64,000 bases of DNA from Paludibacteraceae bacterium (lineage in GTDB: Bacteria > Bacteroidota > Bacteroidia > Bacteroidales > Paludibacteraceae): assembly GCA_017471175.1 (NCBI GenBank), contig JAFUVS010000015.1, positions 184,373 through 248,372 of the forward strand, given 5' to 3'. The position numbers and the translations under genes were made by a program. The notes under the pieces are model-generated. The model searched no databases, had not been told where the DNA came from, and saw only the letters and a list, made by a program, of their open reading frames with translations. Each line of letters begins with the position of its first letter. Position 1 is the first letter of the stretch. This document shows, in pieces, positions 1-64,000 of this stretch.

Positions 1-1794
1 TCCCGCAGCATACAGACACTCGTCAGGCGATACGGCTACCGACCCTCGACCATTAACGTAGGTGGAGAGTTTGATAGTCGGAGTGGACGACGTTCCTTCG
101 CCATTTTCTGTTCCGCCTTGCTCGGAAGCAGCAGTACCTATCTGCACGTAAACGGCTGAAGCATCGTTCTTATCGCGTACTTGAATAAAGACATTGCCAT
201 CCGCTTTCCGCTCAACGTGAATCACATCATTGCTGTCAAAATAAATCTTTTCATTACTGTTCGGACAAACATAATAAGACCAATAGGGGCAAATCTTATG
301 ATAACTTGCATATACATAATCATTTTCGGGATCGCTATATGCGCCTGGGAAATAAGCTTGAGATCCGATGTAAGGATTAGATTCTCCTTGTCCTACTGCA
401 ACGTTGCTATAATCGCTGAAACCATCTGAATATAAAGTGTAGGTTGTTCCTGATAAATCGTAAACAAAACCGAAATAATACAAATTCTCCCATCCTGTGG
501 AGTTAAAACACTCTGTATATCCGGCATAAGACATATCATTGGCTAATTCTGCCTTTGCAAAAATATAGTCATCTGCTGCGGGTGCGGTAATTGCATTGTA
601 CGATTGTGTGGTTATATCTGAGAAGAACAATTTAACGTTTGCGCCTTCACTATTCGTTGCTTGCAAAACCGTAAATGTCTTTGACCAGCCGTTACCGGTT
701 TTCCAATCTGCATCACACATTTTGCTGCCCAACGTCTTTTGGCTTGTCATACTCATTTGGTCTAAGGCAAAGTATGCCGTACACGGTACATCTCCTTGTG
801 GCTCAACTTCATCGGTTGCCACGCAATCATCTGTAAAATCAGCAGTTACCATATATTGTTTTCCCGAGGTAGCCGTGAACGTAGCAACAACTTTGTATTT
901 TCCTGTCTTATATTCCGTTACGGTAGTTTCTACAGAAGTATATTCAATTTTTGTTGAACCTTGATAAAGACTTGTAACTTCCGTATCTGACAAAGAAGAG
1001 GCAAAAGAGCCAAGAGTGGTAGCCGAATTATATTTAAGCGTAAAACGATATGACTTATTATCAGAGCCTGTACCTGCTCCAGCCAACAGCCAGTATTTCC
1101 AATCGACATCCGCACCTGTATTGTCAATATAACGGTCTGTGGTTGATGCCGTTATACTAATACCATCGAAATAGTCGGTAAGCGTTATCTCTTGATCCAA
1201 GTCATAATTATAGGCTTTTACAGTAACCTCCTTATCGAAGCCGCCGAAATAGTAATATCTACCACTCTGACAAGCCCGTATATTATTAGCTTGAAGACGA
1301 TAAATGGGATATCCGTCATTCCCCATTCGCTTGTATGTCAGTGTAATTTGACCCTTTGGATCATCTGCATAATCTTTGTCCTTATCAACAATCCAAGTCT
1401 TATCACTACAATTTTGAGCGGTTGTATAGGTGATTGTGTGCGTTCCCTCAATCTTCGTATTAGAACCTGTATTGACATCAATTACGTGTAAACCAGACAC
1501 AGGAGTTCCATTAGCTTGATTGATAGTCAAGAACAAATCAAAGTTAAAATTGCTGCCATTCTGCCTTGCCCGCAGATATCGTACACCCGTGTACATCGGA
1601 TAATCAGCCTGCGGAGCACGATTCTGCAAACTTGCTTGTTCTTCCGTTGTATATTCCGTTTCCTCTGACTCAGAAACGTAAACAGCGTCTTCATCCGTTT
1701 CTCTCACTACAGAAACCGTACTGACTTTTTGTGCCTGCATAGAGATGCCCGCCAAAAACAAACACCCTACCAACAAAACGTAAAACTTTTTCAT
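1..1794 (-). CDS. Large secreted protein of unknown function (3' part outside window)
   Basis: The reverse strand is open from an ATG at 1794 to the left edge, giving at least 598 residues. Residues 1-22 form a clear Sec signal peptide (MKKFYVLLVGCLFLAG, then an ISMQAQ-like cleavage site). The body is rich in Thr, Ser, Tyr and Asp and looks like tandem beta-sandwich domains; I cannot assign a family. The last visible residues (YVNGRGSVAVSPDE) resemble the start of an InlB-type B-repeat ('GxGxVxxSP'), common in large Bacteroidales surface proteins. A promoter with matching spacing lies just upstream. The stop is not visible, so total length and any type IX sorting domain are unknown. Confidence 0.8.
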   Translation of the reverse strand, partial: MKKFYVLLVGCLFLAGISMQAQKVSTVSVVRETDEDAVYVSESEETEYTTEEQASLQNRAPQADYPMYTGVRYLRARQNGSNFNFDLFLTINQANGTPVSGLHVIDVNTGSNTKIEGTHTITYTTAQNCSDKTWIVDKDKDYADDPKGQITLTYKRMGNDGYPIYRLQANNIRACQSGRYYYFGGFDKEVTVKAYNYDLDQEITLTDYFDGISITASTTDRYIDNTGADVDWKYWLLAGAGTGSDNKSYRFTLKYNSATTLGSFASSLSDTEVTSLYQGSTKIEYTSVETTVTEYKTGKYKVVATFTATSGKQYMVTADFTDDCVATDEVEPQGDVPCTAYFALDQMSMTSQKTLGSKMCDADWKTGNGWSKTFTVLQATNSEGANVKLFFSDITTQSYNAITAPAADDYIFAKAELANDMSYAGYTECFNSTGWENLYYFGFVYDLSGTTYTLYSDGFSDYSNVAVGQGESNPYIGSQAYFPGAYSDPENDYVYASYHKICPYWSYYVCPNSNEKIYFDSNDVIHVERKADGNVFIQVRDKNDASAVYVQIGTAASEQGGTENGEGTSSTPTIKLSTYVNGRGSVAVSPDECLYAAG

Positions 1795-1819
1795 AACCGC
1801 ATAATTTTATGTAACGCGG

Positions 1820-1851
1820 CAAAGTTAAGCAAGTCGAATCATACAACCAAC
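1820..1851 (-). promoter_or_regulatory. Bacteroidota promoter for the secreted protein at the left edge
   Basis: Read on the minus strand there is a TTG, a 20-bp spacer and TAACTTTG, matching the primary-sigma consensus of Bacteroidota (TTTG / TAnnTTTG). It sits about 26 bp before the ATG at 1794, so the leader would be short. Confidence 0.6.
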
Positions 1852-1973
1852 TGAAAACCTATTATTTTTTATTTTTTTATGCGCAAATTGTATTTTTTTA
1901 CTAAGGGATGCGCATAATTTGCTCCCATTGCATACCTAAAAACGAGTCATCAATTATCTTCAATTAACCATCA

Positions 1974-2610
1974 ATGACTTCATTAGTCCTAATGTACTCC
2001 GAAAATTTGAATATGGTCTGGGAAAACCTGCCGGCGCAATTAAGCAAAGAGAATAAGAAGTTTGTCTATGGTGTGATGCGGGAAGGCGCGCGCAAAAGAT
2101 TTTGAACTTGCTATTATGTGGCTGTATGACTGCGGATTGGTGCTTCGTTCTCATCGTATTGAAGAACCCCGTATGCCGCTGATAGCCTACCAAGAGTTAT
2201 CTGTTTTCAAGCTGTTTATGGTCGATGTGGGACTGCTTGGAGCAATGGCGGGGCTGAACGCGCAAACGCTCATTGGTACGAACGACATATTTACAGAGTT
2301 TAAGGGTGCGCTGACGGAACAATTCGTTATGCAAGAGCTGACAGCTTTATCAAACACTGACTACATTGGCTATTGGACGAATGCACGGAGCACCGCTGAA
2401 GTGGACTTTATTGTTCAACGCAATGGAATGATTATACCCATCGAAGCAAAGTCAGGAGAAAACTTACGCTCGCGCAGTTTTACGCTGTTCTGCCAAAACT
2501 ACAATCCGCATATAGCAGTCAAGACATCTCCCCTCCCGTATCACAGCGGCAAAACTGTCCAAAACATTCCCCTCTACGGGTTGGCGAGTTTCGTAGCCGG
2601 ATGCGAATAA
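1974..2610 (+). pseudogene. Frameshifted C-terminal remnant of a DUF4143-type ATPase
   Basis: Two overlapping frames together encode the C-terminal half of an ATP-binding protein of the AAA_14/DUF4143 family. The first frame starts at ATG 1974 and reads WENLPAQLSKENKKFVYGV, then stops at 2103-2105. The second frame picks up as AKDFELAIMWLYDCG and runs to 2610 through EFKGALTEQFVMQEL and the nuclease-like STAEVDFIVQ...PIEAKSGE motif. The break lies in a GC-repeat at about 2086-2094 and would be repaired by adding 2 bp. The Walker A/B half is absent upstream, so the gene is both 5'-truncated and frameshifted. These ATPases are often strain-specific accessory genes. Confidence 0.8.
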
Positions 2611-2650
2611 AAAATCAACCACAGATTATTCGGTCTGTGGTTGATTTTTT
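2609..2650. terminator. Bidirectional intrinsic terminator between the ATPase remnant and pnp
   Basis: A perfect 17-bp inverted repeat (arm AAAAAATCAACCACAGA) with an 8-nt loop, giving an A-run on one side and a T-run on the other. It separates two convergent genes and can end transcription from both sides. Confidence 0.85.
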
Positions 2651-2681
2651 ATTATGTACGTCTCTTTAATGTCTGTTATTC

Positions 2682-5009
2682 TTAATGTCTGCGGTCCAGA
2701 CGTGCTCCGTCGCCATCGAAATCGCGGTTGCGGAACTCGTGCTGTCCATGACGCTCGGAGCGGGGACGGTCGCCGTAGTTATGCTCACCACGTGCGCCGG
2801 TGGAAGCACCGAAACTGCGTTCACCACGAGGAGGACGTTGCGGACGTTCAGGCTCCACATAACCTTCGGGTTTCTCTTTGAGCGCCTTGGCAGAGAGACG
2901 GAACTTGCCTGTTTTCTCGTCCACTTCAAGCAACTTAATCATAATCTTGTCGCCTTCGTGGATGCCGGTTTCTTCCATCGTCTCATAACGCTTCCAGTCA
3001 ATCTCGGAGATATGCAGCAGACCTTCCTTGCCGGGCATAAACTCTACGAAGCAGCCGTAAGGCATAATGGACTTAACTGTAGCCTCGTAGGTCTCGCCCA
3101 CTTCGGGCAGAGCCACGATGGCTTTGATTTTCGCCATAGCGGCTTGCATCGAATCGCCGTTATTGCTGGCAATCTCGACTTTGCCGCCACGGTCATCCTC
3201 GTCAATCGAGATGACTGCACCGGTCTCGGCTTGGATACCTTGGATGATCTTCCCGCCCGGACCAATAACGGCACCAATCATATCTTTGGGGATATAGAAA
3301 GTAACGATACGCGGAGCGTGCGGCTTGATGTCGGCGCGCGGTGCGGGCATCGTTTCGAGCATACGGTCGAGAATATACATACGTGCCTCGTGGGCTTGTG
3401 CGAGGGCGTTCTCAAGAATCTCGTAACTGAGTCCGTCCACCTTGATATCCATCTGGCAGGCGGTCAGGCCATCGCGGGTACCGGTGGTCTTGAAGTCCAT
3501 ATCGCCGAGGTGGTCTTCGTCACCGAGAATATCGCTGAGGATAGCGTAGTTAGTACCTTTGTTCTCGGAGATGAGTCCCATAGCGATACCACTGACAGGT
3601 TTCTTAATCTGCACACCGGCATCCATCAGAGCCAAGCAACCGGCACATACCGTTGCCATTGAGCTGGAGCCGTTCGATTCAAGAATATCCGAAACGACGC
3701 GGACAGCATAGGGATAATCCTCGGGAATCATATTCTTGAGTGCGCGGCAAGCGAGGTTGCCGTGTCCTATCTCGCGACGACCTACGCCGCGTTGTGCTTT
3801 GGCTTCGCCGGTAGCAAAGGGCGGGAAGTTGTAGTGAAGGAGGAAGCGGTCGGTGGACTGAATGAGTGCTTCGTCGATGATTTTCTCGTCGCGGGAAGTA
3901 CCGAGTGTAACGGTTGAGAGCGATTGCGTTTCTCCGCGCGTGAAGATAGCAGAGCCGTGAGGTCCGGGCAGGGGGCTGACTTCGCACCAGATAGGACGAA
4001 TGTCGGTCGTTTTACGTCCGTCCAGACGTTTACCCTCGTCAAGGACGGCGCGACGCATAGCCTCTTTCTCTACGTCGTGGTAGTAGCGGTCCACAAGAGC
4101 TGCTATATCGTCCACCTCAACGCCGAGAGCCTCAGCGCGCTGCTGCATATAGTCAGCTTTGTCGGTCTTGAAGTCTTCGCGAATCTGCGAGAACATAGCC
4201 TCGCGGTGGTGCTTGTCGGTGTCGGCACTGGTAGCCTGTGCGTATGCCCGGTCGTAAGCGTAGACGTGAACAGCCTGACGCAGTTCGTCATCGTTAATCT
4301 CGTGGCAGTACTCGCGCTTCACCTCCTTGCCGTATTCGCGCATCATTTCTATTTGGGCGCGGCACTGAGGTTTGATGGCTTCGTGAGCGGCTTTGATGGC
4401 ATCGAGCATCACGCTTTCGGGCACTTCTTTCATTTCGCCCTCTACCATCATAATGTTATCTTCAGTAGCAGCCACAACTAATTCGAGGTCAGCGTGTTCG
4501 CACTGCTCGAAGGTGGGGTTGATGACCATCTCGCCATTGACGCGCGCCACGCGCACTTCGCTGATAGGACCCTCAAAAGGTATATCGGAGCAAGCCAAAG
4601 CAGCGGAGGCTGCCAGACCTGCGATGCTTTCGGGCATATCAATGCCGTCGGCACTGTAAAGGGTTACATTTACGAATGTCTCTGCGTGGTAATTAGCGGG
4701 GAAGAGGGGGCGTAATGCACGGTCGATGAGTCGCGCTATCAGGATTTCGTAGTCGCTTGCTTTCCCTTCTCTGCGTGTGAAACCGCCCGGGAAGCGACCT
4801 GCGGAAGCAAATTTCTCTTTGTACTCTACCGTCAAGGGCATAAAGTCGGTGCCGGGTACTGCGTCCTTGGCACTGCATACCGTTGCCAAAATCATTGTGT
4901 TACCCAATGTTGCCATCACGGCGCCATCGGCTTGTTTCGCCAATTTGCCTGTTTCTAACGTAATGACGCGTCCGTCGGGCAACTGAATCTCTTTTCTAAC
5001 AATGTTCAT
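2682..5009 (-). CDS. pnp: Polyribonucleotide nucleotidyltransferase (PNPase)
   Basis: A 775-residue phosphorolytic 3'-5' exoribonuclease acting in mRNA decay in the cytoplasm. Visible in order are the first RNase PH domain ([13 protein letters not shown]), the helical linker, the second RNase PH domain ([23 protein letters not shown]), the KH domain ([15 protein letters not shown]) and the S1 domain ([19 protein letters not shown]). The last ~60 residues are an Arg/Gly/Pro-rich low-complexity tail, probably an extra RNA-binding extension. The start at 5009 (MNIVRKEI) fits homologous N-termini; the frame is open further upstream but that part overlaps the stem-loop and promoter. The gene has its own promoter, and a stem-loop in the leader is a candidate autoregulation site. 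Confidence 0.97.
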
Positions 5010-5040
5010 TGTCTTTCTTTTTGTTTTTTGTTCATACTGT

Positions 5041-5059
5041 GAGCCGCCGTTTGCGGCTC
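5041..5059 (-). promoter_or_regulatory. Stem-loop in the pnp leader
   Basis: A perfect inverted repeat, GAGCCGC/GCGGCTC with a 5-nt loop, lies between the pnp promoter and its start codon, so it should be in the pnp 5' UTR. In E. coli a pnp leader stem cut by RNase III allows PNPase to repress its own synthesis. A similar role here is inference. Confidence 0.5.
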
Positions 5060-5089
5060 GAAACTGTTTTTGACCCGTAAAAAGCCGCG

Positions 5090-5121
5090 CAAAATTACGG
5101 CGGTTTTCGTATTTGCACAAA
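5090..5121 (-). promoter_or_regulatory. Promoter of pnp
   Basis: On the minus strand: TTG, a 20-bp spacer, then TAATTTTG (TAnnTTTG). It lies about 80 bp upstream of the pnp start. Confidence 0.6.
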
Positions 5122-5275
5122 TTTATTTTACATTCTGCTTGTTTTTAGGCATTTCTCACGTATTTCAAGAAAAGAGAACCGGTCGTCAATTTGATTTTTC
5201 TTGGTCACCAATTACCAACAATTTACCATCAATTATTTTTCTTCTACGGATAGTATGATGAAAAACACTGTTGAA

Positions 5276-5842
5276 TTATGTAAAATTCAGACCATACCGA
5301 TGCTTTCCTATTGTCTGCTCCCAGATAAGCCACATCAGGAAAATGACAAAATAGAAGAGGTACTTGAACAGATAGTTATGGAAGAGGTGGAAGAGTTCGG
5401 GATGGGGCTGCATAATGAGACTGATCCAATAGATTCGCAAGATATTAAAGCCATAGATAATCCCCCAGCCGAGCGGTATATACCATAGTTTGTGCTTCCA
5501 CGCTCCGCTTGCGGTCAGCATCAGACACAGCCAGATGAACGACTGCTTGACGGGCGTACATCCCCATACAATATGATTGCCATGTCCTTCAGGGAAACGG
5601 ATGACATTATCCACTAACGTAATGCCTTCGCGGGTCAGACAGAGCAGCCGTTGGACAGCCGTCGCCGTATGGTGCGCCAATGCCTCAAAGAAAGGCGTGA
5701 CGGTCATTCCCCACAGCGTTACATCCCCTACCCCTGCATCGTCCCCGTGGACCGACAGTTTCCATACCGTATCTGCCGCCACAAGCGTGACGGCAAATAC
5801 GATAAATCCTCTATAAGGAGTCAATGAACGGGGAAAAGTCAT
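5276..5842 (-). CDS. Exosortase/archaeosortase-family membrane protein
   Basis: A 188-residue polytopic membrane protein with the exosortase catalytic triad: Cys95 in WGCTPVKQSF, Arg136 in NILRIYW and His152 or His155 in LFHLFHNYLF. Exosortases are integral membrane transpeptidases that recognise C-terminal tripartite sorting tails and attach proteins to the envelope. The protein is short compared with proteobacterial EpsH and resembles the compact forms of Bacteroidota. It starts 2 bp after the GH106-like lipoprotein gene stop, so the two are co-transcribed and probably translationally coupled. I saw no neighbouring protein with an obvious sorting tail, so the substrate is unknown. Confidence 0.8.
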   Translation of the reverse strand: MTFPRSLTPYRGFIVFAVTLVAADTVWKLSVHGDDAGVGDVTLWGMTVTPFFEALAHHTATAVQRLLCLTREGITLVDNVIRFPEGHGNHIVWGCTPVKQSFIWLCLMLTASGAWKHKLWYIPLGWGIIYGFNILRIYWISLIMQPHPELFHLFHNYLFKYLFYFVIFLMWLIWEQTIGKHRYGLNFT

Positions 5843-5844
5843 CG

Positions 5845-7839
5845 TTATTCGGCAGGCAGATGAGGAGCCGTGTAGTCAAGGTCAAGGTACTCCACCCCGC
5901 TGTCAGTAACGTGCAACATCAGCGACTCGTTGGGGCGGAAACGCAGGGTGAGTTCATCCGTTCGGTCGTGGTGATTGACGCGGATGGTGCGCTCGCTGCC
6001 TTGATCGGTGAAAGCATACTCATACGCGAGCGGGTACTCAATGGTCTGCGTCATCGGATTAGCCACGAACACAAAGTATTCATCGCCGTCCTGACGAACC
6101 CAGAAGTCAGGCAGGTTATCACCCTCGATGAGCGGCAGTTGTTTTTCTAATCGGGCTGCATCGCGTGTAACGGTAGGTTGAGCCGACAATGCAGTCAAAG
6201 CCGCAGCATACGCCTCGGTATGCTTTACCTTGCCGGGTTCTTTCGGTTCGCGACCAAGATAGATGGGCAGACCTTCCGAAGCAAGGCGCACGATGGTCTG
6301 CAAGGCAGTGAGTTCCATATAGTCCACGTCCACATAGAGAGCATTGAAAGTCGTTTCGCCACAGCGCAACACGCCGTCTTCGTAGCGTGCGCCGTTGAGG
6401 AAATACTGATTAACCCACATCGGCTGGCGACCTTTCTGCGCAGCGGGAGTCTGAATATAACGCATCTCGTAGCGTCCCCAAAGCCAGTTGAAGAACTTGC
6501 GCTCCTCGTCTGTATAGGCACCGCCCATCCACGAATCCTCCAAAGGCATATAAACCGCCAAGTCGGTATAGTTCACACCGCGACGCATATAGGTGGAAAC
6601 ACGTGTCATATAGCGGTTGAAGTCGGTGAGTTGCTGCCCTGTGAGGTTGTTCTCTGGGTGCATACTGACTTGGCAGGTGGTATAGAAATAGTTGGCAGTA
6701 TCGCCCAAGTGATTAAGCGGCATACCGTGCCAGATGATTTGGTTGGTTCCATTGGCGAAGAGGGCATCGCAGATAAGCCTGAGGTCGGCAATCTGCTCTT
6801 TGCCCTGATGGGGCGAGTGACCGCGGAAATTATTGTAACGCAGGCTGGTCCAGCCGTAAGCGCAAGTGAAAGTTTCTGCTGTGACGGCATCTTTCTTGCC
6901 GAGTGTGGCAGCGGAGGCGGCAATCTTGCTGAAGCAGGGTTCGTAGAGGATAGCCTCTGTTTCGGGAATATCCACCAAAGTAAAAGCGGTAAGCAAGTCC
7001 GTAGGTGCGCCGCCGCATTGTGCGCGCGAGAAACAGCCTTCGCGGGTGGCGTTCAGAGCAAACGGTTCGTAGAAATCGAAGAGGACATACTTGGAGAGGG
7101 TGGACATATAGTCGTAGAAGACATCGGCATCATAAATCTCGTGGGTCTTGGGATTAAGTAGCATGGTATCACGCAGATAAGGAAGGATATCGTAGCCGTG
7201 TTCCGCCATAAACGTCTTCTCGAAGCCCGGGGTATAGAGATACTCGGTTTCGACCTCCCACGAATCGACAAACAAGCCGGACTTGCTACCCTTGTAGGCA
7301 TTGTGCAGTCCACGGTTCATCTTGTCGGCATAGCGGTAAAAGACATCCTTGTTGAGGTGGTTGATGATGCGTGCTTCGCGGGGATGATCCCATACCAACG
7401 GGCGGCGGGCAATCTCCACACTATCAAAGAAATTGCGTGTCTGGTCTCCATCGGGCAGATCGACATCGGCGAAGGGCCACATCGTTCCGAACGTGAAGTC
7501 GCAACCCAGTCCTAACGAGTCAGCCACGTGCTTGGCTACCTCCACGGGACGTGCCCATTCTTCGGAGAGGAAAGCGGGATGGGGAGTGGTCGAATCGCAG
7601 AACATCGGATAAATCCAAGCAATCTCAACGCCGCCAAACTCGTGATCGTGCAGCCAAATAAGTTGGTTGCGCACATCGTTCGGGTCAATCTCAGCCGAGT
7701 GCCACCACCAACGGGTGTAGGGCTTGAAAGTGGGGTAAAGAGTGGACGTTTCCGACTGCTCATCCACGTGGCGGCATCCTGTCAGCGCGGCTGTCAATGC
7801 ACCAAGACAGAGACAGAAAGTAAGGATTGTTTTGTTCAT
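5845..7839 (-). CDS. GH106-like (alpha-L-rhamnosidase-type) lipoprotein
   Basis: A 664-residue lipoprotein (lipobox ending LTGC, Cys22). The N-terminal RWWWHS at residues 43-48 and the following GGVEIAWIYP are typical of the GH106 rhamnosidase-like catalytic barrel. FVDSWEVETEY supplies likely acidic residues, and the region through IIWHGMPLNHLGDTANYF continues the barrel. The protein is shorter than classical GH106 enzymes (often about 1000 residues) because most C-terminal beta-domains are missing. It is therefore a GH106-related enzyme of uncertain substrate, probably acting on rhamnose-containing glycans at the cell surface or in the periplasm. It is first in an operon with the exosortase-family gene and has its own promoter. 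Confidence 0.75.
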   Translation of the reverse strand: MNKTILTFCLCLGALTAALTGCRHVDEQSETSTLYPTFKPYTRWWWHSAEIDPNDVRNQLIWLHDHEFGGVEIAWIYPMFCDSTTPHPAFLSEEWARPVEVAKHVADSLGLGCDFTFGTMWPFADVDLPDGDQTRNFFDSVEIARRPLVWDHPREARIINHLNKDVFYRYADKMNRGLHNAYKGSKSGLFVDSWEVETEYLYTPGFEKTFMAEHGYDILPYLRDTMLLNPKTHEIYDADVFYDYMSTLSKYVLFDFYEPFALNATREGCFSRAQCGGAPTDLLTAFTLVDIPETEAILYEPCFSKIAASAATLGKKDAVTAETFTCAYGWTSLRYNNFRGHSPHQGKEQIADLRLICDALFANGTNQIIWHGMPLNHLGDTANYFYTTCQVSMHPENNLTGQQLTDFNRYMTRVSTYMRRGVNYTDLAVYMPLEDSWMGGAYTDEERKFFNWLWGRYEMRYIQTPAAQKGRQPMWVNQYFLNGARYEDGVLRCGETTFNALYVDVDYMELTALQTIVRLASEGLPIYLGREPKEPGKVKHTEAYAAALTALSAQPTVTRDAARLEKQLPLIEGDNLPDFWVRQDGDEYFVFVANPMTQTIEYPLAYEYAFTDQGSERTIRVNHHDRTDELTLRFRPNESLMLHVTDSGVEYLDLDYTAPHLPAE

Positions 7840-7866
7840 AGCAACTTAATTTAGGTTGAACAAGCG

Positions 7867-7898
7867 CAAAAGTACGCCGTTTGCAGCTTTCACGCAAA
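7867..7898 (-). promoter_or_regulatory. Promoter of the GH106-like/exosortase operon
   Basis: Minus strand: TTTG, a 20-bp spacer and TACTTTTG, about 28 bp before the ATG at 7839. It is divergent from the promoter at 7939-7970. Confidence 0.65.
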
Positions 7899-7938
7899 CA
7901 AAATCGAACAAACTTAAAGCGATAAAATAAAAAAGGCG

Positions 7939-7970
7939 TTTGTGTACATCGTTTTGTTTCCGTACTTTTG
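7939..7970 (+). promoter_or_regulatory. Promoter of the 5-alpha-reductase-like/OYE operon
   Basis: Plus strand: TTTG, a 20-bp spacer and TACTTTTG, followed by a short leader to the ATG at 8004. Confidence 0.65.
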
Positions 7971-8003
7971 CCGCCCTGAATATACAATTAAGTCTTTATA
8001 ACT

Positions 8004-8810
8004 ATGGAATGGACGTACATTCTGACGGGCGAGTTACCCGACCCGATTCGCGATTTTTATAATTTTTGTTTTATGATAGCCCTGGTAGGGTTGGTTATTT
8101 TTGTTACGCTTTACCACGTGAATGCCGGTTACGGCAAGATGCGCACCGAGAAGTGGGGACCTACTATCAGCAACAAAGTCGGCTGGTGTATGATGGAAGT
8201 GCCTGTTTTCCTGATTATGCTTTATTTCTACGGACTATCGGAAGTGCGAACCGATGTTCCCTACTACATCTTCTTCATTTTCTTTGAGATTCATTACCTC
8301 CAGCGTTCGTTTATCTTTCCTTTCCTGATGAAAGGCGAGAGCCAAATGCCCATTGTCATTATGGCGTTGTCGATGCTATGGAACGTGCTGAACGGCTATA
8401 TACAAGGTTTTTGGCTATTCTATTTGGCTCCCAAGTACGGTATGTACAGTCCCCATTGGATTCACTCGTGGCAGTTCATCGCAGGTGCGGTACTTTTCTT
8501 TACGGGTATGATTATCAATATCCATTCCGACTACGTTATCCGCCATCTGCGCAAACCGGGCGACACGAAGCACTACCTGCCCAAGAAAGGTATGTACCGC
8601 TTCGTGACGAGTGCCAATTACTTAGGCGAAATCATTGAATGGGGCGGATGGGCGTTACTCACTTGGTCGTGGGCGGGAGCCGTCTTCTTCTGGTTCACCT
8701 GCTGCAACCTCATTCCGCGCGCCAACGCCATCTACCTCAAGTACGAACAAGAGTTTGCTGATGAGTTCGACCGCAAACGGCTCAAACGAATCTTCCCATT
8801 TATCTATTAA
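8004..8810 (+). CDS. Steroid 5-alpha-reductase-family membrane protein
   Basis: A 268-residue polytopic membrane protein with the layout of the 3-oxo-5-alpha-steroid 4-dehydrogenase family (Steroid_dh). Hydrophobic helices fill most of the chain, and the conserved C-terminal segment is present (NIHSDYVIRHLRKPG, then YRFVTSANYLGEIIEWGGWA, ending near RANAIYLKYEQEF and KRIFPFIY). Family members reduce the C4-C5 double bond of 3-oxo-steroids with NADPH. In gut Bacteroidales homologs have been linked to 5-alpha reduction of bile-acid intermediates and steroids. The next gene is an OYE reductase 64 bp downstream under the same promoter. Other enones or lipids could be the real substrate. Confidence 0.85.
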   Translation: MEWTYILTGELPDPIRDFYNFCFMIALVGLVIFVTLYHVNAGYGKMRTEKWGPTISNKVGWCMMEVPVFLIMLYFYGLSEVRTDVPYYIFFIFFEIHYLQRSFIFPFLMKGESQMPIVIMALSMLWNVLNGYIQGFWLFYLAPKYGMYSPHWIHSWQFIAGAVLFFTGMIINIHSDYVIRHLRKPGDTKHYLPKKGMYRFVTSANYLGEIIEWGGWALLTWSWAGAVFFWFTCCNLIPRANAIYLKYEQEFADEFDRKRLKRIFPFIY

Positions 8811-8874
8811 AACCATCGGAGTTTTCGGAATCATCTGAATAATCCGAATCGTCCGAATACTCTGACAAAACTTT

Positions 8875-10113
8875 ATGAACGAACTTTTTTCACCCTACCA
8901 ATTAGGACCGATAACGCTGCGCAACCGCTTTATCCGCTCGGCTGCATTTGAGAATATGTGTCAAGGCAATCGCCCCACCAAGATGCTGCAGGATTACCAC
9001 GTCAGTGTGGCTCGCGGCGGCGTAGGTATGACCACCGTGGCGTACTGCGCTGTGGATCAAAGCGGTGTTAGTTTTGACGGGCAACTCTATGTCCGCGAAG
9101 ATATTCTGCCCGACCTCCGGCGGCTCACTGATGCCGTCCACGACGAGGGTGCCAAAGTCAGTATCCAACTCGGTCACTGCGGCAATATGACCCACTACGC
9201 AACGTGTCACTGTATGCCGCTTAGTGCATCCAACGGTTTTAATCTCTACAGCCCTACCCTTCACCGCCGTATGCGTGTGGACGAGATTCACGCGATGGCT
9301 CGTAAGTTCGGCGAGGCAGTGGATTTCTGTCGCCGCGCAGGCTTCGACTGCGTGGAGATTCACGCCGGACACGCTTACCTCATCTCGCAGTTCCTCGCCC
9401 GCAGAACCAATCGCCGATGCGACCTCTACGGCGGCTCATTGGAGAACCGTATGCGCTTCCTCAACGAAGTATTGGACGAGGTGATGGCGCACGCCAAAGA
9501 CGATATGGCAGTCATCGTCAAGACCAATATGTGGGACGACTGCCGAGGCGGCGTTACGCGTGAGGAAGGTATCCGCATTGCGCAGGAGATTGCTCGCCAT
9601 AAGGTACACGGCATCGTCTTGAGCGGCGGCACGGTCAGTGCTTCGCCGATGACTATTCTCGGAGGGGCAATGCCCATCCGCACACTCGCTCACTATATGC
9701 CCGGCAATATGTGGTGGCTCAAAGCGGCTCTGCGTATGGGCGGAGGCAGACTGCTCATCCCTACCGTGCCGTTCCGCGAACTCTACTTTATGGACGAAGC
9801 CAAACGCTTCCAAGATGCCATCAAGGACGTACCGCTCATTTACGTAGGCGGCATCCAGTCGGGCGACAACTGCCAACGCATTATGGACGAAGGTTTCCCG
9901 CTCTTCCAGTTGGCGCACGTGCTCATCAAAGACCCTGACTTCGCGAACCACGTCCGGCAGAACCCGCACTACAACGCCGGTTGCACACGCTCCAACTACT
10001 GCGTGGGACGTATGTACTCGCGCGAAATGAAATGCCACGAGTGCGTCCTCAAAGACGGCGAACACATACCCGCTTCGCTGCAAAAAGAAATAGAAAATCT
10101 CCAACTTCACTAA
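8875..10113 (+). CDS. Old Yellow Enzyme-family FMN oxidoreductase
   Basis: A 412-residue TIM-barrel flavoenzyme. The N-terminus ([19 protein letters not shown]), QLGHCGNMT, and the C-terminal half of the active site ([14 protein letters not shown], then [11 protein letters not shown]) are classic OYE/2,4-dienoyl-CoA-reductase-type motifs; GGIQSGDNC begins the phosphate-binding part of the FMN site. The C-terminal FAD/NAD domain of the BaiCD/DCR-type enzymes is missing, but a Cys-rich end remains (CTRSNYC, then CHEC), possibly an iron-sulfur or structural metal site. Enzymes of this family reduce activated C=C bonds; gut 5-beta-reductases of 3-oxo-delta-4 steroids belong here. Its position next to the 5-alpha-reductase-like gene supports an enone substrate. 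A steroid role is inference. Confidence 0.85.
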
Positions 10114-10129
10114 AATAGATACTGTAATT

Positions 10130-11962
10130 GTGAACAACATCCGTAATTTCTGCATCATTGCGCATATCGACCACGGCAAGAGCACTCTCGCCGACCGTAT
10201 GCTTGAACTGACCCACACCATCGACCGCAAGCAGACGGAAAATCAGGTTCTGGACGACATGGACCTCGAGAAGGAGCGCGGCATCACCATCAAGAGCCAC
10301 GCCATCCAAATGCAATACGCGGCTTCCGACGGCGGAAAATATACCCTCAACCTCATTGACACTCCGGGACACGTGGACTTCTCCTACGAAGTGAGCCGCT
10401 CTATTGCCGCTTGCGAAGGCGCATTGCTCGTAGTCGATGCCACACAAGGCGTACAGGCACAAACCATCAGCAACCTCTACCTTGCGCTCGAACACGACCT
10501 TGAGATTATCCCCGTGATGAACAAATGCGACATGGATCAGGCGATGCCCGAACGCGTGGAGGAGGAGATTATCGAACTGCTCGGCTGCAAGAAAGAGGAG
10601 ATTCTGCGCTGCTCCGCCAAGACGGGCGAAGGCGTACCCGAAATTCTGGATGCCATCGTAGAGCGCATACCCGCACCCAAAGACGATAAGGATGCGCCGC
10701 TGCAATGCCTCGTCTTCGACTCCGTATTTAACTCTTTCCGGGGTATCATTGCTTACTTCAAAGTCGTTAACGGCACCATCCGTACCGGCGACCGCGTGCG
10801 CTTCGTGCAGACCGGCAAAGAGTATGATGCTGACGAGATAGGCGTTCTGCTCCCCCGCACAAGCGGCTCTACCGGCGCGATGGCTGCTACGGGCGACGGA
10901 CTCAGTCCCCGAAAAGAACTGACCGCCGGCAATGTCGGCTATATCGTGTCGGGCATCAAGACAAGCGTAGAGGTCAAAGTGGGCGACACTATCACCCACG
11001 TCAACCGTCCCTGCCAACAAGCCATTGACGGCTTCCAGGAAGCCAAACCGATGGTCTTCGCCGGAGTCTATCCCATTGAAGCGGAAGACTACGAAGACCT
11101 GCGCTCCTCGCTCGAAAAACTCCAGCTCAACGATGCCGCTCTCTCCTTCCAGCCGGAAAGTTCGGTGGCTCTCGGATTCGGTTTCCGCTGCGGTTTCCTC
11201 GGACTGCTTCACATGGAAATCATACAGGAACGCCTTGACCGCGAGTTCGATATGAACGTCATCACCACCGTCCCCAACGTCAGTTACAACGTCTATCTCA
11301 AGGACGGCACAATGAAAGAGGTGCATAACCCTGCCGGTATGCCCGACCTGACCGAAATAGACCGCATCGAAGAACCGTACATACGCTCTTCTATCATTAC
11401 TACAAGTGCTTATATCGGTCCGATTATGACCCTCTGCCTCGGCAAACGCGCCGAATTAGTCAAGCAGGAATACATCTCGGGAAACCGTATGGAGTTGCTC
11501 TTCGATATGCCGCTCGGCGAGATAGTTATCGACTTCTACGATAAACTCAAGAGTATCTCCAAGGGCTACGCCTCGTTCGACTGGCATATGAACGGCTTCC
11601 GTCCGTCCAATCTGGTCAAACTGGATATCCTGCTCAACGGCGAACAGGTGGATGCCCTATCTACTCTGACCCACCGCGATAACGCCCTTGACTTCGGCAG
11701 ACGGATGTGCGAGAAACTCAAGGAGTTGCTGCCCCGACAGCAGTTTGATATTGCTATTCAAGCCGCTATCGGAGCCAAGATCATTGCCCGCGAAACGGTC
11801 AAACAGGTGCGCAAGGATGTGCTTGCCAAGTGTTACGGCGGCGACGTGAGTCGCAAGCGCAAACTGCTTGAGAAACAGAAGAAAGGCAAGAAGCGTATGA
11901 AGCAGATCGGCAACGTCGAAGTCCCGCAGAAAGCCTTCCTCGCCGTCCTCAAATTAGACTGA
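10130..11962 (+). CDS. lepA: Elongation factor 4 (LepA)
   Basis: A 610-residue translational GTPase acting on the ribosome in back-translocation. The G motifs are all visible: AHIDHGKST (G1), DTPGHVDFS (G3) and NKCD (G4). The LepA-specific C-terminal domain ends ...[23 protein letters not shown]. The start is GTG at 10130, since no in-frame ATG precedes the conserved [16 protein letters not shown]. Residues about 241-259 ([17 protein letters not shown]) look like an insertion in domain II, where most homologs pass directly from DEIGVL to the PR.EL segment. It follows the OYE gene by 16 bp, so it may share that promoter. Confidence 0.96.
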
Positions 11963-11964
11963 AA

Positions 11965-12063
11965 CAGCAATCAAACAGCATACCGACAGCAATCAAACAG
12001 CAAACAAAACCGTAAGATAACCGTAGGATAGCCGTATGATAGCCGTACAATAGTGCTACTCTG
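11965..12063 (+). repeat. 11-bp phased tandem repeats downstream of lepA
   Basis: Two 22-bp copies (each begins ACAGCAATCAAACAGCA) are followed by degenerate 11-bp units of the form taRccgtaNga, and the phase fades after about 12063. No gene is visible. It is one of four intergenic tracts in this window with 11-bp spacing. Confidence 0.7.
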
Positions 12064-12165
12064 ACCATAGGGATACGGAATGACTAAGCCTTGATGGAAC
12101 CGGAAATAACATCCGGATGGCATGCTACGGATTTCTCGGGTGTATAAAAAAATCTTGATTCCATA

Positions 12166-12196
12166 TTTGGTAATTAGAAATTTGATTGTACTTTTG
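12166..12196 (+). promoter_or_regulatory. Promoter inside the lepA-lipoprotein intergenic region
   Basis: TTTG, a 19-bp spacer and TACTTTTG on the plus strand. The nearest downstream gene starts 490 bp later, so this either drives an RNA or an unusually long leader. Confidence 0.6.
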
Positions 12197-12203
12197 CCGC
12201 TGA

Positions 12204-12685
12204 AATGAGCATAGTACGCGATGTGCGTATTGAAAGTGTTCTTTTCACGGAATCTATCTACGCCGAATAATCGTGTTTCACAGTCGATTATGGGTTAGAG
12301 GGATTCAATTACATATTGAAAAGGCGTTTATTGACGTTTTGTGTTCTACAACTTGAAACTTCGCAACTTTCATTTAGAACCGGATACAATACGAACAATC
12401 GAGCGCCTACGGGTATGACATTTATCAGCCCGGTACATTGTACGCAGTACCTTGTACTTTTTCTTTGGGTAGTCATATCGGCGTAGGTTTCCTTGTTGTT
12501 TATTTGGTTCTCAGGCAATGCGAAGGCCTCAAGTTGTGAGTAAGCAACACGTGAGGTCTACGCTTTCTGTGTGCATGTGTGTATAAAAGACAATAACGGA
12601 AAAAGCCGAGGCGCCTGAAAGGCTGTAGGCAATATATGTATTTCAAAAAACCGATGCCCGACGGGATATCAGGGGCGGAAGAATC
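12204..12685 (+). ncRNA. Possible structured RNA or long leader (unidentified)
   Basis: No convincing coding frame occupies this stretch. Downstream of a good promoter there is a run of potential stems: ATAATCG/CGATTAT around about 12268-12290, TTCAAT/ATTGAA around 12304-12320, GGTAC/GTACC near 12434-12453 followed by a T-rich tract, and nested GCGTAG/CTACGC, CCTCA/TGAGG, GTTG/CAAC between about 12480 and 12565. It does not carry recognisable tmRNA, RNase P or SRP signatures. It could be a Bacteroidales 6S-type RNA, an unknown ncRNA, or the 5' UTR of the lipoprotein gene. The boundaries are uncertain. Confidence 0.3.
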
Positions 12686-13285
12686 ATGAAAAGATTAAAT
12701 GTATTTTCAGTCGTACTGCTTATGACGGCAACTATGCTTACCGCGTGCGGAGCAAAAAAACAAGTGACGCAAACATCTAACAGTAGAAAACCCTTTGGTC
12801 CGACTTCGGAAATGCCATGTCAGATTTATGACACTCCAAAAGAATTTGCTGCAACTACAGCGTGGCGTGGAAGCAAAAACAAAATGGAAGAAGTGCGTTT
12901 CAATGCTTTGCGGGAAGCCCAGAATATTATCAAAATGAAAGTGCAACATTCCTATAAAGGTCTCGTTAGTGAATACAAGGGATCTTGGGGGACCAATGCG
13001 GGGAACGATGTAGCTGACAAGATGGAAATGGCTTGCGACAATGTTCTTCAAGGTATATTGAGCCAGACCTCTGAATCTTGTATAAGATGGAGTGATATTG
13101 ATGACGACGGTCATTTATACTGCTATATCGCCATTACTATTTCCAAAGAGGAATTGGCTGCAAAATCTGCGAAAGCTGTTAAGAATCTTTTGACGGAAGA
13201 TGAAAAAAGGCGCATTGACTTCAAAGAGGAAGAATTCCGGAAGAAAATGGAAGAACGTTATGAAAACTTCAAAAATGAAGACTAA
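12686..13285 (+). CDS. LPP20-like lipoprotein
   Basis: A 199-residue lipoprotein (signal peptide, then lipobox LTAC at Cys21). The middle region (RFNALREAQNIIKMKVQHSYKG, then a central segment ending RWSDIDDDGHLYCYIAI) resembles the LPP20/FlgT-N-type fold, in which an alpha/beta unit precedes an acidic 'diee...' strand. The C-terminus is a highly charged helix (EEEFRKKMEERYENFKNED). It overlaps the start of the next gene by about 26 bp, indicating an operon. Its role is unknown; the context is a run of envelope lipoproteins. Confidence 0.7.
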   Translation: MKRLNVFSVVLLMTATMLTACGAKKQVTQTSNSRKPFGPTSEMPCQIYDTPKEFAATTAWRGSKNKMEEVRFNALREAQNIIKMKVQHSYKGLVSEYKGSWGTNAGNDVADKMEMACDNVLQGILSQTSESCIRWSDIDDDGHLYCYIAITISKEELAAKSAKAVKNLLTEDEKRRIDFKEEEFRKKMEERYENFKNED

Positions 13286-14066
13286 AAAGGTCTTTTTCGT
13301 TGTAACCATTCTGCCCATCCTGTTGATGGGTGGGCAGGATGTGTTTGCAAGAAGCGAACGTCCCCTGTGGGTCGATGGTTATCACTACGATGCTAACAAT
13401 TCGTATCTGGAAGTCGTTACTGCTACGGGTTGGGAAGTAGCAAACGCACGCGACAAAGCATACGATGAAATTCTCCGCCGTCGAGGTGTCGCTACCGGCA
13501 CAAACGCAAAAGTAACAACATCATCAGGCAATATCTCTGTTGAAAGCAATCATAACTTGATAGTAAAAGCACGTGTCTTGGACGAATATGTAGAAGAGTT
13601 AAGACCCGGTTTTTATAAGGTTTATTTGCTGGTTCAGACGGCTAAGAATCCTATGTATAATTATGAGCAGGTGACCATTACGGACAAATACCCGTTTTCC
13701 GCACGCTGCTTTGTTCCCGGTATGGCACAGATTCACAAAGGCAGCATAGCAAAAGGTGGTGTCATCATCGGCGCAGAAGCCATTGGAGTCGCAGGCATTG
13801 TAACATCTTTCAGTATGAAGGCATCTAATGAGTGGTTGATAAAAGACGACCCGAAACATGCCCAGACGTATGCCGACCGTGCGTATATGTGGCAAAACAT
13901 AGGCTATGGATGTATTGCCTTTACCGCAGCCGTCTATATATACAATATTATCGACGGCGCAGTCGCTCGCGGGCAGAAAAGAATTTTCGTAAACAACACT
14001 GTGGCTATAGCCCCGACAGTCACTTTTGACGGAAATGCCGGCATAGCCATAAGGTATAATTTCTAA
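13260..14066 (+). CDS. Secreted/membrane protein of unknown function in a lipoprotein operon
   Basis: About 268 residues. The frame is open from 13200, but the start at ATG 13260 (or 13275) puts a signal peptide at the N-terminus (KKVFFVVTILPILLMGG, then DVFA). Residues after it (LEVVTATGWEVANARDKAYDEILRRRG) resemble the LPP20-like fold seen in the preceding gene. After a short linker, PGMAQIHKGSIAKGGVIIGAE starts a C-terminal region with two hydrophobic segments, as in Bacteroidota proteins with a DUF5683-like 'PGxGQ..KG' element. It may pair with the upstream lipoprotein. Function unknown. Confidence 0.65.
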   Translation: MKTSKMKTKKVFFVVTILPILLMGGQDVFARSERPLWVDGYHYDANNSYLEVVTATGWEVANARDKAYDEILRRRGVATGTNAKVTTSSGNISVESNHNLIVKARVLDEYVEELRPGFYKVYLLVQTAKNPMYNYEQVTITDKYPFSARCFVPGMAQIHKGSIAKGGVIIGAEAIGVAGIVTSFSMKASNEWLIKDDPKHAQTYADRAYMWQNIGYGCIAFTAAVYIYNIIDGAVARGQKRIFVNNTVAIAPTVTFDGNAGIAIRYNF

Positions 14067-14070
14067 GAAA

Positions 14071-14400
14071 ATGAGAAAACTAATCTATCTGGCAGTCATC
14101 TGCTTTTCGTTGTTATTTACAGGATGCGAACACCGCATCATTGACACCTCCATCGCCATATTCGGAACGGTTGTGGATGCCGACACAAATGCTCCGTTGC
14201 AGGGTGTCTTGCTGACTTTGATGCCGAGTTCCAAGAACCGTTATACAGGGAGTCTCGGCACGTATGAATTTGAAGATTTGGAACCACGCCAATACACCAT
14301 TACAGCCCAGATGAACGGGTATCGCACAGACCGCAAGACTGTCAATCTGGTGTCCGGCGAGCGTGAAGAAGTGATGTTTGTATTACATAAAGAAAAATAA
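14071..14400 (+). CDS. Small lipoprotein with a carboxypeptidase-regulatory-like domain
   Basis: 109 residues. The signal peptide ends in lipobox FTGC (Cys19). A single beta-sandwich repeat follows (IAIFGTVVDADTNAPLQGVLLTL, then YTGSLGTYEFEDLEPRQYTITAQMNGY), the pattern of CarboxypepD_reg-like domains. Such domains act as surface spacers or binding modules in Bacteroidales. It is 4 bp after the previous gene and 2 bp before the next, so it is co-transcribed with them. Confidence 0.75.
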   Translation: MRKLIYLAVICFSLLFTGCEHRIIDTSIAIFGTVVDADTNAPLQGVLLTLMPSSKNRYTGSLGTYEFEDLEPRQYTITAQMNGYRTDRKTVNLVSGEREEVMFVLHKEK

Positions 14401-14402
14401 GT

Positions 14403-14861
14403 ATGAAAAAGTTTTTATTGTATTGCGCGTGTACAATATATATATTATTGACTTTTACAAGTTGTGAAAATGATAAACCTCGTAAAGGAATTGTTACCTT
14501 TTATGGAACAGTGACTGACCAATATGGCGAGCCTTTCGGCGGTGTAGAAGTGAAAATAGGAGGATCTGATACTTCAGGAGGAAGTACCATAACAGGAAGT
14601 GACGGTACTTATGAATTGCCAGTGACAGTAATTCCGACAGAAAAAAGTAACACGATGACTTTCGTTTTGGTTGCTGATGTTGTATATGCTTATCGTTATG
14701 CGATGGGTAGTTTTGAAGTATATGGTTCAGATGCAGCATATGTGGGGAAAGATTATCTGTCATATGTTGCATATGCGCACCTTTTTAAAATCGGATGGCA
14801 GGTGGTTGGAGAACGAGTACACCATTCTTTTCGTGTGGGCATAAAATATGCAGATGATTAA
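14403..14861 (+). CDS. Lipoprotein with a carboxypeptidase-regulatory-like domain
   Basis: 152 residues, with lipobox FTSC (Cys21). One domain is visible (FYGTVTDQYGEPFGGVEVKI, then STITGSDGTYELPV). The C-terminal part (FKIGWQVVGERVHHSFRVGIKYADD) does not fit the repeat pattern and may be specific to this protein. The local DNA is more AT-rich than its neighbours. It belongs to the same run of paralogous lipoproteins. Confidence 0.7.
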   Translation: MKKFLLYCACTIYILLTFTSCENDKPRKGIVTFYGTVTDQYGEPFGGVEVKIGGSDTSGGSTITGSDGTYELPVTVIPTEKSNTMTFVLVADVVYAYRYAMGSFEVYGSDAAYVGKDYLSYVAYAHLFKIGWQVVGERVHHSFRVGIKYADD

Positions 14862-14872
14862 TCAATAAAAGT

Positions 14873-15892
14873 ATGAAAAAGGTATTATGTTATTTAGCAT
14901 GTCTATGTGGCATAGCAATGAGTTTCATTTCCTGTGATCCAAATGGAGCCAGTAACGAGATTACTATTTATGGTAATGTGATTGACCGAACGACGGGACA
15001 ACCGTTGTACAATGTTCTAATTCAAGAAAAGAACAAAGTGGGCGGCAGTACTGTAACCGGAAATGACGGCAACTACGAGTTCACGTTACCGTTAAATGGT
15101 AGCAGTGATGGCAAGTATTATCTTGTAGCCAGCAAGGACAAATATTCGTCTTCTGAGTATGAACTTAATATGAGCAGTGTTGATAAAAACCGCCGCGTAA
15201 AAGTGGACTTTCAGTTGACAAAAGAATCTATCACTTACACCGGAATAGTGCTTGATTCTAAAAACAATCCTATCTTTGATGCGCATATATCAGCTCAATT
15301 TTCAAGTGCCTCTGGTTCTGGAACAGATTATAATATCGGCTCAACTACTATGACGGATGCTAATGGCAAATATACATTAGAATTACCGCGTCCGCATAAG
15401 AGCAATAGTCAGGATTATCCTCCTTACGACCAGTGGAAATTTGCAATAACTGCGACTAAAAACGGTTATCACGATTTGACACACACATTGAATCAGAATG
15501 TGGATGATATGGGTAAGACTATAACATTGAATTTCATCTTAAACAGTAGTAGTATAATTATATCTGGTAAGGTTGTCGATCAAAATGGGCAGCCCATCGC
15601 TTATGCAAATGTTAGTGATGAGATATTTAGTACTGGTACTTGGAACTCAGAATATGGGTATTACTATAATTTAAAAGGATCAAAAAGACTATCATCTACA
15701 CAAACGGATGTAAATGGCAACTACACAATAAGCAGTGTAGGATACATGAGTGTAAATGGATATGTTAGTAGAAATCATGAATTCACATGCGAGAAAGAAG
15801 GTTACATAACACAATATCGTTATCTTACGACTTCCGAATCAGACGGTGGAAACTCATATAACGTAGATTTTAAACTAAAAATTAAAGAATAA
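14873..15892 (+). CDS. Lipoprotein with three carboxypeptidase-regulatory-like repeats
   Basis: 339 residues. The signal peptide ends FISC (Cys21). Three repeats follow, each with the 'G.V.D..g.P...a.v' start: IYGNVIDRTTGQPLYNVLI, YTGIVLDSKNNPIFDAHIS and ISGKVVDQNGQPIAYANVS, each ending in a 'T.dGnYe' turn. It is an expanded version of the two preceding lipoproteins and clearly paralogous, likely exposed on the cell surface. The TAATG at its stop overlaps the start of the decayed lipoprotein. Confidence 0.78.
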   Translation: MKKVLCYLACLCGIAMSFISCDPNGASNEITIYGNVIDRTTGQPLYNVLIQEKNKVGGSTVTGNDGNYEFTLPLNGSSDGKYYLVASKDKYSSSEYELNMSSVDKNRRVKVDFQLTKESITYTGIVLDSKNNPIFDAHISAQFSSASGSGTDYNIGSTTMTDANGKYTLELPRPHKSNSQDYPPYDQWKFAITATKNGYHDLTHTLNQNVDDMGKTITLNFILNSSSIIISGKVVDQNGQPIAYANVSDEIFSTGTWNSEYGYYYNLKGSKRLSSTQTDVNGNYTISSVGYMSVNGYVSRNHEFTCEKEGYITQYRYLTTSESDGGNSYNVDFKLKIKE

Positions 15893-16074
15893 TGAAACGG
15901 TTTATATTTTTTACATAACTATGTGGCTTTGTAATTGGAATCGTATCATGTTCAGTCACAAGTCACAGTGGACGACCTGTTCCTGCTTGACAGAGAGTAT
16001 TCAAAAGTCTGCTATTACAAGCGGTAGTCCAATATAAATCGGCGTATCACGTGGTGTATGCAAAGATAGTATGA
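15892..16074 (+). pseudogene. Decayed short lipoprotein
   Basis: An ATG overlapping the preceding stop opens a frame reading MKRFIFFT, a TAA stop (15916-15918), then LCGFVIGIVSCSVTSHSG with a lipobox-like IVSC, then a TGA (15988-15990), and further open codons to a TGA at 16072-16074. It looks like a sixth small envelope gene of this operon broken by two in-frame stops. The alternative is chance similarity, since the region is short. Confidence 0.45.
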
Positions 16075-16092
16075 ATATAAACATAGACCAAT

Positions 16093-17610
16093 ATGCGTAA
16101 AACGATTATCTTTTTAGTGCTTTGTGCCGCGATGCCGATGGCAGCGCAGGACAGAGGTTTTGATGACTTCGTGAAGAAGCAGAACGACAAATTCAATCAG
16201 TTCAAATCGGACAAACAGGCAGAGTATGACGCGTTCCGCAAACGCGCTAACGAGCAGTTTGCAGAGTTCATGAGGCAGAAATGGGCGGAGTTCCCTGTTC
16301 ATGAGGCGGAGAAACCCGTGCAGGAAAAACCGGTGGAGCCGATAGTGTTCGAGGAACCAACACCCGCACCGAAACCCAATCCATCGCCGACTCCCAAACC
16401 AGAACCTGACGCAGACTCCCAACCGGTGCAGATAGCCGTGAAGCCGAAAGTAGAGGTCGTCCCTCCTCCCACACCGGCCCCCGAACCGATTGCGCCCGTT
16501 ACACCCAAAGAAGAGCCCTACAAGAAAGTGTCCATCGTCTATTACGGAAATCTGATTACCATCGGATTCCCGTTGAATGACAATCTTAAACTGCTTGCTT
16601 TGGACGAGAACGCCATAGCCGATGCATGGGTAGAGTTAGCAGGCAGCCAATACGACATCTGCGTCAAGACGGCACTCGATGCCCGCCAAGCCAACGCCCT
16701 ATGTGACTGGGCATATATGCAAATGCTGCAAGCGGTGACGGAAAAACACTACGGCAAGACGAACGAAGCGGTATTGGCGCAAGCTTTCCTGATGACCCAA
16801 TCGGGCTACCGCATCCGACTCGGTATGAGCGATACAAAACTATATATGCTCGTGGCAAGTCAGTATGACATATTCAGAATGCCCTTTTACACCTTGGATG
16901 GTACGAAATTCTACAATGTCAGCAGCGAGAAAAGCACAAAGATACGGATTACAAATGCCAAATGGGACAAAGAGCAGTCGCTGTCGCTCCAACTGACACA
17001 ACTACCCGACTTGACGAATGACCCTACCACCGAGCGCACACTGACTTCACGTGCAGGCGTAACAGCCACTGTCAGCCTCAACAAAAACCTGATAGACTTC
17101 TTCAATTCATACCCGCAAGCCTGTTTCAACGGCGACCAGACCACCCGCTGGGCAGCCTACGCCAATACACCGGTGGAGCCATCTGTCAAGAACCTGCTTT
17201 ACCCGTCGCTCAAAAAGGCGATTAACGGCTTGAACGAAAAGAATGCAACTGCCGTGCTGCTCAACTGGGTGCAGACTGCCTTTGAGTACGGATACGATGA
17301 CAAGATTTGGGGCAGCGACCGTGCTTTCTTTGCCCAAGAGACCCTTTACTATCCGTATTGCGACTGCGAGGACAGAGCTATCCTTTTCTCCCGTTTGGTA
17401 CGCGACCTTGTCGGACTGGATGTCGTTCTCCTCTATTATCCCGGACACCTCGCCACGGCAGTGGCTTTTAATGAAAACGTGACAGGCGACTATTTGGTGT
17501 ACAACAACCGCAAGTACATCGTTTGCGACCCCACCTATATCAATGCGGGCGTAGGCAGAACAATGCCCGACATGAACAATCAACAAGCACAAATCATCGC
17601 CCTGAAATAA
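16093..17610 (+). CDS. Secreted transglutaminase-like cysteine-peptidase protein
   Basis: 505 residues with an N-terminal signal peptide (about residues 1-19). A charged coiled-coil stretch (residues about 25-70) and a Pro/Lys/Glu-rich linker (about 75-145) come first. The C-terminal domain has the transglutaminase-like triad: Cys423/Cys425 in YCDCEDRA, His452 in YPGHLA and Asp479 in VCDPTY. Such domains cleave or cross-link peptides, or act as binding folds when inactive; here the triad looks intact. Located at the end of the lipoprotein run, it may process or attach those proteins, but this is inference. The native substrate is unknown. Confidence 0.78.
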   Translation: MRKTIIFLVLCAAMPMAAQDRGFDDFVKKQNDKFNQFKSDKQAEYDAFRKRANEQFAEFMRQKWAEFPVHEAEKPVQEKPVEPIVFEEPTPAPKPNPSPTPKPEPDADSQPVQIAVKPKVEVVPPPTPAPEPIAPVTPKEEPYKKVSIVYYGNLITIGFPLNDNLKLLALDENAIADAWVELAGSQYDICVKTALDARQANALCDWAYMQMLQAVTEKHYGKTNEAVLAQAFLMTQSGYRIRLGMSDTKLYMLVASQYDIFRMPFYTLDGTKFYNVSSEKSTKIRITNAKWDKEQSLSLQLTQLPDLTNDPTTERTLTSRAGVTATVSLNKNLIDFFNSYPQACFNGDQTTRWAAYANTPVEPSVKNLLYPSLKKAINGLNEKNATAVLLNWVQTAFEYGYDDKIWGSDRAFFAQETLYYPYCDCEDRAILFSRLVRDLVGLDVVLLYYPGHLATAVAFNENVTGDYLVYNNRKYIVCDPTYINAGVGRTMPDMNNQQAQIIALK

Positions 17611-17640
17611 TCCGCTGAAGCGTCGCGATACGCTATCCGT

Positions 17641-18078
17641 TTAGTCGTCTATACGGACAAACTCGTACTTGCTGTTGAACTCCAACTCCAAGCCGTTGTT
17701 CAGTTCTGCTTTCCAGCGGCGGTCATCCTTTCCCCATTCGGTAATAAAGGCGTTCGGGTACTGTTTGGACACGTATGTACGCACTGCTTCGGGAAGCAAA
17801 GCCATAGGAACGGCACGCTGACCGCAGTCCACTTTCTTGAGCGCACCTTTGCCGTCAAACTCCACTTTGTCGCCACTGACAAAACGTACCTCATACTCCG
17901 TGGTCAAACCCTCGCGCTCCTGCATTACAAAACTGACTGAATCCGAAGCAAAATAGGTCTGAATAAACGTCTTTGCTTCTGCAGGAAGTTGGTTCACAGT
18001 GATGACTTGGTCTTTGGCGCACGCGCTCATACACATACTCAATGCTACCAAAAGGGTAGCGAACAGATTCTTTTTCAT
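17641..18078 (-). CDS. PepSY-like putative beta-lactamase-inhibitor-fold lipoprotein
   Basis: 145 residues, lipobox MSAC (Cys20). The family pattern is the Bacteroidota 'PepSY-like' domain (PF11396 type): two similar halves, LPAEAKTFIQTYF...YEVRFVSGDKVEFDGKG and LPEAVRTYVSKQYPNAF...KAELNNGLELEFNSKYEF. These periplasmic proteins have no established enzyme activity. The gene is convergent with the transglutaminase-like gene and lies 20 bp from the stop of the Na/Pi cotransporter gene transcribed from the same side, so they probably share a transcript. Confidence 0.8.
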   Translation of the reverse strand: MKKNLFATLLVALSMCMSACAKDQVITVNQLPAEAKTFIQTYFASDSVSFVMQEREGLTTEYEVRFVSGDKVEFDGKGALKKVDCGQRAVPMALLPEAVRTYVSKQYPNAFITEWGKDDRRWKAELNNGLELEFNSKYEFVRIDD

Positions 18079-18098
18079 TTCTTTTCGTTATTAAAGGG

Positions 18099-19781
18099 TT
18101 ATACTTGTTGTAAATCGCGAATGGTCTTCGCCACGTTGATCAGGTGGTCTGCCACACGCTCGGAATTCTGGGCAAGCGATATATACTCGGTGCCTGCCTG
18201 CGGTTTGCATATACCCAAGGCAAGACGCTGTATATGATTGCGCTCCATCTCGTCGGTGAGTTGGTCCACCTCTTCCTCAATCTGATTAGCTAATCCGAGG
18301 TAGGTCATATCCATCGTATGGTACGCCTGCATCGCAGCATCGAAGAGACGACCGACAAGACGGTTCATCTGCTCAATCTCTTTGAGGGCGTATTCGGAGA
18401 AACTGACTTCCTGTTGGCGAAGGCTGTCGGCATACTCGATGATGTTCTTGGCATAGTCGCCGATACGCTCCAAGTCGCTGACCGTGCGGATGGTGGAAAC
18501 GAGGTACTGATGGTCAAAGCGGTTAAGTCGGCTGTCGGACAGCAACAGGGCATAATGCACCAACTCGCGATTCAGGAAGTTGAGTTGCCGCTCCGTCTGC
18601 TCAAACTCTTTGCGCTCGGAATCGTCCAACGTGGTTACGTTGCGGATGGAGCGTTGGTAGTTCTCTATCGCCATCTTTGCCATATTCTCCACCTCGGCTT
18701 TCAGCTGACGGACAGCCACAACGGGTGTACGCAACATCTGCGGGTCAAGGAAATAGAGGTGCGGCTCATTGCTTTCTTTGGCAGGCACGTCTTTCACGAT
18801 TCGGCAAGCCACATTGACCAACGGGGTGGTCAGGGGCATAGCCACCAACATCGTGCAGACGTTGAAGACGGTATGGAACATAGCCAACTGCAACTGCGGT
18901 GCGCCGGGGAAGAGACGCTCGAATAGGATTCCAAAGCTCCAGTCGCCACCCGTCATCAGTCTGATCAGCAAGGCTATACCCAGGAAGATGGTTACACCCA
19001 ACACGTTGAATAGCAAGTGAATCATAGCCGTCCGCTTGGCAGCCACACCGCTGGTCAGACCCGCTATGATAGCCACCACGCACGAACCGATGTTACTACC
19101 CATCGTCAAGTAAATACCTTGGTCAAGCGCAATCAACCCCGTCACGACCATCGTAATGGCGATGGAAGTCATCACGGACGAGGACTGTATTATCGCCGTG
19201 ATAACAGCCCCTAACAGAACCAACAGCAGTGGATTACGGATAGAAGCGAGGAACAGTTTGACGGAGTCAAGTGCCGCAAACTCGTCCATCGCGCTTGCCA
19301 TCATACTCAAACCTACAAACAACATTCCGAAACCGGTCAGGATACCGCCCGTTTTCTTCCATGCATCGGTTTTGGCAAAGAGCATCATAAACGCGCCGAT
19401 TCCTGCAAATGCAGCGAATATCAACGTAGTAGAGATGTTGTTGGAGCCGGACAGACCGAGTGCCACCAATTGCGCCGTCACCGTCGTACCGATATTTGCG
19501 CCGTAGATGATGGATGCCGCCTGTGTGAGGGACATAATGCCCACGTTCACAAAACCGATCACCATCACCGTTACCGCGCCACTGCTCTGAATGGCAGCCG
19601 TACCAAGCGTACCTATTCCGACACCTATCCATTTGTTGTCCCCGGTCTTCGTAAAGAGCCGTTTGAGCCGCCGCGATGCCGCCGACTCAAGGTTGCTGCT
19701 CATCATTGTGCAGGCTACGAGGAACACTCCTATACCTGCCGTAAGCGTCAAAAGGGCTGTTAAAATACTGACTAAATCCAT
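18099..19781 (-). CDS. Na/Pi cotransporter family protein with PhoU-like C-terminus
   Basis: A 560-residue inner-membrane protein. The N-terminal part contains two inverted QSS repeats (AAIQSSGAVTVMVIGF and AIIQSSSVMTSIAITMV) typical of sodium-phosphate symporters of the NptA type. The C-terminal ~200 residues are a helical PhoU-like domain (MAIENYQRSIRNVTTLDD, ERIGDYAKNIIEYAD). It probably imports phosphate with Na+, or acts in phosphate sensing. The upstream leader (19782-19990) holds a terminator-like hairpin, which suggests transcription attenuation. Confidence 0.92.
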   Translation of the reverse strand: MDLVSILTALLTLTAGIGVFLVACTMMSSNLESAASRRLKRLFTKTGDNKWIGVGIGTLGTAAIQSSGAVTVMVIGFVNVGIMSLTQAASIIYGANIGTTVTAQLVALGLSGSNNISTTLIFAAFAGIGAFMMLFAKTDAWKKTGGILTGFGMLFVGLSMMASAMDEFAALDSVKLFLASIRNPLLLVLLGAVITAIIQSSSVMTSIAITMVVTGLIALDQGIYLTMGSNIGSCVVAIIAGLTSGVAAKRTAMIHLLFNVLGVTIFLGIALLIRLMTGGDWSFGILFERLFPGAPQLQLAMFHTVFNVCTMLVAMPLTTPLVNVACRIVKDVPAKESNEPHLYFLDPQMLRTPVVAVRQLKAEVENMAKMAIENYQRSIRNVTTLDDSERKEFEQTERQLNFLNRELVHYALLLSDSRLNRFDHQYLVSTIRTVSDLERIGDYAKNIIEYADSLRQQEVSFSEYALKEIEQMNRLVGRLFDAAMQAYHTMDMTYLGLANQIEEEVDQLTDEMERNHIQRLALGICKPQAGTEYISLAQNSERVADHLINVAKTIRDLQQV

Positions 19782-19900
19782 TTAAAAACTAATAATTGAA
19801 TGTTTATCTTTTTCTTTATTTCTTACAGATTGATTCTTTCGCTTTTGTTTTTTACTTCAATTTTTCTCTTCTCACGTTTCATCTTTTTTCGTCCACAGAT

Positions 19901-19943
19901 AAAAAACGGTACAAACTCATAGGAGTTTATACCGTTCTTTTTC
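19901..19943 (-). promoter_or_regulatory. Terminator-like hairpin in the Na/Pi cotransporter leader
   Basis: On the minus strand, AACGGTA paired with TACCGTT and AAACTC paired with GAGTTT form a long stem; a T-run follows on the minus strand, and a T-rich tract also follows on the plus strand. It lies about 60 bp after the minus-strand promoter and 120 bp before the start codon. The rest of this 430-bp intergenic stretch holds only the two divergent promoters. Confidence 0.6.
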
Positions 19944-19999
19944 TTTGATTATCAAGCAACTGAACTGATATCGATACATAATTCTTCTAAAAAATCACG

Positions 20000-20031
20000 C
20001 AAAAGTACGCTATTCTATCTATTCCTGCAAA
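20000..20031 (-). promoter_or_regulatory. Minus-strand promoter upstream of the Na/Pi cotransporter
   Basis: TTTG, a 20-bp spacer and TACTTTTG on the minus strand. Transcripts would carry a leader of about 200 nt containing the hairpin at 19901-19943. Confidence 0.6.
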
Positions 20032-20126
20032 TCCTTTTTTGATTTTTCGATACGAATAGATTTTGAAAAATAACGGCAAGAAAAGGATACGAAAAGTACG
20101 TTTTTGATAAAAAAGGCCGGAAAAGT

Positions 20127-20157
20127 ATTGTAAAGTAAAAAAAAAGCAGTACTTTTG
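20127..20157 (+). promoter_or_regulatory. Promoter of the rimP-nusA-infB operon
   Basis: TTG, a 19-bp spacer and TACTTTTG, about 55 bp before the rimP ATG. Confidence 0.65.
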
Positions 20158-20211
20158 CCGCCGAATGAATGGGGGAGCCGGTTCACGGTTCCCTCACTTT
20201 ATACCAAAGTT

Positions 20212-20643
20212 ATGATACAAGAGCAGACGATACGCGAGATGGTGCAGCCCCTATTGGCGGGAACAGCCTACGAACTAATGACCGTGGAGGTGAGTAAAGA
20301 CAATGCCGTACTGGTTGAGATTGACCAACCCGGGACGGTGGACATTGATTTCTGTGCCGACCTCAACCGCCGCCTGAATGCAGCATTGGAAAGCAATCCC
20401 CTAACCAAGAACGAAGATTACAGCCTTGAGGTAGGCAGCGTCAGCCTGACCGCACCGTTCAAGAGCCGCCTGCAATACGAGAAGAACCTCGGACATAACG
20501 TAGTGGTAACCGACCGAGACGGCAAACGCCACAGCGGACAATTAGTCAGCGTGGACGAAGAAACATTTATGATAGATGCCGAAGAAACACTTACGTTCCG
20601 CTACGACGAGGTGAAGCAAACCGTCTATAACATTTCCTTCTAA
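20212..20643 (+). CDS. rimP: Ribosome maturation factor RimP
   Basis: 143 residues. RimP is needed for 30S subunit maturation in the cytoplasm. The family motif is visible as VEIDQPGTVDIDFCADLNRRLNAAL, then DYSLEVGSVSLTAPFKSRLQYEKNLG (the 'EVSSPG' block is degenerate here, as in other Bacteroidales). The start chosen is ATG 20212 because the open frame upstream overlaps the promoter's transcription start. It leads the conserved rimP-nusA-infB operon, with 29 bp to nusA. Confidence 0.93.
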   Translation: MIQEQTIREMVQPLLAGTAYELMTVEVSKDNAVLVEIDQPGTVDIDFCADLNRRLNAALESNPLTKNEDYSLEVGSVSLTAPFKSRLQYEKNLGHNVVVTDRDGKRHSGQLVSVDEETFMIDAEETLTFRYDEVKQTVYNISF

Positions 20644-20672
20644 GAAAATAATAACGAAAATCCCATACTAAA

Positions 20673-21926
20673 ATGGCCAAAAAGCAAGAGTCAATCAACC
20701 TGATTGACATTTTTTCAGAGTTCAAGACACTCAACAAAATTGACCGCAAGACTTTTATCAATGTTTTGGAAGACTCCTTCCGCTCGGTAATCGCCAAGGT
20801 TTACGGTTCGGATGCGCACTACGACGTGATTATCAATCCCGACAAAGGCGACTTGGAGATTTATCACAACCGTCTCATTATGGAGGACGATGATGTAGCC
20901 AACGAGCAGACACAGATTTCGCTGAGCGATGCACGCAAATTGGACGATGAGGCGGAAGTGGGCGAAGAAATCACCGAGAAGGTCGATTTCTCCTCGTTCG
21001 GCAGACGTATGATACTGAATCTCAGACAAACGCTGTCTTCCAAGATTCTCGAACTAAAGAAAGAGAACGTCTATCTGCGCTACTCGGGCATGTTAGGTCA
21101 GATAGTTACCGGCGAGTTGGAGCAGATTTGGAAAAAGGAGATGACCATCAAGGACGAAGAGGGTGTGGACTTGTTCTTACCCAAGCAGAACCAAATCCCG
21201 ACTGACTACTACCGCAAGGGTGATGTAGTAAAGGCTATTGTAGCGCAAGTCGAGAACAAGAACCAGAATCCGAAAGTCATCCTCTCGCGTACCAGCCCGC
21301 TGTTCCTGCAACGTCTCTTCGAGCAGGAAGTGCCCGAAGTACATGACGGTCTGATAGCCATCAAGAACATCGCCCGCATTCCGGGTGAAAGAGCCAAAGT
21401 GGCAGTAGAGAGTTTCAACGACCGCATTGACCCCGTAGGAGCCTGCGTAGGTATCAAGGGTGCCCGTATCCACGGCATCGTGCGCGAACTCAGAAACGAG
21501 AACATCGACGTAATCAACTACACGTCCAACACCCAACTCTACATCCAGCGCGCATTGGCTCCCGCCAAAATATCCTCCATGAACATCAACGAAGAGGAGA
21601 AGAAAGCTGACATCTATCTCAAGCCCGACGAGGTGAGTCTCGCCATCGGTAAGGGCGGCTTCAATATCAAATTGGCAAGTATGCTGACCGGCTATCAGAT
21701 AGACGTTTATCGCGAGATGGACGACTCCGATGCAGAAGACATCTACTTGGACGAGTTCAACGACGAAATCGATCAATGGGTTATTGACCAGCTCAAGAAC
21801 ATCGGTTTGGACACCGCCAAAGCGGTATTGGCTCTTCCGAAGGAGGAACTCAAACAGCGCGTGGACTTGGAGGACGAGACCATTGACGAACTCTACCGCG
21901 TATTGGCAGAGGAGTTTGAAGATTAA
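20673..21926 (+). CDS. nusA: Transcription termination/antitermination factor NusA
   Basis: 417 residues. The N-terminal RNA polymerase-binding domain is followed by an S1 domain (YLRYSGMLGQIVTGELEQIW), then the NusA KH pair: KH1 around RIPGERAKVAVES, the GACVGIKGARIHGIVREL block, and KH2 with SLAIGKGGFNIKLAS. NusA binds RNA polymerase and nascent RNA to control pausing and termination. The C-terminal acidic repeats of E. coli NusA are largely absent, as in other Bacteroidota. Position between rimP and infB is the conserved one. Confidence 0.96.
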   Translation: MAKKQESINLIDIFSEFKTLNKIDRKTFINVLEDSFRSVIAKVYGSDAHYDVIINPDKGDLEIYHNRLIMEDDDVANEQTQISLSDARKLDDEAEVGEEITEKVDFSSFGRRMILNLRQTLSSKILELKKENVYLRYSGMLGQIVTGELEQIWKKEMTIKDEEGVDLFLPKQNQIPTDYYRKGDVVKAIVAQVENKNQNPKVILSRTSPLFLQRLFEQEVPEVHDGLIAIKNIARIPGERAKVAVESFNDRIDPVGACVGIKGARIHGIVRELRNENIDVINYTSNTQLYIQRALAPAKISSMNINEEEKKADIYLKPDEVSLAIGKGGFNIKLASMLTGYQIDVYREMDDSDAEDIYLDEFNDEIDQWVIDQLKNIGLDTAKAVLALPKEELKQRVDLEDETIDELYRVLAEEFED

Positions 21927-21952
21927 GTTACTAACGAAGTAAAACATTCACT

Positions 21953-24715
21953 ATGGCACAAAAACTGATTAAGGCTTGCAAAGAACTTAATATCGGTATG
22001 GCAACCGCCATCGAATTTTTCCAAAAACAAGGAAAGAGCGTAGCCGCCGATCCGAACACCCGGATTGACGATGACCTGTATATGCAACTTGTTCAAGCGT
22101 TCAACAAGGATATGGCTATCAAGTTAGCCGCCGACCGCCAGGCGCAGGAGCGTCAGGAGCGTGAACTGAACAAGAGTGTGTCCATAGAGGATGACCACAA
22201 GAAAGAAGTAGAGCGCGCGCGCAAGGAGGCAGAGGAGATGCGTCTGAAAGCGGAGGCGGAGAAGAAAGCCGCCGAGCAGGCACGTCTGGAAGCCGAAGAA
22301 CAGGCTCGACGCAAAGCAGAGGAAGAGGCTCAACGCAAAGCCCAAGAGGAGGCTCGCCAGCGCGCCCAAGCCGAAGAACAGGCTCGACGCAAAGCAGAGG
22401 AAGAGGCGAAAGCCGCCGAGGAAGCACGCCGACAAGCCGAAGAACAGGCACGCAAAGAAGCGGAAGAGGCTAAAAAAGCCGCCGAGAAAGTGGCAACATC
22501 CGCGGATAACAAGCCGACCGAGAAGACAAAGATCTTCACCTTGCACCCGCAACCGGCTCCTATTCAGCCTAAAGTGGTGGGCAAGATTGACCTCGACAGT
22601 CTGAACCAAGCCACCCGTCCCGCCAAGAAAACAAAGGACGAGAAGAAGAAAGAGCGCGAAGAACGTATGCACGCCCAGAACGGCGGCAACGGCGGTAAAC
22701 GCAAACGCGAACGCATCCAGCAGAACAAAGTGGACGTGAACGACGTGCGCAACCAGAAGAACAACAAGACCAAGCAGAACAAGCGTCCCGTCAAAGTAGA
22801 GGTGGACGACGAAGAGGTACAACGCCAGATAAAAGAGACGCTTAACCGTCTGCAAAGCCAAAAGGGTAAGACCCTGACCAGCAAGCATAAGCGCGACCGC
22901 CGCCAACTCGAACGCGAGAAGATGGCAGAAGAGCGCGCCGAAGAACAAGCACAATCCAAAGTACTGAAACTGACCGAGTTCGTAACGGCTAATGACCTCG
23001 CCGTGATGATGAACGTGCCGGTTACCAAAGTTATAGGAACGTGCATGACGCTCGGTATGATGGTGAGCATCAACCAGCGGTTGGATGCCGAAACGATTAA
23101 CATCGTGGCAGAAGAGTTCGGCTTCAGCACCGAATACGTGGATGCCAAAGTGGTAGAAGACCTGCACGCCGACGATGAAGCATATAGCGAAGAGGACATG
23201 GAGGAGCGCTGCCCCATCATCACCGTTATGGGTCACGTGGATCACGGTAAGACTTCGCTGCTTGACCATATCCGCAACACCAACGTGATTGCCGGTGAGG
23301 CAGGCGGTATAACGCAGCATATCGGTGCGTACAACGTGCGTCTGAAGAATGGCAAGCACCTCACTTTCCTTGACACCCCCGGTCACGAAGCGTTTACGGC
23401 TATGCGTGCGCGCGGAGCGAAAGTGACGGATATAGCCATCATCATCGTGGCAGCCGACGACGGCGTGATGCCGCAGACACGCGAAGCCATCTCGCACGCG
23501 CAGGCAGCAGGCGTACCGATGATTTTCGCCATCAACAAGTGCGATAAACCCGGAGCCAATCCCGAAAAGATAAAAGAAGAACTTGCCAATATGAACCTGC
23601 TCGTGGAGGAATGGGGCGGCAAGTATCAGAGCCAGGACATCAGTGCCAAGAAAGGTACGGGCGTATTCGAGCTGTTAGAGAAAGTGCTGTTGGAAGCCGA
23701 GTTGCTGGACCTCAAAGCCAATCCGAAACGCCGTGCGAAAGGCAGTATCATCGAATCCTCGCTTGACAAGGGTCGCGGATTTATATCGACCGTATTAGTG
23801 AGCGACGGTACGCTGCACGTAGGCGATGTAGTACTCGCGGGTTCGTACCACGGCAAGGTGAAGGCGATGTTCAACGAGCGCGGTCAGAACATAGAGCAGG
23901 CTCTCCCGGGCGAACCGGCAGTCATCTTAGGTCTGAACGGCGCACCGACGGCAGGCGATGAGTTCAACGTGATGCCCACCGAACAGGAAGCCCGCCAGAT
24001 AGCCTCCAAGCGCGAACAACTGCAACGCGAGATGTCTATCCGCACGAAGAAACATATCGGCTTGGAAGAGATTGGTCGCCGCTTGGCAATAGGCGACTTC
24101 AAGGAGCTGAACCTCATCGTCAAAGCCGATGTGGACGGCTCGGTAGAAGCATTGAGCGACTCGCTCATCAAACTCTCTACGGAGAATATTCAGGTGAACG
24201 TCATCCACAAGGGCGTGGGTGCCATCTCCGACTCGGATATCCTGTTGGCAGAGGCATCGGATGCCATCATCATCGGCTTCAACGTGCGCGCCACGGCTAC
24301 GGCACGCAAGATGGCAGAGACTGCCGAAGTGGATGTGCGCGTGTACAACGTCATCTACGATGCTATCGAAGAGGTGAAATCCGCTATGGAAGGTATGCTC
24401 TCGCCGGAAATCAAAGAGAACGTTACCGCCACGCTCGAAGTGCTGCAGACGTTCCACATCTCGAAAGTGGGAACGATTGCGGGCTGCGTAGTGCGTGAAG
24501 GTAAAATCAAACGCCAGAACAAAGTGCGCGTCATCCGCGACGGCATCGTCATCTTCACCGGCGACTTGGCTTCGCTCAAGCACGGTAAGGACGATGTGAA
24601 AGAGATGGGTGTCAACCAAGAATGCGGCGTAAGCATCCGCTCGTATAACGACCTCGTAGAGGGCGACTTGTTAGAGAGCTTCGAGCAAGTGGAAGTAGCA
24701 AAAAAATTAGACTAA
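21953..24715 (+). CDS. infB: Translation initiation factor IF-2
   Basis: 920 residues. An N-terminal IF2_N segment ([18 protein letters not shown]) is followed by a long charged linker (about residues 60-185) made of Ala/Glu/Arg/Lys-rich heptad-like repeats, then basic stretches. The GTPase domain shows [12 protein letters not shown] (G1), DTPGHEAFT (G3) and NKCD (G4), followed by domains II, III and C-terminal IF-2 ([20 protein letters not shown]). IF-2 places initiator tRNA on the 30S subunit. The DNA encoding the linker contains internal near-direct repeats, a spot prone to length change. Confidence 0.97.
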
Positions 24716-24719
24716 ACGT

Positions 24720-26030
24720 ATGAACAGACTGGCTCTTGTAGGCAGACCCAACGTAGGCAAATCGACCTTATTCAACCGCCTGACCAAGACTCGCCGCGCC
24801 ATAGTAACCGAGCAGGCAGGCACCACGCGCGACCGCCAATACGGTCACTGCGAATGGTGCGGACGCGAGTTCTCCGTCATTGACACCGGCGGATGGGTAT
24901 TGGATTCAGACGATATATTTGAAGACGAAATCAACCGCCAGGTACACCTTGCCATTGATGAAGCGGACGTAGTGCTTCTCCTTGTGGACGTGAACGAAGG
25001 CGTAACGCGCTTCGATATGGAAGTGGCGCACCTGTTGCGTCAGTCGGGCAAGCCGTGCGTATTGGCGGTCAATAAGGTGGACTCTTTCGACCAGCAATAC
25101 GGTGCACCCGAGTTCTATAAATTAGGTTTGGGCGAGCCGTTCATCGTCAGTGCCGAAAACGGATTGGGTACGGGTGATCTGTTAGATGAGATCTGCTCGC
25201 GTTTCAAGAAAGATGAGAACGATGAGGAGCCGGACGACCTGCCGCGTTTTGCCATCGTAGGCAGACCTAATGCAGGGAAAAGCAGTATATTGAACGCCTT
25301 TATCGGCGAGGAACGCACCATCGTAACCGACCGACCGGGTACGACGCGCGACAGTATATACACACGTTACAACAAGTTCGGCAAGGAGTTCTACCTCGTG
25401 GACACCGCCGGTATCCGCAAGAAAGCCAAAGTAAACGAAGACCTTGAGTACTACTCGGTGGTTCGCTCCATACGCGCCATAGAGAACTCGGACGTGTGCA
25501 TCCTGATGATTGATGCCACACGCGGAATCGAAGCACAAGACCTCAATATCTATTCCCTCATACAGAAAAACAAGAAAGGTATGGTGGTGTGCGTCAATAA
25601 ATGGGACTTGATAGAAGACAAGACCAACAAGGACATCAAAGCCTACGAGCAGGCTATCCGCTCGCGTATGGCTCCTTTCACCGATTTCCCCATCATCTTC
25701 ACCTCCGCCACGACCAAGCAACGTATCTACAAGGTTATGGAAACGGCTCTGCACGTGTATGAGAACAAGCAGCGCAAAGTGCCTACCGCCCAACTCAACG
25801 AACGTTTCCTGCCACTCATAGAGAACTACCCGCCACCTGCCACCAAAGGCAAATACATCAAAATCAAATACTGCACGCAACTGCCTAATACACAAGTGCC
25901 TACATTCGTCTTCTTCGCCAACCTGCCGCAGTACGTCAAAGAACCGTACCGCCGCTTCTTGGAGAACAAACTGCGCGAATGGTGGGACTTCAGCGGCACG
26001 CCCGTACAGATTTTCATACGCGCCAAGTGA
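24720..26030 (+). CDS. der: Ribosome biogenesis GTPase Der (EngA)
   Basis: 436 residues with two tandem GTPase domains: [12 protein letters not shown] near the N-terminus and [14 protein letters not shown] near residue 180, each with DTxG motifs ([15 protein letters not shown]) and NKxD motifs (NKVD, NKWD). The C-terminal KH-like domain ends [20 protein letters not shown]. Der is needed for 50S subunit assembly. Only 4 bp separate it from infB, so it belongs to the same operon. Confidence 0.97.
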
Positions 26031-26051
26031 TGAGTAAATATTGAAAAAGTT

Positions 26052-26576
26052 TTGAAGATAGTCGGTTTTACATATTACGATGGGGCGTACCGAATGACTA
26101 TGAAAAGCGATTCATCGCTTCTCAACCAAGGCAAGCCGTTCTTCCTGCCCGATGGAAGCGAGGATATACGTCAATGTCCTTGTGTAGCACTGCGTATCAA
26201 CCGATTAGGTCGGTCGATTGCGCCGCAGTTTGCTATGCGATACTATGACGCGATGGCATACGGTATTGATTTTCGCGCGGCAGACCTGCTTCGTCAAGGA
26301 TTGACCACCGAAGGATTGGCATTCGACGGGGCATTGTGCGTAGGAGAATGGATGCCGCCTGCTGTCTTTCGGACGCTGCCCTGTGCGCTTCTGAACGAGA
26401 TAGAACAAGCCCTCCCCATCGAGCAAGCCATCGCACAAATAAGCCGCACGATGACCTTGAGAATGGGCGACATACTCTATATTGATTCGCCGAAAGAAGC
26501 ATTGCCGGTAAAACGCGAAGACGTAATCCAATACGAACACGACGATCAACCCCTACTCTACTGCCGCATCAAATAA
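26052..26576 (+). CDS. FAH-fold family protein lacking the usual metal-binding acids
   Basis: 174 residues from a TTG start at 26052, chosen because it retains the family N-terminus (MKIVGFTYY). The pattern LLNQGKPFFLPDGSEDIRQCP...LRINRLGRSI...FAMRYYDAMAYGIDFRAADLL matches the Bacteroidales fumarylacetoacetate-hydrolase family. In the active members the stretch after the 'PDFS' block carries the E-x-E metal ligands (IHYE.E). Here it reads DIRQCPCVAL, with no Glu at those sites. The protein is also shorter than usual. It is probably an inactive or repurposed homolog in the der-porU gap. The first in-frame ATG is 26094. Confidence 0.6.
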   Translation: MKIVGFTYYDGAYRMTMKSDSSLLNQGKPFFLPDGSEDIRQCPCVALRINRLGRSIAPQFAMRYYDAMAYGIDFRAADLLRQGLTTEGLAFDGALCVGEWMPPAVFRTLPCALLNEIEQALPIEQAIAQISRTMTLRMGDILYIDSPKEALPVKREDVIQYEHDDQPLLYCRIK

Positions 26577-26591
26577 AAACTATCGCACTCA

Positions 26592-29500
26592 ATGAAACGC
26601 CTGCTGACCTACATATTGCTACTCGTTTCGCTAACCGCCATAGCACGACCGGCTACTTTCTACGCCGAGAAATCGCTCTTGAGCGAAGGCAACGTGGTGC
26701 GTATCCGTGTGAGCGAATCAGGTATCTATCGGCTGACGTATGAGCAGATAGCCGAATGGGGCTTACGTCCAGAACGGGTCAGCGTCCTCGGCTACGGCGG
26801 AGCACTCCTGTCGCAAGACTTTACGCAGCCGCGCATTGACGACCTATGCCCCGTGGCTCTATATATGAACAAAGGCGCAGACAACCAATTCGGTAAAGGC
26901 GATTATATTCTGTTCTACGGTCAAGGTTCGGTGGCTTGGACATACAGCGGCGGCTACTTCACCCACACGCGCAACCACTGCTCCGACTACGGCTACTATT
27001 TCCTGTCGGATGCCGAAGGGCTGCAACGCCTGATGCCGATTGCAGATGAACTGAACGGTGTCGTCAAGCACGACGTAACGACCTATAATGCCTACGCCCT
27101 GCACGAACAAGACCTGGTCAACCTCATTGACCGCAAGAAAGGACTGACAGGCGGCGGACGCGAGTTCTACGGCGAAGATATACCGTCCGGGCAATCAAGC
27201 ACGTTCACGATTGACTTACCGAGTGCCGTAGCCGACCTCCCGATGTCCTGCCATGTGGCAGCTGCTTCCACAGGAGCCGGAACAGCCAACCTGACCATCG
27301 CCTGTGCAAGCACACAAACCGACATACCTTTCGGGGTTATCGAGACAGCCGACAACTACACCTTTGCCCTCACGGGCAACAAACGGCTGCGCGACATACC
27401 CGCTCAATTCGTGCCGCGCATTACGCTCACCTATGAGAGCCAAATAGCCTCCGACTACTGCTACCTGAACTATATCGAAGTGAACGCCGAGTGCGAACTG
27501 ACGCTGACAGATAACGCGCTGTTCTTCCGCCAAACGGCATATTTGGGAGAAAACAGCCTGTCGCGCTACTGCTTGAGCGGCGCGGATGCTTATACCGAGA
27601 TATGGGACATCACGCAACTTGATAACATCCGACGCGTACCTGCCTTATTGAGCCACGACACGCTCTACTTCACGGGGAATGACGCGCAAGTGACACAATA
27701 CGTTGCCGTTCGCACCCATGCTAATCATACACTGACACCTGCGTACATAGAGAAAATACCCAATCAGAACCTGCACGCCCTGCGCGATATTGACTACGTG
27801 ATTATTACGCCCGCAGCATTCCGAGGGGAGGCACTGCGTCTGGCAAAGGCGCACGAGCAATACGACGGACTGACATACGCCGTGGTAACCGACCAAGAGG
27901 TCTATAACGAGTTCTCCAGCGGCACACCTGACGTGTCCGCCTACCGCTGGCTGATGAAGATGCTCTACGACTGCGCTACCTCTGAACAGACCCGTCCGAA
28001 GAGTCTGCTTCTCTTTGGCGACGGTACATTTGATAATCGACAATTGCTTCCCTACTCCGGCAAGAACATACTCCTCACCTATCAGGCTGTCAATTCCACG
28101 GTTGAGACCAAAGCATACGCCTCGGATGACTACTTCACTTTCTTGGAAGACACGGACGGCGTGGTCGGCTCGTATTTCTCCGACCCGGTCGGCGAGATGC
28201 GTATCGGTGTAGGTCGGCTGCCCGTGTCCACATCGGAACAAGCCAAACAGGTGGTTGACAAACTGATTACCTATATGGAGGACACCTATCGAGGGGCGTG
28301 GAAACAGCAACTGCTCTTCCTTGCCGATGACGGCGACAACAATCAACACACCTCCATCTGCGACATCGCAGCAGAAAACGTAGCCAACAAAGCACCCGAT
28401 TTTGTGGTCAATAAAGTCTATTTGGATGCCTACGTACAAGAGAAGACGGCTTCCGGAGAATCCTACCCCATAGCCTACAACCGATTTACCAACTTGATGC
28501 GGCAAGGGGTACTCTTTATGGACTACTGCGGACATGGCAGTGCCAACAACATCACCAACGAGATGTTCCTCACTAAGTCGGACATAGAGCGTATGACCAA
28601 TCGTCATCAGGCTTTTTGGATGCTTGCCACGTGCGGATTTGCTCACTTTGACCAGCAGGCTCTTTCCGCTGCCGAGATGGCTGTACTTAATCCCAATGGC
28701 GGTGCCATCGCTGTTATGTCGGCTTGTCGAACGGTCTATGCCAACGAAAACAGCTACATCAACCGCCATCTCTGCGACACGCTTTTCGGACACCAAGACC
28801 CTTATTCGTACTCCATCTCTATCGGCGAAGCGGCTCGCATAGCGAAAAACAATTGCGGAAAGAATAGCGACAACAAGATGTCATACATTCTGTTCGGCGA
28901 TCCCGCTCTACGCCTTAAATATCCTACGGCATACGATGTGGTAACCTCCACGTCTGCCGACACATTGCGCGCGCTCGAAGAAGTAACTCTCAACGGCTAT
29001 ATTCGCACCCCGCAAAACGATACAGCGCACACATTCAACGGCTCGCTACAAGTCAGCATCTACGACAAGCAGCAATCCATCACCACACGAGACAACGATG
29101 CCATAAGCAGCGGTCTGACACCCATTCCTTGCACCTATAAGGACTACCCAAACCTCCTTTTTGCGGGCAATACAAAAGTGGAGGACGGAGTGTTCACTAT
29201 CACGTTCCGTATGCCCAAAGACATACGCTACAATTTCGGCAAGGGACGCATTGTCTATTACGCCATCGATTCGCTCACAATGGAAGAAGGCATTGGCCAT
29301 ACCCATTCATTCGTGATAGGAGGCAGTTCCGCACAGGCTGCTCTGCTCGCTGACACCATCGGACCCGATCTGCACATCTATATGGATCACCCCGCTTTCA
29401 AAGACGGCGGCAAAACCAACGAATATCCCCATTTCTACGCCGATCTATACGATGAGAACGGCATTAACGCTGTCGGAAGCGGTATCGGACACGACTTGAT

Positions 29501-29987
29501 GCTCGTATTGGATAACGATAATGCACTCACCTACAGTCTCAACGACTATTTTACCACCAACGGCAATTACCGACAAGGACAAGTCAGTTACGCATTCTCC
29601 GAGCTGAAAGAGGGTCAGCATAGTCTGCTGTTCCGCGCGTGGGACTTGATGAACAATTCGTCCACCGCCACGCTCAATTTCACCGTGGTCAAGGGACTGC
29701 AAACCCAACTCTTTACTGTTACCGCGTACCCCAACCCGTGTCCTGCAGGCGTTCCGCTCACTATCCGCATCGCCGCCGACCGCCCCGATGAACTGCTGCA
29801 AACAAGGCTGACTATCTATGAGTTGAGCGGCGCACAAGTATATCAAACTTCCTTCAACGGCGAGCGAACCCTCACCTTTACGCCTTCACAAGCCAATATG
29901 CACCCCGGAATATATATCTACCGCATACAATGTCAGACCGGTACGTCCGGCTCATCTGTAGCTGTAGGCAAACTAATAATACAATAA
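26592..29987 (+). CDS. porU: Type IX secretion system sortase PorU
   Basis: 1131 residues with a signal peptide. The gingipain-like C25 peptidase domain contains catalytic His648 (DYCGHGSANN) and Cys681 (LATCGFAHFD). PorU is the cell-surface sortase that removes the CTD signal from T9SS cargo and attaches the cargo to the membrane lipid. The C-terminal ~90 residues (VTAYPNPCPAGVPLTIRI, then an 'IYELSG' strand and a final YIYRIQC...VAVGKLIIQ) look like a type A CTD, which PorU characteristically keeps. porV follows directly, the conserved order. Confidence 0.93.
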   Translation: MKRLLTYILLLVSLTAIARPATFYAEKSLLSEGNVVRIRVSESGIYRLTYEQIAEWGLRPERVSVLGYGGALLSQDFTQPRIDDLCPVALYMNKGADNQFGKGDYILFYGQGSVAWTYSGGYFTHTRNHCSDYGYYFLSDAEGLQRLMPIADELNGVVKHDVTTYNAYALHEQDLVNLIDRKKGLTGGGREFYGEDIPSGQSSTFTIDLPSAVADLPMSCHVAAASTGAGTANLTIACASTQTDIPFGVIETADNYTFALTGNKRLRDIPAQFVPRITLTYESQIASDYCYLNYIEVNAECELTLTDNALFFRQTAYLGENSLSRYCLSGADAYTEIWDITQLDNIRRVPALLSHDTLYFTGNDAQVTQYVAVRTHANHTLTPAYIEKIPNQNLHALRDIDYVIITPAAFRGEALRLAKAHEQYDGLTYAVVTDQEVYNEFSSGTPDVSAYRWLMKMLYDCATSEQTRPKSLLLFGDGTFDNRQLLPYSGKNILLTYQAVNSTVETKAYASDDYFTFLEDTDGVVGSYFSDPVGEMRIGVGRLPVSTSEQAKQVVDKLITYMEDTYRGAWKQQLLFLADDGDNNQHTSICDIAAENVANKAPDFVVNKVYLDAYVQEKTASGESYPIAYNRFTNLMRQGVLFMDYCGHGSANNITNEMFLTKSDIERMTNRHQAFWMLATCGFAHFDQQALSAAEMAVLNPNGGAIAVMSACRTVYANENSYINRHLCDTLFGHQDPYSYSISIGEAARIAKNNCGKNSDNKMSYILFGDPALRLKYPTAYDVVTSTSADTLRALEEVTLNGYIRTPQNDTAHTFNGSLQVSIYDKQQSITTRDNDAISSGLTPIPCTYKDYPNLLFAGNTKVEDGVFTITFRMPKDIRYNFGKGRIVYYAIDSLTMEEGIGHTHSFVIGGSSAQAALLADTIGPDLHIYMDHPAFKDGGKTNEYPHFYADLYDENGINAVGSGIGHDLMLVLDNDNALTYSLNDYFTTNGNYRQGQVSYAFSELKEGQHSLLFRAWDLMNNSSTATLNFTVVKGLQTQLFTVTAYPNPCPAGVPLTIRIAADRPDELLQTRLTIYELSGAQVYQTSFNGERTLTFTPSQANMHPGIYIYRIQCQTGTSGSSVAVGKLIIQ

Positions 29988-30068
29988 GGATACGATAGCC
30001 TATGAAGCACATCGCAAATCTCTGATTCTTTTATACAAACGAAATAAACCTAAACAACCAAAATACTT

Positions 30069-31268
30069 ATGAAAAAACATTTTTTGATTGCTGTAGCGGC
30101 TGCTACACTTTCCGTCTCCGCGTGGGCGCGAGGAACTGATTACACCAACCCCATTATCACGGCAATGCCGTCGCTGACAATTGCGCCGGATGCCGCTGCC
30201 GCCGGTATGGGTGACGTAGGTACAGCTACCCGTCCCGACATGAACTCGCAGCATTGGAACGCTGCCAAGTACGCTTTCTTTGAGGAACGCGGAGGTATAA
30301 CCGCTTCCTATACGCCGTGGTTGCGCTCACTGGTAGGCGACATTGACCTCGCTTATCTGTCAGGTTTCTATCGCTTTGACGAACTGCAAGCCATCTCGGC
30401 AGGCTTCACATACTTCTCAATGGGTAAAGTTGATTTGATTGACAATCAGGGAAACATGTTCCAAGAGGCGCATCCTAATGAGTGGGCATTGGACATCGCC
30501 TATTCGCGCAAACTGCACGAGTATGTCAGCATGGCTGCCACGCTGCGTTTCTTGTACAGCGACCTCAATAACGGAGCAAACTCTTCCGTTAGCAACGGCG
30601 GCACCGAATTGTTCCCTGCATGGACTATGGCGGCAGATATCTCGCTCTACTATCGTCAGCCCATTGAGTTACCATTCGGTACCAGTTACTTCGCTCTCGG
30701 AACGAACATCAGCAATCTCGGCGGTAAGATGACCTACGACAAAGGCGACCACCAGAACTTCATCCCTGCCAACTGGCGCACCGGTATCAGTTACGAACTG
30801 CCCTTCGACAACTACAACCGCTTGATGGCTACCGTAGAGGCAAACAAGATGCTCGTCCCTGCCAGCAAATACTCCAAGTTTGCTCCCAAAGACGAAAACG
30901 GCAACCAGATAACAACAGGAAATACCTATTCCGAATGGTTCTCCAACCTCAGTTCCGCCAGCGGTTGGTTCCAGTCATTCGCCGATGCACCTCACGGCTT
31001 CAAAGAGGAGATGGACGAGGTACAATGGGGCGTGGGCTTGGAATATAGTTACGACCGCAAGTTCTTCGGCCGCTTAGGTTACAGCCACGAAGCCAAAAGC
31101 AAAGGCAACCGCCGCTACTTCACCCTCGGTGCCGGCTTCAAACTCAGTATCGTTCGCCTTGACATCAGCTACTGCATTGCCACAGCGAACACCAACCCGC
31201 TCAACAACACGATGCGCTTCACCCTCGGCTTCGACCTCTACGGCATCAAAGACCTCATTAAGAATTAA
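30069..31268 (+). CDS. porV: Type IX secretion outer-membrane protein PorV
   Basis: A 399-residue outer-membrane beta-barrel with a signal peptide (residues about 1-21). The N-terminal SLTIAPDAAAAGMGDVGTA and NSQHWNAAKYAF motifs and the repeated strands (GRLGYSHEAKSKGNRRYFTLGAGFK) are diagnostic of PorV/LptO. It shuttles T9SS cargo from the translocon to PorU. Its position directly after porU is conserved. The rest of the secretion machinery is not in the window. Confidence 0.93.
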   Translation: MKKHFLIAVAAATLSVSAWARGTDYTNPIITAMPSLTIAPDAAAAGMGDVGTATRPDMNSQHWNAAKYAFFEERGGITASYTPWLRSLVGDIDLAYLSGFYRFDELQAISAGFTYFSMGKVDLIDNQGNMFQEAHPNEWALDIAYSRKLHEYVSMAATLRFLYSDLNNGANSSVSNGGTELFPAWTMAADISLYYRQPIELPFGTSYFALGTNISNLGGKMTYDKGDHQNFIPANWRTGISYELPFDNYNRLMATVEANKMLVPASKYSKFAPKDENGNQITTGNTYSEWFSNLSSASGWFQSFADAPHGFKEEMDEVQWGVGLEYSYDRKFFGRLGYSHEAKSKGNRRYFTLGAGFKLSIVRLDISYCIATANTNPLNNTMRFTLGFDLYGIKDLIKN

Positions 31269-31270
31269 GA

Positions 31271-31741
31271 ATGAGAGTTGGTTTCGGATATGACGTACAT
31301 GCTTTTGCCCCCGACCGCGAAATGTGGTTAGGGGGCATTCGCATATCCCATACGCAAGGTCTGATGGGACATTCGGATGCCGATGTACTCATACACGCGC
31401 TCTGCGATGCCCTTCTTGGTGCTGCCGCTATGCGCGACATCGGCTATCACTTCCCTGACACAAAAGGAAATGAATACGAGGGCATAGACTCCAAAATCCT
31501 CCTCCGCCGCGTGATGCGAATGCTCCGCGACAAAGGCTATGAATTAGGCAACTGCGACTGCACCGTCTGCGCCCAGCAGCCTAAACTCGCGTCTTACATA
31601 GAACCGATGCGGCAATGCTTGGCAGAAACGATGCAAGTAAGTGTAGATAAAGTGAGCATCAAAGCCACCACTACCGAACACCTCGGCTTTGTGGGGCGGG
31701 AAGAAGGCATCGCCGCACAAGCCGTCGTACTAATTGATTAG
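31271..31741 (+). CDS. ispF: 2-C-methyl-D-erythritol 2,4-cyclodiphosphate synthase
   Basis: 156 residues, the usual length. Motifs visible: metal ligands Asp8 and His10 in GYDVHAF, GHSDADVLIHALCDALLGA, and KATTTEHLGFVGREEGIAA near the end. IspF makes the cyclic diphosphate intermediate of the non-mevalonate isoprenoid pathway. It starts 2 bp after the porV stop, so it is co-transcribed with porU and porV. Confidence 0.97.
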   Translation: MRVGFGYDVHAFAPDREMWLGGIRISHTQGLMGHSDADVLIHALCDALLGAAAMRDIGYHFPDTKGNEYEGIDSKILLRRVMRMLRDKGYELGNCDCTVCAQQPKLASYIEPMRQCLAETMQVSVDKVSIKATTTEHLGFVGREEGIAAQAVVLID

Positions 31742-31776
31742 TACAATCTTACTATAACCAGTAGAATACTACTATC

Positions 31777-32151
31777 GTGAAACTTCCTCTTATCGTACTC
31801 TTGCTGTCGAGTTTATTCTGTACGCTGAATTTGCAGGCTCAAGTCCCCGGTGCTGAAACACCTGCGACAACGACCTACAGCCGCGATACACTTACGGTCA
31901 GCAAAGACTCTGTTATCATTGTGATAACGGCTTGCGCTCCCATCTGCTCCTCTATTGTCATCACAGAAGATGCCAATGGCGACAAGACAAGCGAAATAAC
32001 ATCCCCATACCCCGATGCCATCTTTCCGGAAGCGTACATAGAGAACGACAGCATCAAGTGGCGCGACAATACATACCTCATCCTGGACGAAGACGAAAAA
32101 CGGTGGAAAGAAGAACAAAAGAAATGGCCGGAAAACACTCCCAAACAATAA
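31777..32151 (+). CDS. Small secreted protein of unknown function
   Basis: 124 residues from a GTG start at 31777. The signal peptide is clear (LPLIVLLLSSLFCTLNLQAQ). A short Thr/Ser-rich beta-type segment with two Cys (TACAPICSS) and a charged C-terminal helix (LDEDEKRWKEEQKKWPENTP) follow. I do not recognise a family. It overlaps aroK by 28 bp, so translation of the two is probably coupled. Confidence 0.6.
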   Translation: MKLPLIVLLLSSLFCTLNLQAQVPGAETPATTTYSRDTLTVSKDSVIIVITACAPICSSIVITEDANGDKTSEITSPYPDAIFPEAYIENDSIKWRDNTYLILDEDEKRWKEEQKKWPENTPKQ

Positions 32152-32699
32152 AAAGCAAGCCCATCTACCTCATCGGCTATATGGCGGCGGGCAAGACAAC
32201 CGTTGGCAAACAATTGGCAGAACGCATCGGCTGGCACTTTGTGGACTTGGACGATGCGTTTTTGCAGATTCACGGCTTCACACCGAATGAGTACATCCGA
32301 CAATTCGGCATAGACGCTTTTCGGCGCAAAGAGAAATACGTTTTGGAAGACATCGCCGATATGTCTCCCTACGAGAATGTGGTGTATGCCACCGGCGGCG
32401 GTTACCCGTGCTATGAGGACAATATGGAGTGCCTTGCCGAATTAGGGACAAGCGTCTATCTGCGCTGGGAAGCCCGCGACCTTGCCAAACGGCTGATGCT
32501 GACCGACTTGAGTGAACGCCCCGTCTTACAAGGGCGAACAGAAGACGAACTGCTGCAATTCATATCGCCGCAATTAGCTGCACGCGAAGCATACTATCTG
32601 AAAGCCGACCACGTGGTGAATGCCCCGGGATTCACCGAAGATGCTGACGAACAATTAGTCGATGCCATTGTGTCTATATTCAACGATTCAAAGACTTAA
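32124..32699 (+). CDS. aroK: Shikimate kinase
   Basis: 191 residues. The P-loop is GYMAAGKTTVG (residues about 18-28), followed by the substrate region DLDDAF, FRRKEKYVLEDI, the GGGYPCYEDN motif and the lid segment (SERPVLQGRTEDEL). It phosphorylates shikimate in aromatic amino-acid synthesis. The frame is open much further upstream, but the ATG at 32124 gives the family-typical N-terminus. Confidence 0.95.
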   Translation: MAGKHSQTIKSKPIYLIGYMAAGKTTVGKQLAERIGWHFVDLDDAFLQIHGFTPNEYIRQFGIDAFRRKEKYVLEDIADMSPYENVVYATGGGYPCYEDNMECLAELGTSVYLRWEARDLAKRLMLTDLSERPVLQGRTEDELLQFISPQLAAREAYYLKADHVVNAPGFTEDADEQLVDAIVSIFNDSKT

Positions 32700-32776
32700 A
32701 AAATCAAAGATTCAATCAAACCCTATCTTCTAATACCCCTAACTACCACTTATAAACCTATAAACACAAAAAAACT

Positions 32777-33196
32777 ATGTCCATTAACGAGATACAAGAC
32801 GAGATTATTGACGAGTTCAGCCAATTTGACGACTGGATGGATCGCTATTCGCTGCTGATTGATTACGGCAACAACCTGCCTCCATTCCCCGAAGAGAGCC
32901 GCACGGAGCAGAACTTAATAGATGGTTGTCAAAGCCAAGTATGGTTCACGTGTAAGATGAATGAAGACGGAAAAATCACCTATCAAGGCGATTCAGATGC
33001 CATTTTAGTGAAAGGGATTGTAGCCCTTCTTATTCGCGTGCTGAGCGACCATACGCCCCGTGAAATCGTGGATGCCGACCTCTACTTTATCGACCGCATC
33101 CAACTGCGTGAACACCTCTCTCCCACCCGCAGCAACGGCTTGGCTGCGATGCTCAAGCAGATGCGTCTTTTCGCCCTTACTTTCCTCGCTAAATAA
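32777..33196 (+). CDS. sufE: SufE-family Fe-S assembly protein
   Basis: 139 residues. The active-site Cys51 lies in IDGCQSQVW, and the family start (QFDDWMDRYSLLIDYGNNLP) is present. SufE accepts sulfur from the cysteine desulfurase SufS and passes it to the SufBCD scaffold in iron-sulfur cluster assembly. It is separated from aroK by a short AT-rich spacer and followed by the 11-bp repeats and a palindrome. Confidence 0.95.
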   Translation: MSINEIQDEIIDEFSQFDDWMDRYSLLIDYGNNLPPFPEESRTEQNLIDGCQSQVWFTCKMNEDGKITYQGDSDAILVKGIVALLIRVLSDHTPREIVDADLYFIDRIQLREHLSPTRSNGLAAMLKQMRLFALTFLAK

Positions 33197-33250
33197 TCGA
33201 GGTTCACAAGACAAATATGAAATCTACTACAATCCGATAAATATATTCGC

Positions 33251-33327
33251 CGTTCAATTCCCGTTCATTCGTCGTTCATTTCCTGTTCATTTCTTGTTCA
33301 TTCGTTGTTCATTTCCTGTTCTTATAT
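33251..33327. repeat. 11-bp tandem repeats between sufE and the SusE/F-like gene
   Basis: Seven consecutive 11-bp units, consensus (C/T)GTTCATTyst. Units 2-3 and 5-6 match each other closely, giving a 33-bp super-period. The rest of the 33197-33456 gap is AT-rich or holds the palindrome below. No gene is visible. Confidence 0.8.
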
Positions 33328-33378
33328 TACTTAGGTGGTTAAACAGCAACTCCTGCGGGGGTTCACATTTCAATAAAA

Positions 33379-33410
33379 TGTAACGCGCTACTAATTAGTA
33401 GCGCGTTACA
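33379..33410. terminator. 32-bp perfect palindrome between sufE and the glycan locus
   Basis: TGTAACGCGCTACT with its exact reverse complement, 32 bp in all. It lies between convergent genes and could act as a bidirectional terminator, although flanking T-runs are weak. A protein-binding palindrome is the alternative. Confidence 0.6.
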
Positions 33411-33456
33411 TAAATACTCTACTTATAGAGTTTATATCAAACCGGAATAATAACGA

Positions 33457-34968
33457 TTATTCGCAGTTGATTTCGTGGTATGCACGTTTGCCGTCGATTT
33501 CAGTTTCAGCCTCTTCAATCTGCAGGCAGATATTCTCGGTCAAGCCTGTAATGTCAACAGTCTGTCCGTTGTCCCAGTTGTCACCGTTGCGGAAGATGAT
33601 GTTAAGGCTAACAACAGCTTCGGGAGTTGTATATACAAACCAGTTACCTTCCTGTACGAGTTCAACTGCAGCGCCATCTCCACCGGTAGGCCAAACCCAA
33701 GCGGTAGGAGTGTTGGTCCAATCAGAAGGCATTTGTGCACGTACAGTAACCATGTGCTTTTCGGGTTCAACGGCACCACCTTCACCTTCGAGAAGAACGG
33801 TCTTGGCATTGGTCAGCGCATTGAGCGTGAAGGTTACGGTATAAAGTCCGTCAGCGGGAACGGTGATATTGTCCGAACCGCCATCCATACCTGCCTCTAC
33901 ATAGAGTTCATCGGTCGTGCTGTACGAACGCACTTTGCAGCCGCCTGCAGCGAGCAGGTTAACGGAAGCCGTCCATGTATAGTCGTCACCATTCTTGGTC
34001 GGAGTTCCCAAATCGAAGCGGTTACCCCAAGCCCAGCCACCATCGGCATTGGCAGGATCAACTTCAGCACCTTCTTGAGCGGCAACAGCGTCACCAACCA
34101 AGCACAGACGTACAGCAGAATAGTCTTTTGCTACGATCTCGCCGGTCTTCTCCATTGCATAAGCATAGGAAGCGGCAATGTCGCCTTTCGCCATCCTGAA
34201 GATAAGTCCTACTTGGTATATACCACCACTTTCAACAACGATATTAGCACCATTGGGAATCATACCTGCGCCGAGGTTGGAATTAGCCTTTACTTGTTCA
34301 GCATCGTCAAGGTTGATTTTCCATACACCGGAGTGTTTGAACTTGAACTCGGTGTTAGCCATCAATTCAACATTATCCCAGGTCCAAATGATTTCAGCCT
34401 GTTTGGCTTGAACGGTAGGTTGAGCGTCAGCTGCGAGGTAGCCCCAGCTGTTCATACTTCCTGCCAATCCCCATTCAACGGGAGCCACAACGATTTGTGC
34501 ACCGCCGGTAGCATCTAACAGACCGTCACGGTTGAAGTCAAGAATGATGTGGTAGAAACCGGTAGTTCCCACTTGCATCTTGGCATCTTGCGTCAAAGCA
34601 CCTTTCCAGCCGTCCAATTCTTGGCCGTCGGTAGCCAGTTTGGCAGCTTCGAGGGCAGCACCGTAATAGGTGTAAGTTTGACCCTCTTTGAATACGATTT
34701 GGAAGTCTTTGTTGGCTTCGAGTACGATGTACTTCTCGTACATACCTTCGCGAGCTTCACCACTCACTTCGTTAAGACCTTGCGCCATACCGGTAGCCAC
34801 AACGCCTGTGGTTTGCAGGTCAGCGTAGCCGGTTGCTTCACCTACTACGTAAGCACCGCTGGTCAGCAAATCACCCGTTTCAATCGGAGTGGTCTTTTTC
34901 TTTTCACAGGATGTGAACAGCATTCCGAAAGAAGCAACTGCACACATCAGCAAACTGATTTTTTTCAT
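33457..34968 (-). CDS. SusE/SusF-like outer-membrane glycan-binding lipoprotein
   Basis: 503 residues. The lipobox is FTSC (Cys21). The central region holds SusE/SusF-type starch-binding modules (GLAGSMNSWGYLAADAQPT, then EIIWTWDNVELMANTEFKFK, and a repeat around ADGLYTVTFTLNA). The C-terminal segment (VTVRAQMPSDWTNTPTAWVW, then AVELVQEGNWFVYTT) resembles a CBM26-type starch-binding module. The protein is surface-exposed and holds alpha-glucan for SusC/SusD. It is last in the locus transcribed from the minus strand. The ligand is inferred from module type. Confidence 0.82.
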   Translation of the reverse strand: MKKISLLMCAVASFGMLFTSCEKKKTTPIETGDLLTSGAYVVGEATGYADLQTTGVVATGMAQGLNEVSGEAREGMYEKYIVLEANKDFQIVFKEGQTYTYYGAALEAAKLATDGQELDGWKGALTQDAKMQVGTTGFYHIILDFNRDGLLDATGGAQIVVAPVEWGLAGSMNSWGYLAADAQPTVQAKQAEIIWTWDNVELMANTEFKFKHSGVWKINLDDAEQVKANSNLGAGMIPNGANIVVESGGIYQVGLIFRMAKGDIAASYAYAMEKTGEIVAKDYSAVRLCLVGDAVAAQEGAEVDPANADGGWAWGNRFDLGTPTKNGDDYTWTASVNLLAAGGCKVRSYSTTDELYVEAGMDGGSDNITVPADGLYTVTFTLNALTNAKTVLLEGEGGAVEPEKHMVTVRAQMPSDWTNTPTAWVWPTGGDGAAVELVQEGNWFVYTTPEAVVSLNIIFRNGDNWDNGQTVDITGLTENICLQIEEAETEIDGKRAYHEINCE

Positions 34969-35059
34969 GCTTGTAAGTTTTTTGGGTTAATTATAAGGTA
35001 ATTATAAATGCTTTCGCATTATCTTTTTCAAATGATAATCAAAATACGTGCCAATCGGA

Positions 35060-36898
35060 TTAGTATCCTGCATTTTGCGTCCAATACGGCGTTCCGTCTT
35101 CCTTGATGCTGGACTTTTGGAGTACGCTATAAGGAATTGGGAACCAGCGGCGTGTATTGTTCAAGCCGGCTCCGGTCACGTATTGCACTTTCTCAAATTG
35201 ACCGAAACGGATAAGGTCACGACGACGTGCGCACTCCCAGCTCAATTCGCGTCCGCGCTCGGCAAGGATACCGGTGGTCAAGTCGGTGGAAAGCCCCGTG
35301 AACGCATCCGGATAAGCGGCATCGAAGTCGCTCTCGGGGGTAGCCGAATAGGCGAATGCACGCTTCTTCATTTGGCTGACGGCTTGGTTGTACTCGCCCG
35401 TAGCAGCACCTGCTCCGTGAGCGAGAGCCTCGGCCTTCATCAAGATAACGTCCGCATAACGGAAGAGGACGAAGTCGTTTTCGCAGTAGCGGTATGTACC
35501 GGCAGTATCAATTTGGTACTTAATCATACGTGCACCGGAGGTACGAATAGCCTCGCTCAACGATGAGTTCTCCGTAACGGGTTTGGACGGGTCGGAGGTG
35601 ATTTCGGGTGTCAAGATGACCAACGAGTCAGCAGTACAAGACTTATTTGGGTCAACGATTACATCATTCGAACCTTGCTTATAGAGCGGTCCTACGAACC
35701 AAGCCCATTGGTGGGGGTTGTGCGTACCGTCATCTTCCACGCCGATACCGGCACCACGTACATCATGACCATTGAATATCTTCAGGTAGTTAGGACGTGC
35801 GCAGAATCCGTTCCACGGTTTGTCTTGCAGTTTGGGCCAAAGTGTTTGGTGTGAATAGTGGAGGGTGAGGAACGAGATTTGGAGTTTGTTCTTCACTTTG
35901 TCCACATTGCGCTCGTTGTCTTTCGAACCGTCTTCAACGATAACAAGGATGTTCTCATTTGATTTCTCGTTGAACATCAAGAAGTTGTCAAAATAGTTCC
36001 CCTCGATGGCATACGAGCCGGAAGCAATCACCTTATCGCAGCAACGGTTGGCATTAACGTAGAAATCGTCCGAAGAAGTGATGTCTGTGAAGCCGCTCAA
36101 GTCTTTGTCAATCTCTGTCATCGGGGTACGGGTCTGCTTATCGCCGTTGGAATAAACGATGGTGTGTGTGGTATTCATTACGGTAGCAGGGTTCACTCCG
36201 AATGATTCGGCGTTGAGATAGAGTCGCGCCAGAAGAGTATAAGCCACGCCTTGGGTCATACGTCCGAGTTGAGAAGCGCGGTTGCCATCGTTGACTACCA
36301 CCATATTGGGTGCATTATTCTCCAAGCAAGCTACAAGATGTGCCCACGTGATTTGCGGGTCGAGCAGTTCTTCGTGACGGTCGGAGTAGTCCTCCATATA
36401 AGGGATGCGACCGAAGCAGTCAAAGAGCATATAGTAGTAGTACGAACGCAGCACTTCCAATTCGCCTTTATACTGCTTATAGGTGGCTTCCGTCATATTG
36501 TCCTTGGCATCGGCGAGTGTTTGCAGAAGGTTATTGCACAGCACGGCACCTGATACGGTACGGTTCCAGATGCACTTGAAGGCTTCGCCGTAGGCGTTCC
36601 AGTTGTGGGTGTTGAGGTTCTTCCAGTAGCCGCCGTCAGCCCAGTCGCCGCCGGCACGGGTAGGACACAGACCTTCGTCTGCCGTCAGCGTATTTACCCC
36701 CCAGTAGCCCCAGTGGTCATGAACGAACTTAAGGTCGGCATACGCTTGCGCCACCATAAGAACGATATTGTCTTCGTTGCTCAAGATCTCATCGGCAGTC
36801 GGTTTGCCGAATGTATCCTCTTTGAGCATATCTTCGCAAGCCGTAAAAGCGGTAAGGCAGAAAAGTGCGATGAGTGATGAATAGATATACTTTTTCAT
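35060..36898 (-). CDS. SusD/RagB-family outer-membrane glycan-binding lipoprotein
   Basis: 612 residues. The lipobox is FTAC (Cys21). The TPR-like SusD fold is shown by KGELEVLRSYYYYMLFDCFG, the FCARPNYLKIFNG segment, YRYCENDFVLFRYADVILM and, near the end, GILAERGRELSWECARRRDL followed by WFPIPYSVLQ. SusD caps the SusC transporter and delivers glycan. It lies 18 bp from the SusC stop, so the two are co-transcribed. Confidence 0.95.
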   Translation of the reverse strand: MKKYIYSSLIALFCLTAFTACEDMLKEDTFGKPTADEILSNEDNIVLMVAQAYADLKFVHDHWGYWGVNTLTADEGLCPTRAGGDWADGGYWKNLNTHNWNAYGEAFKCIWNRTVSGAVLCNNLLQTLADAKDNMTEATYKQYKGELEVLRSYYYYMLFDCFGRIPYMEDYSDRHEELLDPQITWAHLVACLENNAPNMVVVNDGNRASQLGRMTQGVAYTLLARLYLNAESFGVNPATVMNTTHTIVYSNGDKQTRTPMTEIDKDLSGFTDITSSDDFYVNANRCCDKVIASGSYAIEGNYFDNFLMFNEKSNENILVIVEDGSKDNERNVDKVKNKLQISFLTLHYSHQTLWPKLQDKPWNGFCARPNYLKIFNGHDVRGAGIGVEDDGTHNPHQWAWFVGPLYKQGSNDVIVDPNKSCTADSLVILTPEITSDPSKPVTENSSLSEAIRTSGARMIKYQIDTAGTYRYCENDFVLFRYADVILMKAEALAHGAGAATGEYNQAVSQMKKRAFAYSATPESDFDAAYPDAFTGLSTDLTTGILAERGRELSWECARRRDLIRFGQFEKVQYVTGAGLNNTRRWFPIPYSVLQKSSIKEDGTPYWTQNAGY

Positions 36899-36916
36899 AG
36901 TTGTACCCTTCCTTAA

Positions 36917-39910
36917 TTAGAACAGATTAAGATTAACTCCAAACAGGAAACTGGCTGTTTTCGGATAGAAACTTACGTAGTCGATACCTGCGCTCCATAC
37001 GGCAGTAGTGCTCACTTCGGGGTCTTTACCGCTGTATCCGCTTATGGTGAAGAGGTTCTGTCCGGTAGCGGTCAGACGGAGCGAGCGGATATAGTTATTG
37101 TCCTTGAAGCGGAAGGTATATCCGAGGGTGATGTTGTCGCACTTGAGGTAAGAGCCGTCCTCAAGCCAGTAGTCAGAGAAGTGCTGATGGTCGGCAAAGA
37201 CTGCGCCTCCGTTAGCCGCTGCACCGTTGCCGGAGCGAAGGTCCTTCATAAAGACGTTCTGGTTGGTGGACGAAGAGGTACCGTCCGGCGTGTATTGCCA
37301 ACGGGTTACGTTGAGCAACTTGTTTCCGATGACCCCACGGAAGAAGATGGTGAGGTCGAGGTCGCGCCAACGAACGGTGTTGTTCCAGCCGTAGGTCACT
37401 TTGGGTTGCGCATTGCCTAATGCACGGCGGTCGGCTTCAATAAGGTCTCCCGCCATACAAGGTTCGCCGTAGCGGTTCTCATAGAGCCAGTTGCCGGCGT
37501 TATCAAATCCGAGGAACTTATAGCCGTAGTACGTACCTACCGACTGTCCCTCAATAAGGATTTGAGTCTGCATACTGTTGAATGCGTTACCGCTCACGCT
37601 ACCTGCCATCGTCTGCTTGTAGTTAAAGCCTTTGGACTCATCGCTCAATTTGGTGATTTTGTTGTCGTTCCAAGCGAGAGTGAGGGTGGAAGTCCAGTTC
37701 CAGTCTTTAGTCTTGACGGGTACACCCGACAGGGCTACTTCAAAACCGTAACTCTCCATCTGTCCGGCGTTTGCCAAGAGGGTTTCATACTGATAAGGAG
37801 GAGTCGGCACTTCGTAGTACCAAAGCAGGTCTTGTGTCTGACGGAAATAGCCGTCTAAACTACCATACATTCTACCTTTGAAGAAGGAGTAGTCCACACC
37901 GATGTTATACTCTAATTTCTTTTCCCAACGCAGGTCAGGGTTCACGTTCTGCGTTACAGAGTAGGCATATACGTCTTGACCGTTCATCGTTACCACGTCC
38001 GTCTTGCTCAACAGAGCGACAGACATCAAGTTGGAATTGAGGTCGTTACCCGTCATACCGAAACCGACACGGAGTTTGAGTTCATCGCACCAATCTTGAC
38101 TGCGCATAAAGTCTTCACCTTTGATTCGCCAGCCGGCACTGACTGCGGGGAAGTAGCCCCACTTGTTGTTGGCACCGAAGCGAGATGAACCTTCTGCACG
38201 CACGGAAGCGGAAACAAGATACTTCTCGTTGTAGTTGTAGTTCAAGCGGAGGAAACCAGCTGCCAGCGTGTGGGTGCTGCGACCCGAGCTGACGGTCAGA
38301 TACTCTTTGTCAGCCTGACCTTCGCCGATGGAGTTATACTTGATATTGTAGGTAGCAAAACCTTGGTTGGTAATGCCATCGCCGTCATCAAAGAAGTGCT
38401 GATAGGAGAAACCTGCCACGCCCACGAGGCTGTGTCCGCCCCACGAACCGGCATAATCCACGGTGGCCTCGTAGAGTTGGTTGAAATTATTGCTATTGCT
38501 GCGCCCTGCGGCACCGGCATCTGCCAAATAGCCGGCACTCAAGAGGTTCTTGTTAGCCCAGAACGAGTGGTTGTCACCTTCTTCAAGGGCAGCGAATCCG
38601 CTCACTTTCAGTCCGGGTACGGGCAGGATATTCACCGTTGCGCGAACCGAACCACGGAAGTAGTTGCCATCGCCGTATGACTCTTTGAGGTTCATACCCT
38701 CAACAGGGTTGGTTTGTCCGTTGATGGGGAAATTGACATAGTAGCCATTGCCGGATGCTTGGTCATAAACAGGATAGGTAGGATTGAGCGTGGCGGCTTG
38801 TGTAAAGTCGCCGCAGAAGAAGTCGTTGCGATAGTGCATATACGACAGGTCATACTGCATATTGAGCCAGCCGTTGAGTGCTTTTTGGTCGGCAGCGAAC
38901 TTCCCCATCAACTCCTGGCGATTGGTCACCTTAGCTATACCTTCGGCGTTCTTGAAGTTGACCGAAGCGCGATAGGAGAAGTTTTTGTGCGAGCCGGAAA
39001 CGGAGAGGTTATGATTGTGCGTCAATGCGGCTTTGCGCGTCAGCTCGGAGATCCAGTCTGTAGTACTGCCAAAGTCGTTACCCGTCAGTTTGCCGTTGGT
39101 CAAGCCGTTGAGGCTGCGGAAGTCGGCTGCGGTAGCCATACCCATCTTGGTGTTGTTCCAAGCAGCAGAAACATAGCCATCGTAAGTAACGTCCGTGTTA
39201 GCTTGGTCGGAGAAGCCGGCACCGCGCTTGGTGGTAATGATAATCACGCCGTTCGTACCGCGCGTACCGTAGATAGCTGCCGCCGAACCGTCTTTGAGTA
39301 CGTCCATTGAAGCAATGTCGTTGGGAGCAATCTGGTCGATACCGCTAACGGGTACACCGTCCACGATAAAGAGCGGACTGGAGCCTGCGCCTTGATCCAA
39401 GGTCGAGAAACCGCGAATCTGGATGTCAAAACCTGTGCTGGTAGGATCGGAAGTGGAGCGGGTAATGTTCAGACCTGCCACTTTGCCTTGCAGCAATCCG
39501 GCGGGATTGGCTTGCACGCCGGGGTTGAAATCTTCGGCTTTTACGCTGGCTACCGAACCGGTTACTTCTTTCTTTTTCTGTGAACCGTAACCTACTACCA
39601 CCACTTCTTCGAGTTGTTCTGTCTCTTCGGCAAGGCGTACTACCATACCGTTTTTGGCAGAAAGCGTTTGGGTCTGAAAACCGATGTAACTGAACTGAAT
39701 GGATGTTCCTTCGGCTACATTGAGTACGAAATTACCGTCAAAGTCGGTAATCGTACCATTGGTAGAGCCTGCTTCTAATACGGTGGCACCGATAATCGGT
39801 TCGCCGGAAGCAGCCTCCACAACTGTACCTGTTACCTGCGCCGTTGCTGTAGCCATTCCAAGCCACAGCCCGCACAATGCAACAAGCGAAATAAGTTTGT
39901 GCTTCATCAT
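36917..39910 (-). CDS. SusC/RagA-family TonB-dependent transporter
   Basis: 997 residues. A signal peptide is followed by a CarboxypepD_reg-like domain (GTVVEAASGEPIIGATVLEAG), the plug with VVVGYGSQKKKEVTGSVA and FSTLDQGAGSSPLFIVDGV, and the RGAGFSDQ region, then a 22-strand barrel ending in a hydrophobic Phe-terminated strand (...LFGVNLNLF). It imports glycans across the outer membrane using TonB energy. With SusD and SusE/F it forms a classic Bacteroidales polysaccharide-uptake unit. Confidence 0.95.
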   Translation of the reverse strand: MMKHKLISLVALCGLWLGMATATAQVTGTVVEAASGEPIIGATVLEAGSTNGTITDFDGNFVLNVAEGTSIQFSYIGFQTQTLSAKNGMVVRLAEETEQLEEVVVVGYGSQKKKEVTGSVASVKAEDFNPGVQANPAGLLQGKVAGLNITRSTSDPTSTGFDIQIRGFSTLDQGAGSSPLFIVDGVPVSGIDQIAPNDIASMDVLKDGSAAAIYGTRGTNGVIIITTKRGAGFSDQANTDVTYDGYVSAAWNNTKMGMATAADFRSLNGLTNGKLTGNDFGSTTDWISELTRKAALTHNHNLSVSGSHKNFSYRASVNFKNAEGIAKVTNRQELMGKFAADQKALNGWLNMQYDLSYMHYRNDFFCGDFTQAATLNPTYPVYDQASGNGYYVNFPINGQTNPVEGMNLKESYGDGNYFRGSVRATVNILPVPGLKVSGFAALEEGDNHSFWANKNLLSAGYLADAGAAGRSNSNNFNQLYEATVDYAGSWGGHSLVGVAGFSYQHFFDDGDGITNQGFATYNIKYNSIGEGQADKEYLTVSSGRSTHTLAAGFLRLNYNYNEKYLVSASVRAEGSSRFGANNKWGYFPAVSAGWRIKGEDFMRSQDWCDELKLRVGFGMTGNDLNSNLMSVALLSKTDVVTMNGQDVYAYSVTQNVNPDLRWEKKLEYNIGVDYSFFKGRMYGSLDGYFRQTQDLLWYYEVPTPPYQYETLLANAGQMESYGFEVALSGVPVKTKDWNWTSTLTLAWNDNKITKLSDESKGFNYKQTMAGSVSGNAFNSMQTQILIEGQSVGTYYGYKFLGFDNAGNWLYENRYGEPCMAGDLIEADRRALGNAQPKVTYGWNNTVRWRDLDLTIFFRGVIGNKLLNVTRWQYTPDGTSSSTNQNVFMKDLRSGNGAAANGGAVFADHQHFSDYWLEDGSYLKCDNITLGYTFRFKDNNYIRSLRLTATGQNLFTISGYSGKDPEVSTTAVWSAGIDYVSFYPKTASFLFGVNLNLF

Positions 39911-39992
39911 AATTCTGATTTATTTTTTATCGTTATATGCTTAATTATACTTTTTTAACTTATTATGTATCAACAATTCTATAAAGTCTTCA

Positions 39993-41366
39993 CTATTTCT
40001 TCTCTTGAATAAGGAACACGCTGGCAGCACCGCAGATAAGCAACACACCGGCTACGACCAACATACCGGGTTGCGAGTCACTACAGCAGAGGCGAAGAAT
40101 CGAACCGCCGCACAAGGCGGCAATAATCTGCGGCAAGCAAATCGTGCAATTGAAAAGTCCAAGCAACGTCCCCATATACTTGCTGCCCTCGATAGCGTTG
40201 GTGATAATGGTAAAGGGCAAAGCCAACATAGCCGCCCAGGCCGAACCAACCAGGAAGAACGACAAGAGCATCACATACTGATTAGTAACAAAGAACGTGG
40301 ATATAAAGCCCAAACCTCCAACAAAGAGAGATATAGCGTATGCCCCTTTATTGCCGCATTTCTCCTCCAACCACGGCAGAATGAGAGCCCATAAGAGCGA
40401 GCCGACTGCCTGAACGGCAAAGGCTATACCTACCCAGTTACCGGCATCCTGGAACGCTTGCAAGGAGGTGTTCCATACCATCTCGCCGTCCGCACCAAGT
40501 GTCTGTTCCCAGCCAAAGCAATTGATAGCTATCGCGCCGTTCGAGTATGTCCACATATACATAAACGCCGCCCAGCAGAAGAACTGAACCAACCCTACCG
40601 TAAGAAAAGCTATCCATATACGGGTCGTATTTTCTGCACTCCCGCTTGCCGACTCTTCCTCTTTCTTGCCGTTCAGATTATGGAACTTGGCATATTCTTT
40701 CGGATCCATTTCCTCGACTGCAAAGAACGTATAGAGAACACAGAGGATGAGGATGGCTGCCCCTACGTAAAACGACCACTTGACCGAATCGGGAATCACG
40801 CCTTCGGGAGCGATATTCGATATACCTATCCAAGAGAAGAAATACGGGAATACAAATCCCACTATCGAACCGGCATTGCAAAGAGCCGACTGGATGCTGT
40901 ACGCCAAACCTTTCTGCTCCTCGTTGACCATATCGCCGACCATCATCTTGAAAGGTTGCATAGCGATATTGATACTCGTATCAAGGAACATCAGCGAGAA
41001 CAGCCCAAACCACATCGCGGCATTCAGACCCAAATAGACGCTCTGCTCAAAGGTGAAATCGCCCGCATTAGGCAGCAGCACCATCACCGCCACGGCTATA
41101 ATCGCACCGATTAGCAGGTAGAACTTACGACGACCGAAGAACTTACCCATCCACGTATGGTCGGACAAGATGCCTATCAAAGGCTGTACTATCATACCCA
41201 TCAGAGGAGGAAGAATCCAGAAGAAACTGAGTTGGTGAGGATCGGCACCGAGAGTGGCGAAGATACGCGATATATTAGCACTCTGGAGGGCGTAGGCTAT
41301 CTGAACGCCGAAAAAGCCGAAACTGAGATTAAACAGTTGCTTGAAAGAGAGATTACGTTGCTTCAT
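39993..41366 (-). CDS. MFS sugar transporter (SLC45/maltose-type)
   Basis: 457 residues, about 12 transmembrane helices. The N-terminal FGFFGVQIAYALQSANISRIF, the loop LIGILSDHTWMGKFFGRRKFY and the central Glu/Lys-rich cytoplasmic loop match the sugar-transporting SLC45/GPH-like MFS proteins found in Bacteroidales alpha-glucan loci. It most likely brings maltose or maltodextrin across the inner membrane. It lies upstream of SusC with an 82-bp gap and appears to lead the locus. I saw no alpha-amylase or glucosidase gene in the window. Confidence 0.85.
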   Translation of the reverse strand: MKQRNLSFKQLFNLSFGFFGVQIAYALQSANISRIFATLGADPHQLSFFWILPPLMGMIVQPLIGILSDHTWMGKFFGRRKFYLLIGAIIAVAVMVLLPNAGDFTFEQSVYLGLNAAMWFGLFSLMFLDTSINIAMQPFKMMVGDMVNEEQKGLAYSIQSALCNAGSIVGFVFPYFFSWIGISNIAPEGVIPDSVKWSFYVGAAILILCVLYTFFAVEEMDPKEYAKFHNLNGKKEEESASGSAENTTRIWIAFLTVGLVQFFCWAAFMYMWTYSNGAIAINCFGWEQTLGADGEMVWNTSLQAFQDAGNWVGIAFAVQAVGSLLWALILPWLEEKCGNKGAYAISLFVGGLGFISTFFVTNQYVMLLSFFLVGSAWAAMLALPFTIITNAIEGSKYMGTLLGLFNCTICLPQIIAALCGGSILRLCCSDSQPGMLVVAGVLLICGAASVFLIQEKK

Positions 41367-41516
41367 ATTATTCTCAAATCAAATTCAAATCATTTACAAA
41401 CTTATTACTAATCACTTCATTTCCCCGAATCATCTAACTCACTTGCATCCCCGTCATTTTTTGCGTTTACATCCCCGCCATTTTGCTAACTTGAGATAGC
41501 AATTATTTTTCGGCGG

Positions 41517-41548
41517 CAAAGGTAAGCCTTTCTATTTTTTTTTCACAA
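41517..41548 (-). promoter_or_regulatory. Promoter of the glycan-uptake locus
   Basis: Minus strand: TTG, a 21-bp spacer and TACCTTTG, about 150 bp before the transporter start. The intervening DNA has two near-direct 'CATCCCCG(T/C)CATTTT' segments (about 41449-41484) that could be operator sites. Confidence 0.5.
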
Positions 41549-41588
41549 TACAAAAATTCGTTTTTTTTCGCTTGTACTGCATTTTTGC

Positions 41589-41624
41589 AATAGGAGCGGC
41601 TGCCGATTGGCAGTCGCTCCTATT
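41589..41624 (-). terminator. Terminator after the FISUMP protein gene
   Basis: AATAGGAGCG...CTGCC paired with GGCAG...CGCTCCTATT (one mismatch) and a 4-nt loop. The 80 bp between this and the stop at 41721 hold AT-rich 'AACTATAAACTATC' repeats and no gene. Confidence 0.7.
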
Positions 41625-41720
41625 TATTACATTATTCAGTTTTCAGTAGTTAGAAGTTTTTATTTCTGTTGTAAACTTTTAACTAACAGCCAATAACTTC
41701 TTTCAGCTATAAACTATCAA

Positions 41721-43499
41721 CTATAAACTATCAACTCTTTTCCCTTGTGCATCGTAGTTAACGCTGTTGCGCTCAATGTAGAGCACGCCGTCACGGATGA
41801 ACTTGCGTCTTAGATCATCACTTAGAGCGCGAACATCCCCGTCCGCATCAATGATCTCTCCATCCTCAACGCGAATCTCGCCACGGTCTTCGCCGTCCAC
41901 AATAATACGCATCTTCTGCTTATTCTTTATATCCAAAGTTTTTGAACTGTGGAATATACCGCGATACGCCCATATCGTGCTGCCAGTATCGGTGTTCGGA
42001 TAGTAGATTTGGTTCTCTTTCAAGCCCATATACGTATTGCCCTCTATCGAGGAGCCTATCAGCGTACCGTTGCGCAACGTGCCGACCAACTCAATGTCGC
42101 CTTTCGCCTTGTAGCCGCTTGCAATCGACAATCGGTCGTATGCCTCTTTCGATTTCAACGCCTCGCCTAAATCTTTTGACACGTCAACCGTTACATTGCT
42201 GAATACGAACGATTTCTTCTCAGATAATGTCTTGTCGGCGTTCACTATATAGCACTTGCCGGCTTCCATCTTCTTAACATTGGAGAAGTACAGGTTCACG
42301 CCTTCGCCTACATTGGCGTTACCAGTAGCGTACTTGAACTCATAGACCCGTCCGCTCATCTTCAGCGTGGTCATCATTCCGCCACTGACCTCAAAGGGTA
42401 AGCAGATTGTGGACCAACGTCCTTGCTCAAACTTACGGTTGAGCGTTACCGTTGTGACGGTTTTGCCATCCAACTCATCTGCAAAGTCGTCATAGTGGTC
42501 ATCTGTTCCGTTCTCCACCAAAACGAGGTGAATTGCGCGCTTGAAGGTTGCGGTGCGTGTGATGTTGCCCGTCATCGTAAAGGTGCGGATAGAAAGGTTC
42601 GTATCGGTTTCGTCGGTGGTGGTTCCGTCTTCCATTTTCCATTCATCGAAGACGTAACCTTCTACGGTGGCACTGGCGGTTACGGTAATCTTCTGACCTT
42701 CTTGGCAGATGTATTGGTATTTCTTCGTACCGACATTGATAGTCAGTGTACAAGTAGGGTAAGCGGGTACGTAAATGGCGCGGACAGTTATTCCCCAGTT
42801 CGAACCAATGTCGGTGGAATTGGTTGCGTCCGAATATGCCACTTTGTATGCATTGGTACCGGTTCTGACTAAACAATATACGCAATACTTTTTACTGATT
42901 GTTCCTCCATACGTTTTTGTCCAATAATATTGCAAATCACCATCGAATTGACGCGTATATAAATAATTACCGGTAGCAGGGAAGATAATGTATTTGCTAT
43001 TATCTGTCTGATTCGTGAACTTATTATTTTCACTTATGGTTGAATTGGCTATAAGTGCTTCGAAATCACTCTTTGACGGCATCCGCCAATTTGTCCCCAT
43101 ATTACCCCTTGCCATATCATAATCTTGGGCAAAATCGTTATTTGTAGCGACTATATTTTTCCAATCCTTATAGTGTGTACCAAGCGAATAATTAGCAGCA
43201 TTCGAATCGCCCCAGCGGAAATAGCTGCCATAACTTGTAGCCGTATTGTTATCTGCCCCCACATTGCGGTCAGCCCAAGCCACGCCGTATCCCATATCTA
43301 TAGGTATATAGGTCTTGCCGTCTGCTCCTTCTTTCGGGTCAAGGTTATAAAGAATCTTCATCGTGTCGGCAGTCATACCTTGGTAGATATTCACAGATTG
43401 GGGAGAAGACTCAAAGTCGTCCGCATCGGCTTCTACCGATATAGACACTAATAATAGCAGCATACAAACCTTTACGAACAAAAGCGTTGTTTGCTTCAT
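41721..43499 (-). CDS. Secreted FISUMP-type protein with InlB-like repeat
   Basis: About 592 residues from ATG 43499, which puts a signal peptide first (KQTTLLFVKVCMLLLLVSI); the frame is open to an ATG at 43583. A FISUMP-like lectin-type domain comes first (GVAWADRNVGA, NWRMPSKSDFEALI). A Divergent InlB B-repeat-like segment follows (ITVTASATVEGYVFDEWKMEDG), then a beta-rich domain with the Bacteroidales WSTICLPFEVSG motif. The tail ends GVLYIERNSVNYDAQGKRV, a common terminal element of secreted proteins from this order. The last residues (VDSL) are encoded by the AT-rich repeat that continues past the stop. Function unknown, probably surface-exposed. Confidence 0.75.
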   Translation of the reverse strand: MKQTTLLFVKVCMLLLLVSISVEADADDFESSPQSVNIYQGMTADTMKILYNLDPKEGADGKTYIPIDMGYGVAWADRNVGADNNTATSYGSYFRWGDSNAANYSLGTHYKDWKNIVATNNDFAQDYDMARGNMGTNWRMPSKSDFEALIANSTISENNKFTNQTDNSKYIIFPATGNYLYTRQFDGDLQYYWTKTYGGTISKKYCVYCLVRTGTNAYKVAYSDATNSTDIGSNWGITVRAIYVPAYPTCTLTINVGTKKYQYICQEGQKITVTASATVEGYVFDEWKMEDGTTTDETDTNLSIRTFTMTGNITRTATFKRAIHLVLVENGTDDHYDDFADELDGKTVTTVTLNRKFEQGRWSTICLPFEVSGGMMTTLKMSGRVYEFKYATGNANVGEGVNLYFSNVKKMEAGKCYIVNADKTLSEKKSFVFSNVTVDVSKDLGEALKSKEAYDRLSIASGYKAKGDIELVGTLRNGTLIGSSIEGNTYMGLKENQIYYPNTDTGSTIWAYRGIFHSSKTLDIKNKQKMRIIVDGEDRGEIRVEDGEIIDADGDVRALSDDLRRKFIRDGVLYIERNSVNYDAQGKRVDSL

Positions 43500-43774
43500 A
43501 CTCAACTTACTTAAAGTGGTTAATATTTTAAGTTTCACTTCTACTGCATCATTTAATGGTATGAGAGAATTGTTTTTATCCATAATCGTATTATATCTTG
43601 ACTCAAACTATTTTACATCGGCTTTATCATCTTCCCGATAAAATCAATTTCATCGGGAGAGAAGGAAAAAGCGCGCAAAGATACTCAAAATAAGCAAATA
43701 GGAAATTCTTGAGGATAAAAGCTGATTTTTGTAAACTTTTTAAGGCCGCAAAGGCAAAAAATGTAGATTTGGGA

Positions 43775-45931
43775 TTACCACTTGACACTCAAACCGGCGT
43801 GGGCGTTGAATCCTGCCTGCGGGAAGTACCAAACGTAGTCGCCGCTCACGCCGCCGTTGCTGCAATAACGGGTGTTGAAGAGGTTGTTGAGCATACACTT
43901 GATTTCAATCTCGGGCATACCGTTTATGCTGTTACGATATCGCTGCAAAGGAAGTGTATAAGCCAATGTCATATTCGTTACCGTATAGGCTTTGAGGCTT
44001 GCCGCCTTGCGTTCGGAGTTGTCCAAGTACTGACTGCTAACCACCTGATTATCCAATCTGCCACGGAAACCCGCCACGTGGAAATCCAACGCATTGTATG
44101 CCGTCCAGCCGGGCGAGAAAGAGATAGTGTTCCACGTATGGTCGGTTAGTTCCCACTTGTTGCGCGACCAGACGAGGTTACCTTCCCAACGGAACCAACG
44201 CGTGAAGTCAAAGGCGTACTGCAACTCCACACCCGTGCGGTAGGAGTTCTTCACATTAGTAAGAGTCGGGTAACTTAGTTTACTGATACCGCCGGTGGCA
44301 ACCAACTGATTGTCATACTGCATAAAATAGAGGTTCACGCCAACCATTCCCGCTACGCCTTTCTTTCCCGCCGAAGGCTTGAACGTATAGTTATAGCCTA
44401 TCTCATAGTCCAACAGACGCTCTGCCTCGGGCATAGCGGTAGCGTTCGCATCCGCTTCGAGGAAATTGCTACGTGTCGGTTCGCGATTAGCCATCGCAAA
44501 GGAGGCTGTCAGTTGATGCCCGCGATTAAAATACTCCAAACCGGCTTTGGGATTGAAGAAATGGTAGGTACGGATCATCTCCAACGGCGCATAGGTATAT
44601 TCGTTAGCCCCTGTCATCCGATAGTCCACCAAGCGGTATTGCAGGTCTTCATAGAGCGACAGACGCTCGCTTCCGCGTTGGAGCAGGAACTCGTTGAATC
44701 GGGCAAAGAGGTTGGCATCGGTCTTGATGCCGCGACCGAGATAAGTATCCGCTTCGTCCAACGTTCCCCAGTGGTCGCAGCGGTAATGTTGCGCAGCCAA
44801 GCCGAACTGCGTGGACCAGACATCACCGAGGTATTGGGCTTGTGCCTGTGCACCGCCGAGGTGGTTGGTCAGTCCGTCCTGCGTGATTCCTTGCCATCCG
44901 GCTTGAGGTGAATATGTGCCGTAGTCCGCCATTTGGTAGTAGCCGCGACCATAGGTATAATGGGCAGCGGCACGCAGTGACCAACGATAGGAAAAACGGT
45001 GACGAATAAGGAGTTGGGCGTGGTGCTGGGTGTAGTTGTCGGTTTGGTTGGGATAGGCAGCGAATGCCGTGTCGCCAGGTGCTTTCTCGTAAGGGATTAG
45101 TCCGGCAGGATTAAAGCGGCGGTTAGAAGCCATCGTCTCGGCATCCACACCATACCAAGCCATATAAGTGCGTTCTTTCCCTCCGAAGGCAACCAAGTCC
45201 ACTTGCGTGAGTTGTCCATCTTCGCGCGGACGTGATTGCCATCCCGCTTCGCCTTGGTAACTGAGCAAGTCGGAGGCTGCACGCTCGATGTAACCGTCGC
45301 TATTGACTTTGGAGAAACGTCCGCCGATGTGCCACTGACCTACGCGTGCATACAAGGAAGCCGACTCGCGGAACGTGTTGTACATACCGCCGGTGAATTG
45401 CAGGGAGGCGCGAACGGGTTGCTCGTCCAATTGGTGCATGTCGTAGAGGGTCTGCATATTGATGCTGGCTCCGAAGGCACTGCTGCCGTTCTTGCTTGTT
45501 CCCACGCCGCGCTGCACCATCAGGCGGTCCACACTTGCCCCCATATCTGTCAGATTGACCCAGAAGACGGTTTGACTCTCGGGGTCATTCAAGGGTATGC
45601 CATTGACGGTCATATTGATGCGCGTATGGTCAGTGCCGCGCAAGTGGAAATACGTGTAACCGATACCCAAACCGTCATCGCTTGTTGCGACCAATCCGGG
45701 TGTGGAGGCAATCAGATAGGGCAGGTTCTGTCCGATGTTGAGTTGCTGTAGTTCGGTCTGCGTTTTTTCAACCGACTGATTGGCGAAGACTCGCTTGGCA
45801 GCTGTTACTTCCACGTCCTGCATGGTCAGTTGCTGCCACTGCGCCGAATCAGCTTGATAAGAAGACACACTCTCCTGCGCCATGATGGGCGCACATACGA
45901 GTAGGGATAAAAGAAAAGAGTTTTTTCTCAT
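43775..45931 (-). CDS. TonB-dependent outer-membrane receptor, probably for thiamine
   Basis: 718 residues. Signal peptide, then a plug domain (VEVTAAKRVFANQSVEKTQ; FHLRGTDHTRINMTVNGIPLND; SVDRLMVQRGVGTS) and a 22-strand barrel ending GFNAHAGLSVKW. It lacks the CarboxypepD domain of SusC proteins, so it belongs to the vitamin/siderophore receptor type. A TPP riboswitch sits just upstream on the same strand, so thiamine or a precursor is the likely substrate (the OMR1 group of Bacteroidetes). The substrate call is inference from the riboswitch. Confidence 0.88.
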   Translation of the reverse strand: MRKNSFLLSLLVCAPIMAQESVSSYQADSAQWQQLTMQDVEVTAAKRVFANQSVEKTQTELQQLNIGQNLPYLIASTPGLVATSDDGLGIGYTYFHLRGTDHTRINMTVNGIPLNDPESQTVFWVNLTDMGASVDRLMVQRGVGTSKNGSSAFGASINMQTLYDMHQLDEQPVRASLQFTGGMYNTFRESASLYARVGQWHIGGRFSKVNSDGYIERAASDLLSYQGEAGWQSRPREDGQLTQVDLVAFGGKERTYMAWYGVDAETMASNRRFNPAGLIPYEKAPGDTAFAAYPNQTDNYTQHHAQLLIRHRFSYRWSLRAAAHYTYGRGYYQMADYGTYSPQAGWQGITQDGLTNHLGGAQAQAQYLGDVWSTQFGLAAQHYRCDHWGTLDEADTYLGRGIKTDANLFARFNEFLLQRGSERLSLYEDLQYRLVDYRMTGANEYTYAPLEMIRTYHFFNPKAGLEYFNRGHQLTASFAMANREPTRSNFLEADANATAMPEAERLLDYEIGYNYTFKPSAGKKGVAGMVGVNLYFMQYDNQLVATGGISKLSYPTLTNVKNSYRTGVELQYAFDFTRWFRWEGNLVWSRNKWELTDHTWNTISFSPGWTAYNALDFHVAGFRGRLDNQVVSSQYLDNSERKAASLKAYTVTNMTLAYTLPLQRYRNSINGMPEIEIKCMLNNLFNTRYCSNGGVSGDYVWYFPQAGFNAHAGLSVKW

Positions 45932-46035
45932 AGTAGTATGTTTTTTAGTTGGTTAGTTGCGATTCCACGTCCGACCGAAAGTCGTCATTAGGGCTTTGCC
46001 GCACTGCTGCTACCTATGAGAAAAAGGCTCTCTAT

Positions 46036-46105
46036 TTTTCCGTTGACTGCATTACCAGCCTACGTTCGTTGGGTCTAATCTCAGCCTTGCGGCACCCCGG
46101 GGATG
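46036..46105 (-). promoter_or_regulatory. TPP riboswitch (THI element)
   Basis: On the minus strand: GGGGTGCCGCAAGGCTGAGA, the P3 segment TTAGACCCAACGA, then ACGTAGGCTGGTAATGC, AGTC, ACGGAAAA. The conserved CTGAGA, GGTAATGC and GGAA are present. P2 is GGGGTGCC/GGC with a GCAA loop, P5 pairs GGCT with AGTC, and P4 pairs CGT with ACG although the usual ACCTGA is changed, which is covariation in favour of a real aptamer. It lies about 100 bp before the TonB receptor start; the expression platform is not resolved. Confidence 0.87.
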
Positions 46106-46155
46106 TTAGTTGTTAGTTGAAAGTTGATAGTAGATAGTTGAAAGTTGAAAGAAGT

Positions 46156-46953
46156 TTATAGTTTATAGACGAAGGAGACGAACCAGTGCCATTCCCACAT
46201 TTTTTGATCTTGAATGAGTCGTCTTTTCACTTGGTTGTTCAGTCCGAAATCGTAGCCTGCTTGCAATCGGTATCGGTCCCACTCAAAACCGCCGCCGACG
46301 CCCCATTGGAACGTGGTACGGTACAACTCACCCTCAGCATACCGATCGTATGGCTCATAGGGTTGCCCTACGGAAGCGAACCACTGCTTGGTGGCAGTAG
46401 AGAGGGAGGCTTGCATATCGTCCTTGAGAGATAGTCCCACTTGCAGTTGCGGACCGGTGAAGAAAAAGAGATTGAGTTCGCGCCAAAGCGGAATAGTATA
46501 GTAGGCACGAACAGGAATGGTCAGTTGGTGCTCGTAGAGACGATGGTTAACCGTTCCGTTATATACCAAACCTGTAATCGGATCGGGCGATATATAGTCC
46601 TCGAAGGACATATAGCCCCATTTCTGCATAGCCGTTCCGTAGGTGAAGGTATAAAGAAGTCCCGTCTGAATAGAGAAATGCAAGGGCAAATGAAAATCAG
46701 CGGTAGCTCCCACGCGGAATCCGTGCAGATAGGTATTCTCGTAGGTTTTGTTATCGCTCAAGTGGGCATTCTGTACATAGCCTGCCTCAAGGCGATAGGA
46801 AACAGCGAAATTGTAGGGTTCTTTGTGTTTCTCCACCTTCGTGGGATCGAAAAAATCAAGGTCGTTGGATTCGAGGGTGGGAAGTGCAGGTTCTTGCGCA
46901 CGCACCGTCAGAACAGACAGGAGAATGGCGATTAGTATATAATATTTGCGCAT
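46156..46953 (-). CDS. Outer-membrane beta-barrel protein (PorT/OmpX-like)
   Basis: 265 residues from ATG 46953 (46959 is an alternative), giving a signal peptide MRKYYILIAILLSVLTVRAQ. The rest is an alternating beta-strand pattern (VSYRLEAGYVQNAHL; YTFTYG; FQWGVGGGFEWDRYRLQAGYDFG) typical of 8-10-stranded Bacteroidota porin-like barrels. It is paralogous to the product of 48883-49644, sharing GVGxGFxxxRYxLxxGYDFG. Ligand unknown. The TPP riboswitch lies between this gene and the TonB receptor gene. Confidence 0.78.
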   Translation of the reverse strand: MRKYYILIAILLSVLTVRAQEPALPTLESNDLDFFDPTKVEKHKEPYNFAVSYRLEAGYVQNAHLSDNKTYENTYLHGFRVGATADFHLPLHFSIQTGLLYTFTYGTAMQKWGYMSFEDYISPDPITGLVYNGTVNHRLYEHQLTIPVRAYYTIPLWRELNLFFFTGPQLQVGLSLKDDMQASLSTATKQWFASVGQPYEPYDRYAEGELYRTTFQWGVGGGFEWDRYRLQAGYDFGLNNQVKRRLIQDQKMWEWHWFVSFVYKL

Positions 46954-46991
46954 AGGCATTCCAAATCGTGTCAATTAGACAAATACGAGCG

Positions 46992-47023
46992 CAAAAGTAC
47001 CGCTATTCTTCGTAATGACCAAA
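46992..47023 (-). promoter_or_regulatory. Promoter of the outer-membrane barrel gene
   Basis: Minus strand: TTTG, a 20-bp spacer and TACTTTTG, about 40 bp before ATG 46953. Confidence 0.6.
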
Positions 47024-47059
47024 TAATAATTGCATAGTTGTGATATTTTGCGCATTGTT

Positions 47060-47091
47060 TTTGCGTGGAAGAGAAAAATCCGCTACCTTTG
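47060..47091 (+). promoter_or_regulatory. Promoter of the sigma-54 activator/lptE operon
   Basis: TTTG, a 20-bp spacer and TACCTTTG, about 30 bp before the ATG at 47119. This supports 47119 rather than the upstream in-frame ATG at 47065, which overlaps the promoter. Confidence 0.6.
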
Positions 47092-47118
47092 CCCGCTGCA
47101 AGCAACAAACAGAGAAAG

Positions 47119-48309
47119 ATGAATGAGAAAGAGATACAAGCCGTTAAGCAGCGGTTTGGCATAATAGGAACCAACAGCCGGTTGAACCGCGCCATCGAGG
47201 TCGCCCTACAGGTAGCCAAAACCGACTTGAGCGTATTGGTGACGGGCGAGTCGGGGGTCGGCAAGGAGTTTTTTCCGCAGATTATCCATAATTTTTCTAC
47301 GCGCAAGCACGGTCCGTACTTTGCCATCAACTGCGGTGCGATCCCCGAAGGGACGATAGACAGTGAACTATTCGGACACGAGAAAGGTGCCTATACGGAT
47401 GCCAAGTCGGAGCGCAAGGGTTACTTTGAGATAGCCAACGGCGGCACGCTGTTCTTGGACGAGGTGGGTGAATTGCCGCTACAGACACAGGTTCGGCTGC
47501 TGCGCGTATTGGAAACGGGCGAGTTTATCCGTATGGGGTCGAGCCAAGTGCTGAAAACATCCGTTCGGGTAGTGACTGCCACCAATTTGGATATGCGACA
47601 AGCCATTCGTTCCGGCCGTTTCCGCGAAGATCTTTACTACCGCCTTTCTGCCGTTGAAATTCGCGTTCCGCCGCTTCGGGAACGGAAAGAGGATATACCG
47701 CTGCTCTTCCGCAAGTTTGCATTGGATTTCAGCGACAAGTACCGTATGCCCGCCATTCGACTAAACGAAGAGGCAACCCGACTACTGCAATCCTACTACT
47801 GGAACGGCAATATACGTCAGTTGAAGAACGTGGCGGAGCGGGTCAGCATCATCGAGACGAACCACGACATAACGGCAGAAACGCTTCGCCGTTACCTGCC
47901 TGAAAACGAGATGGAGACGGGTTTGCAGCCGCTTTCGTCTTTCCAAGCCTCGGGCGATACGTATATGAACGAGCGGGAGTTGCTGTACAAAGTGCTGTTC
48001 GATATGCGCAAGGACATAACGGAGTTGAAACAGCAGATGGCGCAGCAGTCGCAACAGCCGATACAGCCGTCCGTGGTAAATGTAGGTACGCCGATGGTCA
48101 AAATGGGAGCATCAACAGACACACCTTCGGATGAAGAGTTTCAGCAGGTGGAAGAAGTACACGATGAGCCTGACAGCATCGTCGAAATAGAGAAAGAGGC
48201 GATTCGCCGCGCTTTGGAACGCTTCCATGGCAATCGGAAAGCCACCGCACAGGCTCTTGGTATGGGAGAAAGGACACTGTATCGAAAGATAAAGGAATAC
48301 GGACTGTAA
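47119..48309 (+). CDS. Sigma-54-type transcriptional activator without a receiver domain
   Basis: 396 residues. The AAA+ domain starts near residue 15 and carries the Walker A motif GESGVGKE (about 43-50), GGTLFLDEVGELP (Walker B) and an R-finger region (GRFREDLYYRL). The sigma-54 contact loop reads GAYTDA (about 90-95) instead of GAFTGA. A linker rich in Gln precedes a Fis-type HTH at the C-terminus (GNRKATAQALGMGERTLYRK). No receiver domain is present, so it is probably constitutively active or regulated by a partner. It lies 15 bp upstream of lptE. Confidence in sigma-54 use is moderate because of the altered loop. Confidence 0.85.
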   Translation: MNEKEIQAVKQRFGIIGTNSRLNRAIEVALQVAKTDLSVLVTGESGVGKEFFPQIIHNFSTRKHGPYFAINCGAIPEGTIDSELFGHEKGAYTDAKSERKGYFEIANGGTLFLDEVGELPLQTQVRLLRVLETGEFIRMGSSQVLKTSVRVVTATNLDMRQAIRSGRFREDLYYRLSAVEIRVPPLRERKEDIPLLFRKFALDFSDKYRMPAIRLNEEATRLLQSYYWNGNIRQLKNVAERVSIIETNHDITAETLRRYLPENEMETGLQPLSSFQASGDTYMNERELLYKVLFDMRKDITELKQQMAQQSQQPIQPSVVNVGTPMVKMGASTDTPSDEEFQQVEEVHDEPDSIVEIEKEAIRRALERFHGNRKATAQALGMGERTLYRKIKEYGL

Positions 48310-48324
48310 ATAGTTAATAATTTT

Positions 48325-48858
48325 ATGCGTTGGTTCAGATTTTTACCTCATTCACGGTTTGTAGCATATTATATCTTGATTGGGCTTTGTCTTTTGCCGT
48401 CTTGCACTATATCGTATCGATTTAACGGCGCGAGCATTGACTACAGCAAGACACATTCCATTTCTATCGCCGAATTTCCCAATCACGCGCCATTGGTCTA
48501 TCCGGCATTGAGCAACAGTTTCAGCGAGGCGTTGCGTGATATTTTTGCCCGTCAGACCCGGTTGGAGATTCTGCCATCGGGCGGCGACTTGGAATTAGAA
48601 GGCGAGATTACGGGTTATTCGCTAACGCCGATGGCGATAGCCGCAGACAGTTATGCAGCGGAAACGAAACTGACCATCACAATGAAAGTGCGATTCACCA
48701 ATAATGTGTCGCCTACAGAAAGTTTTGAAAAGACGTATTCTGCTTACCAGACGTTTGATGCCTCCCGCCAACTGACCGATGTGCAGGAAGAACTTTGCGC
48801 AACGATGATCACCGAATTGACGGAAAGCATCTTCAATGACACGGTGGCTAAATGGTAG
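48325..48858 (+). CDS. lptE: LptE-family lipopolysaccharide assembly lipoprotein
   Basis: 177 residues. The lipobox is LPSC (Cys27). The pattern SYRFNGASIDYSKTHSISIAEFPN, then ALSNSFSEALRDIFARQTRLEILP and DLELEGEITGYSLTPMA, matches Bacteroidota LptE (also annotated as LPS assembly lipoprotein). LptE forms the outer-membrane LPS translocon with LptD. Its partner LptD is not in this window, but OstA-like and SurA-like genes are nearby. Confidence 0.85.
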   Translation: MRWFRFLPHSRFVAYYILIGLCLLPSCTISYRFNGASIDYSKTHSISIAEFPNHAPLVYPALSNSFSEALRDIFARQTRLEILPSGGDLELEGEITGYSLTPMAIAADSYAAETKLTITMKVRFTNNVSPTESFEKTYSAYQTFDASRQLTDVQEELCATMITELTESIFNDTVAKW

Positions 48859-48882
48859 TCCGTACGCTACGCGATCCGTCCC

Positions 48883-49644
48883 CTACTCTATCTGCTTAAG
48901 GTAAATACCCAGTTTGATTTGCCACTGGTCGAGCCTACCGCGCGTGTAGCGGTCGTCTCCCGGGAACAAGACACCATCCAATGCATTGAACGACATTTTC
49001 TTATACGGATTGATAATACCGAAATCGTATCCGCCGCGAAGGAAATAGCGTTTGTATTGGAAACCGACACCCACTCCCCACGTTACATTCAGACGACGCA
49101 AGTAGTTGTCTTGTATGTCATTATAAGACCAATTGACCGTTTCCATTACCACATCCTGCTTGTCGGAGATATAACGGAAAAAGTCGGTGGCACTATAGCC
49201 TCCGAGCTGAATGGTAGGACCGCTGTAGAGGATGACAAACGTCTGCTTGGCAATCTCGAACTTATACTGCCAGTCCACAAAGATTTCACCCTGATTATAG
49301 ACATAATTGGTGGCATACTCGATTTGCGAGATTAAAGTGGGTGCACCGTTCGGCAGAAAATTGTAGTCATTCCACCCTGTACGAGAGGTAGCAAACGTGT
49401 AGTTAAGACCGGCAGAGAAGCCGAAACCGGCAACGATGGAGGCATCATATACGAAACCGACCTTAAAGCCGTTCATCGCCGTCTTGTCAAGGTGGGAGAC
49501 TGATTGTCCCATTGCGGTGGGCGAGTTGAGCCAATAGGCAGGCTGCGCAAAGCCTAACTGGATGCCGAAGGAATGAGATGCATCTTCCGCCCATACATTG
49601 GCTACGAGCAGAATAGATAGAGCGGTCAAAAGAAATTTTCGCAT
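48883..49644 (-). CDS. Outer-membrane beta-barrel protein (paralog)
   Basis: 253 residues. A signal peptide (about residues 1-19) is followed by beta-strands: GFKVGFVYDASIVAGFGFSAGLNYTF, WQYKFEIAKQTFVILYSGP, VTWGVGVGFQYKRYFLRGGYDFG. This repeats the motif of the barrel protein at 46156-46953, so the two likely arose by duplication. The gene lies 19 bp after the OstA-like gene stop, as the last of a three-gene envelope operon. Confidence 0.78.
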   Translation of the reverse strand: MRKFLLTALSILLVANVWAEDASHSFGIQLGFAQPAYWLNSPTAMGQSVSHLDKTAMNGFKVGFVYDASIVAGFGFSAGLNYTFATSRTGWNDYNFLPNGAPTLISQIEYATNYVYNQGEIFVDWQYKFEIAKQTFVILYSGPTIQLGGYSATDFFRYISDKQDVVMETVNWSYNDIQDNYLRRLNVTWGVGVGFQYKRYFLRGGYDFGIINPYKKMSFNALDGVLFPGDDRYTRGRLDQWQIKLGIYLKQIE

Positions 49645-49663
49645 TGTATAAAACTATTTAGTG

Positions 49664-51295
49664 TTATTTTTTAGATTGCATCAACTGTTTGCTTTGTTTT
49701 GTGGCAGGTTTCTGTTCATCCGAATTTTCTGCCGCCGAAATGGTTTGTCGTTTGGGGCGCTCGGTGCGGGGCGGGTTGCGGAAGATGTCTTCAGCCGAGG
49801 AAGGTCGCTCCGTATCTGCCCAAAAGTAGCCACCGAGGAATTGCTCTTTGCGGGGCAGTTGGTCAAGGGGATAGAGAACACCGGAAGTGGCGGTGGTAAA
49901 GAGTATATGGTCAACGGCGCGGTCTTTGAGGAAAATCTGAATAAAACTTGACTGCGTGGTATTGACTCCGATGATGGAGCCATCTTCTTCTTTGGGATAG
50001 AAAACGGTTTGCGCATTGCCCGTCACATCGACTTTATAGACGGTGGAGTCATTGAGCCAAGCCCACATTTCTTTTCCGGCAATCTGGTCGAAACAGGTGT
50101 CGTTTACCTGCCGCGTTCCGAATGCCGTACCGACCCCGTAGATATGGTGCAGTTTGTCTGCTACGAAATAAAGCGTGATGCTATCTGCGGAGACCTGGTT
50201 GCTATCCGACCAACAGACGGGCGCGTGGTGCAGCACCACAATGGAGTCGCGCGAGTTACCGCTGAGCGAGTCGCACACTAACTGGTAGTCCTTGTTGTAA
50301 GCACGGACGTGGCGATAGGCTCGCACCTGCTGAAAGACGGTGTCTTGTCCGAGCGTGTCGGTAAAGGGGACTTGTTCGGTAAAGAGCGTATCGGCGTGTA
50401 CATAGGTCAGATTATCGGCTTGCGACCACTCAACAAGCCGCGCACTATCGGTAACGTATCCACGTTTATCCTCTTCCCATGCTTCTCCAAAATGTCCATA
50501 AAGGGTCAGATGTTGTACAGTATCCCATATCTCTATGTTATGCAATAGTTTGCCGTAACCTGTCTGCTTGTTATAGTAGATTGTATCGCCGGTAAGTTGT
50601 TTCCCGTCATTATGGGTAATGAGGCTGCGATCGTAGAGAACGGACTGCTCGGTAGATGTATTGTACGTGCCGTTGGAGGAATAGATGGTGGTAACAGTAT
50701 CATAGACAATGACAGTAGGGCAAACTATTCGCGCCAAGGATGTCTTAGTATTGTATAAGAGCGTATCGGTATCGAAAGTGAAGCGGTCGTTCTGCAGATG
50801 GACGCTTTGTCGGAAAAGTGCCTGATTAGTGGCTGTACTATATTGTCCCCATACCGATTGCAATACGTTGAGACTATCTTGGATGGTTCCTCCTGTGAAA
50901 TAGTACGCAAGGTCGGCATTGCGGTCGTAGTTAAGTGAGTCGGTAGTGAGAGTGGTGGAGCGGTGAATAAGTTTCACATTGCGGCAGAGTCGCGCCAAGC
51001 GCGTGTTGCCATCATAGTATAGCCGGTCACCATACCCTGAAAGCGTGTCGCCCTGTATAAAACGGATATGCCCGAAGGCTGTCAGCGAGTTGGACTGCTC
51101 ATAGAAATATGCCGAGTCGCAGAACATCAGCGCCTCATCGTGACGAAAGCGTACATCACCTCGCAATATCTGTGCATCGGGCAGTCGCTCTTGATCAAAA
51201 GCCAACACATCCGAATGTTCGAGAAAGACAAGGTTCTGCGCCGAAAGCGACAAAGAAACTGCCGTTAGGAATATATATAGGATTACCTTTCTCAC
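49664..51295 (-). CDS. OstA-like LPS transport-family protein
   Basis: 543 residues with an N-terminal signal peptide (RKVILYIFLTAVSLSLSAQ). The repeated beta-strand motifs DAQILRGDVRFRHDEALMFCDSAYFY, NSLTAFGHIRFIQGDTLSGYGDRLYYDG and DGKQLTGDTIYYNKQTGYGKL are the jellyroll/OstA repeats of LptA/LptD N-domains. This is probably the Bacteroidota 'OstA-like protein' involved in lipopolysaccharide transport across the periplasm. The C-terminal ~60 residues are low-complexity and charged. It sits between surA and the barrel gene in the same operon. Confidence 0.82.
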   Translation of the reverse strand: MRKVILYIFLTAVSLSLSAQNLVFLEHSDVLAFDQERLPDAQILRGDVRFRHDEALMFCDSAYFYEQSNSLTAFGHIRFIQGDTLSGYGDRLYYDGNTRLARLCRNVKLIHRSTTLTTDSLNYDRNADLAYYFTGGTIQDSLNVLQSVWGQYSTATNQALFRQSVHLQNDRFTFDTDTLLYNTKTSLARIVCPTVIVYDTVTTIYSSNGTYNTSTEQSVLYDRSLITHNDGKQLTGDTIYYNKQTGYGKLLHNIEIWDTVQHLTLYGHFGEAWEEDKRGYVTDSARLVEWSQADNLTYVHADTLFTEQVPFTDTLGQDTVFQQVRAYRHVRAYNKDYQLVCDSLSGNSRDSIVVLHHAPVCWSDSNQVSADSITLYFVADKLHHIYGVGTAFGTRQVNDTCFDQIAGKEMWAWLNDSTVYKVDVTGNAQTVFYPKEEDGSIIGVNTTQSSFIQIFLKDRAVDHILFTTATSGVLYPLDQLPRKEQFLGGYFWADTERPSSAEDIFRNPPRTERPKRQTISAAENSDEQKPATKQSKQLMQSKK

Positions 51296-51345
51296 CTGAT
51301 TTGTCTTAAAGTTTTTTAACTCCTGTTTTTAGCGATTAAGACCTC

Positions 51346-52692
51346 TCATTCGTGCAACCATCCGGGATACTGAAAATCACATCCTTGCCAGCCTGTAGAG
51401 ATTTGGATGTATGTCTCTTTCTGCTTGCGGCGAATCCAGTTGTCAAGGAACTCGCTGCTCAATTTCTCTTCCAGCATAGCGCGAATGACCTGGAAGTCGT
51501 CCGTGAGATTGGCTTTATGGACATCCTGCTTGGTTTTAAGTCGGACGATGCAGCATACTTCCTTGTTCTTGGTGGGGTCCATCATCATAAACGGTTCGGA
51601 GATATCGCCTGCCTGCATTGTATAGATTTGCTTGGCTATCTCAGGCGGCAAGTCTTGGTATTCGAAGCGCGAAGAGCCGGTTGCTGGATTCATCATCAGT
51701 CCTCCGTTGAGTGCGGTTTGTTTGTCTTGCGAATAGAGGGCAACGGCTTGCTCAAAGAGAAGACTGTCTTGCCGAATGAGTTTGGCGATGGTGTCGAGAT
51801 GGTTGATGGCTTTTATTTTGTCATCAGCCGATACGCGGGGACGCAGCAGGATATGACGGCAGTTGATACGTTCGCCCTTGCGCTCAATGAGTTGGATGAT
51901 GTGGTAGCCGTATTCCGTTTCAACGATACGCGACACTTTCTTGGGGTCGGTGAGGTTGAACGCCACATCGGCAAAAGCCTCCACTAACTGTCCTTTCCCT
52001 ACGAAGCCGAGTTCGCCGCCACGCTTGGCACTTTCGGTGTCTTCCGAATAGAGACGCGCCAACATAGCAAAGTCTGCCGTACCGCTATTAACACGCTCGG
52101 TATAGTCGCGCAGACGGGCCTTGATACGATCTAATTCTTCACGGGGCACGGGCGGTTCGAGGCTGAGTATTTGTACCTCCACGTGCGCTGCTACTACAGG
52201 TATCGAATCCTGCGGAAGCGAACGATAGAAACGTCTCACCTCGGCAGGTGTGGGCTTGATATGCGAAGTCAGTTTCGACTGCAACTGCTGAATAATCATT
52301 TGGTTGCGCACAGCCTCCATCAATTCCTCGCGTATCTCACTGCTTGTCTTGCGGAAGTACTCCTCCATTTTTTCGCGCGAGCCAATCTGGGAGATATAGT
52401 AATTGATACGCATATCCACTTGGTGGCTGACGGTGGATTCATTGACCTCGATAGAGTCCAACTCCGCCTGATGGAGGTAGAGTTTTTGGATAGCCATCTG
52501 CTCGGGAATAACGCAATAGGGGTCGCCGGGTATCTGTTGTCCCTCATACTGGGCGCGCAACCGCTCTTCCTCCACCTCGCTGAGCAGAATAGGCTCATCG
52601 CCCACTACCCAGATGACTTGGTCAATCACATTGTCCGCCCGCAAAGGAGCCAGTAACAGAATGAATAAGATGATACTATAGATTTTCTTCAT
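51346..52692 (-). CDS. surA: SurA-like peptidylprolyl isomerase/chaperone
   Basis: 448 residues with a signal peptide. The SurA N-domain (VIDQVIWVVGDEPILLSEVEEERLR) is followed by two parvulin-type PPIase domains, around residues 175-270 (LYSEDTESAKRGGELGFVG) and 278-385 (CRHILLRPR, LYSQDKQTALNGGLM). It is a periplasmic chaperone for outer-membrane proteins and precedes the OstA-like and barrel genes in the operon. A second foldase-like lipoprotein lies at 62950-63786. Confidence 0.9.
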   Translation of the reverse strand: MKKIYSIILFILLLAPLRADNVIDQVIWVVGDEPILLSEVEEERLRAQYEGQQIPGDPYCVIPEQMAIQKLYLHQAELDSIEVNESTVSHQVDMRINYYISQIGSREKMEEYFRKTSSEIREELMEAVRNQMIIQQLQSKLTSHIKPTPAEVRRFYRSLPQDSIPVVAAHVEVQILSLEPPVPREELDRIKARLRDYTERVNSGTADFAMLARLYSEDTESAKRGGELGFVGKGQLVEAFADVAFNLTDPKKVSRIVETEYGYHIIQLIERKGERINCRHILLRPRVSADDKIKAINHLDTIAKLIRQDSLLFEQAVALYSQDKQTALNGGLMMNPATGSSRFEYQDLPPEIAKQIYTMQAGDISEPFMMMDPTKNKEVCCIVRLKTKQDVHKANLTDDFQVIRAMLEEKLSSEFLDNWIRRKQKETYIQISTGWQGCDFQYPGWLHE

Positions 52693-52730
52693 ATACGATT
52701 ATGATTGCACACTGAATAATTCTCTTTAAC

Positions 52731-54296
52731 CTATACTTGCTCGTAGTCAATCAGGCCTTTGCCTTCGTCGTCCATTCCTATGCCGAGGGCGAAGACTTGC
52801 GTATCGCCTGTCTGGAACGGGTCGCAGTAATGGCGGTCGCGGATCTGTTCGGCAGCGGCATGCGAACCGCCGTTGTTCTGCAACTTGAGTTCCAGGATAT
52901 AGACTTTGTTCTTGACGTACACCACTATATCGGGTCGGCCTACAGCCTGCATACGCTCCACCTCTACGCGGAAGCCCAATGCGCGGAAAATAATGGTGAT
53001 TATCATCCTGTAACGTTCCTCTATATGCATCATACGCTCGGCATATTTGATATTCGAGTACGGGATATCCGCCACTTGCGCCTTGAGATACACGAACATC
53101 TGCTCTATATCGCCATTATTCATCGCCCTGCGAAGACGTATCTGCTGCGAATCCACATCCTCTTCACGCCGAAGAATAACTGCGGGCAGAACCAACCGAT
53201 AAAGAGCATTGCGCACTTCCGTATTAGGAATCGTCAGTTGGTATTCATACTCATCCGAACCTTTTATGGTCAAATAACCTGACTGGTATAAGAACAGAGC
53301 CGGGTTACCAACCGTGATATCTGATGTTTCAATCACATCCCGCGAGATAAAGAAGTCATCATCATACTGCGTAATATCTTGATCCAAGTTCGGCACGAAC
53401 TTCGGCAACAGAGACGATGCGCCCGAACTTGCCCAGAAGTTGGAGAACTCCTGCTTGGCTAACGCATTCAACAAGCTGAACGGATTATACACATTCGTCA
53501 TGTTACGGCGCGAAAAATGATATCCGTCGTAGTTCTGCTTTAGGCGCAGGTAGGCTTCTTCTTTGGTCAGACCGTTGGCGTCGGCAAGAGCCTGAACATG
53601 CTCGTCGTAGTAATGATGCAGTTCCGCCTCCGTGATACCGCAAAGCGTGGCATACTGACCGTCAAAAGAGATATTGCTCAAGTTATTAATCGACGAGAAC
53701 AGGCTCAACTGCGTGAACTTGACTATACCTGTCAGGAAGACGAATCGCAGGTAGTCGCCGAGAGGTTTGAGCAACTCCAATACACTGCGGTAGAGGGCGC
53801 GGGTGGATTCGTGTTCGGGGGTGTTCCATGTCTGCTGCAACGGGCGGTCGTATTCGTCAATGAGGACTACCACCTGCTGATGACTCTCGTTATACGCCGC
53901 CATTATGATTTCCTTGAAACGCGAACCGAAGTCGTCACGTTGGGCAGGAACGAGGTCGTACATCTTCTCATAGTCCGTGAACATATTGTCCAACCGTCCC
54001 ATAAAGGTCTTGGTCGTTCCGGCTATTCCGCTCATATCCAATCGGATGACAAGATGCTTGACCCACTCTTTCTCCAAGTCCATTATCTTCAGCCCCTCGA
54101 ACAGTTCTTTCCGTCCTTCGAAGTAGCAGCGGAGCGTGTCGCACAGCACCGACTTGCCGAAGCGGCGCGGACGGGAGAGAAAGAAATACTTGTTGCTGTG
54201 AGCAAGTTCGTAAACCATATCCGTCTTGTCCACATAGACCATATCGCGGGTACGTATTTCGACAAAAGACTGCAAATCAATAGGCAAACGCTTCAT
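52731..54296 (-). CDS. AAA-ATPase/PD-(D/E)XK protein of the PF09820/PF08011 type
   Basis: 521 residues. The N-terminus (LQSFVEIRTRDMVYVDKTDM, FFLSRPRRFGKSVLCDTL) is characteristic of these Bacteroidales proteins, with FGKS as P-loop-like core and VVLIDEYDRPL as Walker B. The C-terminal segment RPDIVVYVKNKVYILELKLQ is the PD-(D/E)XK nuclease-like core. Such genes occur in many copies in Bacteroidales and their role is not established; defence and surface-associated roles have been suggested. The 5' leader consists of an 8-bp tandem repeat, which could vary in length and tune expression. Confidence 0.9.
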   Translation of the reverse strand: MKRLPIDLQSFVEIRTRDMVYVDKTDMVYELAHSNKYFFLSRPRRFGKSVLCDTLRCYFEGRKELFEGLKIMDLEKEWVKHLVIRLDMSGIAGTTKTFMGRLDNMFTDYEKMYDLVPAQRDDFGSRFKEIIMAAYNESHQQVVVLIDEYDRPLQQTWNTPEHESTRALYRSVLELLKPLGDYLRFVFLTGIVKFTQLSLFSSINNLSNISFDGQYATLCGITEAELHHYYDEHVQALADANGLTKEEAYLRLKQNYDGYHFSRRNMTNVYNPFSLLNALAKQEFSNFWASSGASSLLPKFVPNLDQDITQYDDDFFISRDVIETSDITVGNPALFLYQSGYLTIKGSDEYEYQLTIPNTEVRNALYRLVLPAVILRREEDVDSQQIRLRRAMNNGDIEQMFVYLKAQVADIPYSNIKYAERMMHIEERYRMIITIIFRALGFRVEVERMQAVGRPDIVVYVKNKVYILELKLQNNGGSHAAAEQIRDRHYCDPFQTGDTQVFALGIGMDDEGKGLIDYEQV

Positions 54297-54300
54297 AGTA

Positions 54301-54371
54301 TTGAATCTTTGAATCTTTAAATCCTTGAATCTTTGAACCCTTGAATCTTGAATCTTTGAATCTTTGATTCT
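54301..54371. repeat. 8-bp tandem repeat array in the ATPase gene leader
   Basis: About nine copies of TTGAATCT (plus-strand reading), one 7 bp long. They fill the space between the predicted transcription start (about 54376) and the ATG at 54296, so they would also carry the ribosome-binding region. Confidence 0.8.
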
Positions 54372-54382
54372 TCATTCGGCGG

Positions 54383-54413
54383 CAAAGATAAGGAATACCG
54401 CGTAGATGCACAA
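54383..54413 (-). promoter_or_regulatory. Promoter of the AAA-ATPase gene
   Basis: Minus strand: TTG, a 20-bp spacer and TATCTTTG, placing the 8-bp repeat array in the transcribed leader. Confidence 0.6.
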
Positions 54414-54495
54414 CTTTTTTTGCTAAAAAAGAAGAAAAGCCGATACGCTTTAGGGTGTTCTCCCGTATTTCCCGCTATCTACAACGCGGCTGTTA

Positions 54496-54785
54496 CGGGA
54501 TATTAGCGGGTGATTAGCGGGTTGTTAATATGTTAGTAGGCTAACCACACTATACCCTCACCGACCCCACACAATACCCACGCCGAACCCTCACACCTGC
54601 CAAAGAACGCCTTTACATCTCATCCAATCAAACGATAATCTATCGAAAATCAATCAAAAAAACATCAATAATCAATCAAGAACCCGGCGAAAACCAAACA
54701 AACCTCCAGCGATAAACAATCAAGACCCCGGCGAAAGTCAAATCAACCTCCAACGAAAAACAAACGAAAGGAAGCACCGCACGAT
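54496..54785. repeat. 11-bp phased repeat tract
   Basis: The spacer can be cut into 11-bp units from about 54496. It begins with cgggatattag, cgggtgattag and cgggttgttaa, passes through C-rich units near 54551-54597, and ends with two 44-bp copies (54675-54718 and 54719-54762) and further A-rich units. No gene is evident. The A-tracts recur once per 11 bp, so the DNA may be intrinsically bent. Confidence 0.7.
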
Positions 54786-54830
54786 GCTTCCTGTATTCGA
54801 CTCGCTTCTTTGCCTTATTTTTTTCCCCCG

Positions 54831-54900
54831 CGTCATTCCTCCGCGGGCGCGGTTCTGGACGTCCACTGAGGCGGACGAACCGCCTCGCTGAGGAATGACG
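54831..54900. repeat. 70-bp nested palindrome
   Basis: Outer arms CGTCATTCCTC/GAGGAATGACG (perfect, 11 bp), inner arms GCGGTTC/GAACCGC and, within, GTCC/GGAC. It follows the phased repeats and precedes the FISUMP gene stop by about 70 bp. It could be a terminator for the minus-strand operon or a mobile-type palindromic repeat. Only one copy is visible here. Confidence 0.65.
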
Positions 54901-54968
54901 AATCCTTGTTCGTTTTGTTTGTTTGGTTCAGCTTGTTCTATTTGGTTCAGAGGTTCAGTGGACACCCG

Positions 54969-56081
54969 TCAATTTCTAAGGACCTGAACGAGGCGCACGC
55001 TTTGACCGTCGTCGCGATTGCTGCCGCCCTGCGGGCTGAGGCCTGACGCGTCGAAGCCCAGTCTGTACGCGTGGTACGTGTCGTACTGCGTGGAGGACCA
55101 GTAGAAGCCGTCCGAACCTGCATTGTAGACACTCGTGCCGATGCGGTAGCCCGCAGCTGGCAGGAACACTGCCCCCGCAGACTCCATCAACTCCCACTGA
55201 GAAGACGTGTAAGAGTTGTGAGAATAATTGTCGTCATTACTATTGTGGTAATAACGGCCCTCCCAAGACAAACCTTTGCCTGTACTCGGTGTAAACGTCA
55301 AACCAACAGGGGCTACCCAACTATCAGGAAGAATAATTGTACCCTGTACGCCATTTACCGTGCCCAAACCAAACAGATTGGCATAATTGGTACGACCGTG
55401 GAACAAATACACCCATTCGTCCTTCGTCAGCGTACGCCATTGGTTTGCTTGGTTACCGCCGTTGCTTATCGCATTCCGTCCCCAATCTACAAATGAAGAA
55501 TAGTCGCCATAGTAGGTACTGCTCTCGGTCGGTGCATTACCCTTGCCCCAACCGAACAGGTCTATCCTGCCGCTGTACGGTGATGAGATGTTCTCATTGG
55601 CTGCACCAATATAATCCCACTGGTGCTCCGCGAAAAGCCACGTATTGGTACATGCCTGATATTGCAGGTTGCCTTGGGAGAATTGCACCTGCTTGCCCGC
55701 GGCGACAGAGAACCTGCCCGGCAGTCTGCCACCCTGAAAAGATTGTACTACAGGCACTACCTTGAACACAACGTTGTCGCTTACCAGTTTTTCCATCTCT
55801 TCAAGCGGTGACCAGACTATGGTCTTATTGCCTGCGGTAACGTTCTTTCCCGCATCACCTGTTACAGCACGGAGAGGACTGCCGAACGTCTTGCCGCCAT
55901 CGGTGGACAGCAGCACCTGAATATCGGCGGTTTTATCCAACTGATACGTTATTCTCACCTGCTTACCTACCTGCTCAAAGTCCGCATTCGTCACTTTTTG
56001 CGCTATCGCACATACCGTTGCAAAACAAAGAGCAACAAACAAGAAGAATGGACGCATTGTTATATATCTGCTTGTTTTCAT
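54969..56081 (-). CDS. Secreted FISUMP-type protein paired with a caspase
   Basis: 370 residues with a signal peptide (about residues 9-28). The first part (EQVGKQVRITYQLDKTADIQVLLSTDGG) is a beta-sandwich. From about residue 120 a FISUMP-type lectin-like domain follows: FSVAAGKQVQFSQGNLQYQ, HQWDYIGAANENI, WRTLTKDEWVYLFHGR, VFLPAAGYR and a terminal GQSVRLVQVL. It lies 6 bp downstream of the caspase-family gene, so the two are co-transcribed. The fold resembles that of C-type-lectin diversified proteins, but no reverse transcriptase is nearby. Probably surface-exposed and possibly a substrate or partner of the caspase. Confidence 0.8.
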   Translation of the reverse strand: MKTSRYITMRPFFLFVALCFATVCAIAQKVTNADFEQVGKQVRITYQLDKTADIQVLLSTDGGKTFGSPLRAVTGDAGKNVTAGNKTIVWSPLEEMEKLVSDNVVFKVVPVVQSFQGGRLPGRFSVAAGKQVQFSQGNLQYQACTNTWLFAEHQWDYIGAANENISSPYSGRIDLFGWGKGNAPTESSTYYGDYSSFVDWGRNAISNGGNQANQWRTLTKDEWVYLFHGRTNYANLFGLGTVNGVQGTIILPDSWVAPVGLTFTPSTGKGLSWEGRYYHNSNDDNYSHNSYTSSQWELMESAGAVFLPAAGYRIGTSVYNAGSDGFYWSSTQYDTYHAYRLGFDASGLSPQGGSNRDDGQSVRLVQVLRN

Positions 56082-56087
56082 AGCCCA

Positions 56088-57743
56088 CTATTTAAGTTTC
56101 CACGACTGCCAGTCCTTTGCATCACTACCGCATTGCACTTCGGGTGTCTGTATCTTGTCGTTTTCATCCGAACTGCTTTGTCGCACATTACGGTAGAGAT
56201 GGTCGCTCAAGGTCTTATAATCCACATCTCCTTCTGATGTCTGCAACTCCTTGAGCAGCCAATAAGTGAACATTCCATGTTGCTGACTCTGGTAGAAACC
56301 TGCTGTTTCTTCTCCTTGTGCAGCGGAAAAGACGACGGTCTTCCCCTGAGGAGTACCGGGTTTGGCGCGCAGTGCCACTGCTTTTGCAGCCACAATCATA
56401 CCTTCGTCACGCCTTGCACCGCTGAAACAGGCATCGAGAAAGACGGTGACGGGTTTGCCGGTCTCGCCCAAACTATTGTAGAAGTCGTTAAGCGGGTAGG
56501 TGGTCGAAAGGAATGTGGGGTCGGCATCCACGGGCAAAAGGTAGGAATTGCGCGTTTTCTCATCGGGAATACCATGACCCGTATAATAGACAATCGCCCG
56601 CTTGTTGTCGTCAAGCGACAGCCGCTGTTTGAGTTTCTCTATACCGATTACCATGTCCGCCTTGGTAGCGTTCTTGTACATGAAAATATGGTTGTCAGCA
56701 ATGCCCAAGGTCTGCTCGCAATACTGCTTGAACACTTCTCCGTCACGCAATGCGAAAGGCACGGATGCAATGTTCTTATACTTGTAGTTTTCGTTGGCGA
56801 AGATGAGTACGTACATGTCTTTATTCACCGTCTTGCCCTTCGGAATGTTTTTGTCCACGTCCGAACCGATAGACACAACCTCAATCTGCTGGTTGTCTTG
56901 TCCGATAGGAGTCTCACCTATGGTGATAGCACGTGCAGCCATAGGCTGATTGAGAGGCAGACTGATAGTTCTGTTCTCGGCATACTTGCCATACTTTTCC
57001 CTTACCTTAATCTGTACAGAAACATTGTCTGAACTATAATTGGCGGGCACAATCATCTTGTAGGCGATTGTCTGGGCGTTTCCGCCACGCATGGTTTTGT
57101 ACTGCTGTTTCTCATTCGCTGACAACAGATACACGCCTAGCGGCAATACCAAATCCACTTCCACGTCTTCTGCCGTGCCGGGCTTGACGTTCTGGACTGC
57201 CACCTGCAAATCAAACGGTATGTTCTTCTCTATAACCGTTTGCCCGTTGAGGTCATAGTCTGCCACTTTGACGAGCGGAGCATTAAATGCCTTCGTCCGT
57301 ACGGCAAGGTCGAAAGGAAGAACATTAAAGCCCATCGGTTCGTCCACGGAGATTGTCAGCGTAACCTGCCCGTCGGCTGTTGCCATATCCGCAGTCACGG
57401 GTAGAGAGACTTCCACTGAAGAGCCTACGGGTATAGTCGGGATGCTCTTCTGTGAGACAGAGAGTCCGCTTACCGTACCTTTCATCGCCATTTTGGCGGT
57501 ACAGCCCACCGCTTCACCTATGCCTGTATTCTTAATGGAGAAAGTAACCTGACACATCTCATTGGCATCAATAGCGTTATTCCCGTTCTTGTCGGTGAAC
57601 TTGACGGAGCCGTCCACCACGGACAGTATCGGCGGTTTCACCTCTTTGACTATGTTGAGACTTCCACGGCGCGTAAGGGCTTCTTGCGCAGAGACTGCCA
57701 ACGGGACAAGAAGCAAAAGGAATAATGTGAAGTATCTGTTCAT
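56088..57743 (-). CDS. Secreted caspase-family (C14) protein
   Basis: 551 residues from ATG 57743, giving a signal peptide (RYFTLFLLLLVPLAVSAQ). The N-terminal half is a pair of Ig-like/NEW3-type beta domains (VTFSIKNTGIGEAVGCTAKM; DLQVAVQNVKPGTAEDVEV). The C-terminal half (from about residue 320) is a caspase-fold peptidase: dyad His390 in YYTGHGIP and Cys439 in LDACFSGA, and RAIVYYTGHG is typical of metacaspase/C14 enzymes. The enzyme should cleave after Arg/Lys or Asp on the surface or in the periplasm. It forms an operon with the FISUMP protein and has its own promoter. Its targets are unknown. Confidence 0.85.
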   Translation of the reverse strand: MNRYFTLFLLLLVPLAVSAQEALTRRGSLNIVKEVKPPILSVVDGSVKFTDKNGNNAIDANEMCQVTFSIKNTGIGEAVGCTAKMAMKGTVSGLSVSQKSIPTIPVGSSVEVSLPVTADMATADGQVTLTISVDEPMGFNVLPFDLAVRTKAFNAPLVKVADYDLNGQTVIEKNIPFDLQVAVQNVKPGTAEDVEVDLVLPLGVYLLSANEKQQYKTMRGGNAQTIAYKMIVPANYSSDNVSVQIKVREKYGKYAENRTISLPLNQPMAARAITIGETPIGQDNQQIEVVSIGSDVDKNIPKGKTVNKDMYVLIFANENYKYKNIASVPFALRDGEVFKQYCEQTLGIADNHIFMYKNATKADMVIGIEKLKQRLSLDDNKRAIVYYTGHGIPDEKTRNSYLLPVDADPTFLSTTYPLNDFYNSLGETGKPVTVFLDACFSGARRDEGMIVAAKAVALRAKPGTPQGKTVVFSAAQGEETAGFYQSQQHGMFTYWLLKELQTSEGDVDYKTLSDHLYRNVRQSSSDENDKIQTPEVQCGSDAKDWQSWKLK

Positions 57744-57835
57744 AGCATTTATCATTAACTGCAACGGATTATTATTAAGCTCATTGAGAGGTATACCTTC
57801 CATCACAGAATAGGCATACCTTCCATACGAGACGG

Positions 57836-57865
57836 CAAAGATAAGCATTTCCTACGTCATAACAA
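57836..57865 (-). promoter_or_regulatory. Promoter of the caspase/FISUMP operon
   Basis: Minus strand: TTG, a 19-bp spacer and TATCTTTG, about 90 bp before ATG 57743. It is divergent from the next promoter and nearly overlaps it. Confidence 0.6.
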
Positions 57866-57884
57866 TAAAAAAGTTCATTTTATA

Positions 57885-57915
57885 TTTGGCGGTAAGCAAA
57901 AAAGACGTACTTTTG
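57885..57915 (+). promoter_or_regulatory. Promoter of the activase operon
   Basis: TTTG, a 19-bp spacer and TACTTTTG, about 36 bp before ATG 57952. Confidence 0.65.
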
Positions 57916-57951
57916 CCGCACTGTTTAATAAGGCTATTAAATAAGAACAAC

Positions 57952-59766
57952 ATGGCATACAGATTAGGAATTGACATCGGTTCAACGACGCTGAAAGCGG
58001 CGTTGTTGGATGAGGGCAACCGGCTTGTGGCTTGGGATTACCGTCGGCATCAGGCGGATGTGTGCGGTACGGGATTGCGTGTGCTGAAGAGCCTCCGAGA
58101 GAAAGCCATCGGCGATGCAGACGGCGGTAAGGTAGAGGTAAACGTAACGGTGACGGGTTCGGTAGGAATGGGTGTAGCGGAGCGATTGGGTCTGCCTTTT
58201 GTACAGGAAGTGGTGGCGTCGGTGAAGACCATCGAGGTGCTATATCCGGCGGTGAAGACGTTTGTGGACATCGGCGGCGAGGACTCGAAGATGATTTTTT
58301 TCCGTGCTGGTGCAGTACCCGACATACGGATGAACGGGAGTTGCGCCGGCGGAACGGGTGCTTTTATTGATCAGACAGCCACGCTATTAGGTGTAGATAC
58401 GGGCGCGTTGGACACGTTAGCGAGCGAGAGCGAAACACTCTATCCGATAGCGTCCCGCTGCGGGGTATTCAGCAAGACGGACATACAGAATCTGATTGCA
58501 AGGAAAGTAAGCAAGGCAGACATAGCCGCAAGCGTGTTCCACTCGGTGGCAGAACAGGTGGTCGGTTCATTGGCACGCGGTCAGGACATTGAGCCGAAGA
58601 TATTTTTCTGCGGGGGTCCGTTTGCCTACCTGCCTCATCTTCGCAAGGCTTTTTTGGGCTTACTGAAGATGGAGGAGACGGACACGATTATTCCGCAGCA
58701 GCCGCAGCTTATTCCCGCTATGGGGTGCGCCTTATTGAGCGACAAGAGGGCGATAAACGCCGAGGTGCTGACGCTGAAGATGCTGATAGAAAGATGGAGC
58801 CAAACGGGTACGGGTACAAGCGATTATTCATTGCGTCTGCCGCCCCTTTTCCGCGATGAATACGAATACAACCAATGGGTGAAGCGAAAGGAGCAATACC
58901 GACTGCCGACTGCTGAAGTGAAGGAAGGCGAGCCGCTGTATTTAGGTGTTGATTCGGGGAGCACGACCACGAAAATCGTGTTAGTCAATCGGGATAAGGC
59001 AGTGGTTTATACCGATTATATCCGCAATGAAGGCGACAGTTTTCAAGCCTTTTCTACGGGGTTATGCAGAATGCGTGACGTGTTAGCAGAAAAGGGGCTG
59101 CACAAAGTAGAGATAGCAAGCAGTTGCGCTACGGGCTACGGCGAGAGTCTGCTGAAAACGGCTTTTTCGTTGGACTTCGGGATTGTGGAGACGATGGCTC
59201 ATTTTGGCGGCGCGAGCGAGGTGATGCGGGATGTGGAGTTTGTATTGGATATAGGCGGTCAGGATATGAAAGCCATCTGGTCGGAACACGGCGTTATCAA
59301 ACGGATTGAGATCAACGAGGCTTGTTCGTCGGGTTGCGGCAGTTTCTTGGAGACGTTTGCCCGCCAGATGGGCTATGACGTGGGGGAGTTTGCACGAATG
59401 AGTTGCACGGCGCAACATCCTTGCGACTTGGGGACGCGCTGCACGGTGTTTATGAACTCGAAGGTGAAGCAGGCGATGCGCGAGGGGGCGGATGTGGCGG
59501 ATATAGCCGCAGGATTCAGTTATTCAGTAGTAAAGAATTGTCTATACAAAGTACTGAAACTGAAAGATGTGAGTCAAATCGGCAGACGCATCGCGGTGCA
59601 AGGCGGGACGATGCGCAATCATTCGGTGGTGCGGGCATTGGAGCGTCTGACGGGCGTGGATGTGGTGTTCACCGATTACCCTGAACTGATGGGAGCCTAC
59701 GGTGCCGCCATTTACGCGCTGAACAACAACAACAATAAGAAAGGGAATGACTATGCAATTAGATGA
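57952..59766 (+). CDS. 2-hydroxyacyl-CoA dehydratase activase-type ATPase (BcrAD/BadFG)
   Basis: 604 residues with two ASKHA-fold modules: the first (RLGIDIGSTTLKAALLD, TFVDIGGEDSKMI, GSCAGGTGAFIDQTATLL) and the second (LGVDSGSTTTKIVLVN, VLDIGGQDMKAIW, ACSSGCGSFLETFARQM). The Cys of GSCAGG and ACSSG probably ligate the 4Fe-4S cluster. These proteins use ATP to drive an electron into a 2-hydroxyacyl-CoA or benzoyl-CoA type dehydratase. The ATG at 57952 matches the family start; the frame upstream overlaps the promoter. The partner dehydratase part is in the next gene. Confidence 0.9.
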   Translation: MAYRLGIDIGSTTLKAALLDEGNRLVAWDYRRHQADVCGTGLRVLKSLREKAIGDADGGKVEVNVTVTGSVGMGVAERLGLPFVQEVVASVKTIEVLYPAVKTFVDIGGEDSKMIFFRAGAVPDIRMNGSCAGGTGAFIDQTATLLGVDTGALDTLASESETLYPIASRCGVFSKTDIQNLIARKVSKADIAASVFHSVAEQVVGSLARGQDIEPKIFFCGGPFAYLPHLRKAFLGLLKMEETDTIIPQQPQLIPAMGCALLSDKRAINAEVLTLKMLIERWSQTGTGTSDYSLRLPPLFRDEYEYNQWVKRKEQYRLPTAEVKEGEPLYLGVDSGSTTTKIVLVNRDKAVVYTDYIRNEGDSFQAFSTGLCRMRDVLAEKGLHKVEIASSCATGYGESLLKTAFSLDFGIVETMAHFGGASEVMRDVEFVLDIGGQDMKAIWSEHGVIKRIEINEACSSGCGSFLETFARQMGYDVGEFARMSCTAQHPCDLGTRCTVFMNSKVKQAMREGADVADIAAGFSYSVVKNCLYKVLKLKDVSQIGRRIAVQGGTMRNHSVVRALERLTGVDVVFTDYPELMGAYGAAIYALNNNNNKKGNDYAIR

Positions 59767-62302
59767 AATGATAGCCTCAAACAGTTACGAGAGCCGCCAA
59801 GAGACTTGTTCAGGCTGCAGTAACCATTGTCAGGTAAGGCTGTTCCGCTTTGCGAACGGGAAGACGTTTGCGAGCGGGAACAACTGCGAGAAGGTCTATT
59901 CATCGTTCAAGGAAGGCGCACGCAGAGGTACGAATATGGTGGAGGAGAAATGGCACCTGCTGTTTGGCAAAGAAGCGGAGTGGTATCCTCGTTCCTCTCA
60001 ACCGCTACCGAGGACGGTAGCGTTGCAAGTAGGCATACCGAGGGCTTTAGGAATCTATGAAAACTATCCTTTCTGGCGGACGCTGTTAGAGCGATGCGGG
60101 ATAGAGGTGGTATTGTCGGACGTGTCCACCTCCAAGATGTACGAGAAAGGCGTGCAGACGCTGATGGCGGACAATATATGTTTTCCTGCCAAGTTGATGC
60201 ACGGGCACGTGCTGAATCTGATTGACAAGTTGCAGACCAAAGGAAGCGAAGTAAAAAACAGGATATTGTACCCCTACGTGGTCTATGAGCAGAAAGAGGA
60301 CAAAAAAAGCAAGAACTCGTTCAACTGCCCGATTGTGTCGGCTTATTCGGATGTGATTCGCAGCGCGATAGACCCGGAGGGACGCTACGGCATCGGTTTT
60401 GACTCGCCGGTGATCAACTTCTCGGACGAAGGGTTGCTTAGGGTTTCGTGTACGCAGTACCTGCTGACGTTAGGTATAGACCCGAGGACGGCATCGGCAG
60501 CCGTGAGCGAAGCCATCGGGGCGCAAAGGAAGTATATGGATATGTTGGAAGCACGTAATATAGAGGTGCTTCACGAGGCAGAGAAGTCGGGACGGATGGC
60601 GATTCTGTTGGCAGGTCGCCCATACCACAGCGACCCGCTCATCGAGCATAAGATCTCGTATGCGATAGCGGATATGGGGATAGACGTAGTGACGGAGCAT
60701 ATCGCGCTGCATGGGGGCGAAGGAGTATATGACGAACTGAATGCGGTGACGCAGTGGGCTTATCCGAACCGCTTGTTCAAGGCAGCGTATTTTGCGGGTC
60801 GCTACTCGGGCAAAGGGTTGCAGATGGTAGAGATGACCAGTTTCGGCTGCGGACCGGACGCGTTTATCTTAGACGAGGTGCAGAGCATCCTTAGCCGATA
60901 TAACAAGAACCTGACCATTCTTAAAATCGATGATGTGAATAATATCGGTTCGCTGCGATTGCGCGTCCGCTCGTTAGTGGAGAGCGCGGATAACAGCAAA
61001 GCCGTCCAATCGCTTGCATCCAAGCCGTTTGAGACGACAAAGGTGTTTGCCGAAACGGATAAAGGTCGCACGATATTAGCACCCTATTTTGCGGAAGGTT
61101 ATTCGGAGTTGGTGGAAGCGATGGTATGTATAGCGGGTTACCGGTTAGTGACTTTGCCGATGGGCAGTCAGGCGGATGCGGAAACGGGACTAAGGTATGC
61201 GAACAACGATGTGTGCTACCCTGCTACGATTGTGATCGGGTCGATAATGAATGCGCTCAACAGCGGCCGCTATGACCTGAAAGAGACGGCAGTGCTGATG
61301 ACGCAGACAGGAGGACAGTGCCGTGCCACCAATTACTATGCGCTGATTAAGAACGCGATGGTGGAAGCGGGGTATAAGGACGTGCCTCTCATATCGTTGG
61401 CTACGAGCGGGGATGTACAGAACCTGCAACCCGGGTTCAAGATTGACTACAAGCGGTATATGCGACTGTTGGTACATACGATGGCATACGCGGACGGGCT
61501 GAACCGGCTGTATCATTCGGCGGCGGTGAGGATACGTAAAGAACGGATTGAAAGCGGAAAGACGGGCAAGCAAACGGCAGACGAAGTGCGGCAGAAATAC
61601 CTGCAAAAAGGCTGCGAGGCGATCTATAGAAAGGACGTGAAGGGTCTAAAGCGGGCAATGGAAGAAGCCACGGCGGAGTTTACGGGAATGATTGACCCGA
61701 CGAAGAAAGTGCCGGTCATCGGATTAGTGGGTGAGATTTACGTGAAGTACAACTCGTTCTCGCACAAGGGTGTGGTCAACTGGCTGTTGGAACAGGAGGT
61801 GGAGGTAGTGCCGCCTTGTATTGTGGACTTTTTCTCTACTTCTTTTGTCAGTCAGCACGCTAATCGGGAGTTGAATATCCGCCGAATGTCTATGCCTGCG
61901 TGGGTGAGCGACTTATTCTATAAGTGGGTCCGCAGGGTTGTACGCCGCTATGATGAGATAGGTAAGCACTATCCGTTCTACCGCGAGAGTACGGACATCT
62001 TCCATATCGCCGCGCTGTCGAAACAGGTCATATCGACAGCTGCGGACTTCGGCGAGGGGTGGATGCTCCCGGGTGAGATATGCCATTTGGCAGAGACGGG
62101 GGTGAAAAACGTGGTGTCGCTGCAGCCGTTCGGCTGCATAGCCAATCACGTGATTAGCAAAGGGATAGAGAAGAAACTGAGGAGTATTTACCCTGAGGTG
62201 AATATGCTGTTTCTGGACTTCGACAGTTCGACGAGCGATGCGAATGTGTATAACCGGCTGCACTTCCTCGTGGATAATGCCCGGAAAGCAATGACCAACT
62301 AA
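59753..62302 (+). CDS. Acyl-CoA dehydratase activase-related protein (DUF2229/HgdB-like)
   Basis: 849 residues. The N-terminus (CSGCSNHCQVRLFRFANGKT) contains a four-Cys motif probably holding a cluster; VGIPRALGIYENYPFWRTLL and LMADNICFPAKLMHGHV follow, the DUF2229/HGD-D region. FGCGPDAFILDEV and GGQCRATNYYALI are repeated Cys-containing motifs. It is normally fused to the activase part in single proteins of about 1450 residues; here it is a separate gene overlapping the previous one by 14 bp (ATG 59753; 59747 is an alternative in-frame start). The substrate is unknown; such fused proteins are widespread in anaerobic Bacteroidales. Confidence 0.85.
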   Translation: MQLDEMIASNSYESRQETCSGCSNHCQVRLFRFANGKTFASGNNCEKVYSSFKEGARRGTNMVEEKWHLLFGKEAEWYPRSSQPLPRTVALQVGIPRALGIYENYPFWRTLLERCGIEVVLSDVSTSKMYEKGVQTLMADNICFPAKLMHGHVLNLIDKLQTKGSEVKNRILYPYVVYEQKEDKKSKNSFNCPIVSAYSDVIRSAIDPEGRYGIGFDSPVINFSDEGLLRVSCTQYLLTLGIDPRTASAAVSEAIGAQRKYMDMLEARNIEVLHEAEKSGRMAILLAGRPYHSDPLIEHKISYAIADMGIDVVTEHIALHGGEGVYDELNAVTQWAYPNRLFKAAYFAGRYSGKGLQMVEMTSFGCGPDAFILDEVQSILSRYNKNLTILKIDDVNNIGSLRLRVRSLVESADNSKAVQSLASKPFETTKVFAETDKGRTILAPYFAEGYSELVEAMVCIAGYRLVTLPMGSQADAETGLRYANNDVCYPATIVIGSIMNALNSGRYDLKETAVLMTQTGGQCRATNYYALIKNAMVEAGYKDVPLISLATSGDVQNLQPGFKIDYKRYMRLLVHTMAYADGLNRLYHSAAVRIRKERIESGKTGKQTADEVRQKYLQKGCEAIYRKDVKGLKRAMEEATAEFTGMIDPTKKVPVIGLVGEIYVKYNSFSHKGVVNWLLEQEVEVVPPCIVDFFSTSFVSQHANRELNIRRMSMPAWVSDLFYKWVRRVVRRYDEIGKHYPFYRESTDIFHIAALSKQVISTAADFGEGWMLPGEICHLAETGVKNVVSLQPFGCIANHVISKGIEKKLRSIYPEVNMLFLDFDSSTSDANVYNRLHFLVDNARKAMTN

Positions 62303-62316
62303 TAAAGATTATCAAG

Positions 62317-62946
62317 ATGATACATACAATGGAAAAGATAACAGAACAGGAGATGCATATTCTCAACGTGGCAGAACGCTTGTTTTTGGAGCGCGGTTTT
62401 TTAGGGACGAGTACGACGGACATAGCGCAAGAGGCGGGTTGTAATCAGGCACTTATCCACTACTATTACCGGACGAAAGAGCGTTTGTTCCGCAAGATTT
62501 TTGAGACCAAGGTGTCGGCGGCATTGGACTACTTGGAGGCATACCGTTTTCCGAATGATATAATGACGGCAATGGGTGATTTGATCGGCTTTTATTTTGT
62601 GTTTCTGCGGTCCAATCCCCGTTTACCGTTCTTTTTTATCAATGAGTTGGTACTCAACGAGGAGCGGCGTGAATGGATACGCGAGACGTTAGTCAATGAT
62701 CCGCGACGGGCGCAGGTGTATGCCCAATATGTGGCGCACGTTCGGGATGCCGTAGAGGCTGGCAAGATACGTCAGGTAGAGCCGTTTCAGTTGCTGCTGG
62801 ATGCGGTATCGCTGACGGTGATGAGTTTTCTGACGCTTCCTATCTATCAGGACCTGCTGCAAAAAACGCCCGCCGAGACGGACGCTTATCTGACTGAGCG
62901 TCAGGAGGAAGTGATGGAGGTACTACGACGCAGGCTGACGGTATGA
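62317..62946 (+). CDS. TetR/AcrR-family transcriptional regulator
   Basis: 209 residues. The N-terminal HTH is clear: ILNVAERLFLERGFLGTSTTDIAQEAGCNQALIHYYYRTKE. The C-terminal ligand-binding half (LRSNPRLPFFFINELVLNEE) is typical of the family. It is 14 bp after the dehydratase-related gene, so it may control that operon, but the operator is not visible. The protein may start at 62317 or 62329. Confidence 0.93.
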   Translation: MIHTMEKITEQEMHILNVAERLFLERGFLGTSTTDIAQEAGCNQALIHYYYRTKERLFRKIFETKVSAALDYLEAYRFPNDIMTAMGDLIGFYFVFLRSNPRLPFFFINELVLNEERREWIRETLVNDPRRAQVYAQYVAHVRDAVEAGKIRQVEPFQLLLDAVSLTVMSFLTLPIYQDLLQKTPAETDAYLTERQEEVMEVLRRRLTV

Positions 62947-62949
62947 GCG

Positions 62950-63786
62950 TCAACGGAAAAGGATTTTGTTTTTTCGGACGGCATCCTCGTACAGTTCGCG
63001 GCGGCGTTGCTGTAAGAAAGTGATTTCACGCTCTTTAAGAAGGAGGTTGCGGATGTCGTTGGTGGCATAATCCAACGGCATCGGGTCGCCGGCAAAATGT
63101 TTGTCTTCGACTTGCAGCAGATAGACCTGCGTGGAGTCGGAGAATTCGATTAAGTCCTTTTTTTTGAGTTCGCCGAGCAGTGTTTTTTCGTCCACGGGGA
63201 GTCGTGTGAGGAGTTGGTTAGCCGTTTTCCACGTATCGCGGAAGAGTTCGTAGCCTGTTGCGTAGCGATAGGCGTATTTTTCGATGTTTTCGAGTTGCTC
63301 ATCGCTGTTGTCGGTGAGCCATTTTTTGAGTTTGTCCTGCCCGGGGACGCCATCTGGGAGGATGAGCAGAGTGCCTTTGATGATGGTTTCGCGGAGGATG
63401 AACTGCTGCGGGTGTTCGTTATAGAAACGGGTGATGAGCGAGTCGTCAATGTGTTTGGGCATATAGCGTTGGACGAGCATCTGCTCGTAAGCTTGGCGGT
63501 AGAGTTGCTTGCGGTAGTCGGCTACGAGTTGTTCAATGTGCTCGGAGCCTGCCGAAGAAGCCTGTTCGTATTGGAGGATATTGATTGCCCAGTCCTGGAT
63601 GTACTGTTCGGCAATTCGCGCGCTGTCTTGCTGGTCAAGTCCTGCAGTGAGGCGCGCTATTTCTTCTTCGGTGAGCGTCTGCCCCTCTACTTCCGCGACA
63701 ATGCCTGCACGGTGCCTGTTCTGAAAAGACTGACAGGCAGTGAGACCGACGGAGAGACAGAGGAGGATGATAAACGATCTATTCAT
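62950..63786 (-). CDS. Periplasmic foldase-like lipoprotein (PPIase family)
   Basis: 278 residues. The lipobox is LTAC (Cys18). The N-terminal segment (GIVAEVEGQTLTEEEIARLTAGL) resembles the start of SurA/PpiD-type chaperones, followed by helical parts (LVADYRKQLYRQAYEQMLVQRYM) and a segment like the PPIase region but shortened (LQVEDKHFAGDPMPLDYATNDIRNLL). It is probably a periplasmic chaperone with an inactive or absent isomerase domain; Bacteroidota often carry several such proteins. It is convergent with the TetR gene. Confidence 0.8.
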   Translation of the reverse strand: MNRSFIILLCLSVGLTACQSFQNRHRAGIVAEVEGQTLTEEEIARLTAGLDQQDSARIAEQYIQDWAINILQYEQASSAGSEHIEQLVADYRKQLYRQAYEQMLVQRYMPKHIDDSLITRFYNEHPQQFILRETIIKGTLLILPDGVPGQDKLKKWLTDNSDEQLENIEKYAYRYATGYELFRDTWKTANQLLTRLPVDEKTLLGELKKKDLIEFSDSTQVYLLQVEDKHFAGDPMPLDYATNDIRNLLLKEREITFLQQRRRELYEDAVRKNKILFR

Positions 63787-63832
63787 AAGTTTATAATCAG
63801 ATAGTTAGCGGATATTTCTATGATTAACGGGG

Positions 63833-63863
63833 CAAAGGTACGACAAAAAAAGGGGATGGCAAA
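63833..63863 (-). promoter_or_regulatory. Proximal promoter of the foldase lipoprotein gene
   Basis: Minus strand: TTG, a 19-bp spacer and TACCTTTG, about 47 bp before ATG 63786. Confidence 0.6.
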
Positions 63864-63902
63864 ATTGATTTTTTTAGGGGCGTAACTCGTTGAATACCAG
63901 CC

Positions 63903-63946
63903 GATCACATAATAATCACATAATAACCACATAATAACCACATAAT
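63903..63946. repeat. 11-bp tandem repeats upstream of the foldase lipoprotein gene
   Basis: Four units of the form (g/a)a(t/c)cacataat. They lie between the proximal and distal minus-strand promoters, so a transcript from the distal one would carry them in its leader. Confidence 0.75.
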
Positions 63947-63967
63947 ATAGTAAGTGTAAAAGCGGGG

Positions 63968-63998
63968 CAAAAGTAGGGTATTTTGGGGAGATATGCAA
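63968..63998 (-). promoter_or_regulatory. Distal minus-strand promoter at the right edge
   Basis: TTG, a 20-bp spacer and TACTTTTG on the minus strand. It may be a second start for the foldase lipoprotein gene with a leader of about 170 nt, or serve an element outside the window. Confidence 0.5.
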
Positions 63999-64000
63999 GG

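Follow-up and report, generated by a model that had tools for sequence, protein, structure and literature searches.

A steroid 5-alpha-reductase-like gene paired with a short OYE-family gene in a Paludibacteraceae genome: probable core of a known Bacteroidales cluster for steroid A-ring inversion

The gene pair and its surroundings

The DNA analysed here (the window, a stretch of 64,000 nucleotides) carries two adjacent open frames on the forward strand. The first (8004..8810, +; 268 aa) encodes an SRD5A-family (Steroid_dh) membrane protein resembling steroid 5-alpha-reductases, referred to below as 5AR; the second (8875..10113, +; 412 aa) encodes a short FMN-dependent ene-reductase of the OYE family, a 5BR-like partner. 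The original prediction that a Steroid_dh membrane enzyme adjoins an FMN-dependent OYE enzyme is borne out, both genes being intact and separated by a gap of 64 bp. Just 5' of the 5AR gene, at 7939..7970 (+), lies a match to the pattern TTTG-N20-TACTTTTG, which we take to be a promoter consensus of the Bacteroidetes type and which occurs nine times in the window against 0.54 matches expected from shuffled sequences. Co-transcription of 5AR and OYE from this putative promoter is plausible. The next gene, named by eye as LepA (elongation factor 4; 10130..11962, +) and lying outside the proposed pathway, starts directly 3' of OYE, only 16 bp past its stop codon, so that the transcript may continue into LepA.

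On the other side of the pair, a second match to the promoter pattern (7867-7898, -) is oriented divergently and fits a divergent GH106-like gene of the alpha-L-rhamnosidase family (5845-7839, -), itself recognized by a partial profile match. A 188-aa hydrophobic protein encoded at 5276-5842 (-) has, by eye, the look of an exosortase or archaeosortase. Across positions 1-20000, taken in 1-kb bins, the GC content of the two bins of the pair is 0.471 and 0.579, with the other 18 ranging from 0.367 to 0.550; the maximum falls in the OYE bin, which exceeds the neighbouring LepA bin only slightly. The comparison was made to weigh foreign DNA as the source of the pair, a reading set aside here, with the proviso that the OYE tree (below) shows exchange between lineages.

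The 5AR protein, encoded by a single-copy gene in this genome and 53% identical to the 5AR of Parabacteroides massiliensis, matches the Pfam family Steroid_dh (PF02544) with 138.4 bits (cut-off 22.6; E 2.4e-40). Among proteins of solved structure it comes closest to a bacterial SRD5A (7c83, E 1.6e-54), followed by human SRD5A2 (7bw1, E 2.7e-36); two more matches (E 0.03) are ion channels. In the human enzyme, by the account in PMC7591894, E57 and Y91 are catalytic, E57 polarising the C3 carbonyl of the substrate, and R114 contacts the far end of finasteride. E57 (chain position 61, an offset of 4) aligns with E65 of the window protein (codon 8196..8198, +) and Y91 (chain position 95) with Y98 (codon 8295..8297, +); the position of R114 is occupied by L122, and that of F118 by W126. 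Judged from this alignment, the predicted carbonyl-activating residues of the window enzyme are retained and the opposite end of its pocket is different.

The OYE protein is the only match of its kind in the genome at E 1e-10, and it scores 180.4 bits against Oxidored_FMN (PF00724; cut-off 27, E 7.5e-53). Besides this family, the Pfam scan returned one sub-threshold match only, and the BaiCD model NF041087 (642 positions) covers only residues 2-256, with 161.4 bits against a curated cut-off of 825. The FAD/NAD domain is thus absent by both searches, as had been anticipated, and the protein lies outside the BaiCD equivalog, which is defined by the curated score and a full-length match that includes this domain. 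Members of the cluster normally have this short form: 68 near-full-length OYEs from named loci, with start codons picked by script and drawn from the best 80 of 564 loci, are 395-419 aa long. A reading of the window gene as a truncated derivative of a long BaiCD-like gene was therefore rejected and, the short OYE being the rule, its length is no sign of the shortened pathway at which the original prediction had hinted.

An AlphaFold2 model of the OYE (mean pLDDT 91.0, pTM 0.91) adopts the FMN barrel fold. Among its best structural matches are YqjM-type enzymes and two CoA-ester reductases, 2-naphthoyl-CoA reductase (6qkg) and the 2,4-dienoyl-CoA reductase of E. coli (1ps9); 1z41 is a fold match too. 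H163, H166 and Y168 (9361..9378, +), the active-site His pair and Tyr of this family, align with the HAAHGY stretch of YqjM and are invariant across an alignment of 55 sequences, the window included. The secondary structure of the model contains a segment at residues ~252-300 (9628..9774, +) with a long helix at 277-294, which could perhaps act as a lid or membrane-contact element. Compared with PDB sequences, residues 248-412 gave no match better than E 0.47.

Toward the C-terminus, three cysteines arranged as C370-x5-C376-x10-C387 (9982..10035, +) are invariant in the same 55 sequences, in agreement with the Cys-rich end noted at the outset. The 4Fe-4S motif of enzymes of the 2,4-dienoyl-CoA reductase type is C-x2-C-x3-C-x11-12-C; this four-cysteine pattern does not occur in the window OYE, where the invariant C-terminal cysteines number only three in the 55 sequences, and C370, C376 and C387 may possibly form a variant iron-sulfur site. 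By their first and last aligned residues, the structures that reach residues 400-412 of the model belong to Fe-S flavoproteins with several domains or to enzymes akin to these (6qkg, 6qkr, 2tmd, 1djq, 6l6j, 3k30, 6de6 and 1ps9); by the same measure, YqjM-type structures end near residue 366 and those of the PETN-reductase type near 390.

Conservation of the pair and its dehydrogenase partners

Within the genus, 5AR was found in 24 of 25 genomes, the window's own included, and OYE in those same 24; two further congeners (G249 and G373) stand outside these counts. The two genes lie at most 128 bp apart in 23 of the 24 congeners and 525 bp apart in the remaining one. Across the order, 5AR was found in 93 of 393 genomes (E 1e-20) and OYE in 70 (E 1e-60). 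G124, with a 5AR sharing 94% identity with the one from P. massiliensis (L093), is on this ground taken as Parabacteroides, and 20 of the 38 genomes in its genus have 5AR. When named genomes were scanned with the 5AR alignment, OYE lay within 400 bp 3' of 5AR in 70 of 80 Bacteroidales loci, these being the best 80 of 564 confirmed loci, hence an uneven sample, selected for closeness to a Parabacteroides-like sequence; more than 1300 bp of downstream sequence was available for 76 of them. Pairwise distances of the two proteins are correlated (Mantel r 0.75, with none of 2000 permutations as high) over 78 rows comprising 68 named loci, the window and nine other genomes. A chance neighbourhood of 5AR and OYE is untenable in light of a pairing so conserved in congeners and named loci alike.

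The histories of the two genes are not everywhere the same. The OYEs of loci L146 (8866-10104) and L150 (8849-10105) nest among those of the window's genus, and their 5ARs do not; similarly, the OYE of G014 (L189) branches from the base of the window-genus clade, although the 5ARs of G014 and G007 are tree neighbours. This discord between trees suggests that OYE has been replaced inside an otherwise retained operon; more broadly, the topology of the OYE tree displays exchange between lineages.

A third gene commonly accompanies the pair, in the form of short-chain dehydrogenases of two types (SDR-A and SDR-B). A match was counted if it reached 100 bits, shared the strand of 5AR and fell between 3 kb upstream of that gene and 4.5 kb downstream of it. 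Of the best 80 of 564 named loci, 17 had less than 4 kb of downstream sequence and were set aside, which leaves 63 for these counts. Both SDR types accompany 5AR and OYE in 21 of these loci, SDR-A alone in 19 and SDR-B alone in 14; together, 5AR and OYE have at least one SDR in 54 of the 63. The bare pair, as in the window, is rare (3/63), and the rest consist of 5AR with SDR-B and no OYE (two loci) or 5AR alone (four). SDR-B is present in Parabacteroides massiliensis (L093) and Phocaeicola massiliensis (L158), and is common to Parabacteroides and most Bacteroides loci; Alistipes-labelled loci have mostly SDR-A, and the one Odoribacter and the three Barnesiella loci carry both. Two variations on the arrangement were also observed. 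In two Bacteroides MAGs (L111 and L120), SDR-B comes immediately after 5AR and the locus contains no OYE match, so 5AR and the dehydrogenase may function without the flavoenzyme. Elsewhere, two tandem SDR-A genes follow OYE (L200:6999-8688, from G011, and L150:10139-11730), perhaps with differing stereospecificity.

The original prediction held that the usual third partner, a 3-beta-hydroxysteroid dehydrogenase (3-beta-HSDH), is missing, and proposed a search for one elsewhere in the genome. Its absence stands for the window's contig, which holds none of the five SDR matches of the genome; genome-wide it does not stand for SDR-A, since a copy from the operon clade resides on contig C2 (125490-126266), and so no nearer to the pair than 53 kb. 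This candidate, the best SDR of the genome, shares 53% identity with the SDR of the L146 operon and contains, by eye, the motifs TGASSGIG and YNATK. In the SDR tree it pairs with an SDR of congener G012 (100/100) and falls, strongly supported, within the operon SDRs that come from congeners and from genus g82, with the four other SDRs of the genome set apart from this clade on long branches. Among the 24 congeners with 5AR, SDR-A lies within 300 bp of OYE in 17 and within 2 kb in two more; it is unlinked in five, the window's genome among them, two of which (G001 and G023) have little over 1 kb of contig remaining 3' of OYE. Relocation of the SDR in the window's genome, rather than its loss, would account most simply for these findings.

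For SDR-B, no match at E 1e-25 was found in the 25 genomes of the genus, and the best match in the window's own genome has 26% identity; the own assembly is 78% complete, which makes absences there weak evidence and the genus-wide absence of SDR-B a stronger one. The 3-beta step itself may accordingly have been lost. A separate case is seen in G012 (92% complete, 6% contamination), which has kept an SDR 80% identical to that of the window's genome (C107:28190-28966; L178, L197) and shows no 5AR or OYE match.

Proposed pathway and alternative readings

Our assessment is that the window pair probably represents the core of the known Bacteroidales cluster for inversion of the steroid A ring. This view draws on family membership, the conserved pairing, the conserved catalytic residues and the presence of an unlinked SDR. 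The further proposition that the two families are those of the gut Bacteroidales cluster is supported by PMC10382948 and PMC9645264, as well as by the arrangement shared with named loci. In the proposed sequence of reactions, the 5BR-like OYE would use FMN to convert a 5-beta-3-oxo steroid into the corresponding delta-4-3-oxo form and back, with desaturation the probable direction in vivo; the SRD5A-like membrane enzyme would then reduce the delta-4 bond with NADPH to give a flat 5-alpha-3-oxo product, and a short-chain dehydrogenase would reduce the 3-oxo group. In the window's genome, this last step would be served by the operon-clade SDR of type A from another contig. That bile acids are the substrate in this organism we infer less firmly than the assignment to the cluster. 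Isoallo bile acids, according to reviews that include PMC10382948, promote regulatory T cells and inhibit Gram-positive pathogens.

One alternative concerns the substrate. The enzymes might have other steroids as their main substrates, such as plant sterol-derived enones, cholestenone or hormones of the host, and would then convert bile acids as a sideline in the hindgut. A complete 5AR-OYE-SDR-A locus occurs in a MAG labelled as sheep reticulum (L153), a compartment upstream of bile entry where bile acids should be scarce, which makes non-bile steroids possible there; a 5AR also occurs in a MAG labelled as yak rumen (L168), whose 4.6 kb of downstream sequence contains neither OYE nor SDR. The SDR type differs between clades, as would be expected if substrates differ, and SRD5A-family enzymes accept several 3-oxo-delta4 steroids. 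Sample labels of MAGs may nevertheless mislead, and the genetic evidence considered here, that of PMC10382948, concerns bile acids; we regard a mainly non-bile role as somewhat unlikely, if a credible possibility.

A broader formulation would treat 5AR and OYE as a general A-ring inversion module that operates with interchangeable SDRs (A, B or both), serving non-bile steroids (for example, plant sterol derivatives) in some lineages; in the present genome it would have become parted from its SDR because other pathways share the 3-position step. We offer this as speculation, and think it unlikely as a complete account.

The unlinked SDR could alternatively signal an operon in decay, in which the pathway stops at the 5-alpha-3-oxo product or runs only in part. 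Such a process would be in keeping with the five of 24 congeners, the window's own genome included, in which SDR-A is unlinked to OYE, even if two of these (G001 and G023) have short contig ends, and with the retention in G012 of an SDR without a 5AR or OYE match. All three frames of the window's genome are open, however, and their catalytic motifs are kept; decay strikes us as quite improbable. Still more doubtful is a role of the pair in the synthesis or recycling of one of the bacterium's own lipids, through polyprenol or enoyl-lipid reduction and unconnected to steroids of host or diet. This notion is compatible with the breadth of PF02544, a family that includes polyprenol and enoyl-CoA reductases, and with an aryl-CoA reductase as best structural match of the OYE, but it accords poorly with steroid reductases as the closest solved relatives of 5AR, with clustering alongside HSDH-like SDRs, and with a patchy distribution (5AR in 93 and OYE in 70 of 393 order genomes, and 20 of 38 in one genus) that is a poor fit to a housekeeping lipid step.

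Taken as the core of an A-ring inversion cluster, the pair has three points of interest, namely its split operon, the exchangeability of the SDR types and the locus labelled as forestomach. Its recurrence over many Bacteroidales families, with two SDR partners and sometimes with none nearby, supplies a list of loci in which the variable dehydrogenase may be probed. Scoring of genomes by an intact three-gene cluster may overlook genomes such as this one.

Comparison with known systems

The closest known counterpart is the cluster of 5AR, 5BR and 3-beta-HSDH genes in Bacteroidetes for bile-acid A-ring inversion, described in PMC10382948 for P. merdae, O. laneus and B. dorei; in P. merdae, by the same account, disruption of 5AR leaves alloLCA derivatives unformed. 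The order of steps given in PMC9645264 runs from 5BR, yielding the delta-4 intermediate, through 5AR to 3-beta-HSDH. Both enzyme families stand side by side in the window as they do in that cluster, and the arrangement of the pair is shared with Parabacteroides, Phocaeicola, Bacteroides and Odoribacter loci; the link to P. merdae runs through related species, with P. massiliensis (L093) as stand-in. The window differs from the cluster in having no adjacent SDR, with SDR-A on another contig and no SDR-B found in the genome.

Compared individually, the window 5AR belongs with human SRD5A2 (7bw1) and bacterial SRD5A (7c83) in the Steroid_dh family and has the equivalents of E57 and Y91, yet differs from the human enzyme in its L122 and W126 (for R114 and F118) and in its bacterial operon context. 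The OYE shares with BaiCD/BaiH and 2,4-dienoyl-CoA reductase an N-terminal FMN barrel, including the fold match to 1ps9, and differs from them in having no FAD/NAD domain and in its three invariant C-terminal cysteines, rather than a four-cysteine motif. A likeness of chemistry extends to Firmicutes, in which the 5-beta-reductase ci2350 (PMC12238238) and BaiP/BaiJ (PMC9645264) likewise reduce 3-oxo-delta4 steroids at the double bond in ring A. These are clostridial flavoenzymes, and BaiP and BaiJ are described in PMC9645264 as distinct from the membrane-associated 5-alpha-reductases of Bacteroidetes.
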